Source: Caenorhabditis elegans
Lineage: Eukaryota > Nematoda > Chromadorea > Rhabditida > Rhabditidae
Length of the DNA stretch: 64,000 nucleotides
Assembly (NCBI RefSeq): GCF_000002985.6
Contig: NC_003283.11
Span: 13,950,001-14,014,000, forward strand
Direction of reading: 5' to 3'
A program made the translations under genes and the position numbers. The notes under the pieces were generated by a model, which worked only from the letters and a program-made list of their open reading frames with translations, was not told the origin of the DNA and searched no databases. Positions 1-64,000 of the stretch are shown piece after piece (within the stretch, counting starts at the first letter, position 1; each line of letters starts with the position of its first letter).

Positions 1-394
1 ACAACAGTAAATATAAAGAGATGTGGAACCTTGTTTCTCCGATTCACATCAGTAGCAAGTTTTCTATGGAAATGGCAGAAGTTAATGTGGTCGCTGTTCC
101 TGAAGAAAATAGACAGACTTATCTGGAAACTGATAATGATCGGTTGGTTATGGCAATAATATGGCTGATTATGCCGGTGAGTATTTCAAAAATGTATCAA
201 ACTCCTCATTAACTTTCTCAACTTTCCAGCCAATGGCGGTATTCTTCAAATGTCGCGGATGTACTAAACATGTATTTATCAATTTTCTTCTTTATCTTCT
301 TCTTGTCCTCCCAGCTTACAAGCATGCTACGTGGTTCTGTTTTGTAAAAGGACGGGAATTCGAGGCCGAGGATGGGTTTGTCAGAGCGAGGTGA
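1..394 (+). CDS. Pmp3/UPF0057-type small hydrophobic membrane protein (5' end possibly outside window)
   Basis: Two exons are visible, up to 176 and 230-394, joined in phase 0 by a 53-nt intron (GTGAGT...TTTCCAG). If the ATG at 21 is the start, the protein is 106 aa, but the frame is open to the window edge, so the start is uncertain. The joined product has the Pmp3/UPF0057 pattern: a hydrophobic helix running into 'LIMPPMAVFF' (exon junction between the two prolines), a polar Cys-containing turn 'CRGCTKHVFIN', then a second helix 'FLLYLLLVLPAYKHA'. This family comprises tiny two-helix membrane proteins implicated in membrane potential and stress responses in fungi and plants; the worm role is not shown here. 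The C-terminal tail is short and charged. AATAAA lies about 40 nt after the stop. The protein is longer at both ends than the ~55-aa yeast protein, as worm members often are. Confidence 0.75.
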
Positions 395-771
395 CAATGT
401 CATGGATTTATATAATGAAATTCTGTGATTTTCTTTAAATAAAACAATTTCTTGATACGAAACTTCGATATATATATTATTTATTCGGGGCCTAAATTTT
501 AATTTTTATTTCGCAAAATTTTTCATGTTGATCACTTTGAAATTACCAGATCTTTCTTAAACACCCTGAAAAAAATTTAGTTTTAAAAACGTAGTGGTAA
601 TTTTCAAAATCTTTAATTATTTTTCAAAACCTTTAATTACTGAAAACTTTAATTATTTTTTAAAGTGAACAATTTTTTTCAGAAAAATAAATTACTTTTC
701 CAAGAAGAACAAAACACTTGAGTTTAATAAAGATTTTATTGTAATAATTAACGATTTTGTATCTACAAAAA

Positions 772-3193
772 TTAATCGTTTTTGTCTACCCGTGACTTTT
801 TAGCATCTGCTTGAGATCTCCAATCACTCGTTTTATCTTTGGATTCCCGTTTCAGCGTACTTTCAGCCAATGGCATTTGTTTGGAATTTGCCAAATTAAA
901 TTTCATTCTCAGCTTTTCTTTGTTGACGCTACTGCATAATGTATTTTCAACTGCTTTTTCGATAATTCGAATCACTTCATCACAAATCCACCCATCTGCA
1001 ATCCGTAGCACATGATAGTATTCCGACACTGAAATTTATTTAAGTATTTGGATAAATTCTAGTTTTAAATTAACTCACCATTGAATAATTTGGTTTTGTG
1101 ATAGAGGACATCAAGGAAACTGAGCATTTCATTGAAGCTAGCCGAGATTATTCTGATTTCATTTTGCTTGTGTTCCTCGAAATTTTCATTGAAGAATAAT
1201 GCAACAAAGAATGGGGCAAAGTGAGCAAGAAACTGGAAAAATTAAAGTAAATTTAGACTCACATTTTCAGAATTTTTCAGGAAAAATAAGACTTACATAT
1301 TTATTCACTCTTATAGCACAATTTTCATCAAATTTAAGGATTACGTTGTTCATTCCTGGCATTTCCACAAAAGACGGGCAATCTGGTTTAAAGTTTCCAT
1401 CAACTTGTCGTGTTTTTAATTTTACTTCAATATTAATTTCTTCACCGAATTCTAACACTTCCACCGGGCAGAGTAGTGGAATACAAATCGTGTTTTGAAC
1501 TTGGTTGAGAATCCTCCTTGCACAAGATTTTTGAGTTTTACTGGTTTTTCCATGAACCAGATAGATCTCAATATCACAATCATGAAATGTATTGAAGCAT
1601 CCAATCAACACAATTGCAGTAGAAAGATAAGATTGTTCTCGAAATTTGGATTGATAAAAGTTGAAAATACTGTAAAATATTGTGTCCATTTAAAAATTAA
1701 AGTCAGAAACTCTTACCAATGTAAACCATGTCCCAAATATATTTTGAATAATTTTGGTGGCTCTAATAATTTCGGAATTCTTGAAATGGTCCAAAACTTC
1801 TGATACTCCACGGTGGCTTTTCTATGCTTTGTCAATGTAATATTTCTTGGTTTTTGAACAATGTTTGCAGAATTTCGATTTTTGATATTTTTGTGAATAT
1901 TTCCATCAAACCCTAAACCTTCCATGAAACCATAAAATCCCAGTTTCGTTGCATGCAAGTTCAGTTTTGATAACTTCTCATCTGAAACTTTTTGTTATCG
2001 AAGTAATTTTCAAAATCATTCGGGTAATAAAAAACCTGTGAAATTCCATTCATGATAATAAGCTCCTAGAAGATCACATAGCATCCACCATTCATCCGAT
2101 GACATTGAACTTGTTTTCTTATCGTTCAACAATTTCTGTATACTAGGCCAAGCAGGTTCAAAGAACTGAAAAAAAATTTAATAAACGTTGGCGTAAAAGA
2201 AAATGGTTTCATCAACTCAATTCATAAAAAAAAAACAAAAACTGTTCAGCAATCAAAATATGTTTTAATTTGAATCAAGTTTTTCAATTTAGAATGTTTT
2301 CATAAAGTAGTTGAGCAACTCGGAAAATACGGTTTGCGTTTTATAAACAGCCGTTTTGAGTTATTAAAAATATTTTAAGAATCAATTTTTTAATTTTTAA
2401 AACTCACTTCCACCTGGATAGGATATAAAGTTGCTTTGGGCCATTTTGGAAGACCATATCTAACTGGTAATGTATTGAAAGTTGTGACACATTTCAAATC
2501 AATTCGGAATCCAAATTGGTGATAGCTGAAAACTTTTAAATGAAAAATTGGACAAATTTACCATATTTTCCCTATTAGATTTACCCCTTATTTCAAAATA
2601 CGAAATAAAAAAATGTACCATGATTTACAGGGTATCGCATTTATAGTTCCCTCTTTCAATTTATCCCACGTAAATGGATTATAAAATGGCCATTTTGTCT
2701 GCTTCTTGGAATCATAATGCTCGCCCGTCTCGTCGTCTAGTAAAAATCGATTAATTGGAAAACTGACGATGGTCTTTCCGTCAAATTTTCTAACGTGACG
2801 AATGCCTCTGAAATTGAAAAATACACTAAAAACATTACTAAGTTTGAGTTTGATCTTACGTTACAATTCTCCTATAACAAAAGCTTTTCCGGCTTTTATC
2901 GAATATTTGGAAGAAATCGTATTTAGTATTCTGAGTTAGACAGTGGAAATGTATCCATATTGAAAGAAATATTCCATCGGGAATCTCATCGCATTCCAAC
3001 TTTAAATCAATAGAAGGGACATTGTGTTTCTCAGAAAATGACAACTTCAGTTTCCTGAAAATCAATTCTAAATTAATTACAAATTCAATTTTCACAAAAT
3101 AACTTACCAGTTAAAATTGAAAAATTGAAATTGATTTTCCGACTTTAAACTTCCATTTTTATTGAACAATTCAAAAAATCTACTAATTTTCAT
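772..3193 (-). CDS. BTB/POZ-domain protein, 588 aa, nine exons
   Basis: Exons read on the minus strand: 3193-3108, 3054-2860, 2807-2619, 2525-2408, 2165-2036, 1981-1717, 1669-1297, 1232-1079, 1028-772. All phases join and sum to 588 codons plus stop. The C-terminal part across exons 7-9 is a BTB fold: 'NNVILKFDENCAIRVNKYFL' followed by 'AHFAPFFVALFFNENFEE' and 'EIRIISASFNEMLSFLDVLY', the usual order of strand, dimer helix and A4/A5 helices. BTB proteins typically act as CUL-3 ubiquitin-ligase adaptors; worm paralogues are numerous and fast-evolving. The roughly 400-residue N-terminal part has alternating hydrophobic strands (for example 'LSFSEKHNVPSIDLKLECDEI') that could be a diverged MATH-like module, but I do not recognise it with confidence. 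AATAAA (reverse strand) lies just beyond the stop near 735-740. Substrate and pathway cannot be inferred. Confidence 0.85.
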
Positions 3194-4364
3194 GAAATAA
3201 CTTTAAAGAGAATATGGAAATAGTGCTGAGAACAGTGTGAATGCAGAGAAAGAAAAAGAGTTAGAGAGTGGTAATAAGAGAAGAGTAATAGAGAGCAAAA
3301 GGAAAAGACAATGTACATAGTGAAGATTAAGATGATGATGATACAGCAGGCTGGTATAATACAACAATTAATTCTAAATTTAGATTTAGGATCACTGATA
3401 AGATAGAATAAAGATATCAAATGGAATGTGATTAGAGACTGTAATGTATGAGTTTGTGATTTCATTAAACATTTTATTTTATTATATATGTCAAGATTTA
3501 ACTTTTTTCAATACTTAAAGCTTTAGGCTATTATGTGGGGCTAATCATAAAGTTTTAAAAAATTTTAATTATATGAAATTACCAGTCTTTTTTTAACTAA
3601 TTATTTTTTTTTGAAACAGAACATACAAGATTCATATAAGATCCATTAATTGTTTTCGCACATGCTTCCAACAATTATAGAAAAATTGTTTTGCAAACTA
3701 TATTCATACTCTTTGTAGAATATTTCAAAAATTTCAAGAAACAATTGCAAACTTTCAAATACGAAGGGATCGAAATCTTCTTGGAAAGAGATTTTTCAAA
3801 TTCTTTTGGCATACTTTTGAAATGGGAACTCTATAAAAGAAAAACCATACATAATGCTCGTTCTTCGATACAAATCATATATTTGCTGAACCACCGTCTT
3901 TTTCAACGAATTATCACATCATTTATATTTCTCCTCCTCCCATATCAAATTTGGTCAGTATAAAAGCGCGATTATTTTAATATTTTTCAGTTTTCCTTGG
4001 TTTTAACCATTTCTTTTAGTTATCTCAATTTTTAAGTTTAAATAATTTAAGCAAAAACATCAGGATCATTGCTTTGTGTCTTCTGATGAAAAAAATGATT
4101 TAAGAAGTCAAAAAGTTCATCACAGTTCACTCGATTTCACAATATATTTCTTTTAAATTCAATATTTTTGTGTTCTTTTATAGTTTGTGCCATGGTAAAC
4201 TAAGACTACACAAACCTAATTTTACTGTCTATTTCTCTTTCCGGCACCGCCTTGCTACTTATCAAATCGTCTCACTATAACCAAATCACAAAAATAGACA
4301 CATTTGTGACTGTTTTCCTTTTTATATAATACAAAATATTCGATCCAATTTTTAGTTAGTTTCA
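3194..4364. other. Intergenic DNA, no gene seen
   Basis: AT-rich sequence between the BTB gene start (divergent, -) and the SWEET gene start (+). I see no splice-supported coding exon on either strand. A TATA-like 'gtataaaagcgcg' near 3958 and pyrimidine-rich tracts fit shared promoter space for the two divergent genes, but no specific site can be assigned. Confidence 0.5.
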
Positions 4365-6097
4365 ATGTTTTTGGAAATTTTTCGAGTTTGGATTGGATTC
4401 TTCTCGATTTCGTTTATTTTTCTTCCAATTTACCTAGTTTTGGATTGGAAGAAAAGAGGGACTTCCGATGGATTTAGTGCTGTTGTACTGATTATTCCGG
4501 GTATTATGTAAGTTTTTTATTGGATGTCATATTTTACTAGGGAATGGCCAGCTTAGGGGTGAGGTACCTAGAGACGCCACATATGCCAAACGGAAGCTGA
4601 GATCATTGGCTACAAGAATATGCTTTCAAATTCTGCAACGGACCTCTGGGAGTCTGGAAATTTTTGTCTGAAATTATGCTTTTGAATGCTCGAAAGTGGT
4701 AAGAATTTAGAATTTATTACAGAAAAACGTGAAGTTGAATACCTAGAAAAGATGAAAATGTGTTTTGATACAGTGCATACAGTACTTGTTTCAAGTATAA
4801 AACTAATTTTATTAATAAAACGTTTTTCTGTAATAAATTCTAAATTCTTACCACTTTCGAGCATTCAAAAGCATAATTTCAGACAAGAATTTCTAGACTC
4901 CCAGAGGTCCGTTGCAGAATTTGAAAGCATATTCTTGTAGCCAATGATCTCAGCTTCCGTTTGGCATATGTGGCGTCTCTAGGTACCTCACCCCTAAGCT
5001 GGCTATTCCCTAGTTAGCGATGGTCACACCGTGGCAACGAAAGGGATTTTTGTGCCTACAAAATTTACCTAAATGGCCGGTCTTGACAAACTTCAGCACA
5101 TTTACTTGGCATTTACTCAACACTTGACTAAACTTTAATAAAGCGAATTATTCTTGAGTTACTCTACGCCGAACCAAACTGCGAAGCCTAGCAAATCTCC
5201 GATTTGCTAGTCTGCCGTGTCTAAAAATTTGTGTACTTCCAAATTACATCTAATTGAACTTTCAACGAATTTCTTGAGAGAATAAAACCTTCTTAAGTAG
5301 TGACTGATTTTGTAAAATATTGAAATTAGTCCGTTATACGTTAACCTACGGAATTATTCTTTGAAAACTTCAGACAATCCTTCTGGCTACGTCATGGATG
5401 GATGACAAATGAATGGACACATATAATCATAAATACAGTTAACTTGACAGCTCTCAGCTTCTATATTTCTGCATATGCATATTATCAATCGAATAGGGTA
5501 TGTGTCACCTCGTTTTTCGTTCGATGATGTCTTATCTGCTTTTCAGATAGATTTATTTTTAGTCAACTGATCATGACATCATATAAATAAATTTACAGAA
5601 AAACTTGATTGGTCAACTAATTTCTGCTGTTATTATTGTGAAATGTGCATTTTTTTATGTAGACTCTCATGATGCGGAGCACACAAACTCGGCGATGGGA
5701 ACAGTAGCAGCTGGAGCACAAATTTTAGGTCTTGGTGGACGGGTTTATGAAATGGTGGGTGCTTTTTCATTAAGATCTTCGACGAGACTTTTTTTCAGAG
5801 AAGAGCCGTGAAACTTGGTACCACTGAATACATACCCGCATTCATGCAGTTTGCCGTATCAGCTCTTATGGCTCAGTGGTTACTTTTCGGAATTGTTACA
5901 GGAAACCAATTTATTGCTGTGAGTATTCGATGAGTTCCAGTCTTTCTTTAATCTATCAACTAATGCATTTTTAGAATGCAAATGTGGCGGGTTTGACTGC
6001 AAGTGCAATTACATTGTATCTCTATTTCAAATATCCACCACTCACCTGGACAGTTCCACTTTTCAATATTCCACCACAAAATGCCAAGAAAGAGTAA
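4365..6097 (+). CDS. swt-6: SWEET-family sugar transporter, 221 aa
   Basis: Five exons (4365-4507, 5374-5497, 5599-5754, 5799-5918, 5975-6097) join in phase to 221 codons, the normal SWEET length. The product is almost wholly hydrophobic with seven predicted helices in the MtN3 3+1+3 pattern. It has a proline in TM1 ('FLPIYLVLDW'), a charged loop ('KKRGTSDGFSAVVLIIPGI') and a later 'TTEYIPAFMQFAVSALMAQW' segment typical of the second MtN3 repeat, ending in a short charged tail. SWEETs are facilitative, bidirectional sugar carriers of plasma or internal membranes. Intron 1 (866 nt) is enlarged by a foldback element. The downstream gene is convergent, with stop codons about 100 nt apart. The family call is firm; the symbol rests on my memory of the locus (R10D12.9) and may be wrong. 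Confidence 0.85.
4538..5012. mobile_element. Foldback MITE-like element in SWEET intron 1
   Basis: Inverted arms of roughly 195-200 bp (about 4538-4735 and 4810-5012) read outward from a short unique centre. The termini 'tagggaatggccagc' and 'gctggctattcccta' are mirror images differing at one base. Both ends coincide with TA, which fits a Tc1/mariner-type TA target duplication. The arms also share 'ggtacctagagacgcc'. No transposase is encoded, so this looks like a non-autonomous element. Confidence 0.8.
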
Positions 6098-6196
6098 ATT
6101 ATGGATCATAATATTAATTAAATATTCATTTGTTGGAGTAAAAAACATTTTCAATACAATAAATGTATTTTTCACGAATCACGCTTATACATTGAG

Positions 6197-8323
6197 TTAT
6201 ATTTTTGCCTTCTGTTTAGAACCTCCTCCCGTTGAAACAGTTTTCTTCTTGACTTGTGCTGGAAGTTTTGGCGATGGCTTCTTGATTGGAGACGGTGGAG
6301 TTTGATGGCTCACCGAGCTAGTCGAGCTAGTCTTTGTATGCTTCTGCTTAGGTGGAAGAGTTCTGATTTTTTTGGGTTTGGCCTTCGGAAGTGCATTTGT
6401 GCTCGGAGCTTCGGAAGTTCTTTCAGTTGTTTTCTCTAGAGATCCCATCTAAAAAAAAAGTCATTGAATCAAGTAGATATTCCGCTGGGTAAAACCAAGA
6501 CTCACTCCCGCCCTCTCCCCTCGAACCATCATACATTTTTAAAACGAAATACCAAATAGCATACCTTCTTCTCTTTTTCCTTGATCTTCTCCTTACTCTT
6601 TCGTTTCTCCCGCTCCTTTTCTTTGTCCTTCTCTTTCTCCTTTTCTTTCTCCTTTTCTTTCTCCTTGTCCTTCTCCTTCTCTTTCTCCTTGTCTTTTTCC
6701 TTCTCCCTTTCTTTCTCCTTATTCTTCTTCACAACTTTTTCCTCTGCATAAAACGGCACATTTGCTGGCAAGACGTACTGTAGACCACCCGGCACAATTT
6801 GTTCGTGAAACGCGGCGGAAATCTGCTCATCTGTCATCACTTCTTCATTTGATGGTGATTTCGAGAAGTAGTTAGGCTTGTCTGCTTGCAAATCAAAATC
6901 CATTGGATCCGTCCATTTCACGCCCATTGATGTCATTTTTGCAGCCAAGATTTCGTAGATTTTTCCGTAGTCTGGGCGATCCGCGTACTTGCCTTCTCTC
7001 AAAAGTGTCACGATCGGGCAGAAGGTTGTGATGAATCTGAAATTATGGCAAATTATTAGACATTAAATATAAAAGTGGACTCACGGGTCCGAGGCAAGCA
7101 AATCATCGAGAAGTTCTCTTTTCAGAGGTCCGTACTTGAAACGAGATGTTGAGTCAGTCCATGGCAAGAATGCTCGCAGCTCGACAAACACATAAAGCCA
7201 CGACCACAGATCGTCAACTCTTCCTTGCTCTTCGTGGTTGTGCATTCTGGGTGAGCAATATTGATCCGATCCACGGAATGGAGCCTTGTCTCTTGGTTTT
7301 CTCAACATCCACTTGCCATTATCGTTTCTTGCAAATTGCCTCGCCTCTCCGAAATCCAAAAGGAGAATGTTCCGAGACGATTTGTACGGGGATAAAGCAA
7401 TGTTGAAAGGTTCCAAGTCACGATGGATGAAGCCGTGCTCGTGAAGATCCTTGATCGCCATCAGAGTTCTCATTGAAAGACGAAGTATTGTAGAATCACT
7501 GAACTTGTTGTCCATCTGTAAAGATACATTTTTCAATTTTAAATTTAAAATAAAAAATTACAATGTGCTTGATAATCCCGAGTGTTGGGCCAGACAATGT
7601 CATAACAGTGAATCTGTAGTCCCCAATCAATAGTTGTTCGATGATATGGGCAGAATGAGGACTGTCACGTAAAGCTTCAAGCACATCCTTCTCAATAGAC
7701 CTCTTTTTTGAATCTTTTGACAGCTTTTCTACCTGAAAATATGCATGAAAATATGAAATATGTTCATGAAATTATCTACTATATCTGTGCACAGAAGGCA
7801 TTATACTCGGCGTGACGGGGCCGCCTCTAACTCTCCTCACGCCCTCCGGGCCAACATGTGGGAATAAGAAAGCTTAAAGAGTACACGTGGCTGAGAGACG
7901 AAAAGAGGCGTAATGTGAATTTTTTCCACTTCTACGACTTTAAAGGAGGGCGCATTTTCACGAAATGGCCTCGCCACGCTAACCAAATATAGATGGGAAT
8001 ATGAATATGAATGAATGGTCGTATAAGTGGAAAAAACACAGTAAGGGATCAATCGCATTTCGGTTTCAACAGTGCGGAAAATCAGCTCAGCGCTTCAACT
8101 ATTCGACTAACCTTCATTGCAGCTTCAATCTTCCCTTCACTATCGATCACTCTGGAAACAGTACTAAGGTCACCTTTGGCAATTTCTCCAATTGAGAACC
8201 ATGACCCTAGCTGAAAAATTCTGAAATTATTTTTAGATGCTTGTAATGACTCACCTTAGGTTCGTGTGCTTTTGAGACCGATCCGTTGTTATCGCTTTTA
8301 ATAACACTTTGATTACGTGTCAT
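6197..8323 (-). CDS. CK1/TTBK-like protein kinase with degenerate active site and Lys/Glu-rich tail, 497 aa
   Basis: Exons 8323-8255, 8210-8112, 7732-7562, 7515-7085, 7036-6565 and 6448-6197 join in phase to 497 codons. The kinase domain occupies roughly residues 25-320. The VAIK-type lysine is present ('AAMKVEKLS'), DFG is present ('LLLDFGEARQF') and the substrate-loop region 'APFRGSDQYCSPRMH' is of the CK1/TTBK type. The catalytic loop reads 'HRDLEPFNIAL': the usual catalytic-loop Lys after HRD-L is Glu. The glycine loop is 'IGEIAKGDLS' and lacks the middle Gly. These changes make full activity doubtful. After the domain comes a run of KEKEKDK repeats (about residues 360-410), then a Pro/Lys/Ser/Thr tail. 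The CK1/TTBK class is greatly expanded in worms and often sperm-expressed; any such role here is inference. Intron 2 (379 nt) holds low-complexity sequence only. Confidence 0.85.
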
Positions 8324-8745
8324 TGATGTTTTATAAAATATGGCAATGATTGAAAATCAATGGATGGCCATTTTTGGAGCTACACGTTGATTAATTGTTT
8401 TTTTGAAATAAAAAACATCTGTCCGGTTTATAAACGTTATTAATTTTAAGATTCATTTAAATATAATAGTTGAAATATTTAGTTCACTGTTCAATCAATG
8501 AGGATACTCTATCAAGTATAATCTTCGTTTTTTGACTGTAAAATTTGTTCTGAAAATTGATACATTATTACAGGAAAATCGAAGTTACCTACTCTCGAAT
8601 TTAGTCCTGCATCCTGTTCGGTAAATAGTCTTAGGTGAACATAAAATATGACAAATTATTGAAAATCAATGGATGGAAAGTGATTTTTATCAATTTGGAA
8701 CAAAAATTTAAGTATAATTCCTTTGAGTATTCTAATTTATTTATT
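8324..8745. other. Intergenic DNA between the kinase start and the chemoreceptor 3' end
   Basis: AT-rich with no coding exon visible. It must carry the kinase promoter. A phrase near 8350-8370 ('ttgaaaatcaatggatgg') recurs near 8660, a short direct duplication about 300 bp apart. Confidence 0.4.
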
Positions 8746-11016
8746 TCACATAACAGTCAACGATTGAACTCTAGAAAACGGCCGAAACGCACAGCACAAT
8801 AGGCTTTTACAAAAGTTTCGATATGGTTGGTAGAGAGGAAGCATAACCAAAGTGGCGACGGTCCCGTGTAAACCGAACATGATGACAGCCATGTCATTCC
8901 AAACTGTTGAATAGCTGTGAGAAAATTATTTTTAAAACTCTCAGTTGCTTACCCTGGACATGATATCCAGAAACAATTGCAAAACATAAGAACCCGATAG
9001 GAAAAATGCAGAAAAGAAATGGAATGAGAACCTGAAAAGTTGAATTTATGATTCAACATTTGTAAAACTAATTTTGTGGCATATTCATGTATTTATAATG
9101 AAAGATTACGGTACCTGGTCTCGAAACGGTTTAATATTTTCAGTTTAATGGGGAGAGTATTCGCCTTTAAAGAATACAGTACACCTATCCTTGCTGGCTT
9201 GAATTTTTCCTGTTTTAAAGTTTTTTATATCAAAATTGGTCGACGAAATGTAAAAGAATAAAAGAAAAGCTAGGATTGAAAACTACCGTACTTTTTAAAG
9301 ACGCACACTTTTTTTCGTTGCCTGCATTAATAATTTTTCTTTCTTATTGAGGCCTAGGCGGCCTAGACATCGCCAAAAATTCATATCCCTGGACAGTATT
9401 TTCCTTTAAAAAAAAACTAACCTGTACACAAATGCAAATAAAATATTTTTTCTGCAACATTTTTGTTCTTTCAGACATGTGAGAATTGGTCTTGTTCAGT
9501 TGATGAAAACTTTGTAAAATATAAAAAGAAAGTTCAATGAATACATAAAAAATAACAACGGATCCTGGAACAAATACAAAAAATGGAGTTTCTTGGAGAA
9601 GATAGACTTTTGGATCGAAGAAGAAGTCGGGATAAAATTGATATTTCTGTTCAAATTTTAGAAATTTTTTTTCCTTTTTTTCAGTGGATGTTTCCTACCT
9701 CGGCAACTCTCATTTTCGCTTCAATTTGATTTCGAGGTTCTGTGATAACTGCAGGAAGAGAAACTTGACAGAATAAGAAATATCTGACAAAATTCAAAAA
9801 GGCTTTGATTCTCGAACTTCTTGCCAGTATACTATTCGGTGGAACTATTTTACTGTGTCGATATTGAATAGTTTGAATACATGCAGAAAGCATTCCAACT
9901 CCTGTACCAAATCCTATTATCGTCTGAACGTCATAGGGAACTCCGATATGGAAAAAGATTCCGTGCATTGTACCCGCAATTAGAGGGAAATAGAATCGAG
10001 GAGCAATGAGAGCAAAAAGAATTATATCAGTTAGAAATATCCTGAAATGTGTGGAAGTCTAAATTCCGCGGGAAATATTTATGACGAGCTTTTTTAAAGC
10101 TTTTTTAGAAAACTCGATGCACCATGTTTCACCTTCAGAATTACAAACTTTCAATGAAAACATTTTCCCATTCTCTTTGATTATTTTGTTTTTTTCCCAT
10201 TCTGACCGACGTTTATTGTTCGGTCGAGACTTATTTTTGGAAAATAAAATAAAATTATTCTAAATTAAACCAATTTTAGACTGAATCTGACTACCGTTTA
10301 ACTTTTGGTCGAAGTTAATATTATGGGAACGCAGCAAAATTCGCCTCTCGAAACCGTGGTGCAATTTCGCTCTACTGCTAATTGAAAAACGCTCCGCCCA
10401 TAAAGGTTAGGTCTCGTTAGGTATATGTAAACCTGGAAAATTAAACGTTTTCATTTATTTTCCCCGATTTCACCCCTTTTTCAGGCATATTTATGTCGAA
10501 ACTGATCAAATAAAATTGTTTAAAAAACCTTATTCACCTTTCAACTTCACATACATTTTTTTTTTAATCCTAACGATACCCAAATTTCTGAGAATGCGTA
10601 TTGCGCAACACATTTGACGCGCAAAATTTTTAAAAGCGAAAACTACAGTAATTCATTAAATGACTACCGTAGACCTTGCGTTTGATTTACAGGCTCGATT
10701 TTCGAAATGAATTTAATTTTTTTCCCCATTTCCGGTTTGACTTGAATGTCGAAAACTTCCAAACTTAAATTTCAAAAAATAAAAACTGATTTTTATAAAG
10801 TTTCAATTTTCCAATTCAAAAATTGTCTGTTTCTTAAATTTAAGACTACAATCTCCTAGCTCACCATATTTGCACATTCAATAAATACCATTTGTATTGT
10901 TTCATAGTATTCGACGACTGTGTTGTAATGCAAAATATGGCTAAAAGGTTGACCGGGACACTAATAGCAGTGCACGAATGCAAAACTATGACATATCCCG
11001 GAATACCGTCTTGCAT
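8746..11016 (-). CDS. SRH-class serpentine chemoreceptor, 318 aa
   Basis: Exons 11016-10865, 10041-9699, 9646-9422, 9031-8953 and 8903-8746 give 318 codons. The N-terminal exon ('SVPVNLLAIFCITTQSSNTM', then 'KQYKWYLLNVQIW') matches the start of SRH/STR-superfamily receptors: TM1, then the Lys-rich loop and TM2. The last exon has the family signature near the C terminus, 'FGLHGTVATLVMLPLYQPYR', at TM7. Seven hydrophobic segments can be counted. Such receptors are G-protein-coupled chemosensory receptors of amphid neurons; the ligand is unknown. Intron 1 (823 nt) and intron 3 contain dispersed repeats. Exon 5 keeps frame only if the acceptor is 'attcaacag' rather than the stronger 'ttctcacag' 11 bases upstream, so either this acceptor is used or the gene is slightly damaged. 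Confidence 0.75.
9100..9310. repeat. Dispersed 'GGTCTCGaaaCG ... CCTTTAAAGaaTAC' foldback repeat in SRH intron 3
   Basis: The left half carries 'tacggtacctggtctcgaaacgg' and 'cgcctttaaagaatacagta'; the right half carries the inverse-like 'cgtactttttaaagacgcac'. The same motif pair recurs near 48460-48790, 56250-56520 and 63795-63855, marking one C. elegans repeat family. Confidence 0.6.
10590..10700. repeat. Dispersed repeat ('gaatgcgtattgcgcaacac...' type), copy 1
   Basis: A block beginning 'gaatgcgtattgcgcaacac' and continuing 'atttgacgcgcaaaat' and 'aaaactacagtaattc' lies in SRH intron 1. A diverged copy is at about 16085-16200. Both resemble a common C. elegans interspersed repeat. Confidence 0.6.
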
Positions 11017-11323
11017 AGATTTTACATAGAAGAAATTGGAAATAGGAAGTAGGGAGTTTACAAGTTTGTCACGAAGTGAGAGGAGTGAGCTGATTGGTTT
11101 AGATTATAGGGTTGGAATAGACGCCCGTTGTTTTCCGGCGAAAGGCACGCACACTAAACAAAAAGTAAATGACGTTGTCAACGTCAATTGTGAACAATGC
11201 AATCGTGCACTTTTGTATTAGCTCTTCGAAGTATATCTATGACGTATGTCTAAAACTTCATAATATTATATATTTAAAAATGTATTCACAGTGAATTAAT
11301 TAAAATATCATCATCACTTTCAA

Positions 11324-11955
11324 TTAATGATTCTTGATTCCAACCAATTGTTTGATATGTTCAGCGACAAACTTCTTTGAAGGCGCTGCAAATTGTCTAA
11401 GAGAGAACAAATTTTCTTTCAAAATAGTTTCTGGAAGCGTTGATGGGGTGCATTGGAGAAGGTATCCTTCGTCTGAAAGTTGCACGGCGAGTTCGGCTTG
11501 ATGATTGTCCATTAGTTTATCGTTTGTTACTGTGATGAATGGGAGATGAAGCGCCAACACTTCCAAGCAAGTTCCGGCACCTCCGTGGCCAATTACAATC
11601 TGAAAATCATTACATTTTTCAAGATATTTTTCATAAGATCTCACCAAAGCTTCAGCCATATCTTCACTCAACGATGGCTTGTAACGATAATAATCTATAT
11701 CGAGACCATCACACTTTACAGATCCTTCATCTCCAGATGTTTCTCCAAAAACACGATCAATGACGTCTTGATTGAAATTTCCTTTTCCAATTTGAAGGCG
11801 AATCTTCTTGACTCCGATCTTTTTGAGATTTTCTAGTGATGCTTCACAAAGAACCTGAAATATATCAAACTTTGTTCAATTAGACCCGAGTATTTTATTA
11901 CTTGATTTATCAAGTCTTCGAACAATGTTGATCCAACCGTCACGAAGCAACTCAT
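11324..11955 (-). CDS. algn-13: ALG13-like UDP-GlcNAc transferase catalytic subunit, 179 aa
   Basis: Exons 11955-11902, 11854-11645 and 11599-11324 join in phase to 179 codons, the size of the stand-alone ALG13 catalytic subunit. The N terminus 'MSCFVTVGSTLFEDLINQ' is the family's nucleotide-binding start. The C-terminal half contains 'IVIGHGGAGTCLEVL' and 'TNDKLMDNHQAELAVQL', corresponding to the GT28 sugar-nucleotide site (GHGGAGT; N-x-LMxNHQ-ELA). The enzyme, with membrane partner ALG14, adds the second GlcNAc to dolichol-PP-GlcNAc on the cytosolic ER face, an early step of N-glycosylation. The 45-nt intron between exons 2 and 3 is a multiple of three and open in frame, so retention would insert 15 residues; its TTTTCAG favours splicing. 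An acceptor-like 'gttttcag' sits just upstream of the start (trans-splice candidate). The symbol is from memory. Confidence 0.85.
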
Positions 11956-12416
11956 TTTGAAGAGAACTGCGAGAAATCTGAAAACAACTGAAAATCAACC
12001 CAAAGGAAACACAAGAAAACAGTAAAGAGACGATGGAACAAATTTTGTTGGATTTTAAGAAACACACAATTTTTTTGGTTAAATTTTAAAGTTTTCTTTT
12101 AGTTTAAAACAGAGTTTTAAGAAATAAATCAAGAACCAAGCTTAAAAACTCTGTGGAAATAAAAAGCTGGAAATAGTGAATGCGTGCCGGGTCATTGCAT
12201 AAACTGCGCGCGGCAACTGCAAAAAAGGGCGGAGCCCGCGTAAATTCGTATTTTCTCTCTGCTCATTGTTGAAAATTCTCTTTAGTTTTTACCCTGGTTT
12301 TCTCAATTTCTTACATTTTTCATGTATTTTTTCCATACATAATTTGTTTCTTCTTTGATTCTGTCTTTTAAGTTCTTAAAAACGTTCGTACATTGATGGG
12401 ATCGTTACTTTTTCAG
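11956..12416. promoter_or_regulatory. Divergent promoter region between the ALG13 and CCDC97-like genes
   Basis: The 460-bp interval separates head-to-head housekeeping-type genes. It contains a GC-rich patch near 12180-12240 ('actgcgcgcggcaactgc', 'agggcggagcccgcg') with an Sp1-like GGGCGGAG, unusual in this AT-rich background. A 'tttttcag' acceptor immediately precedes the ATG at 12417, consistent with SL1 trans-splicing. Confidence 0.5.
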
Positions 12417-13791
12417 ATGGAAGCCATTTTTTCGCGAATCATCAGCGACAAAAATGCTTTTTTCAAGCATCAGCAAATGAATGAAGAGGAACTGACAGAA
12501 GATGAAAAAATGGAGATTCTGAAAACGCTGTCGAAGGAGAAACTACCAGTTTTTCTCTCCAGGTTTCTATTTTTTAAAGTATATTTATATTATTCCTTTC
12601 TACTAATTCTAGGTATCAAAAATACCTGGAACCAGTAGATGGTCAAATTTTCGCTGATAATGATGATTTTGTGGTTCAGAGTATCATGAAGCAAATCCGC
12701 GGACAGCAAAAGATGACTGAGAAAGAGGTACGCCGGGAGTGGTTCAACAAGATTATAATTGTTTCATCAGTTTCAGAAAAGGAATTACCGATTTAATGCG
12801 ATGCAGAATCTTCTGAAAGAAGGCGAATTTTTCTCTGATGCGAAAATGAGAGAAAGGGAACCCTATCTCTTTGATGCAATGATTGGAAAGTTTCTGAACG
12901 ATGAAGGTATCGATTTAAACTTTGCAATAGTTCAAATTCAATATTAATAAATTCCAGAAAGAATGGACCATCTTCGTCCAACTGTGTCTCGTGACAAATC
13001 GGAATCTACTTGGTCTACTCTAATGGACCGCCTTGAGGACAGTACAGAGATTGCTGAACGCCGGAATCTTCAAGAAAGGGAATGGGAAGGCTCGCGGGAC
13101 CTTGATGATGGGGGAAGAGATCATATAAACCGGTTCATGTCTCATGTCGATAGTCATGCCGAGAATTTTGTGCCAGAAGAGGAGGAGGGAGACGAAGAAA
13201 GCACTGAAAAAGTTGAGGATGAGATTGAAACGATGCGGAAAGAAATGGAAAGACTGTCTAAAATTGTGAGATATTGAGACAGAGAAAACGTCCAATTAAA
13301 TCTTAAATTTCAGGAAGCTGAGCAGTACGATGATTTAGACGAGAATGAAACGCAACAAGTCCTTCGTCGAGAGTTTGAGGCTTTCATGCAACAGAAGTTT
13401 TTGGCGGGAAAAGATAAAGAGTGCGTTTAGAATGAGATAACATCTGTATTTCCGCTAACTGTCTCTCTTTTTATGACCTTCAACCTTCAATCACAACGAA
13501 CGTACTTTCTAACTCAGATTTTCCTTTTCCTCACTTTCTCTCATCTATCTCTTCTTGTCCTCTCGACCATCCAATTTTCCATTATGTAATCGATGAGAAG
13601 ACTTTCTCCACTTTTGTGTCCTGTATGCTGTCCATTGTAGACAAGAAAACTCTAATTTCCTTCTTTGTTTCATATGGAAAAATCTAATTTGTTTCAGATT
13701 CTACGACTACTCAAAATGTGAAGAATTTGGATTATCAAATCCTATCAAAGAGCGAGATGACGAGGAACGATGGTTTGAGAAGGATGATTGA
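12417..13791 (+). CDS. CCDC97-like protein (DUF2052), 299 aa
   Basis: Exons 12417-12562, 12613-12727, 12777-12906, 12958-13265, 13314-13420 and 13698-13791 join in phase to 299 codons. The ATG follows an acceptor-like TTTTTCAG directly, so I chose it over an upstream in-frame ATG. The N-terminal segment 'LSKEKLPVFLSRYQKYLEP', an Asp/Glu-rich coiled middle (residues about 190-230) and a C-terminal 'LAGKDKEFYDYSKCEEFGLS' leading to 'DDEERWFEKDD' fit the CCDC97 family. CCDC97 associates with SF3B/B-complex spliceosomal proteins in vertebrates; a splicing role here is inferred from family only. It is the probable first gene of an operon with the GYF gene starting 180 bp downstream. Confidence 0.75.
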
Positions 13792-13934
13792 TACTTTTTT
13801 TTTCTTAATTTTCATTTAAAAAAATTTATTTTCACTTTTAAATATTATTTGTTGTTGACAAGGTCCCTGGGCCTTTGCTTATATTTTCATTTATCTACAT
13901 TCATTTTGTTTATGTTTATTTTAAATAATTGCAG
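13792..13934 (+). promoter_or_regulatory. Probable SL2-type intercistronic region
   Basis: The 143-nt spacer between the CCDC97-like stop and a clean acceptor 'ataattgcag' has no obvious promoter. It contains T-rich tracts ('tttattttcacttttaaat', 'ttttgtttatgtttatttta') like the Ur element of C. elegans operons. No perfect AATAAA is evident. The spacing fits an operon; RNA evidence would decide. Confidence 0.55.
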
Positions 13935-13971
13935 GGTTTATCACTAGTGACATCAAAATACCGACGGCGCG

Positions 13972-15183
13972 ATGCACAAGAACGGAAACAATGGACCTGT
14001 CATTGACACAAAATGGCACTATCTCGGCCCTGACAGTGAAAAATATGGTTGGTAACTAAAAATCACGAAATTCAAACTCAATGTGATACATTTCAGGACC
14101 ATATATGTCAAAGGATATGCTGTTCTGGCTTCAAGCGGGATACTTCAACGACGGTCTCCAATTGAAAACTGAAAATGAGCCAAACTATCATACGCTTGGA
14201 GAGTGGAGCCAATTGCTCGGAACTGTATGCATTTTTCTCTATAATTTATTGGCATGACAATTATTGTTTTCAGCACCCATTCAGTATGCCTGTGCACTCA
14301 CTGGATGCGACGATTGCTCAGATGAACTCAATGCGGCCTCACGGAGCAATGATGATGGTTCCACCTGGACTTCAAAATCAATTCCAACCACCGGTGATAA
14401 AATAAAATTTATCCTCTTGCAATTTTTCATTAATTTGTTTTTCAGATGCCGATGCGTTTCCCACCATTCCTTCCAATGCCGCTTCTCCATCAAATGAATC
14501 AAAATGGACCACCAATGGGTGCTCAAATGCATTCTCAGCCACCATCGGAGCCAATCGACGCTGGATCTCTGTCCCATACCCCAGATTCCGAGAACGAAGT
14601 AAGTATTTGTAGTTTCTTGCTTGTGAACCGGCGCTTTTGTGATGACTTGTCCCTAGCATGACTTTGCATGAACCCCCGGCTTCTTATATATCATTTTCTC
14701 GTTTTGTGCGTGCTTGATAATTAGCTCTAATAATTCTTATCCGGCTATTCGAATTTAGACGCGGTTAAACGAGCAAACTCTCCAGCAGCCTCCATCGTGG
14801 CTAATTGCCCTTGGCCTGGCGGTAAGTTATAGAAATGTATCAAAGGGAGGTGTGAGTGTGAAACTGTTTAATCAAAAAAAACGAGGAGAAATATTTTTAA
14901 ATTTTGTGCAATGTTATACAGTTCACACCAGTTTCAGGGACATGGTCGTAAGCCACACCATCATCAGCAAATTCTTGCCCATCAGCACATCCCACAGATG
15001 CAGCACGCTAATGTTGCCACCGACCAAGTTGTGATGAAGAGCGTCGAGTGCCAGACAGAGCCAGTTGAGGTTAGATATTATTCGACATTCAAAGAAATGA
15101 TTTTAAAATAGTTTCAGATTTCAAAGGAACAGGCTTCTCGTGTTCTTTCCGAGTTGCTCGGACAAATGGTTATCATCAACTAA
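13972..15183 (+). CDS. GYF-domain protein, 245 aa
   Basis: Exons 13972-14047, 14097-14224, 14274-14393, 14446-14598, 14759-14821, 14938-15069 and 15118-15183 join in phase to 245 codons. Residues about 13-65 form a GYF domain: 'KWHYLGPDSEKYGPYMSKDM' then 'FWLQAGYFNDGLQLK', the W-x-Y, G-P-Y and W-x-x-x-G-Y-F hallmarks of a proline-rich-peptide binding module. The rest is Met/Pro/Gln/His-rich and probably disordered. GYF proteins in animals link 4EHP and CCR4-NOT to mRNA repression, which is only a family-level guess here. Exon 6 could use either of two in-phase acceptors ('cacaccag' or 'gtttcag'); I used the latter. The acceptor 'aattgcag' at 13927-13934, about 145 nt after the previous stop with a U-rich spacer, suggests SL2 trans-splicing as the second operon gene. 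Confidence 0.8.
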
Positions 15184-16275
15184 ATCTTCTCTTCATTTTC
15201 CTTCTTTGCCGTCTACAATCTACAGTTTATTCCCGTTCATATTGTTAAACCGTCTGCTTGCTCGAGAATTGAGGCAAATCGTTCGAACCCGTGTGTGACA
15301 TTCTGAGGGTTTCCGTAGTTTTGCAGCAATTCGCGAGCCATAACTCATTGACCCCGTATTAGTTTGTTGGACTCATCACACATTTTCCCCCATTTATCCA
15401 TGTCTATCATTATCGACCGCTACCGTTTTATTCTTTTTCCACCTCCCCCCTCATCCTTCGCATTCATGATAATGTTGATATATTCAATTTTTGTTCATTT
15501 TGCCTTTTCTCTCTACTTGTCCCTTCGATTTCCCCCTCATCATCACCCACGTCTCCATGCTTTATAGCCCCGAGTTTTTCCCTTCCAGTTTTTCTTTTTT
15601 CTATTTATCTCTTTTTCATTATTATGTGTTGTTTTATTTCCCAATTTCTTTTAATATTTAATTTCCTCCCGAAATGTTCCATTATCCCCATTTATATGTT
15701 CCCACCGTTTTAGTAGGCTTTTATTCTGCTCTCATTTGGTAACCTGATTTCCTTCTCACTGTTTGAACCGCAAACATAATGAAGAGTTCATTTGTGACAT
15801 GTGGAAAGTTGCTGTCGAGATCGTAATGCACATTATTAGAAAAGGGAAATATTTCATCCGATCCAGGAACCAGTTCAGAACAAAATAATTTAAAATTATT
15901 AAATACCATAAGCGAAAAGCAAACATTTTAAAACCTTTTCCACCAATCAGGTGGGCGGAGCTCGAGACGTTGATTTGTTTGAGCTTCTCGTTGTGGAGGG
16001 ACTTCAAAAAAAGATTAGTCGCAAATGAAATTGATGAAGCAAAAACTCAGAACTGTTATTACGGGAACACTTCTTTAAATTCTTAAGATGCGTATTGAGC
16101 AACATATTTGACGCTCAAAACATCTCGTAGCGATAATTACAATAATTATTTAAGTGCGCTTGTGTCGTAGCGCTTGTAGCGCTTGTGTCGATTTACGGAA
16201 GCAAAAAATGAAGAAATATAGTCTTTATTTAATAGTCACTGAAAATTTGACAGTCTTGAGCAGAAGGCGTTCGGC
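15184..16275. other. Long 3' flank of the GYF gene, no coding exon
   Basis: The first ~550 bp are C/T-rich and may be a long 3'UTR. 15720-16080 is unremarkable AT-rich DNA. 16085-16200 is a copy of the dispersed 'gcgtattgagcaacatattt' repeat. No supported gene on either strand. Confidence 0.5.
16085..16200. repeat. Dispersed repeat, copy 2
   Basis: The phrase 'gatgcgtattgagcaacata' followed by 'tttgacgctcaaaacatctc' matches the repeat at about 10590-10700 with substitutions. Just after it, a short tandem 'gcgcttgtgtcgtagcgctt' duplication is visible. Confidence 0.55.
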
Positions 16276-16579
16276 TTAGTTCCCATTCCAATATACGAAC
16301 AATTTGATATGGATCTTCTTACGCTTCTTAGATTGAGCAATTTGGGTGACAGTGATGGTGCGTTCCTCTCCACTTTCAAGCAATCCTCCATCCGTATTGA
16401 TCGTGATCTCCGGCGCTCTCCACCATGCTTCGAAACGAGTAGAATACTCCGAGTCGTTCGTCAATTTGAACTCGCAATCGTGGGATCCAGCGAATCTTGG
16501 GAACTTCTTAGATCTTGGAGTGATAGTGATGGAAACATTGCACAATCGTGGGTCAGTTGGGCCTGTATCCACAATTGTA
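16276..16579 (-). CDS. Major sperm protein (MSP)-like domain, 5' end unresolved
   Basis: The exon 16579-16276 encodes about 100 residues with MSP-domain character: 'KFPRFAGSHDCEFKLTNDS', then 'TRFEAWWRAPEITINTDGGL' and 'LESGEERTITVTQI', corresponding to the MSP beta-strands with the conserved K-L-T-N-x-S. Family members form sperm cytoskeletal filaments or act in small sperm proteins. The acceptor 'ccttttcag' at 16580-16586 is strong, and a donor at 16628/16627 marks an upstream exon. Extending that exon in frame reaches TAG near 16660 with no ATG, so the start is missing, non-canonical, or in another exon. Alternatively translation begins at an ATG at 16596 inside the presumed intron. It may be a pseudogene. 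Confidence 0.5.
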
Positions 16580-16629
16580 CTGAAAAGGAAATACATTGTA
16601 TATCTAAATTGATATAGTTCTTCTTACCT

Positions 16630-17066
16630 CTCTTTGCGCGAATTTACATTGGATTCCTAACGTTCGGAGGAGTTCGATCCACTCATTTGAACTCGTCGTG
16701 CCATAATATCAAATTTTTCGAGTCGAGTTTGGTTCGCTATGATAGACAGAAATAAAATAAATGGTGGAGAAGGCGAGATTACGTGGACAAGACGGTGGAT
16801 TGTGAAGTAGGCCTCGTAAACGTGAATTTCTAACAATTACCTATGGCGCGGCCCTCGACGTTTTTGAAAAAATACATGATATGCGGTTTCTATCGCAGAC
16901 CTCGATCGATGTCTGCTGCCCATTCAGCATAAGGTTTCCCAAAATTTCTTTGCTCTGAACAAAGATCGAACTACATGGTGACAGAACGACACGCGCTTTA
17001 TATATAGCAAATTATATGAAAAATCTAATGGAAACACTCTGAAAATAATATATCTTTTTGGGGTAT
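16630..17066. other. Intergenic segment to the left edge of the palindrome
   Basis: No convincing exon. It contains 'atggcacgacgagttcaaat' near 16703 reading toward the MSP-like ORF on the minus strand, a possible start that runs into TAG after 15 codons. The palindrome begins at 17067 without a transposon terminus that I can recognise. Confidence 0.4.
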
Positions 17067-17865
17067 TGTAGGAGTAATGGGTGATAATTGTAGTTTTAGT
17101 AAAAATGAAATTTCGGTTTCTGAAAGGATAATGAGTACATATATATCAAAGTGGGTGACGAGTATATATTGAAACTCTATTGGTAATTTAGGTGTACTGT
17201 AATATCACTGAGCTCTTTGTGAGCTCTTTGTTGAGTTGTTGTTCTAAATTGTATTGTTCTTAGATTTGGCAATTTATCAAAACTTTGATTGAAAATTGTA
17301 AAAAATCTAAAACAAATATTGTTGCCGAGTCTCTTACTCTTGTTCCAAAACTTAAGAGACTATCTTTGTCATGTACATCAATTTAGACTGTTTCAATTCC
17401 ATTGACATGGGAAAAACACGAAATATCACCGAACATTCCTCAGAGTTTTTTTTCCAGATGTTCCCACTTCTCAAGTTCTCATACAAGAGAAGCAAAACTC
17501 ACTCTAAATTGGTTTAAGACAGTCCAAGTCATACTAGAAAAACGTAGAATAGATTTTAATTACCACTTAGACGGTGAACGTAAAACAATTATCAGAGGCC
17601 TTGGATTTTTAATATCAGAAAAACTTAACTTTTCGGAACATTGGAAAAAGTCAATAAATCTAGCGAAATTTCAGCTGGGTCAACATATTCAATCCGTACA
17701 GTACCTCCAATCCGAAACTATAGTTAAGGATTCAGCGTTCAAGTGAATGAGCACGATAATAAATGAGGGTTTGCCGGAAAATTTCGGTTGAAAAAAGTGG
17801 CAATGAAAGTGGAAATGATTGCGAATGAAATTATATTTATTACAAGAACCAAACAAATCAATGAA

Positions 17866-19856
17866 TCAATAATTAAGGCATAATGAATTTTTTTTATCCA
17901 TGAAATACATTGATGGATTTGCATAAACAGTTTCAATACATTTCTTGCGATTCAAATCGTTTTGAGCAACAAAACTGGCTGGGTAATAGTTTGGATCAAA
18001 ATAATACACGAGTCCTCCGTAACTTGCAGGAGCACAGTCACATCGTTCTGGTTTCCAGGATGAACTCCAATCAGGTTGATAACTCTGATAGTGGGGTATC
18101 GCATTAAGTTTCACTGGCATTTCTGTGAAATTTGTATATTATAGGAGGAAATTTTAAGGCGTTCAACTCTGGTGATAATAGAGAAAAAAAATTTGAAACA
18201 GAAAAATGAGGCAATTTTTCGTGGACAAGTAAGAAAGTTTCTGGAAACTTCTAGTGCATTTTGGAATAAAAAAAATAGAAAACTTGTTGGGAAAATGGTA
18301 ACCTACTTCCACAAGACAGTGTATGTTCAGGTCCAACAGGGGAGCCAAAGTATCCATTGAACCACTTGAATGCCTTGATTCTTCTTGATTCTCCTGGTCC
18401 TCCTGGATTTTTTGAATCTTCTCCAGAACATTCATTATTAATGATTAATGAAGTTGGTCCAAAGATTGGCCCATCATATCCAGCTGCTGAATTCTGTGCA
18501 CCACTATTCCAGTTTCCCATTAAAATATCATGCATTGCTGGTTTTGGTGGTTGAGGTGTCATGTAGAACCAAAGAGAAGCCATAATCGCAAGTGGTGGAT
18601 CCATTTTAGTCATTACAAGATTTGGTTCTTTCAATAAGTCAACTGTAATATTTACAGATTTCAACCAATCTTGGAACTGCCCGTAGTTGTAGTTATACGA
18701 AATTTGAATTCCTCCTCTTCCAAAATAGCATCCTTTATATGGAGCAGCAGGGTTTGAAATTGTTGAATTGGAGCAGGGATAGAAAAAGGTAATCTGATCA
18801 GAAGCAGAACAGTAACGACCAGCAGATGTACATGAATTTCCATCAGTTGGAGAGTGACCAGGTGTTTCTGGGTTTAAAAAGTTACTTGACGGTCCACCTT
18901 CAAACCAGTTATAAAATCCTCCGCGGTAGAAACAATTGGATGCCTCTTGATCGGGAAGCGCGCTGGAAATTATTGTCATGACTAAATGTTACCCTAAGAA
19001 ATTCGTAAAACTGTTCTAAAGTTTTTAAAGGAAAAAAATATACAAAATTTAGTATTTTTTCTAGAAGTAAGAGTTTTATTTGGCAATTTCAACACGTTTG
19101 ATTTCATTTGCAGTAAAATCTCTACGGACGATACAGTACTCCATCTTTAACTATATAAAACTTACGTATAAAGATAGTTGTTGTTTTCTCCAGTTTCTTG
19201 AATTGCATGGGCAAAGAAGGCAGCCAAATCTCGTTTTTTATTCTCGTCCGCAGTATACACCTGGAAGTTATTCAGTTAATACGAAAATTTTCATAGTTAT
19301 TAGTTTAGATTTCGTACCGTGTTATTCACATTAAGAGAAGTTCCAAACTCTGGAAAATATCTGGATGCAATTTTAAAAGCATCGTAAGAATATGGCCAGC
19401 AGCTCGACGGACCCCATCCAAGATTTGCGAATGGAAACAAGTCTTCAAACATTTCTCTGGTGAACCAGGATTCTAGCTGAGAAGCTGGCTTATTGTTTGG
19501 GTCACTAGGTATAGTGCATGACTTTGGTGGTCCCTTTCCAAATTTTGCTGCTTTTGGACATGAACTCGCGTTTCCAAAAAGACCAACAGATGCATTTGCA
19601 CCGTCTGAAACTGTAAAATGCGATTAAAAAGTCATATTAACGTGCAAAATACAGAAACAAAGTTTGAATTTGATATTCGAAATTTCACAAGTTGAGTATA
19701 CTTGCGGGCTTTCTTGCGAAACCCAACTTTTCGATTTGAAGAAAATCAAAGAAACTTTATATACCCTAAAATTCATTAGATCTTACTGAATGCGTTGGCC
19801 GGTAGAGACAAATTAAATGCGATGAGAAGAAATGCGACGAATTGCGCCGACATCAT
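17866..19856 (-). CDS. GH19 chitinase-like secreted protein, left copy, 456 aa
   Basis: This is the mirror image of the right-arm gene, with exons 19856-19787, 19610-19318, 19260-19166, 18962-18307 and 18122-17866, giving 456 codons. A signal peptide is visible at the start ('MMSAQFVAFLLIAF', cleavage after about 'PANA'). The GH19 catalytic segment is 'FFAHAIQETGENNN', with the presumed acid Glu at about residue 143, and the substrate-cleft motif 'GCYFGRGGIQISYNYNYG' lies at about 231-248, equivalent to plant GRGPIQ-type motifs. Many paired cysteines fit secretion. Family chitinases cleave beta-1,4-GlcNAc polymers; fungal or eggshell chitin is the likely target, by inference. Its product is identical to the right copy in the major exon (242 residues compared). 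No promoter difference is visible because flanks are shared. Confidence 0.9.
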
Positions 19857-20014
19857 CTGAAATTCAAAATATCGAAAAGCTTAAGGGAAAATACAGAAAA
19901 TAGAAAAAAAAACTTGTTGGAGTAGACTGATTCAGTTATGAGTAGAAGCTTCTTTTATAGTAGAAAACTGTCTACTGTACCCTGAAACTCTTACTGATCA
20001 AGAAACAGTTATCA

Positions 20015-20560
20015 TCCAATAACATTGAACTTTACTGAAATTGTTATGAGACACTTGACAATGTTATTATCTATCAAAAGTAGTATTCACAAGTAGTCCT
20101 CAAATTATACTCTGTGAATAATAGAAAGTTTTAATGTTGAAAAGTGTGACATTAAACGGATTTTACAATACAGTATTAAGGAGAAATAGAAAAATTATGT
20201 ATACGACTATAGTCCTAGGACATAACGCTAGGACAAATAATTTCATGAGACAGTTTTTCCTGAGCCGGATGTGTAGCATTTAAGTTATTCATTTATTTGC
20301 AAATACAAGACACTCCCTTCCTCGCTTGGTCTTTGAAGATCCTGTCAAAATACTTTTCTGTAACGTTTGTGCAATTCACTAATTTTTCAATGAAAAATTC
20401 GGTTTACGTCACACTTCAAACCATCAAATTTTCTAATATTCACAGAGTTTAATTGAAGGGCTACATTTGAATAGCACTTTTTATTGTTAATAACATTGTC
20501 AGGTGTCTCGATAATCATAACAATTTTAAGGAAGTTCAATGTTATTCGATGTTCAATGTT
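20015..20560. repeat. Degenerate inverted-repeat element inside the left palindrome arm
   Basis: Segments of about 140 bp at 20015-20160 and 20398-20560 are diverged inverted copies of each other. Shared pieces include 'gttcaatgttatt', 'gaaattgttatgagacactt' against 'aggtgtctcgataatcataa', and 'gtagtcctcaaattatactc' against 'gtttaattgaagggctacat'. This looks like an old MITE-type element with long inverted ends lying between the chitinase and DXO genes. The right arm carries the mirror copy at 23856-24401. Confidence 0.6.
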
Positions 20561-20805
20561 ATTCATCTGTTGATTTCCATTTTCTTTGTTTTTTCGATCC
20601 GTAATGTACCGTAATGGTAAGTAAACGTGTGCAAAGTTTTTGTTTCCTTGAAACTTTGTTCATTCACATCACAAACTGGCTCGTTGGGACTTGTGAAAGA
20701 AACAATTAATGTTTGAAAAAGTAAACATATAAAATTCATTCAAAATATTGATGGAATCATTGAAACACTTGGCAAGCATTGAAAAAATGTAATACAATTA
20801 AAAAA

Positions 20806-22039
20806 TTACTCCTCGAAATATTCCAGGAAAGACGAAGAGAGAACGAAATTCCAGTTTTCAGCATTTGTGTTTTCGTATCGAAAATGTTCCCCAACAATTT
20901 TAACAGAAATAGTTTGATCATCATATGGAAGCTTTGACTTGATCGTACTGAGCACGGTGACCAGTCGTGCGAGGCAACGCTGAACACCCCATTTTACATC
21001 CATCATGGGAATATCGTTTGTTTTGATTGTGTCAACCTGAAATTTTTGATGATTTAAATATAAATTGAGTATGAGCCAACTTGGTAGACAAAGTTTTTTT
21101 GGTCTTTGCGGCCAATCAGGATGGTTGGAACATTTCCAAGGAACGATTGGAAGTAGTGTTTCTGGCTGTTCCAGTGTAACCATTTACGTTGCTTTTATTT
21201 CCACAAATTCATCATCTGTAAATGATAGTACTGATTAATTTTTTGTTTCTAGCAAATTTCTCCATGATTGTGATATTTAACAGAGCATTATGAACCGAGG
21301 CTCAAGATAGAAAGGAATCGAAGTATTTTTTACATGTCAAAAACTGTCCGAGTCGGATTTCGAGAATAGTCAAACATTTTGAACTTCGAGAAAAAAGCAA
21401 GATTTTTTTGGTTTGGTTTTCATAGTGAGACCCGGAAGATGTCAAAATAAAAAAATTCTACAATGGATAGTGTCTAATACTCAATAATTCAAAACTTACT
21501 TTTGTCAATCGCATCAACTTCAGAAGCGTAATAGACTTTTATTGTTTCGTTCCTGGTTTCAAAAGACGTTCGGAGTACCACTTTTGAGCATGTCGCATTT
21601 GACACCTTTTCGTTTGGATTATGGTGGTTTCCCAAGTCATTAAGAGTCATGTACTTCTCAAAGTTATACCCTGCTCCGCAATTATCTATATAGGACTTTC
21701 CGAGCTTGTGGAGAAATATTACTCCATTCTTGCGGAGAACTACAATTTCAAACGGTGTTTGGTTATAATTTGACGCTGTTGCAATTTTTGTCAAAATGGA
21801 TCGGTTTGAAAAAATATCGGCGCCGATTGTCTGAAATCTTCCATACTTTTAGAATCAAGAAAAACTAATGTGTACCTCTTTCAATGAAGTTCCTCGTTTA
21901 GCAGTTTTTCGTGTGAAGTCACAAATGGATTCATAAATATCTCCATCTCCCTCGTCTTTGAAGCGCTCACATCCAAGGGTGAGATCCAGAGGATCTTTCA
22001 ACAGACCAAAAAGATCAGGATTTTCATTTAAACGATTTG
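20806..22039 (-). pseudogene. DXO/RAI1-like decapping nuclease, left copy, 5'-truncated and frame-broken
   Basis: Coding homology runs from 22039 down to 20806 and mirrors the right-arm copy. It lacks exon 1 and the first ~24 nt of exon 2, because the palindrome arm stops inside exon 2, so it has no native start or promoter. Exon 3 (21830-21500) is open and carries the family E-hydrophobic-D motif 'ASEVDAID'. Exon 4 carries 'FVEIK' (E-hydrophobic-K) but hits TAA two codons later. DXO enzymes remove aberrant 5' caps (for example unmethylated or NAD caps) from RNA, using metal ions held by those acidic residues. The left copy cannot make a normal protein as drawn. Confidence 0.8.
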
Positions 22040-22376
22040 CCTACTTTGCCAAAACCCTAACTACTTCAAGTTAAAAAACAATTTTTTTGCACCATTATTT
22101 TTAAAATAGTCGTGGTGGGCTCACTTTTTTTAGTATTAATTTTACCGCGATTTGTGTGTTCTCCTCGCTTTATATCTTTTACCTTTCAACATTTTGTCAA
22201 ATCTTGATTTTTGTATCATTTCAGAATAGTCTCATCAATACCATAAAAAATGGAAGTTCAGCTCAAATTCGAGCACGTTGGGACTTACTTCAAGCAACGT
22301 GATAAGTGAGTTTCTAGGCTTCAAGTGAATTAAACGAATATAAACATTTATAGGACTGCAATCCCCGGACAGCTCC
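22040..22376. other. 337-bp spacer at the palindrome centre
   Basis: This is unique sequence between the arms. It contains exon 1 of the right DXO-like gene (22250-22305), its intron 1 and the first bases of exon 2, plus a 'catttcag' near 22218-22225 that could be a trans-splice acceptor. Arm homology ends abruptly at 22039 and 22377 within the exon 2 sequence 'aaatcgtttaaatg'. Confidence 0.85.
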
Positions 22377-23610
22377 CAAATCGTTTAAATGAAAATCCTG
22401 ATCTTTTTGGTCTGTTGAAAGATCCTCTGGATCTCACCTTTGGATATGAGCGCTTCAAAGACGAGGGAGATGGAGATATTTATGAATCCATTTGTGACTT
22501 CACACGAAAAACTGCTAAACGAGGAACTTCATTGAAAGAGGTACACATTAGTTTTTCTTGATTCTAAAAGTATGGAAGATTTCAGACAATCGGCGCCGAT
22601 ATTTTTTCAAACCGATCCATTTTGACAAAAATTGCAACAGCGTCAAATTATAACCAAACACCGTTTGAAATTGTAGTTCTCCGCAAGAATGGAGTAATAT
22701 TTCTCCACAAGCTCGGAAAGTCCTATATAGATAATTGCGGAGCAGGGTATAACTTTGAGAAGTACATGACTCTTAATGACTTGGGAAACCACCATAATCC
22801 AAACGAAAAGGTGTCAAATGCGACATGCTCAAAAGTGGTACTCCGAACGTCTTTTGAAACCAGGAACGAAACAATAAAAGTCTATTACGCTTCTGAAGTT
22901 GATGCGATTGACAAAAGTAAGTTTTGAATTATTGAGTATTAGACACTATCCATTGTAGAATTTTTTTATTTTGACATCTTCCGGGTCTCACTATGAAAAC
23001 CAAACCAAAAAAATCTTGCTTTTTTCTCGAAGTTCAAAATGTTTGACTATTCTCGAAATCCGACTCGGACAGTTTTTGACATGTAAAAAATACTTCGATT
23101 CCTTTCTATCTTGAGCCTCGGTTCATAATGCTCTGTTAAATATCACAATCATGGAGAAATTTGCTAGAAACAAAAAATTAATCAGTACTATCATTTACAG
23201 ATGATGAATTTGTGGAAATAAAAGCAACGTAAATGGTTACACTGGAACAGCCAGAAACACTACTTCCAATCGTTCCTTGGAAATGTTCCAACCATCCTGA
23301 TTGGCCGCAAAGACCAAAAAAACTTTGTCTACCAAGTTGGCTCATACTCAATTTATATTTAAATCATCAAAAATTTCAGGTTGACACAATCAAAACAAAC
23401 GATATTCCCATGATGGATGTAAAATGGGGTGTTCAGCGTTGCCTCGCACGACTGGTCACCGTGCTCAGTACGATCAAGTCAAAGCTTCCATATGATGATC
23501 AAACTATTTCTGTTAAAATTGTTGGGGAACATTTTCGATACGAAAACACAAATGCTGAAAACTGGAATTTCGTTCTCTCTTCGTCTTTCCTGGAATATTT
23601 CGAGGAGTAA
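22250..23610 (+). pseudogene. DXO/RAI1 (Dom3-like) decapping nuclease, right copy, frame broken in exon 4
   Basis: Exons 22250-22305, 22354-22540 and 22586-22916 align exactly in length and phase with the intact paralogue at 29571-30712. The product contains 'FSNRSILTKIATAS', 'YNFEKYMTLND', the metal-ligand motif 'SEVDAID' and 'DEFVEIK'. In exon 4 (from 23201) the intact paralogue has 'MKSTKSDHGKWLHW', whereas here 14 nt are missing between the second Thr codon and 'GTAAATGGTTACAC', giving an immediate TAA at 23230-23232. Downstream coding continues in another frame, and exon 5 (to 23610) ends 'SSSFLEYFEE' like its relatives. The expected donor before exon 5 is also weakened (CAAGTTGG rather than CAGGTAAG). 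Translation would stop after about 198 residues, keeping most catalytic motifs but losing the C-terminal third. I call it a recent pseudogene, although a truncated product is possible. Confidence 0.75.
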
Positions 23611-23855
23611 TTTTTTAATTGTATTACATTTTTTCAATGCTTGCCAAGTGTTTCAATGATTCCATCAATATTTTGAATGAATTTTATATGTTTACTTTTT
23701 CAAACATTAATTGTTTCTTTCACAAGTCCCAACGAGCCAGTTTGTGATGTGAATGAACAAAGTTTCAAGGAAACAAAAACTTTGCACACGTTTACTTACC
23801 ATTACGGTACATTACGGATCGAAAAAACAAAGAAAATGGAAATCAACAGATGAAT

Positions 23856-24401
23856 AACATTGAACATCGAATAACATTGAACTTCCTTAAAATTGTTATG
23901 ATTATCGAGACACCTGACAATGTTATTAACAATAAAAAGTGCTATTCAAATGTAGCCCTTCAATTAAACTCTGTGAATATTAGAAAATTTGATGGTTTGA
24001 AGTGTGACGTAAACCGAATTTTTCATTGAAAAATTAGTGAATTGCACAAACGTTACAGAAAAGTATTTTGACAGGATCTTCAAAGACCAAGCGAGGAAGG
24101 GAGTGTCTTGTATTTGCAAATAAATGAATAACTTAAATGCTACACATCCGGCTCAGGAAAAACTGTCTCATGAAATTATTTGTCCTAGCGTTATGTCCTA
24201 GGACTATAGTCGTATACATAATTTTTCTATTTCTCCTTAATACTGTATTGTAAAATCCGTTTAATGTCACACTTTTCAACATTAAAACTTTCTATTATTC
24301 ACAGAGTATAATTTGAGGACTACTTGTGAATACTACTTTTGATAGATAATAACATTGTCAAGTGTCTCATAACAATTTCAGTAAAGTTCAATGTTATTGG
24401 A
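23856..24401. repeat. Degenerate inverted-repeat element inside the right palindrome arm
   Basis: Mirror copy of the 20015-20560 element, with diverged inverted segments at about 23856-24018 and 24256-24401. It separates the DXO-like gene from the chitinase promoter. Confidence 0.6.
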
Positions 24402-24559
24402 TGATAACTGTTTCTTGATCAGTAAGAGTTTCAGGGTACAGTAGACAGTTTTCTACTATAAAAGAAGCTTCTACTCATAACTGAATCAGTCTACTCCAAC
24501 AAGTTTTTTTTTCTATTTTCTGTATTTTCCCTTAAGCTTTTCGATATTTTGAATTTCAG

Positions 24560-26550
24560 ATGATGTCGGCGCAATTCGTCGCATTTCTTCTCATCGCATT
24601 TAATTTGTCTCTACCGGCCAACGCATTCAGTAAGATCTAATGAATTTTAGGGTATATAAAGTTTCTTTGATTTTCTTCAAATCGAAAAGTTGGGTTTCGC
24701 AAGAAAGCCCGCAAGTATACTCAACTTGTGAAATTTCGAATATCAAATTCAAACTTTGTTTCTGTATTTTGCACGTTAATATGACTTTTTAATCGCATTT
24801 TACAGTTTCAGACGGTGCAAATGCATCTGTTGGTCTTTTTGGAAACGCGAGTTCATGTCCAAAAGCAGCAAAATTTGGAAAGGGACCACCAAAGTCATGC
24901 ACTATACCTAGTGACCCAAACAATAAGCCAGCTTCTCAGCTAGAATCCTGGTTCACCAGAGAAATGTTTGAAGACTTGTTTCCATTCGCAAATCTTGGAT
25001 GGGGTCCGTCGAGCTGCTGGCCATATTCTTACGATGCTTTTAAAATTGCATCCAGATATTTTCCAGAGTTTGGAACTTCTCTTAATGTGAATAACACGGT
25101 ACGAAATCTAAACTAATAACTATGAAAATTTTCGTATTAACTGAATAACTTCCAGGTGTATACTGCGGACGAGAATAAAAAACGAGATTTGGCTGCCTTC
25201 TTTGCCCATGCAATTCAAGAAACTGGAGAAAACAACAACTATCTTTATACGTAAGTTTTATATAGTTAAAGATGGAGTACTGTATCGTCCGTAGAGATTT
25301 TACTGCAAATGAAATCAAACGTGTTGAAATTGCCAAATAAAACTCTTACTTCTAGAAAAAATACTAAATTTTGTATATTTTTTTCCTTTAAAAACTTTAG
25401 AACAGTTTTACGAATTTCTTAGGGTAACATTTAGTCATGACAATAATTTCCAGCGCGCTTCCCGATCAAGAGGCATCCAATTGTTTCTACCGCGGAGGAT
25501 TTTATAACTGGTTTGAAGGTGGACCGTCAAGTAACTTTTTAAACCCAGAAACACCTGGTCACTCTCCAACTGATGGAAATTCATGTACATCTGCTGGTCG
25601 TTACTGTTCTGCTTCTGATCAGATTACCTTTTTCTATCCCTGCTCCAATTCAACAATTTCAAACCCTGCTGCTCCATATAAAGGATGCTATTTTGGAAGA
25701 GGAGGAATTCAAATTTCGTATAACTACAACTACGGGCAGTTCCAAGATTGGTTGAAATCTGTAAATATTACAGTTGACTTATTGAAAGAACCAAATCTTG
25801 TAATGACTAAAATGGATCCACCACTTGCGATTATGGCTTCTCTTTGGTTCTACATGACACCTCAACCACCAAAACCAGCAATGCATGATATTTTAATGGG
25901 AAACTGGAATAGTGGTGCACAGAATTCAGCAGCTGGATATGATGGGCCAATCTTTGGACCAACTTCATTAATCATTAATAATGAATGTTCTGGAGAAGAT
26001 TCAAAAAATCCAGGAGGACCAGGAGAATCAAGAAGAATCAAGGCATTCAAGTGGTTCAATGGATACTTTGGCTCCCCTGTTGGACCTGAACATACACTGT
26101 CTTGTGGAAGTAGGTTACCATTTTCCCAACAAGTTTTCTATTTTTTTTATTCCAAAATGCACTAGAAGTTTCCAGAAACTTTCTTACTTGTCCACGAAAA
26201 ATTGCCTCATTTTTCTGTTTCAAATTTTTTTTCTCTATTATCACCAGAGTTGAACGCCTTAAAATTTCCTCCTATAATATACAAATTTCACAGAAATGCC
26301 AGTGAAACTTAATGCGATACCCCACTATCAGAGTTATCAACCTGATTGGAGTTCATCCTGGAAACCAGAACGATGTGACTGTGCTCCTGCAAGTTACGGA
26401 GGACTCGTGTATTATTTTGATCCAAACTATTACCCAGCCAGTTTTGTTGCTCAAAACGATTTGAATCGCAAGAAATGTATTGAAACTGTTTATGCAAATC
26501 CATCAATGTATTTCATGGATAAAAAAAATTCATTATGCCTTAATTATTGA
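24560..26550 (+). CDS. GH19 chitinase-like secreted protein, right copy, 456 aa
   Basis: Exons 24560-24629, 24806-25098, 25156-25250, 25454-26109 and 26294-26550 join in phase to 456 codons. Two adjacent ATGs (24560, 24563) follow a 'gaatttcag' acceptor, which suggests trans-splicing onto the start. The signal peptide covers residues 1 to about 21. The catalytic 'AHAIQETGEN' (Glu about 143) and 'FGRGGIQISYNYNYG' (about 233-247) identify GH19. A C-terminal cysteine-bearing segment ('KPERCDCAPASYGG') is retained. A probable TATA-like 'tataaaag' lies about 100 bp upstream (near 24458). Nematode GH19 genes are few and are thought of as secreted chitinases or chitinase-like proteins; induction by fungi or pathogens is inference. 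AATAAA is near 26575. Confidence 0.9.
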
Positions 26551-27349
26551 TTCATTGATTTGTTTGGTTCTTGTAATAAATATAATTTCATTCGCAATCA
26601 TTTCCACTTTCATTGCCACTTTTTTCAACCGAAATTTTCCGGCGAACCCTCATTTATTATCGTGCTCATTCACTTGAACGCTGAATCCTTAACTATAGTT
26701 TCGGATTGGAGGTACTGTACGGATTGAATATGTTGACCCAGCTGAAATTTCGCTAGATTTATTGACTTTTTCCAATGTTCCGAAAAGTTAAGTTTTTCTG
26801 ATATTAAAAATCCAAGGCCTCTGATAATTGTTTTACGTTCACCGTCTAAGTGGTAATTAAAATCTATTCTACGTTTTTCTAGTATGACTTGGACTGTCTT
26901 AAACCAATTTAGAGTGAGTTTTGCTTCTCTTGTATGAGAACTTGAGAAGTGGGAACATCTGGAAAAAAAACTCTGAGGAATGTTCGGTGATATTTCGTGT
27001 TTTTCCCATGTCAATGGAATTGAAACAGTCTAAATTGATGTACATGACAAAGATAGTCTCTTAAGTTTTGGAACAAGAGTAAGAGACTCGGCAACAATAT
27101 TTGTTTTAGATTTTTTACAATTTTCAATCAAAGTTTTGATAAATTGCCAAATCTAAGAACAGTAAAATTTAGAACAACAACTCAACAAAGAGCTCACAAA
27201 GAGCTCAGTGATATTTCAGTACACCTAAATTATCAATAGAGTTTCAATATATACTCGTCACCCACTTTGATATATATGTACTCATTATCCTTTCAGAAAC
27301 CGAAATTTCATTTTTACTAAAACTTCAATTATCACCCATTACTCCTACA
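26551..27349. other. 3' flank of the right chitinase within the palindrome
   Basis: The first ~30 bp hold the polyadenylation signal. The rest shows no exon with acceptable splice signals. The open frame of about 114 codons on the minus strand here is mirrored in the left arm, but its composition does not look coding and it has no splice support. Confidence 0.4.
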
Positions 27350-27350
27350 G

Positions 27351-28405
27351 TTCTGTTTTGATAAATCGATTTTGAAGAAAAGTGATTTGCATTAATTCAC
27401 CTTGTAGATTATATTTTCTTTGTTAGTTTGACTTTCAGAACTTATTGCTAAAACATGTGTGTTCAAATTTTTGGCAGAAATTGCTCACTCAATTCGCTTT
27501 TTTACTGGGTGGAAAAAACTAAATTTCTGAATCGAATACTCTGCATTTTTTCTGAAATACATTCTGGGCACTTATCAATGTTCAAAGCCTTGAATTCGAA
27601 CATGAAGTATCTATTTTTGAAAAAAAATTCGAAAAATGGCTGGAAATTAATTTGATCACCTAGCAGCTAAGTACCCTTTCTGATTGACTTCAGGAGCGTT
27701 TGTATGTTATATCTACTCAATTTTAGAAGCAAGAAATATCGCATAATTTTATGAAGAGTGCCTTTCCATTTTTTCAGAAATTTTAATTCAAGAAAATGAG
27801 AGTATTCAACATTTCGATGTTAGGAAAAAATGATGGAAGCATGCAAATAACAATGAGAATGAATACACCAATAAGTGGGCGGGGTTTGCTACGCTTTCAC
27901 ACTTCTCGCAAAAGTGCGTTTTAAGACTGAGGAAGCCGGCGAAGCTCGATGAAAATCTTGCTGGAAGTGATCAAATTTTTTAATCAAAATTAAACAATCA
28001 TATAAAATAATACATCGAACAAAAGTTGGTCCATTGAGAGTGAGTAAAAATTTGTTGCTTTAAAACTCGCTTGATTGAGTGAGCAATTTCTTTTTTTAAT
28101 GTGACAATTGGAAACCGTAAAAAATGTATTCTCCATGAGACCTCACAAATGAAGAAGCTAAAAATTGTATTGCATAGTATCAGGAAACACTATATCCAAT
28201 ATTATGTGCATTTATAATTCAATTTTCATATAATTTTGCGTTTTTTAAAATTATATACTGATTTCATCGTTCCTTGGGTTGCCAAAAATTTGAACACACA
28301 TGTTTTAGCAATAAGTTCTGAAAGTCAAACTAACAAAGAAAATATAATCTACAAGTTGAATTAATGCAATTCACTTTTCTTCAAAATCGATTTATCAAAA
28401 CAGAA
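27351..28405. repeat. Inverted repeat with 126-bp arms abutting the palindrome
   Basis: Arms 27351-27476 and 28280-28405 are inverted copies with about two mismatches in the part compared; the outer ends read 'ttctgttttgataaatcg' and 'cgatttatcaaaacagaa'. The ~800-bp interior is unique apart from a segment at 27870-28150 related to the DNA upstream of the intact DXO gene. No transposase ORF is seen. The left arm starts one base after the palindrome homology stops. Confidence 0.85.
27860..28160 (-). promoter_or_regulatory. Orphan copy of a DXO-gene upstream region
   Basis: The block 'ggcggggtttgctacgcttt' plus 'ttttaagactgaggaagccg' and, 160 bp on, 'gagtgagtaaaaatttg' and 'gagacctcaca' aligns colinearly with 30818-31090, the 5' flank of the intact DXO gene. 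No DXO exon follows on the expected (left) side, so it is a detached upstream region left by duplication. Confidence 0.65.
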
Positions 28406-29570
28406 ACAAATGGCAGCTTTTTTCAAACGGTCTCGGTTTGAATGATTCATCTCAAGTTGTGATTGTACAAAAATAACACTCGAGTTTAAAGTGCACATTT
28501 TCAATCATGGGGTAGGGTAGAAGACAAAGCATTGAGATGATTCATAAACGATCGTTTGACACTGTTGACATTGAGGAAAAAACTCTGAGAATTTGACACT
28601 GACCATCAGGAGAAATTTTTGTTTGTTCTAAAAGTATCGGAATAACATCTTCACAATTTGAACTTTGTTTAGTTGAAGAAGATATTTGTTAAAAAATCAA
28701 CTTTAGAACTTAGAACTTTGTCTAAAAATTTAGCACACCAACACAAAGAAGCTCCGTTACTGAGTACTACGTGCCTACATAGGTACTAATGTGGTTCTGT
28801 ATAATGTTTATTGGGAAGTCTAGGAGAACATTTCTCCGATTTTTTAAATACATTAAACTTATCGAGAAATTGAAACCAGCGTTTGCAACATTCTTATATC
28901 GCAAATAGGACAATTTTGGTAAGGTTCAAGTAATTTGGCCATCTGGGGTCTTTCGTAGTTCTACTTTGTTAAAAATGTTAACCATCTGTTTTAGAATTTT
29001 TTTTGTTTGAGAAAAAAATTGCAGCAAATCTTTTTTATGTTCAGAGAGTCTGACGTCACGATGATTGTGTAGAAAATCAATTATCAATTGTGAAATGTTG
29101 CCCCACTCTCAACGAGATATTGAGCCCGGACCAAAAGAGAAGGACACGTGTCCCAGCAGAGTCGTCAGCAGGTCAAAGCGAGTGAGCAGAGCTATTATAC
29201 GGGGGAAACATTACCGATACAAGATGTGACGTTATGACCATTTGTCTACTGGAGGCTCCCTCTAGAACTCATGGGATATCATACGAATTCTCCCCTCCCC
29301 AGTTCATGTTGCAGGCCAAATGGCAAAAGGACCTCGTGCGCGTGATACAAGACAAAACCGTTGCAGTTTTTTCCTCAACACTTTGCGCATATATGTACAT
29401 CCTGCTAACTCGCTGGGTCTGGAAACTGGAAGCAATGATTTCGTTAGAAAAGTTTTAAAAATTGATTAGGTAACTTTATTCAAGATAGAGGTTGATAGAA
29501 TTATTGCAAATTTAATGGAAGCGTTGGAACAGTATGTAAATGAAAACAAATAACAAAAATTTGAAAACAA
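28406..29570. other. Intergenic DNA, no gene recognised
   Basis: AT-rich to about 29050, then a more GC-balanced stretch (29100-29380, for example 'agcccggaccaaaagagaag'). There is an open frame of 74 codons at 29234-29458, but no splice sites or recognisable motif support it. Confidence 0.4.
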
Positions 29571-30712
29571 TCACCGTTCGAAATACTCCAGGAAAGAAGG
29601 ATGAATAAAATTCCAATCTTCAGCCTTTGCATTTTCGTAACTAATTTCACCATCAGCAATCTTAACAGAAATAGCTTGATCATCATCTGGAAGCTTTGAC
29701 ATGATTTTATTGAGCACTGTGAACAGCTGTGCAAGGCAATTCTGAACCTTCCACTTCACATCCATCTTCGGAATTTCGCTAGTTTTGATTTTGTCAACCT
29801 GAAATTTGAGTTGGAGAATTAAATGTAACATAAGAACTCACTTACCTGGTACACACAGTCATTTTGATCCTTTCGTCCAATTAGGATAGTTGGAACGTTT
29901 CCAAGGAACGATTGGAAGTAGTGCTTCTGGCTGTTCCAGTGTAACCATTTACCATGATCCGATTTGGTAGATTTCATCTCCACGAAATTTCCATCTGTAG
30001 ATACTTCTTTTAATTGTATTTACTCAATATTTCAAAACTTACTTTTGTCAACCGCATCAACTTCAGAAGCGTAATAGACTTTTATTGTTTCTTTTCTGCT
30101 TACGAAAGACGTTCGGAGAACAACTTTTGAGCAAGTCGCATTTGATACCTTTTCGTTTGGATTGTGGGGATGTCCTACTTCGTTCAGGGTCATATACTTT
30201 TCAAAATTGTAGCCACCTCCATATTTGCCTTCATACGATTTCTCATTCTTGTAGAGAAAAATAACGCCGTTCTTCCGGAGCGCAATAATTTCAGAAGGCT
30301 CTCGATTAAATTTCGATGCTGTCGCTATTGTTGTCAGATTGGATCGGTTCGAGAAAATATCGGCGTCGATTGTCTGAAATTCTCAATTCTTTTAAACCAT
30401 AAAGTCTATTTATGTTTTACCTCTTTCAAGGAAGTTCCTCGGTTGGCAGTTTTTCGTGTGAAGTCAAAAATGGATTCATAAACATCGCCACCTCCTTCGT
30501 CTTTGAAATCTTTACAGCCAAGAGAAAGAGCGAGAGGATATTTCAGCTTCCCATAAAGATCCGGATCATCATTCAGCCGATTTGGGAGTTTTCCTGGGAT
30601 TGCTTTCCTGGAAAATGCAAATATTCGTTTATTATACATAATTCTTAGAAACTCACTTGTCATGTTGCTTGAAGTAAGTCCCGACTTGTTCGAATTTGAC
30701 TTGAACTGCCAT
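29571..30712 (-). CDS. DXO/RAI1 (Dom3-like) decapping nuclease paralogue, intact, 316 aa
   Basis: Exons 30712-30657, 30607-30421, 30373-30043, 29994-29846 and 29798-29571 join in phase to 316 codons. The fold begins 'MAVQVKFEQVGTYFKQ'. The metal-binding set is visible: 'ASEVDAVD' (E-x-D, about residue 185-187) and 'NFVEMKSTKS' (E-x-K, about 197-199), with 'YNFEKYMTLNE' and 'KWLHWNSQKHYFQSFLGNVP' as conserved surroundings. It ends 'HPSFLEYFER'. The family hydrolyses non-canonical 5' caps and degrades the RNA 5'-3'. Worms carry many small, rapidly evolving members whose individual substrates are unknown. This is the only copy in the window without a frame break and is the reference for reading the damaged paralogues. 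The 5' flank has a 'ggcggggtttgctatgcctt' block shared with the orphan segment near 27880. Confidence 0.85.
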
Positions 30713-31567
30713 TTTTGATGCTGTAGTTGAGACAATTCTGAAATAATATTTTGGCAAGGGTGTGATAAAACAAGTGAAACACACAACTTGCGGCGAGCAT
30801 AAATATTCCAAAAAGGAGGCGGGGTTTGCTATGCCTTCACATTTGTTGCGAAAGTTTGGTTTAAGACTGAGGAAACCAACGAAGTGAGGTTTTTGCTGGA
30901 ATTGAATATGCTCTCTTATCATAAATAAACAATCATCGGTGTGTAATTCATTGAGGTCAACACAGAAATGGTTAGTGAGTAGAAAAAAATCTTTCAAATC
31001 TAACTCCTGCTTCGGTGGATAGTTTCATTTTTGAAATTTGACAAATGGATACCGTAAGGATGGTATTTTCTCACGAGACTTCACAATCGAAAAAACTAAA
31101 AATCGGATGAACTGGTAGCGAGAAACGATATTAACATGTACATTTGTAATTCAATTTGTTTTATTCATATATGTATGAAGTCACATTGACTTTTTCAATT
31201 ACATGATACATATAGTATTTCTAAAATTGATCGAACATTTTAGTTTTCAGAATAAAACCAACCGTGTCTATGTGTTCTTACAGTAACCAACGATTAGATG
31301 GAGCAAATTCTTTTTAAAAAGGTAAAGTTGTCAAGCTGGCAATAATTATATCAAGAAAACAATCTAGAAAAATACATAATTTCAAATTATGTATTCTCTG
31401 GGAAGGCGAGTTGACCAGTTTGATCTTTTCTCGTACTACTGTTATGTTATTTCAATTGTGATAAAATATGTTCGAAGCATGAGGGTATTTATTCAACTTT
31501 TCAACCGGCAAAATTATTAGGAAACTGGGCAGATCTACAAGAGAAAAATAATAGCAATACAAAAGTA
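30713..31567. other. Upstream region of the intact DXO gene and downstream flank of the next paralogue
   Basis: 30790-31180 is duplicated (diverged) at about 27840-28270. The remainder is AT-rich, with no exon seen. An acceptor-like 'caattgtctc' arrangement near 30730 suggests the gene's transcripts start close to the ATG. Confidence 0.4.
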
Positions 31568-32971
31568 CTACTCGAAATATTCCAGAAAAGAAGGATCTAC
31601 AAAATTCCAATCTCCTGCGTTCGTACTCTCGTAAAAAATATGTTGACCGTTTAATTTAACAGAAATAGCTTCATCATCATACTGGAGCTTCGACTTGATA
31701 GTTGAGAGGACATTGAATAGCTTCTCCAAGCACACATTTGGATCCCATTTGACATCCATTTCAGGAATCTTGTTGGTCCAGTACGTATCGACCTAGAATT
31801 AAATCTTTTTTGTAGATCAGCAGTAAAAACTCACTCTCTGAACATAGTTGTCAAAGTTCTTTTGGCCAATAATGATGCATGGAACATTGCCAATATACGA
31901 CTGAAAATAGTTTTTCAGACTATTTCGCTCCAACCACTTCCATTTTCCAAAAACCGTTGTTTTCAGCTCGACGAATTTCTTTTCTGTAAAAAATTAGCTA
32001 CGTAAACAACGTATCTTATTGTAGAGTACTCTCGGACTTAACTTTAGTTTTTTACGTTACTATTCCCCATCTCATATGAGATGTGTAACCGCGATCGTAC
32101 CGTTGACAGAATGAAAAGTAGGTTACGGTACGAAACGTGGCGAGATATATGCTATATAGATATAGATATTGTAGGAATGCATTTTTGTGAAAAACATATT
32201 ATAATTAACAATAAATAAAAAACTTACTCGAGTTGATAGCATCTACTTCAGCTGCATAAAAGACTTTCAGTTTTTCATCGTCATTCTTGAATGTTGTTCG
32301 AAGAACGACCTTCGAGCATTCCGCATTCGAAACTTTCTCGTTCGGATTTCGAAGCTCTCCATCTTCATTCAACGTCATGTATTTTTCAAAATTATATCCC
32401 ATTCCTTTATTCGGAGTATCCTTTTCGTTTTTATGCAGAAAAATGAATCATTTTTGCGAAGTGCAATGATTTCTGTTTTGACTGGATTGTAGGCAGAAGT
32501 TGCAAGTAATGTTAGAATATGACGATTTGAGAAGAAGTCTGCTCCGATCACCTTAAAATTATTACTTTAGTGCAAGTGGATGTTTCCAGTATTCATTTTT
32601 TAAACAGACATTTGAAGTCCCTCTCAGGTTTACGTCATTGCACGTTTTCCTTCTGTTTTCAATTTTACCTAGAAACATACCTTTGTCAACGGAGTTCCTC
32701 TTTCAGAAGTTTTCTTCACAAAATTGAAAATTGAATGGAATGAATCTCCCATTCCTTCATCACGGAACTCCTCACATCCTAGCATTAAATCAAGCGGCTC
32801 GTCCAGTTTTCCATAAAAGGATCGGAGTTCATTTAGTTGATTAGGAAGGCCACCGGGCTCTGCTGTCCTAAAAGAATATACATATGTATTTTTTTAAAGT
32901 ATAGTTATTACTAACTTGTCTCGACGCTTATTAAAGGTTCCAACTTTCTGGAAATTGATGACCACTGGCAT
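31568..32971 (-). pseudogene. DXO/RAI1-like paralogue with single-nucleotide frame break
   Basis: It has the same five-exon structure as the intact gene: ATG at 32971 ('MPVVINFQKVGTFNKRRDK'), exon 2 from about 32861 ('TAEPGGLPNQLNELRSFYG'), exon 3 from about 32551 ('VIGADFFSNRHILTLLATS'), exon 4 from about 31984 ('KKFVELKTT', the E-x-K motif) and a last exon ending at 31568 ('DPSFLEYFE'). In exon 3 the frame breaks near 32450: after 'IIALRKNDS' a run of five T encodes one base too few, and the correct frame resumes as 'FLHKNEKDTPNKGMGYNFEKYM' (written here only to show resumption; 'AAEVDAI' follows). Everything else looks functional, so it is a very young pseudogene, an error, or a gene rescued by an unrecognised splice. 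Confidence 0.7.
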
Positions 32972-33405
32972 TTAGGAAGGAGCGAACTGTAAGAAACGAA
33001 AATTTAGGAAGTGCACATCGATTTAAACGCCATTGATAAGAAGCCAACGAAAATTAGAAGCTGATTAAAAAACAAAGATGGTGAGTAAGAGGTATAATAA
33101 CAGCAGAGTTCGATGCATGTTTGTTACGCAACACCGTTGAACGCGTGTAAACGTCCCGCATTTTCTGTAGATCAAACCTAGTGTGTAGTTTGAACTTGTA
33201 TGAGTGACGAAAAGGAGCGCCATTTGTAACCCAAAGGAGATCATTCCCTGAAGACTAGAGGAAAATTTGAAACTAAATATTCCGAGGGAAGATGAAGAAG
33301 TGCAAATTGTTAATGAATTTTTGGTTTTTTTTTTCAATTTGGGTCAACCATTTTATTTATTTTTCCGTTAATTTTTTTTGCTGGTAAATCACATAAAATT
33401 ACTTA
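32972..33405. other. Upstream flank of the frame-broken DXO paralogue
   Basis: No coding exon is seen. It is the presumed promoter of the minus-strand DXO paralogue. Confidence 0.35.
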
Positions 33406-34005
33406 AAGGTGGGGTACCTAAATTGGAGACTTTGCTTTTTTAGACTCAAAATGGTCCAAAACTACCAAATTTCGTAATGAGACGTATTGAAAATTATTCA
33501 AAAAAAAGTTATGGCGCCTCAAAGTTTTGGAAAAATGACCTATTTTTAGCTAAAATCTCAAATTTTGGCTACTTCTCGGTGTCGCAGCGGTTGGAACTTA
33601 ATTTTTATTAAATTATCATCCTTTAATGTACGTTTTGGCATTTTATTTCGTGTTATTTCATTTATTGAAATGCTTTTTCAGTCGATGCGGGCACAAACTT
33701 TTATCGTATTTGTACCCGCATCGACTGAAAAAGCATCTCAATCAACGAAATAACACCTAATAAATTGCCAAAACGTGCATTAAAAGACGATAATCAAATA
33801 AAAATTAAGTTCCAACCGCTGAGACACCGAGAAGTTGCCAAAATTTGAGATTTTAGCTAAAAACAGGCCATTTTTCCAAAACTTTGAGCGGGCATAACTT
33901 TTTTTGACACATTTTCAGAACGTCTTACGAAATTTGGTAGTTTCGGACCATTTTGGGTCTAAAAATGCAAAGTCTGCAATTTTTGTACCCCACCTTTAAG
34001 TTAAG
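33406..34005. mobile_element. ~600-bp foldback element
   Basis: Outer ends 'acttaaaggtggggtacc' and 'gtaccccacctttaagtt' are inverted copies. Homology continues inward through 'actaccaaatttcgtaatga' and 'gcggttggaacttaattttt' on both sides to a central hairpin with 'cagtcgatgcgggcacaaac' and its inverse near 33680 and 33712. There is no ORF. A diverged partial relative occurs in ric-7 intron DNA at about 37960-38110. Confidence 0.8.
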
Positions 34006-34925
34006 TCGTAAAAAACATTTGTTTCAAGATACAGAAAAGTATTTTTGAAGGATATAAGATAAGATTTGCTCCTTTCCCCTTTTCTGAAACAATAGCTCCG
34101 TCTGTCGGAGAACAAAGCGTGCTTTTTAGAGGTGGATTCGATTTATGACTCTGGAGATAACTGTCTTCTATTAAGAAAAATATATCGGCGGAATATTTAA
34201 AATGGTTTCCAGTATATTATCTATTAGTATGACATGCAGTACGAATATATTTGTGAGCAAAGTTTCAATAGGAATTCCAAGTTTTCAAACTCATTTTTTC
34301 AACTGAAGATTACTAATTTTATCTTTACGGAGACTACAATTTTGACGGGTGTACATTTATGAAGAACTAAAAAATGATTTGAATATTTAAGTCATTTGAA
34401 TAAAAGCAGTGTTGTAAAAAGTAATCAAGTTTTGCTTTTACTATGATATTCAAAAAGAAGAAATACAACTTTCAAGTCACGTTACCTCTTTTTGCAGATA
34501 TTTCAGTTTTGAAATTATTGGCTTCCAGGGATCACTAAAAACTGCAATAATTTTTAAATTTTAATTGTTGCACCACAGCCATACTTGTTAGCAATGTTCA
34601 TAAAATTCTACGAGAAACTGTTTTTTCGAGGGTATATCCAATTTCAATTGCAATAACCGATTCAATAATTTTAATAACCGATTACTCCAAATATTAAATT
34701 AGAAAAAATATTTGTGGTTATCGTTTTATTGTTAAGTTGCAACTGGTCAACCTTGTAGCTCTTTCCGTATCTTGTGGATTCCATTTTTAATAGAAAGAAA
34801 AGATTTTACATTGAAAAACTGTTAAGGCCTCAAAAATTATAATTTTTTGTGTGCTATCTTTAACATTTTTTACTTATTTGTAAGAAAAATATAAAACGAT
34901 TGAGAACGTTCAGCCGGCACACTGA
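34006..34925. other. AT-rich intergenic DNA upstream of end-1
   Basis: No gene-like open frame with splice support. It contributes distal end-1 upstream sequence; the recognisable regulatory motifs are in the last ~200 bp before the gene. Confidence 0.4.
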
Positions 34926-34932
34926 GACGGAA

Positions 34933-35050
34933 AAGTATACCTTTTGGCGGACAGGTTCTGTATTTCTTTGAACAATGCCAAGTTGAACTGTATACTTCCC
35001 GCCACACGAGTTCGAAGACCATCACCCTATACAGTTTGCTCCGCCCTACC
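34933..35050 (+). promoter_or_regulatory. end-1: end-1 proximal promoter: two MED-type sites and Sp1-like GC boxes
   Basis: AAGTATAC at 34933-34940 and GTATACTT at 34990-34997 fit the MED-1/MED-2 core (RAGTATAC), in opposite orientations about 200 and 150 bp upstream of the ATG. GC boxes 'ctccgccctacc' (about 35039-35050) and 'ggcggag' (about 35061-35067) follow and suit SPTF-3/Sp1-type input. It is established that end-1 is activated in the E blastomere by MEDs, SKN-1 and POP-1; the assignment of these exact sites is from motif match. Confidence 0.8.
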
Positions 35051-35136
35051 TTAAATATAGGCGGAGCTTGCAAAGGGACCGACCATCAGTGCATAGAATC
35101 GTATCAAGAGTATCATTCTCATTTGTTATCTACAAT

Positions 35137-37000
35137 ATGTATCAATCGTCTTCTTCATCTCCATCTCCCCATCTTCCATATACCTATGGAGTCATTGACA
35201 AGGATGGAAATGTTCATTCCCATGAAATGCATTTTCCGGATAATCATGGAAATCCTTCGCCACTCGATGCTACACAAATGTACCAACAGGCTCCAGTTCA
35301 ATATGGTGGTGGAGATCAATATTTTGATGATTTTGGGCAATACTTTGGTAAGGTTTAACTTTCTTTTTGGGAAATTCTCGCTTTTTTCGAGGCTTTATTA
35401 GCAAAATTAAAAGTAGGCATTTTGTTTTTAATTGCTTCAAGCACTTCAAATGAACCAAATACTTCATAATTTCCGAAAACTCAAAGCAATTTGGTTAAGT
35501 TGTTGAGCATTCCATGTGCATCTCATGAATTTGAATCCTCGAAGACTGAAATTCTACGCTGAATTTTATATAGATTTTTTAGACATTTTTAACATTTTGA
35601 TAAATAATAATCAAGTTTATTTGAAAGTTTTTAAATTGAAAAATTCGATCATTCTGAGAAAACAGCCGGAGTTTGAATATTCGTTCTCCGCTGATTCCCT
35701 AGAAAATTCATCAAACGTTGGAATTTGAAAATTTTCTTTTTGAGTTGCTATATTTGGTTAAGATGCTACATAGGTTCTAGTCTTTGTAGTTTGTAGTTTT
35801 CGTAGTTTGTAGCCTGCAACGTCAAACTTCACACACAATAAGTAAAATTTGGTATAGTATTGGACTGTCGAAGTGTTGAAAATTTCAATTTTTAAAGAAG
35901 TGGAACCAAATATTTAGGCAATAATTAATTTTGCAGTTCAATCGTACGATCCAGCACAACAATCGACACCAGTGCATCCAATGTTTGGAAGTCTCGATAT
36001 GATGAATTGCTACTCACAACAGTATCCCCAAATTGGACAAGACTATCAACAACAGGAAATCGAAAATATTCCACCAGTCTCTACAAATCGCAAAATTGTG
36101 AACAAAAAGGTTTGGTTTTCTTCACTTTCAGAATCATTTTTATTTTATCATTTTCAGCCCTCAACGTTCCACACGAACTCTGTCTGCTCCAATCCAAATT
36201 GTAGAACTCGTGAGACAACTCTATGGAGAAGAACTGATTCAGGAGCTATTGAGTGCAAGTGAGTTGAGGTTTTTGAAATTAAAAATGAATAAGATAGGTA
36301 GTTTTTATTTCAAAATAGAAAAAAAAATCAGTTTTGAATAATTCACTATTCTATTTTTTCAAGAAATTTAGTTGTTCCAAAAAAAATTCTCGAAAATTTT
36401 TTAACGACGTCCGTAATCTTAGCGGAGCCCCTGAGAGAAACATCATTTGTTTTTGAAGGCTAGTTCAGGCGAGGTGAGACGGGGGTTAGACGCCTGTTTG
36501 AAACCTGCCATGAATTCATAAATTTATCATTTTATGAAAATTAAATAAAGAAATGTGAAAAAATTCCGGTGTATTTTAGGAGAAGGCGTGGGTGAAGGCA
36601 CGAGGCAGGCGGTGGTCGGCTTAAGGCCGGGCAGGCAGGCAGGGGTTTTGGAAGCTCTACTTTCTTAATGTTCTTGATTATTCTTCCTCCGAGACGTTTT
36701 CCAGGCGTCACCCCTAGGAACTCTCGTCCCAAATAAAATAAAAGATTTCAAAAATCTGTAAAAACTGAAAATACAATTGAGCGCATTTACAAACACACCA
36801 CATTTAAAATTAATTTCAGCGGTTGCTCCCTGTACTTCCGAAAAAATGGGATTCAAAGACCAGCCGAGTTGTGCCGTAAAACAATAATGAAAAGAAACCG
36901 ACGCCCACGTGCCGAAGTACAATCTCCAACACCAGAAGACTCGAAACTATGTCATAATACTACTCCACTACAGAACATTCCATCACAACATTTCTCTTAA
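35137..37000 (+). CDS. end-1: END-1 endoderm-specifying GATA factor, 221 aa
   Basis: Exons 35137-35347, 35937-36109, 36158-36258 and 36820-37000 join in phase to 221 codons, the known END-1 length. The N-terminal two thirds are Ser/Pro/Gln/Tyr-rich without a fold. The single GATA-type zinc finger at about residues 135-170 reads '[19 protein letters not shown]' then '[16 protein letters not shown]', followed by the basic tail '[14 protein letters not shown]'. The first Cys pair is spaced C-x4-C, the second C-x2-C, with 17 residues between. END-1 is transiently expressed in the E lineage and switches on elt-7 and elt-2 to commit cells to gut. The last intron (561 nt) splits the zinc finger between Cys3 and Cys4. 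The neighbour ric-7 is convergent. Confidence 0.95.
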
Positions 37001-37689
37001 ATTTATCTTATCTTTTTATGTGTATGCTCCTTTGTTCCTTTTGATGATCTCTAAATGAATGTGACAGTTCTACTGATAAGCTCTTTTTGTGTGCTACCAA
37101 TCAGGGGAACTCTAACTAAAGTTTTCTGTCTCTGGGGATTTCTCTAGTATAAAAACATTATTAAATTTAAAATTTCTAATCATTCATCAAAAAAATTGAT
37201 AAACTTGATAAAAATCTTTCAAGAAATCATTAACAAATTGTCAAGAAAGCAGTCATAAAATGTGAGAAAAAATAATGATAACATGAATTGCCTATGAATT
37301 CAGAAAAAAAGCGCTACGAGACCTAAAATTCTACAAAAAATACAGAAACTTTTGAACCAGCGAGAATGGAGGGAAAACCTACGGAAAGTGGGGGTGAATT
37401 GGCACCGGGAACATGAAAAATTTGGAAAGTTTGGGAGAAAAATTGAACAAAACTCGATATTTCTTAGAGCTCCTCGAGTTGAAAAGAGCCTCCTACACTG
37501 GGATGGGGTTGCAGGATCGAACAGGTGAAGGGAAACACATAAAAAATTTTGTTGAGGAAATTATTGAATTAGAGTTTTGATTACCCGATATAAATACAGA
37601 AAAATTGAGTATTTTCAAGATGACAAAAGAAGGTGAAAATTATAAGCCCGTTTTACAAGTTACGAATAACAAAAAGAGGGTCCTAGTTA
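37001..37689. other. Tail-to-tail spacer between end-1 and ric-7
   Basis: It contains the 3' ends of two convergent transcripts. There is no AATAAA close after end-1 in perfect form, and no further coding exon or repeat is recognised. Confidence 0.4.
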
Positions 37690-40600
37690 TTATTCATCGT
37701 CCGGTATGTAGAACAGGGGAACCGGACGTTTTCCAAGGCGTAGCCATGTTAGACAAGGCGCAGATATAGGTGATGCTGATGCAGAAAAACGATTGATTTT
37801 TGGATGTTCGGATAGTCCACGGGCATCAATGATTTCGATGGAGACGCCACTGATTCGGCAGAGAATGTTCCAGAGAATCTGAAATGAGAATATGGTAAAC
37901 TATGAAGCAAGTTCCATTTTGAAATTTTGTTTCTAGTTAAAGGCTTGTATAGACTGAAACTGACACAAAACGGCTGAATTTTGTAATGAGACTTCTCAAA
38001 AAAAATCCAAAAAGGTTTTATGGCGGATCAAATTTCGAAAAAAGACCAAATTGCGCTAAAATCAGAAATTTTGCCAATGTGCTCTTGTCACAGTAGCTGG
38101 AATACAGAGCTATTAAAAACATTTTTTGAGATTTTTATCAAGAAACTTAGACTTTTCAGGCACATTTTCCATCTTACGGTATAATGCACTATTTCCAGTG
38201 AAACTTTCCAAGTGCGAATAACTAAGTAAAGGGCATTTTGGGTATTCTTAAAGTCACGCACTACTTTCCTAAAATAGTAAAATAACTACTAATGCAAAAG
38301 TTCTTAGATGTGTTGCTCTTAACCCACCAGTTTCAATGAACTGTGCAAAATTCGCCTGATCATTCTTATGACGCTGTGAGACATCGTCACACTTGTTTTG
38401 TAAATGTTTTGAAAGATCCATGAAATCTAACAAAAACTGATCATTTTGCTCAATTGTGAGAGAAAAAAAAACATAATTTAATCTAATTCAAAAGTTGGTC
38501 ATTTTCCAAGAACGCTTCAAATTTCTAAAAGCTCTCGCTTTGGAACGAATTTCAATAAAGTAAAGTATTCTTGCCTACGTAATAATTTATTCTTAGTATA
38601 AAACAATAAATCTTATGATAACAAAGAAAACGTTGTGTCATCACAATTCAAGAACAAAAGAAGTTCGAGATTATGCAGTACATCTGGTTGATTTTGATGA
38701 GCACAAAAAACAAGAAACTGCTTTTTCTGATTTGATGGCTACATCATAGGTGCACAAGAGTTCTATATTTTATGAATCAGCTTCATTTCGTTTTAAAAAT
38801 TATCCTAGTGATTTCAGATCACAGATTTCTTAAATTTAAAAGTGATTTCATGTAATTTTTGGTGCAAATTTATAAATATTCAAAAGGGCAATATTGGTAA
38901 AAGGTTTTTAAATGCGGTCAGAATCGACTTTTCTCCTGCGTTGTCACCGGATAAGCGTCATAACCAACTCCCACATTTTTGCAAGATTTGAAAAAAAAAA
39001 TTGGGAGGTTAGGGTGATGATGCTGAAGGTATACTTAGAAACGTATTGGAGGTGGAAAAACAAGCATCAGTATTTATGAAGCTGGTCTTTTCAGATATCA
39101 TGGAAAAATAGCCAACGAAAAGACATTGCAATGACCGAGATTTCTGTTTAAAATAGGTATTTTTTGGAAAATTCTCAAAATGTTTGCATAATTCTCAACA
39201 TATTCAAAACACGATGAATGAAGTTGGATAATTATGAAATTTAGTTTTTATCCTAAATTTGGCCATTACACATGGTGTCAGAGTGTCCCATTTCGGTTTG
39301 ATCTACGTAGATCTACAAAAAAGCGGGAGTTGAGACGCAGACTTCTCAACTGATTTCGCATGGTTCAGAGCGTGCTAACGTTACTTTTTTTGGGAAAATT
39401 CCCTTGTAGATCAAATCGTAATGGGACAACCTGACACCACGTGCCGTTAGGGGGAATTTTGAGTCTTGGGAAGTAACACGAAATTTACTTGTCCCATACG
39501 GTAACATACGGTAACTTTCTTATTTCAACAGAGGCAAACTTGCAAATTAATCTAAAATATTATCAAGCTCTCAAAATCCTCTAAATTCGTCGGCGAACAT
39601 CGGCTTAACCGCTCAAATTAGTCTGCGCGCATTTCAAATATTCCAAATTCCATATCTATACCTTTGGAGGTAAATCGTCATCTCCTCGGTCAACGAGAAT
39701 CTTGAAAATGTCTGCAGGACTGTCCACATTGAACCAATCTTCACAGAAAAGTCCAGCAAGTCGTTCGTCATACGCTCTCTTCGCTTCGAGAACCATCAAC
39801 ACTTGGTAGGCTTTATGGTGATCTTCTTCAAGTCCGGATAACGAATCAGTTGATGCCTGAAACATTTGGAAAATGAATGGAATTATGGTGTCGATGTATG
39901 ATTTGAAAGTAATCGTAAGATTGGTCAGATCATTGCAGATTTTATAAAGTTGCGTTTGCGTAGGCATAGTCCTTCAGCATCTAACATCACTGAACATCAA
40001 TTTGAACTATGGCTTGTTTTCGTAGAAATTCATTCTTTTTCTAGGAATAATTAAACTATTGTTCTAAAAAAGAAAAAGTGAACTACCGGAAACAAAGAAG
40101 CCATGCTGAGCGTAGAAAATCGTCGGAAATCACGACATTAAAAAAGTTCAGTGCCAGCGACCTTTATTTCAGATTTTGAAAATTAAATCGACGAAAATCA
40201 ATTTTTCCCCAACATTTTAGAAAACAATGTATACAAGAAAAAAAACAATGCATGCAAACAATGCAAACAATGTGTTTGTTTTATAAGAATTTTTTTGGCA
40301 GATTTGAGTGGAAATCAAAAATCTGAAAAGCCCGGTTTTGGGGAAATTCTACCCAAAATCTGAGAAAAATGAACTGAAAAACTTTCAGATTGAAATTTTA
40401 TGGAAATTTTTTTAGCATGTTTAGTATGTTTCAATGGTATTTTTATCTATACTTCTACTTATTCATTTTTTAAATGTAATTTAACTAAACTATTCTATCA
40501 AAAGTTTATTAAAATGCCACCGGACATTAAATTAAACCAAATTTTTATAATTGAATTTCATGAAATTTGATAACTTTAGCATTTCCGGTAACCGGGATAC

Positions 40601-43600
40601 ATGACATTTCAAACTAAAAACTCAAAGAAAAAGTTGTCGTTCTTTGAAACAAGTCACACTTATAGTTTGTAGAAGAATCACACGAAAGACCAAATTTTCT
40701 AGTAAATTTTTTGTAAACGTGGGAAAATTGTAGTGATGTTGAGTAATGTAGTGTGGTCGAAGCATTTCTGTTGAAACTCACCAAATCATGCAACTTTTTC
40801 AGATCTTTTCGCATTGAAGACGGACTGTAGCCTGGCCATTTATTCATAAAATCGCATTCTTGGACTGCATTGTCGAATCGCTGGAAAATAAACATATATT
40901 AGTTTTAATCTCCAAAAAAAATAATTTCTGGACTCGGAGATTTTGTTTAGAAAGTAATCTACCAAATCGCGCGGGTTTATAAAATTTGCCTCCCATAAGA
41001 ATAAGTCTACTTTAAGCCAGTTTTTGCGTGGTTTTTGTTTTGTTGTTCTCCTCTCATACATCGGATTTTACTGTAATCCTATAAAGTGATTCAATTTCCT
41101 ATTCTCATATCGTAGACATGTTGATTTGAAAGGAAACTGTCTCGTTTGACGTATTATAATAATCATTATTATTATTCACAGGCATTATTCTTCCTTTTTC
41201 CAGCTAGTCGACAGTTTCTGAAACTGTGGACACTTGGGGTTTTGAGCTCAAAAATCACAAGACAGAATATTAAATACTTCCACTTTTTTCACAGGTCAGA
41301 TCTATCTGCAACAAAATGTAGTCAGAATGATACCAGATATAGGGTCATTTGACAAGGGTCCTTCTTCCTTTATTGACGTCAATAATGAAATCAGAACAAG
41401 AAATTGGGTGAAAAGTGCAAAGGGCACAAGATGTACTTTTGCCATTTTTTTAAATTTCTTTTTGAGCATCTTCGTGACCATTCAATCATTTTCAGAAGCG
41501 TTCTTCACACGCAAATGTGCCACTTCCACACCTCTCAAAAATTTGAAATTTTCACGCTGAAAATTGGATTCCTCATTTTGTGTGGTTCCTGGACACTTTA
41601 AGATTCACTAGGATTAAATTGAGATTAACAGTGACGCCCGGGAGCTCGGACTTTTCGGTTTTTTTCGGATGGGAATGCCGACTAGAAAAGTTACATTCGT
41701 TGAAGTGAGACATATTTAAAAGTACAAAACGATTTGTTGATCTTCTATACTTTATCAAATGTCTCTTTAAAGCTACTGGCAAACATTCAAATGATCACCT
41801 CATAAGGCGTGGTAGATCAATCACTAAACGTGCAGATTGTCTTTAAAAAAATTTTAACTCCAAAATTTGGTCGTTCAAATAATGAGTCAACGTTGTGGCT
41901 CACAAAACAGAAGAGTTCAGAAATATTTTTGGTGCTGGTAGCGATGCGGATAACTAATTAGTAGAGGCTAACTGAAATCATTCACGTCAAGAGGCAAAAG
42001 AACACCGAATCGCTGAGTCAAAAAGAGTTCTGATCAACAGTAGGGAAGATCGCACTGTGTAGAATGATCTCAAATGGCGCCCTGTTTGGTACGGTGAAAT
42101 ATAGGGCTGTACAACCGGACGTCCGGTCGTCCGAACCGGACGCACATGCGTCCGGTTGGGGGTAGCTATCCACGACGGCCGACAATTTCCGAGTTTCGCC
42201 ACTCACTATAAAACTGCTGATTAAGTATAGTGAGTGGCGAAACTCGGAAATTGTCGGCCGCCGTGGAAACCTACCCCAAAACCGGACGCAGTGCGTCCGG
42301 TGGTGTCAAAATCGGACGACCGGACGCCGATTTGTACAGCCCTAGTGAAATAAGTACACGTCAAAAACCCCAATTAGTGAATAAAGGGATATCCGTGTTA
42401 TTTTTTTCCGATCTCCTCATTCTGAAAACCTTACTATCTATATGACATAACTTGGCATTCTTCCCTTGATCCTTATGTACTTTTAACTTAATCAAAACAT
42501 GAGCTGACCATTTATCTTAACATTATCACCCGTATCTGTCACATGTTTCTAAAAAACACCTCCTGATCTTCAGCTTTTCTTTTCCACCTCCTTTTTCCTA
42601 TTTTCCAGCTCTGTTCAAAGCCCGCCTTTCGTTACTAAAAAACTGACTCCGCCCATTTCAGCTTCATCATATAAACAGAGTTGGCAGTAGGGCTAATCAC
42701 TACTTCGAGTCACTCGGACATCTGCCGATCTCTTTTTTTCGATCTCACTGAAACGGTCGACATGTTGAACACTCCAACTGTTATTCTCATCTCTTCACTC
42801 GTCCTGGCCTCGGGTTACAGTGTTCGTTCAACTGCTAAGAACACCGTTCAAGATGCTCACGATCAACTCACAAAGAGCATTCGGTGCTGGGAGCCGATTG
42901 ATGTCAACAATCCATCAAAAGGATACACGATGAGCGAGCCGATCTACGAGTTGTGTAGCTACATGCCAGACCCAAAGGACTACAACAAGTACTACGTCAA
43001 TGGAGTTCAAATGGATTCCGATGATTACACCAACATCTTGGCCATGTACGGAAATCCAATCCCAGGACACGCTGTGATCAACGTTTGTCTACAAGAGGTA
43101 GGTTCAATATTATCAGGCTTAATATAATTGGAGGAATCGGTTTCTTATATAAAATCACTTCAGGCATTCCAATTCCACGCTGCAAACCATCCATCTCAGG
43201 TCAGCCTACGTTGTTTGTGCAAAAGAGACGGTTGCAATCTACCAAAAGGATTTACAACCTTCCTCGATTTCAATAAGCTCCCGATGCCAGAAGTCTTCTA
43301 CTAATTCCTGAATCCTTTCGTCCAATAATATGCTATTCGTCGGGATGTCGCCAGTCTTCTTTTCCTATAATCCCCATTTTTGAATAATTCCTGATTTTCT
43401 TCTTCCTTGAACCCGTGATAATGACCATTTCTGATAATTGAACAAACGAACTGAATAAAGATGAGAAACGTTGCAGTATTCTGAGTTGTTCCATAATCCC
43501 AGAATCTTCAAATGATCGATTGCTTACGAATATTTGAAAGAAAAAGTGAACAAAGACTATGGTATACATACTCTCCCAACTATAAGTTAGCCGACTATTT

Positions 43601-46600
43601 TCAGATATCATGAAGAGGCTCCTTCGACGTAGGTAAATCTTCTGATTATACCCATTCATCTTGATTGTATAAATGCCGGATTAACTGACATCCATTATTG
43701 CTTTCCATTCTTAATCCGATTAGATTATTCCATTTGTAGATCCACCAAAAAATGAAATATATGTGTGACGTATAGAGACCAAAGAAGCTATTCATTATTC
43801 TAGATCATTCCAACTGTCTAACTTTGGTTTTCAAACTTTTAAACAGTAAATAAATGAGCCCTGAAGAGTTGATCGCCGTGCGCGTCCAACATCACCCATA
43901 CAACTCATAAAGTATTCTTCGTGTGAGGTCTTGTTTACGTCACGGGCTCTTCTTGCCAAAAAGCGAAAAGCTAAAAACGAAGAACATACAACGCAACATA
44001 GGTTATTCTGCAAAATTAATGAGATCTTGCTGATGAGAGTAATCGAACACAAATTCTTCGATGCATCTGAATGATCAATCTGGCAATGAGCAATGGATAC
44101 ACATAAATTATTTCCCCTGCAAAACTAGTGGCATTCAATTTGCATTTTAATGATAATATGGGAATGAGCACGAATCCTCGCTTATTCCATTTATAACATT
44201 CAGGTTAACCGGTCTAGTGATTCTGAACTTTAGCAGACGAGTTAATGATAACCAAGACGTCGAAATCATCAGAGCTGACATTATTGACTTTTCAGCAGAA
44301 TTCAATACGTCAGACACATCTTCTAATTGGGACGAAGCTTCTAGATATTGTGCAATGATGCTTCTCATCTGAAACCTTGTCTGGCGGAGCCAACTTGCAC
44401 TTTTCAAGATATTATTCAAGAAGCACGTCAAAGGTGTGGTGGGTGGTGAAACGCAAGAAAAAACTAAAAATATCCTAAATGTTCTATAATCTTTTATTAT
44501 TGTTTGGGTATTTGATACCAGATCGTGATATTCCAATCATCCAAATGGGATAAGAAGCTATTCTAGATTTTCTGTCATTTCTTGAGCTGAAAACAGCTTT
44601 CTTCAATAATCGCGGGGTTTCTTGGCATCGGAGGATTCAAATGTAAAAATCTGCGAACTTAAAGGTTTTCAAACAAACTTCAAAGAGCATGAAAAATCAC
44701 ATAAAGTGGTTAGATTCTCTAGAACAAAATATTACAGTAGTACTCTATGAATGATTCACTGAAAATTTCGAAAAACAAATGTATTCTCATTTTTAGAAAA
44801 AAAAACAATTCGTACCGAAGTCAAATCGTGACGACTTTAATCCGCTTTTTATTTTCTTTTTTGTTCGACAACTGGCTTCAATAACGACAATAACGCACGT
44901 AATTAATTGAGAAATCCGGTGGATGTGTCATTGGAAGAAAAATTGAATTTTCAAAAAACGATGGGGACCCATTTTTAATCAAAAGAGCATGGGTGCTTTG
45001 TTCATTTTATCTTGTTATTCTTGAAATTTCATTCCATTTTTTAAGCACACGGGGGTACTTTCAAATGCGGAAATTTTTTTGGCATTTTTGTGAAATTGCT
45101 CACCTTTTCAATAATCGACCACGTGGCGTCGCGAAGAAGTGAACATTTGTGATAAAGAGCCGATCGCATGAATAGAGAAACACATGATTCATTTGATTCG
45201 GTGACACTCGGAACGGCGACTCGTTTCAGACGACGCTTATGATAGATGGTTTGGAGGTCCTGTAATAACTTTGAAATGGTGTAATTTTTTTTTTTTTTGA
45301 AAAAACTTGAAGGATTTTCAAATTCTCAACAATTTTGATGATGTATTGTGAATGTTTTTTTTAATCGATTAAAGCACATTCACATTTTCACCATTTAAAA
45401 TTAATTAGAATTCCATTTTGCACAAAGTTGGAGAAAGTAACCAGACGAGCAAAAAAACCTTTTCGAGGTAAAATGGACTTACAAAATAGATATTGGTTTT
45501 TAAAAAAAATCAAATCCGTAATTTTTAAGAGGGCTATTTTTGTGTGTAAAAAACTATTTAAAAAAGTATTCATTTTTTTGCATTTTTGGCCATTGTCTTT
45601 AATTGTGTCAAAAAAAATTTGTTTTAATTCAATAAAACATTACTTTACATTTTTAGACATCACATGAATAACCCCATACTTAAGAAGTTTTTCTGAAAGT
45701 TCTCACCCTAAATGGTGGTGAATATGGCTGAAAAATTTCACAAGCCATCACCATCAAATCTCTCGACATTTTCGGAGCAAACTTTGGCTCAATTTCCCGC
45801 GTTACAGATGAAGAAGCAATTGACAGGGCTCGTTGAACGGCAACTTCTGATTCAAGATCCCAATCAAGGTTTGCTCGTCGAAGTCTTTGTGGTGATGATC
45901 CTTCTTCATCGAATCCAATACGACTCGGTCCGTTACGATCAATATCATCACACCATTCCAGTGAAGCACACGACGGAGCTACAATTGACATGTTATCGGA
46001 TTCCTGGAGAACGTATAATCTGAAAAAATGTCAATTTTAATGATCAGCTTTGAAATTTTCGGATGTTTCTAATAGTGCACAGTTTGAAACTTGAAAAATT
46101 TGTCATTTTCACATTTTCAGATTATAAAAATTTTATTCTGAAACCTTTATATGCGTGATTTTTAAGATTTTTCATGTTATAATAATTATTATTTTTCAAG
46201 TGACGAATTCTCCTGATTCACTGAAATAGACAATAGTGGGATTTCCAAAAAAAACTTTCGGTGCTTCATTCCAACTTTTGAGCTCTTTCTGCAAAAATGT
46301 CATCTTCCTGTTATTTTCTGGAACGGAAAACATGACGCAGTTATTACTTTTTTTTCTGCAAAAAAAGAAGAGAATGAATCAGCATAATCATAATCCAATT
46401 CGGGATGGGGATCTACTTTTCTATTCATTCGCCTTGTTCAAAACAGGAAAAAAGTTCTAATCTAGTATATGACGTGGTTTTTATCATAATAACACCAAGA
46501 GCATCATTTTTTGGGGTACAAAAATTAGTTTTATAAATTTTTTAAAATTAAATTTGGTGCCGATGGCACCACATTGTTTTTTAATTTTAAACTTATAAGA

Positions 46601-49600
46601 ATTTTTGAAAATTGCAAAAACCTCAGTTTTTGCAAGAAAAATGTTCTGCTTATGTTCCAAAAATTATTATTCAAACCTCTAGGGATTCGAACATGCGACA
46701 GTGCTATAGTTTTCACAAAGTGGCAAAAACTCAGTAATTGCCACTTTTTTGTAAATCCCTAGTGTGTTAAATATTCAAAAGTATTTAAACCATTTAATTC
46801 GAAGGAACACTTTTTTGATAGACTAAGAAAACTTCCAAAAAAGTTTGAGAAACTGAAAAATTACTATATTTTGCAACAAAATAAATAAAAAATCATGTGT
46901 CAATTCTTATTCAACGGTCGGAATATTGTGAAAGCCTCCGTAAAAATGTTTTTCTTCATTTTAGCCAAATTTAAGAGATCAAACCTTTTAGGACACGTCG
47001 ATCCCTCTTCACTGCTCGAAATTTCAGCCCCAATTGCAGAATCATACATAGAAGAACGTTGTCCTTTTGAATGCTGACTTCGTGACATGGCCCCTTCGGA
47101 ATCTGGAGGTGATAAGAGGGTTTCGGTTCGATCGTCGTCATTGTCGATTCCGCTGCAAAAATATTCATTCGCAATTAAAAATTAAGTGGTCGACCATTTT
47201 TCCATTTTTTTTTCAGAAAACCGAAAAATGGAAAATTTTTTTTTTGTTTATTCCGTTTTAAGAGGTTAACGAATATTTTATTCCGAAAATTATAGGGAAA
47301 ACGAAACATTGCAATCAGGACTTTCTCGTGGAAGACATTTCATATATTTATAGTAAATTCTTGATCTACCTCAATTTTCCAAGAAAATAACTAAAACTTA
47401 CAGTTCAAGTAACTGTCGTTTAATCGGCGATCCACCACCTTCAGAGCCTGCTTCACTGGCTTCAATCGCAATACTTTGATACATATATTTAGCGTCGTCG
47501 GTACATTTCTTCCATATCCCATCAGAATCTTCTTCCTAAAAACCAGAAAATTAAAATGTTTTGTCAGTTCAATTATCAACTAACGTCATATCTAAATTCA
47601 TCATCCAACAACGGATCGTCACTTCCTTCTGCCAGTGACCTGACACTCATCACCTGAAATAAAACACACAAATTTGATTCGTTTTTTGAAAACCCGTACA
47701 TCATTGAATACACTGCATAAATCACCAACAGATTGCCCATCTTCGAATCGTCGCAAACTCGAAGTGGAAGCCACGTGTCCCAATCGACTGAGCACACTTG
47801 GTTGTGGAGCTCCGGGAGTTCCTCTCTGAACTCCTGCAGAAGTGCTTGGAGTGTCAAAATCATCCCAAGATGGTTGAGATCCTTCCCAAACTATTCGAAA
47901 TGATGCTGATTTGACAGAGGAGTTCGAGGAAAATGGAATTGAAGCTAACGAGTGACCTGAAATTTAATTTAAGAAATTTAAGAGGGAATTAAATTTCAAA
48001 TTATTCGAAAAAATATTGTAGAGAATATAACTTTAGAATTAATATTTCGAATAATTTGAATACTCGATACAGATAAAAACCTAAATAACTGGTTTTCTAA
48101 AATTAAAAAAATCTATATTTATCATATTCTGTTATGGGGTTATTCAAGTAGTGTTGGAAAATTAAAAAGTGTAGAAAAATTACATCACAACTGTATTAAA
48201 ATACATAAAAACATGTATTTAAATACCTTTGTGACGTCACAAATGTATTAAAATACATTTTGCTACATTACTTGAATAACCCCATTAGTTTATGAGAAAG
48301 AGAGCGAAAACAAGTAATTTTCTAAAAAAAAAAGAGAAAAAAAACATTTTTAGGTTTCTAAAAGAATTTCAGAAATTTGATAATTGTCTTTATTTAAATT
48401 TTATGCAATTTTGATAAATAAACGCATCTTTTCACACTCAGATGCGAAACTTCGCTTCAAAGTATACGGTACCTGGTCTCGACACGACATTTACGATAAA
48501 AACAAACATGTGTGCGCCTTTAAGGAGTACAATAAGGTCAAAATTTTGTTGCTGTGGAATTTTCATGGATTTTTTTAAAGTTTTTCTCACGATTTGTGAA
48601 ACCTTTTGTGTTTTTAATTTAATTTTTCTTCTTTTCTATTAATTAATACATTTTTAACAACAATCTAAATCTTAAAAATCGATAAAAATTCCTCATCAAC
48701 GAAAGTTTGAACTTACAGTATTTTAACTTTTTAAAGGCGCACATTTGTTCTAAACCAGAAATTTTTCGTGTCGAGACCAAATACCGTATTTTTTATGCGA
48801 AAATCGCAAAACTTGCCTTTAGTTACCAAAATTACTGAAAATTTCAAGTATTCTTTTTGAAAATATTATGATTTATTATCAGTTAAAAAAAAGGTGGTTC
48901 CTGTTTTTTTCTATAAATTTTCATCTCTATTCAAGCATAAATCTCACCAGAAGCCACCGAATGTCTAGAAGACTGTCGACTAACAATTCCAGCCCGTCTT
49001 CGTGGCGTTTCCTGAAGACTTCCAAGTAATCCACGTGGGGTCCTCGTGGACTTTCGTATTCGATTTAATCGTCCGAGGGAAGCCTGAAACAATTGTATGT
49101 TTTAGAAACATCGGTGTATAGTGTGTTTATGGGCCAAAAGATTTACGATGTCATTGTTGTTTGAAACGAGCGCGCTTTTCATCGTTTTACGATTTACATC
49201 GCATTTTATGATAAAGTTTATGCGTTTTTTATTACATCGCTTTGATCAGATATAATGGTGACGATTTTTCGAATAAAGAATCAAAAATTTTTGTATCTTA
49301 AAAATTTTCCGATATTTCAAAAAAAAATTCCGAAAAGGCTACTATATTTTTTTTTACTGATTTTTTTTTAAATTTTCGATTTTCCGGAATATTGAAGGAT
49401 GAAAAATGTTCGTGTCCTGATTTTTCGACTAATTCTGAAAAAAATTGCAAAATCGAAAATTCTCGTTTTTTTTTCAAGATTTTTAGATTCCCGATATTTC
49501 GAAAAATATCTGATTTTTAAGAAATAGCTTCAAGTTTTGGATTTTTTTCATTTCTTTTTCGTGAATTATGTTTTCTTATCAACAAAAACACAATTTGATG

Positions 49601-52600
49601 TTTTTTTTTTCGATTTTCTATTAAACATTTTTTCGACGAGATCTTCGCTCGGAAATCGTGCTGCTGCTCATGACTGACCTGTCCAACAGATATTCTTGAT
49701 CCTTCACTGTCTGTTCGTCGTCTCCGTATTCCACCGTGTTCTGCATCAACCTCGGCGTCTTCGTCATCTTCCGCATCTTCCTCTTCCGCGGCGGCCTGAA
49801 CACAAAAGTTTTGACGAGATTCAATTCAATTATACTCTGTTGGTTGGTTGTGTTGTTAAGTATAGTGTAATATTTTCTGGAGAAGACGGGTGGCCGGAAA
49901 GATTTACAGAGGTGTCACATCAATTATGAGAAGATCACCGGAAAGTTGAGTGATAAATAGATTTTAAATGTGTATGAGCTCCCGGCTTCTATATTAATAG
50001 TTGCAACAAATTGGATACAAATATTTAAAGATTTTGTTTTAAAAGATATAAAATAGACCATAATCACCGAATATAACAGTTTTTAAAAATTTTGAAATTT
50101 TTTTGTTGATTTGTTTCATTTTTCAAGAAGAAAATTGATAGGTCTGAATTGTTTTTGAATTTCTGCGCAAATTGATGACCTAGTGTCTAGATTTTTTTGC
50201 GTTTTCTAACCAAAAAATATATTGGTTTTTTTTTGTTTTTTTTTAGAAATTTGCGGAAACTTCAAAATTGGGTTAAAATAAAAGATTTTGCATTCAAGCT
50301 TTTTAAGGGAAAAAATCAAAATCAATAATCAGAACTTTTGAAACAAAGTGATATTTTCGCGGAAATTGAAAAAAAAAATTTCAGACCTTTTAATTTTTTT
50401 AATAATTCAAAAATTCGTTCAAAATATTTTATATTTTTTTGCATTTTTTCAGCCTTTCAGAATTCAAAAATAATATCTATCAGCAATCTTTTTTTTTAGT
50501 TTCAAATTTTGCTGGAATTTGAATTTTTAACTCTCTAATAGTCCAAAAATGTTCAAAACCCATATTTGAAAGTTCTTTGAGAAACATTTTTTTGCAAAAA
50601 TCATTCAACAACTATTCTAATCAGAAATGACAGTGTCGCACCCAAAACTAATTCGGTTATCCAATCTCTATTAATAGGAAGATTTTCGAATAAAAAACTT
50701 ACAAATGAATAGAGAAGTCGACGATCTGCAGTTGGTAGTTGATCTACTCGCCGCGCATCCATACATTCCCATACAAATCGATTTCCTAGAAGATTCGATG
50801 CAACTCGATAAGCGAAGAATGATCCTACACCGGCGACGAGCAGAACCCCACTTGTACGAGCTGAAATTTGAAAATATTTATTTCAGATGGATAGGTTGTC
50901 TTATAGATTGTTTCATATCAAAGATCTAAACAGTTTGTAGTTTGTGAATAAATTATTATATCTTTAAAGTTCAATTGGAAATCAATGACGTCATTTTTAG
51001 TTTATTCAAATTTTATTTAAGTCTGTTGTCAATAAAGACATTTGAATTTTCATAACAGCCATGGTAACTGTAGTTTCCTTATTATCTACCGTTCGCGGAA
51101 ATGTGACACAAGATGCTACATGTTTTGTAATAAACCCTGAATTTTTCTTTGAACTTCAGTATTTGAAATTTCATAAACTTTATATTCTAAATCGGAATAC
51201 CGTGGCGAGACCCACTCGGAAAACACTGTGTGCCTTTAAACTGACATGTAAAAATTTCGCGGAATTACGATACTGTGAGATTCCAGTAGAAAAGTCGCGT
51301 GTAAATTTACCGCAATTTTCAAAGATCAAACGATAATAGGCCTAAAAAGCCGAGGTTACTGTAGTTGGTGAATCTTATCTGATGTATATTATGAATCTAC
51401 AGTAACCCTCCAAACCCTTATTGGTATCAAAAACCATTCCTGCCATTTCTCATTACTTCTTTCTTACGTGCCTAATCGAGAAACGCGCAATTTCCCATAT
51501 GAATTTCCGCGATAACAGTTGATCGTATTAACGGATTCGATGAGGTGCGAACGCACGCAAAATCACGTAACTTATTGAAATCGGAGAAGGAGCAACAGTT
51601 TTCAATAGTACTCCCATTCGGTGAGAGCACACACACACACACACAAAAACTTATTTGCTCGTCTGATGATAAAACCACATTGCGTATATGTGTATTTTAT
51701 CAATCGGAATGCCTCAGTGAGAAACAGTTTTTAATAGTGTGTGTTGCATTTTCATTTTTTGCAGAAAAAATTGAAATTGGCACGATCTAGTAGGTTAAAG
51801 GGGATTACGGTAATCGGTCACAGTTCGAGTGATGCGAGATTTTGTACTGACCATGAGCTTCGAACATTGGACTTGTTTTAAAAATTGAAATATTGTAATA
51901 ATAATAATAATACGGTTTCTGATGTTTGAATCTGGAATCAGAATCTTTTGTAAACTAGACTTCCAGAAAATCTCCCTACTTGAGTTTCCCATTTTGACCA
52001 TTACTTTTTCATTACGCCCTCAAACAAAAAAAAGCTTTGAAGATCTTCGACACTTGAACGTGCGGTTTGCAAAAAAAAAACCTCCTTCGGAAATCCGTTT
52101 GTTTCTCTCTCATACACTTGTAAACTTTTCTCAGCTTGTTTGCTCATTTCTCGTACATACTAACACTTACTTGATGATGGGAAGAAGCCGATTGCATCAC
52201 TAATAGCTTATAAAGGAGTTAGGGCTCTATGAAATATTATAAAATCTACAGGAAATATCTAGATATCTCATTACATTTTCGAACTTTAGCCAGATTTCCT
52301 TACCTTTCAATGTAGCTCTAGTTGGTGAAAAAGGTGAAAATAGGGAAAATACAATATCAGAGTTGTTGAACGCCACTTCAATTTCAGCGGCGTCCATTTC
52401 TCTGTAAAAGCTAATTCAGAAGTTTCAGAATTTTCAGACGCTGAAAATTAGAATCTCAATTTGAAACTTGGTGAATAGGTGAAGAAGATGATTCTTCTCT
52501 CGATGAGCTCCCAAGGGCGCCCGCCCGTCCCACGAGAGAGACACTGTGATTGAATGATAGACGCAGACCGTGAAAATCAAGCAGATGGGGGCGTGTAAGT

Positions 52601-55600
52601 GAGACACAGAGAACAGTGGAAAAGCGATCATAGACGACGATCAGAAAGACGAAGAGACGCAGTAAGTACGAAATTGAGAGCGGCATCACAGTGTCGCGCG
52701 GAAACTGTGAATGGCGCAGAAGTATTACTAATAAGGGTTGCGACGAGGCGAGGTGAGGATGGATCGGTTTTACGGAGAGAACATAATATGCATAACTATA
52801 CACGGTATATACTCTATGTAAACACCTAGAGACACAGCTACTGACCAATTGTTGTTTTGTTGCCAACACTTTTTCTCTCTCTCGGACACATGTTCGTATG
52901 TTGTTATCAGTGTTGTTGTTTACGGAGAAAACAATCGGCCAACAAGAACACCGTTTTCAAGAATCCCGGATACGATCCTAGGATATAGTCGGAGGACGGG
53001 GATTTTTTTTTGGAGACAACTATTTTGAGTTTCAGAATTTTTGTAAATAGGGATTTTGCTTCAAAAAATCCAAAATTGTTTCAAACTCATAAAACCTACA
53101 AAAGAAAAACAAAAAAAACTGAGCAAGAACGAAAAATCCAACTTCTAATAATGCGATTTTTTATTTATTTATGTGACTGAAATATCTTTTTTAAATTTCT
53201 TCCAAAATGAGAAGCGACATGCATTTTTGAACCATTCAAATAGGGAGTTTAGTCGCAATTCAAAAATCTCGTTTTTAGAAGTTTGATTTTTTTTCGTTTT
53301 TCTCTTGTGGTATTTATGAATTTAAGACGCTTTTGATTTTTGGAGCAAAATCCCTATTCACACTACTCCAGCTTTAATTCATTTCAAATGGTACTTTTTC
53401 TGTTTAATTCCCATGTTTCCTGTTTCCCGTCTCATTTCAAGTAACAAATGTCCAGACTCTTGTTTTTCGCGCAATCCAGTTGACCTTCGACGAAATGAGG
53501 CGTACAATTGAAAATCGGAGGGTGAGAACACTGACTTTTCGAGTCAGGTAGAACGGAAAATATGTGGATGTTATTGCTTTTAGCACATTTGACAAAAAGG
53601 CACCCTTTCCCTTTTTTTCAAGTAGTGTCAAATGTGGCACATAGTTGTTGTCAATGAATAGCGGAAGAAGATGAGAAAAGGACCTCGTTGGTGTTGTTGG
53701 GGGTGTTTAGAGAGAAAATACCACAGAGAGAGAGAGAGACAATAGTGTTTCTCTTTTGCTCATCTATTCATCGTTTCTTTCTTCCTTTCTCTTCCCAATC
53801 CTTTTTAGATTCTGGGTGCATTTCGCTACTCTCTCCAGGGAGCCGTCACTCAACTCGGCGGTTTCTCCATCGCCTCTCGAATTACTCTGTCGAAACACAT
53901 CAGGTCCGCCACAATACTATCACTGGAAAAAAAACAGCGAACTGAGAGAACGAGTAGGGTGGATGACACTGCAACGAAGAGCTCGATGAAATGCACGTAG
54001 AGGTCATGATGGGGAGAGTGCTCAAGCTTCTCGTGAAACAGGAAGAGGGGAGCAGGTGGCGCCGTGTAAACCAGATGGTTCGTCCATTCAACTCGTGGGT
54101 TATGATCGATGAGTCTATCATGAAAAGTGGAGAACGGGGAACATTGTAGATAATTTTAAATTCTTTGAATCTATAAATCTCTACATTCTACAAGTATTCA
54201 AGCTGGTTACTGTAGCTTAAAATTTTCAGATATATTGTAGTCTACTAGTCAGAAGTTCCTATGAAAATCCAAAATCCGAAATCAAAAATTCAAATCCACT
54301 TCAGTCCTCCTGCATTTTTTGGCGAGAAGCAACACAAAAAAAAACGAGAGCTGCACACATTATTATTCTCTTGTGCTCTGCGTGGGGAAGGAAGGGAGTA
54401 GGTAAGCGTCTTTTCAATAAATGTTGCACAAAGCTGACGTCATCTGATTTAGCTTCTACCCCACAAGCTTTCCTAGATCATGTGAAAACAGCATGACGGT
54501 TCCTCATTTGATTGGAGTAGACGAGTGTGAGAGAGAAGATTCAGAAACATTCAAAGCACAACGCACTTTTATTTCAATTTGGAGCAGCGAGAAGGACCGC
54601 TTCGGCTCATTTCATTTCGAAATCCGAATTGACACTAAACAGATGGCCGGGACAAGATGCAAGACGCAGTTTGAAAAGAAAGGGAACGGAAAAACACAAC
54701 TTTGGGACGCGGAACGAGAGAGCAAGAGGAGCAGAAATGGCGGAGTCGACTACTAAGTGACCCGTGTTGAAACTGACACCATTACACCATTGGACCTTTG
54801 ACAGCTGATAAATATGATGTCAGTATGGAGAACAGAAATAACAAAGGGGTCCTAGGAATATGAAATTGTTCTGATTCCAATGAAATTTAAAATTATTGAA
54901 CATTTTGCTACAAACTACAGTAATCCCAGAACAGTCTCTCGATTTTTTTTGCTCAAATAGACTCGAATTGAGCCAAAATTACCGGAGTTCATAAAGAGTA
55001 AATTTCTTAAAAATATTTTTCTAACTGCCCAAAATTTTTATAAAAGGAAATTACTGGCTTAAATCACTCATTTTGACTACTTATTTTTGCGGTGAAAAGG
55101 AAATTATTTTGTTTTAATTTAATTCGAGTTTGCTTTGCTCGGCTTTTGGAATTTTATAGTTAACCATTAGTTACAATAAACTGAAAATGCAAAAGAGAGA
55201 AATAATTGAACAAAAATTAATTTTTGACCACTGTTACATGGAAATCTTGACAAAATTGGAAATTTCAGAAAAATGTTGTTTTTTTTCGAAATTTTGAACC
55301 ACCATAGATATGTTTTTTATAAATTTTTAAGAAGTTCTCGTTATGAAATTCAGTAATTTGGGCCGTTTTAGTCTACAAAAGCAACAAAAAAAAAGCGGAA
55401 AACATTTTTCTTGGAGCTTGTATTATTTAAAACTGTATATTTCTAGTTTAAAACCTTTACGTTTTTGAGAGCATGAAATTTCTTGAAAGAGTTCCTTTTT
55501 TCCTGTTATTTCTCTCTGCATAGAAGTTTCGATTTCTGCTTTATCCCAAAAAAGAAACCAACAAAAAAAGCTCGTCGACCTATCTTTTTCGTGTGAAACC

Positions 55601-55912
55601 CGACACCTCATGGCTTCTTCTTCTTGCGCAGAAAAGGCATGAAAAGACATAAGAAACTAGTATTGTTTCTCTTTTATTCGATTTCTCATTTCCATTGACC
55701 CCATTCGTGGATGGGAGAAAGTTAGTTTCCAGTTTCAAGAAGATTTTGATGGAAAAAGAAAGAAAAAACTTACAGAAAACCGCTATAGAAGTGTTTGGAG
55801 CATCAACTGTGAGCCCAATCTGTGATATGATGTTGCCTGGACCACCGAGAAGACGGGCTTCGATGAATAGGCAGCCCGCCTCTGATAAGGTGTTTAACGG
55901 CAGGAGTGACAT
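37690..55912 (-). CDS. ric-7: RIC-7, neuronal mitochondria/neuropeptide-release protein; two start isoforms (709 and 694 aa)
   Basis: Common exons are 50860-50703, 49795-49679, 49083-48948, 47956-47700, 47653-47585, 47535-47402, 47152-46985, 46019-45707, 45259-45104, 40880-40782, 39856-39662 and 37878-37690. Alternative first exons 55912-55774 ('MSLLPLNTLSEAGC') and 52397-52304 ('MDAAEIEVAFNN') each end with one leftover base and join exon 2 in the same phase, giving 709 and 694 aa. Exon 2 contains a hydrophobic stretch 'SGVLLVAGVGSFFAYRVASN' that looks like a membrane anchor. Next are an Ala/Glu/Asp-rich segment, an Arg/Ser-rich region, acidic Ser-rich stretches and a compact C-terminal part ending 'WLRLGKRPVPLFYIPDDE'. 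RIC-7 is nematode-specific and is needed to move mitochondria into axons and for dense-core-vesicle release. I assign the name from remembered locus and length, not from a domain. The 4.2-kb intron 40881-45103 contains a nested gene. Confidence 0.8.
37960..38110. repeat. Diverged partial copy of the 33.4-kb foldback family
   Basis: The phrases 'ttttgtaatgagacttctca', 'ggttttatggcggatcaaat' and 'gcgctaaaatcagaaatttt' match, with substitutions, the order of phrases in 33460-33560. It lies in the ric-7 intron 37879-39661. Confidence 0.55.
39270..39446. repeat. Foldback repeat ('gtgtcagagtgtcccat' family), copy 1
   Basis: Ends 'tggtgtcagagtgtcccatt' and 'aatgggacaacctgacacca' are inverted copies, with 'gatctacgtagatctac' inside the left half and 'cttgtagatcaaatcgta' on the right. 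A second copy starts at about 63894 and runs off the window. Confidence 0.75.
42102..42344. mobile_element. 243-bp palindromic MITE in a ric-7 intron
   Basis: Ends 'tagggctgtacaa' and 'ttgtacagccc-ta' are perfect inverted copies flanked by TA. The arms extend inward through GC-rich 'ccggacgtccggtcgtccg' and 'tggcgaaactcggaaattgt' to a ~20-bp centre near 42208-42222. The GC content is far above the surroundings. Non-autonomous; no ORF. Confidence 0.85.
42762..43304 (+). CDS. Small secreted cysteine-containing protein nested in a ric-7 intron, 158 aa
   Basis: Exons 42762-43097 and 43164-43304 join in phase 0 to 158 codons. The first ~19 residues ('MLNTPTVILISSLVLASGYS') form a signal peptide, with no later membrane segment. 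The mature part has spaced cysteines ('RCWEP', 'ELCSYMPD', 'VINVCLQEA') and ends with 'LRCLCKRDGCNLPKGF', a C-x-C-x3-D-x-CN pattern like the end of Ly6/three-finger-type domains, so it may be a divergent member. A TATAAA ('catcatataaacagag') lies about 90 bp upstream. It sits on the strand opposite ric-7 inside its 4.2-kb intron with its own promoter. The function is unknown. Confidence 0.8.
43305..45100. other. ric-7 intron DNA downstream of the nested gene
   Basis: There are no confirmed exons. A coding-like stretch on the plus strand (44218-44366) is reported among the findings. The remainder is AT-rich, with unsupported open frames on both strands. Confidence 0.35.
48133..48286. mobile_element. 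~154-bp MITE-like inverted repeat in a ric-7 intron
   Basis: Ends 'atggggttattcaagtag' and 'tacttgaataaccccatt' are inverted copies. The interior repeats 'gtattaaaatacat' in both orientations around 'gtgacgtcac'. A stray 'tgaataaccccatac' near 45664 may be the end of another copy. Confidence 0.7.
48460..48800. repeat. Foldback repeat of the 'GGTCTCGACACGAC' family
   Basis: The left side 'ggtacctggtctcgacacga' and 'tgtgcgcctttaaggagtac' is mirrored on the right by 'actttttaaaggcgcacatt' and 'ttcgtgtcgagaccaaatac'. It lies in ric-7 intron 47957-48947. Same family as the copies at about 9100, 56250 and 63795. Confidence 0.7.
50861..55773. other. ric-7 first intron (long isoform) and presumed promoter of the short isoform
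   Basis: Apart from the short-isoform exon (52397-52304), I see no supported exon. 52480-52830 and 53700-54100 are GC-richer with purine-rich tracts (a 12-nt 'gagagagagaga' run near 53715, 'cacacacacacacacaca' near 51630) and may include regulatory DNA. 51180-51250 has a fragment of the 'GAGACCcactcgg...cctttaaa' repeat family. Confidence 0.45.
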
Positions 55913-56249
55913 CTGAAAATACAGACATTTATATTTTTTATTATTTTAAAATGCTAAAAATTAGAAAAATCTTGAAAATAAACATTTTCGGCAGTTTTTC
56001 AAAAGAAAAAACTAACATTTCATTCGGAATCATCAATTCAGTACTCCTCCGACTGGCAATTGACTCCAGTTTGCATAACCTGTAAAACGTGAAACATTTT
56101 GGAAGCTTTACGGTGAAAACGAAAGAGAAAATGAACAAAAAGCGACGGATTTGAAGAGAAAAGTACTATATGTCGAAATTTTGGAAAATACGAATAGAAA
56201 CATTTTTTTTTGAAAAAGGTAGAAGAAATGTTTCGATTTTTTGCCAAAA

Positions 56250-56525
56250 ATACAGGTACTCGGTCTCGACACGACAAACTTTTGTTAAATGAAAAAGGAT
56301 GTGCGCCTTTAAGGAGTACTGTAAGTTCAAACTTTCGTTGCTGCCAAAAAATAGTACTTTAATTTTTTAAGTAAATTTTTCAAATAAATACATCGTTATC
56401 GAAAAACTATGAAAAGTCGATAAATATTCCACAGCAACGCATATTTCAAATTACAGTACTCTTTGAAGACGCACATTCGTTTGTATTTTACAAAAAAAAA
56501 GCGCATAGATACCGGGCATCGTATT
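56250..56525. repeat. Foldback repeat of the 'GGTCTCGACACGAC' family
   Basis: The left part 'aggtactcggtctcgacacg' and 'tgtgcgcctttaaggagtac' is mirrored on the right by 'cagtactctttgaagacgca' and 'agataccgggcatcgtattc'. Same family as the copy at 48460-48800. Confidence 0.65.
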
Positions 56526-57299
56526 CTTGGACCAAAAATCGCAAAATGTCGCACCTGAATAATAGGAAATTAATAGAGATAGTTGTTTTTTTGCAATTTC
56601 AAATCTATTTTCTGGTCTGTAAAGTGATCCATGTTTACGGTTGTGTAATAAATAAATTTCTATAGAATGCAATTCTGATTTGAAATCAAAAGAACCAGAG
56701 TTATTTTTTATGATCAAAAGCTCAAAAATTCAGTAATCGACAGGTGAAACATAATTTCAGGCACTATAAAACCAGTAATTAGCTGTATAAATGTGAGTGG
56801 TCTGGAGAAAAAAAAAAAAAGAAAACAAGACAATTTTCCAGAGTGATGAGAAAAACGAGGAGGAAGGGGAAAACACAGAAAAAAAGTCTTCGGCCTCCGT
56901 TAGTATTGGCATTCTGCCAAATAGAAGAAGAAGACTGAGGACACGAATGAGAGAGGGGACCCGGCTCCCTTCTATTCACTTTTTCTCTATTTCTCTCTCT
57001 CTCTCCTATTCCGCTTAGACGGCTTCAGGCCGCCGCCGCGGAGAGAATGCGCGGACACTAGACATTTTCAGCTTCTATGTCTCTCACTTATTTTAGTGTG
57101 AGTGGAATTGAATGGGAAAGAAATGAGGGATTATGGAAGACAATGAGATACGCAGATGGAGAGAGATTCATTGGACTAATTCCGCAGAAAAGAATTCACA
57201 GGTGTGCAAAGTGTGTGCTTTTTTCACTACAGTGCTCTTCAGTGACGAGAAAAGTTTAACTGTGATGAACCAGATTACTACCGTGATTAGTGGCACGAT

Positions 57300-57791
57300 T
57301 TGAGAAAAGAAAAGATGAACTGAAACCAAAAACTGGGCTTGAATGATTATACCGTAATCCTCACTTGTCTTCAGTTAGTTCTCTTGCTGATTTTAGCAAA
57401 CTGAATACGGTTTTGGCGGTTTTTTTGGTAATGAATGGAGCCTTTCTTAATTTTCGTCTTTTGTTAAACTGAGACTTCAAAAGAACATGTCGTACGGCCT
57501 CAACAGACACTGCCAGATTCATCTCGCTCCTACTTTTCAAGCAAGTCACTGTTCAATTGGATGCTCGACGAACGATTTTTCGCTTGGGTCTGACAGAAAG
57601 AAAAGGTGTGCGACCAGAAGACTTTTTCGTGCAATAAGCGGCAGGATTGGAAGTATATCGAGTGATCATATCTCTCAAACGTTTCAAATCACGAAAAATA
57701 TGACGATTCGAGAAGCCTTGAGATAATTTGGCACAATTTGTCCTTTTTCGTAGTCAGTTGAAGTTATTCCACGACCCATAGCTGTAAAAAC
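57300..57791 (-). pseudogene. Tc1/mariner-type transposase N-terminal remnant
   Basis: Reading the minus strand from 57782, 'MGRGITSTDYEKGQIVPNYL' is followed, after a frame change, by 'NRHIFRDLKRLRDMITRYTS', 'AAYCTKKSSGRTPFLS' and 'KRKIVRRASN'. After another change come 'MNLAVSVEAVRHVLLKSQ' and 'NKRRKLRKAPFITKKTAKT'. This is the Tc1-family order: basic start, paired helix-turn-helix, GRPR-like linker ('KKSSGRTP') and second HTH. At least two frameshifts are present and the DDE catalytic part is absent, so it is a dead fragment. An acceptor-like 'gtttttacag' precedes the ATG. Nearby 'gtggccgtttcattttgtgg' (57869) may be part of an element terminus. Confidence 0.75.
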
Positions 57792-59099
57792 ACAAACGAA
57801 CATGAAACTTAACGTTTAGCAAAAAAAATTGCAAAGAAAACGAAAAAAGAAAACAAAAACCAAAGGTGGCCGTTTCATTTTGTGGATTTTTTAATATGGT
57901 TTTTCATGAAAAAATGGTTTATCTTTTTTACGAACGGTTCAGGTATATTTCCAATACTTATCTGAAAGTAAGTTAGTACAGCGAACATTTTCACAAGAAA
58001 CTATGTTTTGCTATCTCAACCCAGTTTTGAGTTATACCAAAATTTGGGGGTGGCCGTATCATTATGTGGAGCACTGTAGATACTAGAAAAAATTTATAAC
58101 ATTTTTCTAATTTCTAATGATTTTTTTTTCAATTTTTTTAAATGGAAAAGTGGCCACCAGAAATACGATTTTATGGAAAAGTGGCTCTAGGGCCATTATA
58201 TTTTTAAAATTACAGAAATATTTTGAAATAAATTCTCTAAATACTTTTAGCTTTATATTAATGAAAAACTTAGTTTATAAACATATAATATACAAGCTCT
58301 ACTGCAAAAAGAGTTGTTTGCTCACCATGTTCGAGAACAAAAAGCTTCCACTTCCGGTACACATCTGTCAATTGCCATTGGGTCTCGAAACGATCATGTC
58401 AGTTTTTTGTTCAAGTTTGCAAGGAAAAAAATGCGATTGGCCTAAAAACTGACGCAATCGTCTCTACAAAAGATCAATTGTCTGTGGCGCCCCGCCAACG
58501 AGAAAACTGTACTTCAATGCCGCCCATCTATCTCTCACTTTTCACATATCGATTGCAATAGAATAGACTGAATTAATAGAAAAGAAGGTCTCGAGAAGAA
58601 GAATTTCAATGCCTACAAGAACTGACGAACACAGAACCTGAAGAGCCTGTGTCGTTTTAAGGATACAAAAATGAAAAACAAGAAATCCGCGTGCCAACAA
58701 TAGGAAAAGACAAAGAGCAAACAGGAAAAGTGGGGGACAACAGCCAAAACACAAAAATATATTTCAATTTTTTCCATCAACATCAATATTTATTTTCTTC
58801 AAAAGATCTTATATTAAAGAAACAATCTTTGAAACAAAACTGTTTCCATTGCAGCCGAGTTACACAAAACGCAATGATAAAACTAGATGGATATTATTAA
58901 AAGTTTGGAGGGAGATGACAGTTACTGATTAAAACAAAAATAAAATATGGGCACAACGCTCAAAAAAACAAAGAGTAAGAAAGTAAAAAGTAAAAAAGAA
59001 TAAAAATGAGGAGAAGTTCAGAGTTCCATTAAAACCGAACGAACGAGATCTGAATTATCGTTTAAATGTCGGAAGTGAGTGAGAAGATATGTAGATCGT

Positions 59100-61816
<2,717 letters not shown>

Positions 61817-62239
61817 TGTCTTTTTTATATGAGTTTGAAATGCGAACTTCTGGTCGTGCAACGGCTGCTGCGAAAATAAATATCGACTTCGATTAGTAGA
61901 CCTCTCGTTTGGCTCGTCTTCCTTTGATACAGAAGCACGCGCTGACGAATTACAAGTTTTAAATTGATTCGCAGCGCTGAGAAAACGAGTAGCAAACGAG
62001 AACGGACGGATTGAAGAGACCCAAATTTTCGACGAAATTCGGTTGTTTTACCCTATAAAACACAAGTGGGGCCAAAATAACCAAGTGAGTATTTTGCGTC
62101 ACACCGTGCAAGAAGGGGGAAAAATAATGGGAAAAACAACTTTTAAATCGTTCGAAAAATCGAATTTAGAAAGAAAAAACAGAAAAAGATGAAAGGTTTT
62201 GGGACAAATGCGAGAGACGAAAATCAAAAAAAGCGGGAG

Positions 62240-62578
62240 AAGGAGGTGCAAAGCGGTTTCGCTGTGAGACCCACCGCACGTTTAATGTCATGCGCCTTTA
62301 ATCCAGCTGTACGCAGTGACGTCACGAAATACTGAAAGCGTCACGTTTTCTAGCGAATCAGCTGATATTGATTTCAAAAATCTTGAAATTGAATTATTCA
62401 ATTTTTTCTCGTTCTAAAAAGTCCAAAAGCTTTCAATAATATATAAAAATCAATAATTTCGTAACCCGATGTCTGGCATTTCTGGTAAATTCTAGAATTT
62501 TTCCAATTGTCATCATTTCTTGTGTTTAAAAGTCTATATTCTCTCGTTTCCTATCAATATCGTTTGCTTTATTCAGCT
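62240..62578 (+). promoter_or_regulatory. aip-1: aip-1 promoter with SKN-1-like and HSE-like motifs
   Basis: WWTRTCAT matches at 62284-62291 (AATGTCAT) and 62506-62513 (ATTGTCAT) fit the SKN-1 core. 'tgacgtcac' near 62320 is a CRE-like palindrome. 'aaattctagaattt' near 62488-62500 is a two-unit inverted heat-shock-type repeat (TTCnnGAA). 'attcag' at 62571-62576 just before the ATG is a trans-splice acceptor. aip-1 is known to be arsenite-inducible; linking these sites to it is inference. Confidence 0.5.
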
Positions 62579-63440
62579 ATGGCGGAGTTCCCAAATCTCG
62601 GAAAGCACTGTGAGAGCACAGTTTGCAACAGACTTGGTAAGTCAACATTTAAAAAAAATTAATTAAATAAAAAAATAATTATTTCAGATTTTCTTCCAAT
62701 CAAATGCTCCGGTTGTGGACATTTCTACTGCTCAGAGCACTTCACATTTGAGGCTCATAATTGTCCGACTGGCTCAAGAATTGTAAGTGTTTGAAAATCT
62801 TTTTTTAGATTAAAATTATTAAATTTCAGTCCGTTCAAGTTCCTATTTGTCCTATATGTGAGAAGCCAGTTCCAACGCCGAAAGATGTCAATGTTGATCA
62901 ACAAGTAATTATTTTGAAATTATTCCTGCAAAAATATTGATAAAAATTGTTTCTTTTTCAGGTCAATGAGCACATTCAGAACAATTGTCAGACTCCGAAA
63001 CGTGCAAAAGTATATTCAAACGCGTGTACCGTCCCAAAATGCAAGAAGAAAGAGCTGGTAGCCATGAATTGCTCAAAATGTCGAAACAACTACTGCCTTT
63101 CTCACAGACACGAGCGGGATCACAGTTGTGAGCGAAAAGTTGGCGAAATGAAGATAAATCAGAAAAAGAGCTGGACGGATTCGTAAGTTTATTGTTTTGA
63201 ATAAATCGAATTTCAAGGTATTTTTCCAGAATCACATCAATCGCGCGTTCCCGAATGAATCCATGTTCCGCACAAGCAAGAACAGAGGTTTGTATCTATT
63301 TTCAAAAAAACAACTAACTAAATCACAAATGTTTCCAGGGAGATGAAGCTCTGGCTCGTTCTCTACAACAAGAAGAATACAATCGAGTTGCACCGCCGCA
63401 TCAAACAAGAAATTCCAATTCCAACTGCACCGTCTCATAG
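62579..63440 (+). CDS. aip-1: AIP-1, arsenite-inducible AN1 zinc-finger proteasome adaptor, ~202 aa
   Basis: Exons 62579-62636, 62688-62782, 62830-62904, 62962-63182, 63230-63287 and 63339-63440 join in phase to 202 codons. There are two AN1 zinc fingers: the first at about residues 9-50 ('CESTVCNRLDFLPIKCSGCG', then 'YCSEHFTFEAHNC'), the second at about 95-140 ('ACTVPKCKKKELVAMNCSKC', then 'YCLSHRHERDHSC'). A ubiquitin-interacting motif lies near 'GDEALARSLQQEEYN' (about 169-183). The last four residues are C-T-V-S, a CAAX-type prenylation signal. This architecture (2x AN1, UIM, CAAX) matches ZFAND2B/AIRAPL. The protein associates with the 26S proteasome and is induced by arsenite to help clear misfolded proteins. 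Its gene is divergent from ddx-17. Confidence 0.93.
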
Positions 63441-63780
63441 CATCCAATTTAGTGTATATTTATTTCCCTTCTCATATTTTCTGTACAATTTGCATTTCTC
63501 TTCAACCTTGTTCTAGTTCATATCCGTGTCAAAACTTTTATTCATTTCACTTCGCCAACTTCAGTCCTACTAAAATATTGATTCTTTGTACAATGTTGAA
63601 TACTTTTTCTTTTTTCTTGATATATGAAATTGTTCACCTGCTTTGAACTGTTGTTAATGGGTGTTCTGGGGTTCACAAAGTAAAATAAGAGTTTTGCAAA
63701 CTTTTGACTGAAACGAAATTTGGACTTTTCAAACATTTTTTACCTAATTTTGAGAAATGCATCTTTTGGCTCAAAGGTGA
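63441..63780. other. 3' flank of aip-1
   Basis: T-rich probable 3'UTR. No gene is seen. 'aaaataagag' near 63683 is the closest near-match to a polyadenylation signal. Confidence 0.4.
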
Positions 63781-63789
63781 GACTCACTG

Positions 63790-63860
63790 TGTAGGTCTCG
63801 ACGCGAACAAAAAATATTTCGCGCAAAGGCGTGTGTTCCTTTAAATAGTACTGTCGCCAA
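63790..63860. repeat. Fragment of the 'GGTCTCGACACGAC' repeat family
   Basis: 'taggtctcgacgcgaacaaa' followed by 'gcgtgtgttcctttaaatag' and 'tactgtcgcc' matches one half of the copies at 48460 and 56250. Confidence 0.6.
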
Positions 63861-63889
63861 TTAATTTTTGCAGTTTCTACAGTATATCC

Positions 63890-64000
63890 CACGTGGTGTC
63901 AGAGTGTCCCATATCGGTTTGATCTTCGTAGATCTACGGGAATAGCGGTAATTTGACGCAGATTTCTCAACTACCAAAAATATTTGTTGGTTGAGAATTG
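63890..64000. repeat. Foldback repeat ('gtgtcagagtgtcccat' family), copy 2, cut by the window end
   Basis: 'cacgtggtgtcagagtgtcc' and 'cggtttgatcttcgtagatc' match the left half of the 39270-39446 element; the right half lies beyond the window. Confidence 0.7.

Follow-up and report, generated by a model that had tools for sequence, protein, structure and literature searches.

A near-perfect 10-kb inverted repeat beside eol-1 in Caenorhabditis elegans and its possible origin by template-switching repair

The eol-1 locus on chromosome V of C. elegans contains an inverted repeat of about 10 kb in which a complete chitinase gene and a broken DXO gene are each present once per arm. We lean towards an origin by template-switching repair, in which the left arm would have been copied backwards into the right arm, doubling the intact chitinase together with the broken DXO gene. 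The neighbouring eol-1 gene has been linked to antiviral responses and to mitochondrial stress (PMC7735679). The source arm, the copied arm and both edges of this palindrome, which arose naturally in a model animal, appear readable. A literature search returned no title or abstract describing a palindrome at this locus. Coordinates below refer to the window, the 64,000-nucleotide stretch of DNA that was analysed.

Geometry and gene content of the palindrome

The preliminary description had claimed a palindrome of this size and identity, and its coordinates, arm length, pairing rule, spacer length and absence of indels all proved exact. Alignment of 17067-22039 to the reverse complement of 22377-27349 gave two 4,973-bp arms in which position x pairs with 44416-x, with zero indels and 8 mismatches in 4,973 positions (99.84% identity, introns and intergenic DNA included), and the same arm pair was recovered by a separate inverted-repeat listing. 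Base pairing ends at 17066 on the outer side and at 22040 on the inner side; a chance origin of the pairing is out of the question. On the chromosome the palindrome occupies C5:13967067-13977349. The features of the locus are as follows.

17067-22039, + strand: left arm and likely source; its chitinase and its broken DXO gene lie on the - strand
17866-19853, - strand: GH19 chitinase, left copy; mirrors the right copy exactly, with 5 exons and 453 aa
20806-22039, - strand: DXO/RAI1 pseudogene, left copy; without exon 1, same 14-bp loss as the right copy, stop at 21184-21186
22040-22213, no strand: spacer, left half (174 bp); no match elsewhere among the own-genome matches listed
22214-22376, + strand: spacer, right half; carries the start of the right DXO copy (5' end with exon 1), a homologue of the 5' end of eol-1
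22250-23610, + strand: DXO/RAI1 pseudogene, right copy; ATG at 22250, 201 codons, then TAA at 23230-23232
22377-27349, - strand: right arm, likely copied backwards from the left arm, whose reverse complement it is; its chitinase and its broken DXO gene lie on the + strand
24563-26550, + strand: GH19 chitinase (PF00182), right copy; exons 24563-24629, 24812-25098, 25156-25250, 25454-26109 and 26294-26550
27351-27476, + strand: 126-bp segment adjoining the right arm; inverted copy of 28280-28405 (124/126 identical)
27855-28225, + strand: relic of an eol-1-type upstream region; orientation as 30795-31157, 67-68% identity
28280-28405, - strand: partner of the 126-bp segment at 27351-27476
29571-30712, - strand: eol-1, intact neighbour; EOL-1 of 316 aa, spliced product equal to P0001, published allele residues present
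31571-32971, - strand: another DXO paralogue, located upstream of eol-1; carries a frameshift in the reference used here

Two full chitinase genes pointing away from the centre had been described, and both are indeed complete, on the - strand in the left arm and the + strand in the right. Their coding sequences are identical, and the spliced product of the right copy, with its PF00182 domain, is the C. elegans protein P0008. Reads, small RNAs and guide RNAs cannot distinguish the two copies. The two DXO copies of the same description are also present, but both are disrupted: a 14-bp loss relative to eol-1, after which the stop in the right copy comes, and an early stop are common to both arms and absent from eol-1 and the 31571-32971 copy. 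Neither arm encodes a functional DXO/RAI1 decapping nuclease, as the frame of the C-terminal third is not intact, and the left copy additionally lacks exon 1, with an in-frame TAG (22041-22043) directly upstream. The left-arm DXO copy, eol-1 and the 31571-32971 paralogue share the - strand. The upstream-region relic at 27855-28225 occupies the place expected for the promoter region of a left-arm DXO gene; directly to its left there is no DXO match. The sequence of miR-243, a microRNA that targets a chromosome I paralogue of DXO, was looked for and has no site in the window at up to 3 mismatches; the locus is that of eol-1.

The spacer and the right-hand edge

The arms are separated by a unique spacer of 337 bp that consists of two halves. 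The right half is 79% identical to 30585-30748, the 5' end of eol-1. For the left half, none of 10 local alignments beat the best of its own 200 shuffles; the top alignment, near 30765-30818, scored 40 against 43 for the shuffles.

The 126-bp segment begins 2 bp past the end of the right arm, and no further copy of it appeared among the own-genome matches listed. It is a candidate filler, likely acquired by template switching, and it could still be a transposon relic. A TIR transposon or MITE spanning 27351-28405 was first favoured and then lowered: among the best-scoring own-genome candidates listed, the interval found only itself and a 68% stretch upstream of eol-1, and it has the eol-1-type upstream relic inside it. 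No target-site duplication of at least 4 bp was seen directly at its ends, where ACA occurs at 27347-27349 and 28406-28408, and junction alignments showed no clear microhomology at the right junction. It had also been suggested that such a palindrome can drive local rearrangement, which is plausible but indicated only indirectly, by the 126-bp repeat and by a tandem extra eol-1 paralogue reported near the palindrome (PMC13129544).

Identity of the arms and probable direction of copying

The mismatches (17091, 17183, 17200, 17251, 17254, 17772, 21970 and 21977) cluster near both arm ends, none farther from unique sequence than 705 bp at the outer end or 69 bp at the inner end, and the 4,197-bp core between them is identical. 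Seven of the eight could be polarised, 17091 being the exception: four against a diverged copy at C5:12269756-12270039, 17772 against a repeat with 15 loci listed, of which all 11 copies reaching this position agree, and two against eol-1 and the 31571-32971 copy. All seven are ancestral on the left and derived on the right (two-sided binomial, 0.016), which falls to 4/4 events and p = 0.125 when adjacent mismatches are merged.

A mismatch-free core of this length arose in 6 of 2,000,000 uniform random placements, a statistic that weakens to 0.0005 with five events and to 0.015 with three clusters. The identical core is thus non-random, and arm-to-arm gene conversion is likely, with junction errors in a young copy and merged reads in the reference as possible alternatives. 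Conversion alone, however, predicts derived changes at the ends of both arms, and all seven were found on the right. This one-sidedness, at 62-705 bp from a junction, would fit a recent inverted duplication without conversion, in which the core is too young to have diverged and error-prone synthesis made the end mismatches close to where the new arm joins its surroundings. We consider this account rather unlikely, because the 126-bp repeat carries 2 differences in 126 positions against 8/4,973 for the arms (p = 0.024) and 0/4,197 for the core, the latter chosen post hoc (p = 0.0008), and if the repeat is equally old the core ought to show more divergence. This age argument is weak, because the 126-bp repeat also sits at a junction.

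Mismatch polarity and gene order agree, which points to the left arm as the likely original and to the right arm, an inverted copy adjoining its source, as the one likely made backwards. Against this stands the position of the DXO promoter and exon 1, which are found with the right copy only and taken alone would favour the right arm as the original, the left arm then being an insertion with exon 1 outside the copied stretch. That order of events appears unlikely: the polarised differences are all ancestral in the left arm, the left-arm DXO copy has the strand of the neighbouring DXO genes, and the upstream relic is located to the right of the palindrome. Arm-to-arm recombination can, moreover, invert a spacer and so relocate exon 1.

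The confinement of the mismatches to about one Sanger read from unique sequence also bears on the reference itself, as it would be expected if the palindrome is real and its identical core partly a product of merged arm reads beyond the reach of unique sequence. Mixed reads are normally caught in finishing, and merging leaves the one-sided derived state of the seven right-arm changes unexplained. We regard such merging as very unlikely, even though PCR and Sanger sequencing are reported to have found the N2 reference about 2 kb short at the neighbouring eol-1 locus (PMC13129544). The same report of reference trouble next door is what favours an assembly or cloning artefact with a single arm in the animal, which is highly improbable given that a false fold-back would not yield eight arm-specific differences, nor be expected to leave an exon and a spacer on one side only.

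The preliminary description further saw in the palindrome a source of cruciforms and of double-stranded RNA, and neither expectation fared well. The unique 337-bp spacer parts the arms and disfavours extrusion; palindromes are reported to gain stability from a spacer or when symmetry at the centre is lost (PMC8701086). Transcription runs outward in both arms, which gives mRNAs of the same sequence that are not complementary, and ordinary transcription would therefore yield no double-stranded RNA; inward or antisense readthrough across the centre would be needed. Recent gene duplicates are enriched among the siRNA targets of the ERI-6/7 pathway, although the accessible portion of that source does not name this locus (PMC3213143), and we give hardly any credence to the palindrome being kept for its structure, whether as a cruciform or as hairpin RNA feeding endogenous siRNAs.

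Under the template-switching origin that we prefer, a chitinase-and-DXO block on the - strand would have been the neighbour of eol-1 in an array of DXO genes that all pointed the same way. Repair synthesis would have folded back and copied the block outward from the DXO promoter to position 17067, then picked up the 126-bp segment in inverted form some 0.8 kb ahead before continuing rightward. The promoter and exon 1 of the left copy may have been lost at the centre, giving the unique spacer, and later arm-to-arm conversion, a less secure step, could have preserved the identity of the 4.2-kb core. What the event leaves behind would be a second chitinase gene identical to the first, and the palindrome would need no role of its own. 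It is a tentative reading that the whole is the footprint of one fold-back repair event in an antiviral gene array, with the 5-kb backward copy, the filler from 0.8 kb ahead, the promoter loss at the centre and errors in the copied arm only, and with conversion since then keeping the chitinases identical, the DXO pair of the same arms being dead.

Relation to known systems

Human Y-chromosome palindromes resemble the worm palindrome in their nearly identical arms, unique spacer and duplicated genes; the worm palindrome is much smaller, autosomal and in a mostly selfing host, and conversion in it would rest on a single reference sequence. Arm-to-arm conversion in the Y palindromes is named in earlier work (PMC1803023, PMC5490193). 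Closer to hand are the long inverted repeats with paralogous gene pairs of C. elegans (Zhao et al., 2007, PMC1803023), among them F44E5.4/F44E5.5 and those of the hsp-16 locus. As in those pairs, divergent genes (here the chitinases) and their intergenic DNA lie in a near-perfect inverted repeat, 99.84% identical over 4,973 bp, around a short unique spacer, and gene conversion is proposed as the keeper of identity. Unlike those pairs as described there, each arm measures 4,973 bp and holds an intact gene together with a dead one, and the arm of origin can be inferred.

Mechanistically, the inverted copy adjoining its source, the secondary junctions and the central spacer are shared with variants attributed to MMBIR, FoSTeS or ODIRA (PMC10766186). 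ODIRA as presented in that source begins from an inverted triplication, whereas the eol-1 palindrome has two copies only, and neither short inverted repeats nor clear microhomology showed at its switch points. The missing side of the centre, with its broken symmetry, recalls the asymmetric central deletions of palindromic transgene junctions (PMC8701086). Unlike those junctions, the locus is natural and its deletion a putative one; an origin by two switches would lead to an identical outcome.

Between two N2-derived assemblies, an inverted duplication of 12.9 kb has been mentioned for chromosome V, its position not being stated in the available part of the preprint (PMC10634987). C. elegans strain panels could test whether palindromes of a selfing animal are homogenised by conversion between their arms, and could also show how fold-back duplications arise and become stable. 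The eol-1 palindrome adds a case to the mirror duplications already described from C. elegans.

Palindrome structure and chitinase genes

The preliminary description of a near-perfect palindrome with 4,973-bp arms and a 337-bp spacer was borne out by alignment: along all 4,973 bp the left arm is the reverse complement of the right, apart from 8 mismatches and without indels, and pairing ends at 17066 (outer) and 22040 (inner). The window corresponds to positions 13,950,001-14,014,000 of contig C5 (chromosome V). Each arm also contains an inverted repeat (77%, about 165 bp) in the stretch that separates its DXO pseudogene from its chitinase gene.

Features of the palindrome
17067-22039, left arm
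20004-20167 and 20391-20560, internal inverted repeat (77%) of the left arm
22040-22376, spacer
22377-27349, right arm
23856-24025 and 24249-24412, the same repeat mirrored in the right arm

Each arm carries a five-exon GH19 chitinase gene (PF00182); the right-arm gene spells the C. elegans chitinase P0008 (453 aa) exactly, and the left coding sequence is identical to it. Judged by eye, the N-terminus looks like a signal peptide. Chitinase-related stretches are found elsewhere on chromosome V (near 1.18, 6.42, 10.12 and 10.14 Mb). Besides the palindrome pair, two GH19 copies lie on this chromosome in opposite orientation about 28 kb apart, L064 near 10.116 Mb (+) and L065 near 10.145 Mb (−), the protein being matched only in part at L065. 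Downstream of the left chitinase, 17483-17785 is a dispersed repeat, many copies of which occur at 75-90% identity across several chromosomes.

In both arms transcription of the genes runs outward and gives mRNAs that are identical, not complementary. The arms are held apart by a unique spacer, and palindromes are reportedly stabilised by loss of central symmetry (PMC8701086). On the simplest view, the lasting effect of the palindrome is to double one chitinase gene.

eol-1 and the DXO copies

Five exons on the minus strand, from 30712 down to 29571, spell P0001 exactly, and its residues C162, R168, E197, W208 and W211 are the positions affected by published eol-1 alleles (PMC13129544), which identifies P0001 as EOL-1. 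An eol-1-like DXO copy is present in each arm. The initial reading of two full chitinase genes and two DXO copies holds for the chitinases (five exons, P0008), but both DXO copies, although present, are defective (14-bp loss, early stop). Compared with eol-1, both lack 14 bp directly after the motif-IV segment; this loss is derived, since the minus-strand paralogue at 31571-32971 aligns gap-free to EOL-1 at that site. The right copy runs for 201 codons to a TAA at 23230-23232. The left copy has the same stop at 21184-21186 and no exon 1; an in-frame TAG (22041-22043) precedes its homology by one codon. When the N-terminal 192 aa of the right copy were used as a protein query, 7 of 53 candidates passed, of which none was closer than EOL-1 (75%), in line with the right copy being a putative unannotated pseudogene.

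The 31571-32971 paralogue has a frameshift of about 1 base near 32420-32450 in the present reference. Two upstream paralogues have been reported, with the N2 reference lacking one extra tandem eol-1 paralogue of about 2 kb (PMC13129544); the 31571-32971 copy may therefore be a collapse of two, and the local reference sequence needs care. A smaller foldback (33401-34001), which spans some 600 bp in total at 87% along its length, lies just upstream of the DXO array, and similar ones occur at 4536-5014 and 42135-42301.

Orientation of the arms and the right edge

The 5' end of the right DXO copy occupies the rightmost 163 bp of the spacer. Taken by itself, this would mark the right arm as the source; three lines of evidence oppose this. 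First, the left base is ancestral at 7/7 polarised mismatches (17091, the eighth, had no outgroup). The outgroups were a diverged copy at C5:12269756-12270039 on chromosome V (four mismatches), eol-1 with the 31571-32971 copy (two) and, for site 17772, the repeat copies of 17483-17785, where 11/11 covering copies agree (15 loci given). A two-sided binomial test gives 0.016, rising to 0.125 when neighbouring sites are merged to one event (4/4). Second, the minus strand is common to eol-1, the 31571-32971 paralogue and the left-arm DXO. Third, right of the palindrome, 27855-28225 is a 371-bp relic (67-68%) of an eol-1-type upstream region, oriented as at eol-1. No DXO match was found directly left of this relic, and the missing gene would naturally be the left-arm DXO. 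From polarity, shared strand and relic position, we infer a backward insertion of the right arm between the left-arm DXO and the relic.

The right arm ends at 27349 and, with one extra base at the junction, a 126-bp segment starts at 27351 that repeats 28280-28405 in inverted orientation, differing at 2 positions. Among the best candidates scored, a search of the same genome listed no further copies, and no duplication of at least 4 bp was found directly at the ends of the element, with ACA beside both. We tentatively read the segment as template-switching filler rather than a transposon. Inspection of the right junction revealed no clear microhomology.

Identity of the core and comparison with known cases

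The longest mismatch-free run between the arms is 4,197 bp. Under uniform placement of 8 differences, a run of at least this length arose in 6 of 2,000,000 draws; grouping linked mismatches raises the chance to 0.0005 for 5 events and to 0.015 for 3 clusters. Of three readings we rank first probable arm-to-arm gene conversion, which would keep the core identical; earlier work has suggested this process for inverted pairs in C. elegans (PMC1803023; PMC3966223). The 126-bp repeat has 2/126 differences, against 8/4,973 for the arms (p = 0.024); for the core, which was chosen post hoc, p is 0.0008. If repeat and arms are of the same age, this argues for homogenisation; however, the repeat also sits at a junction. 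The second reading, a recent copy whose errors lie close to its junctions, would better fit the one-sided changes. The third, merging of reads from the two arms in the reference, would fit the placement of every mismatch at most 705 bp from unique sequence.

Newborn C. elegans duplicates are described as frequently lying side by side in inverted orientation (PMC2728529). At the hsp-16 locus an inverted repeat of 3.8 kb was published as early as 1985, going by a title cited in PMC3966223. The palindrome beside eol-1 is a larger, unusually readable case of this known kind.
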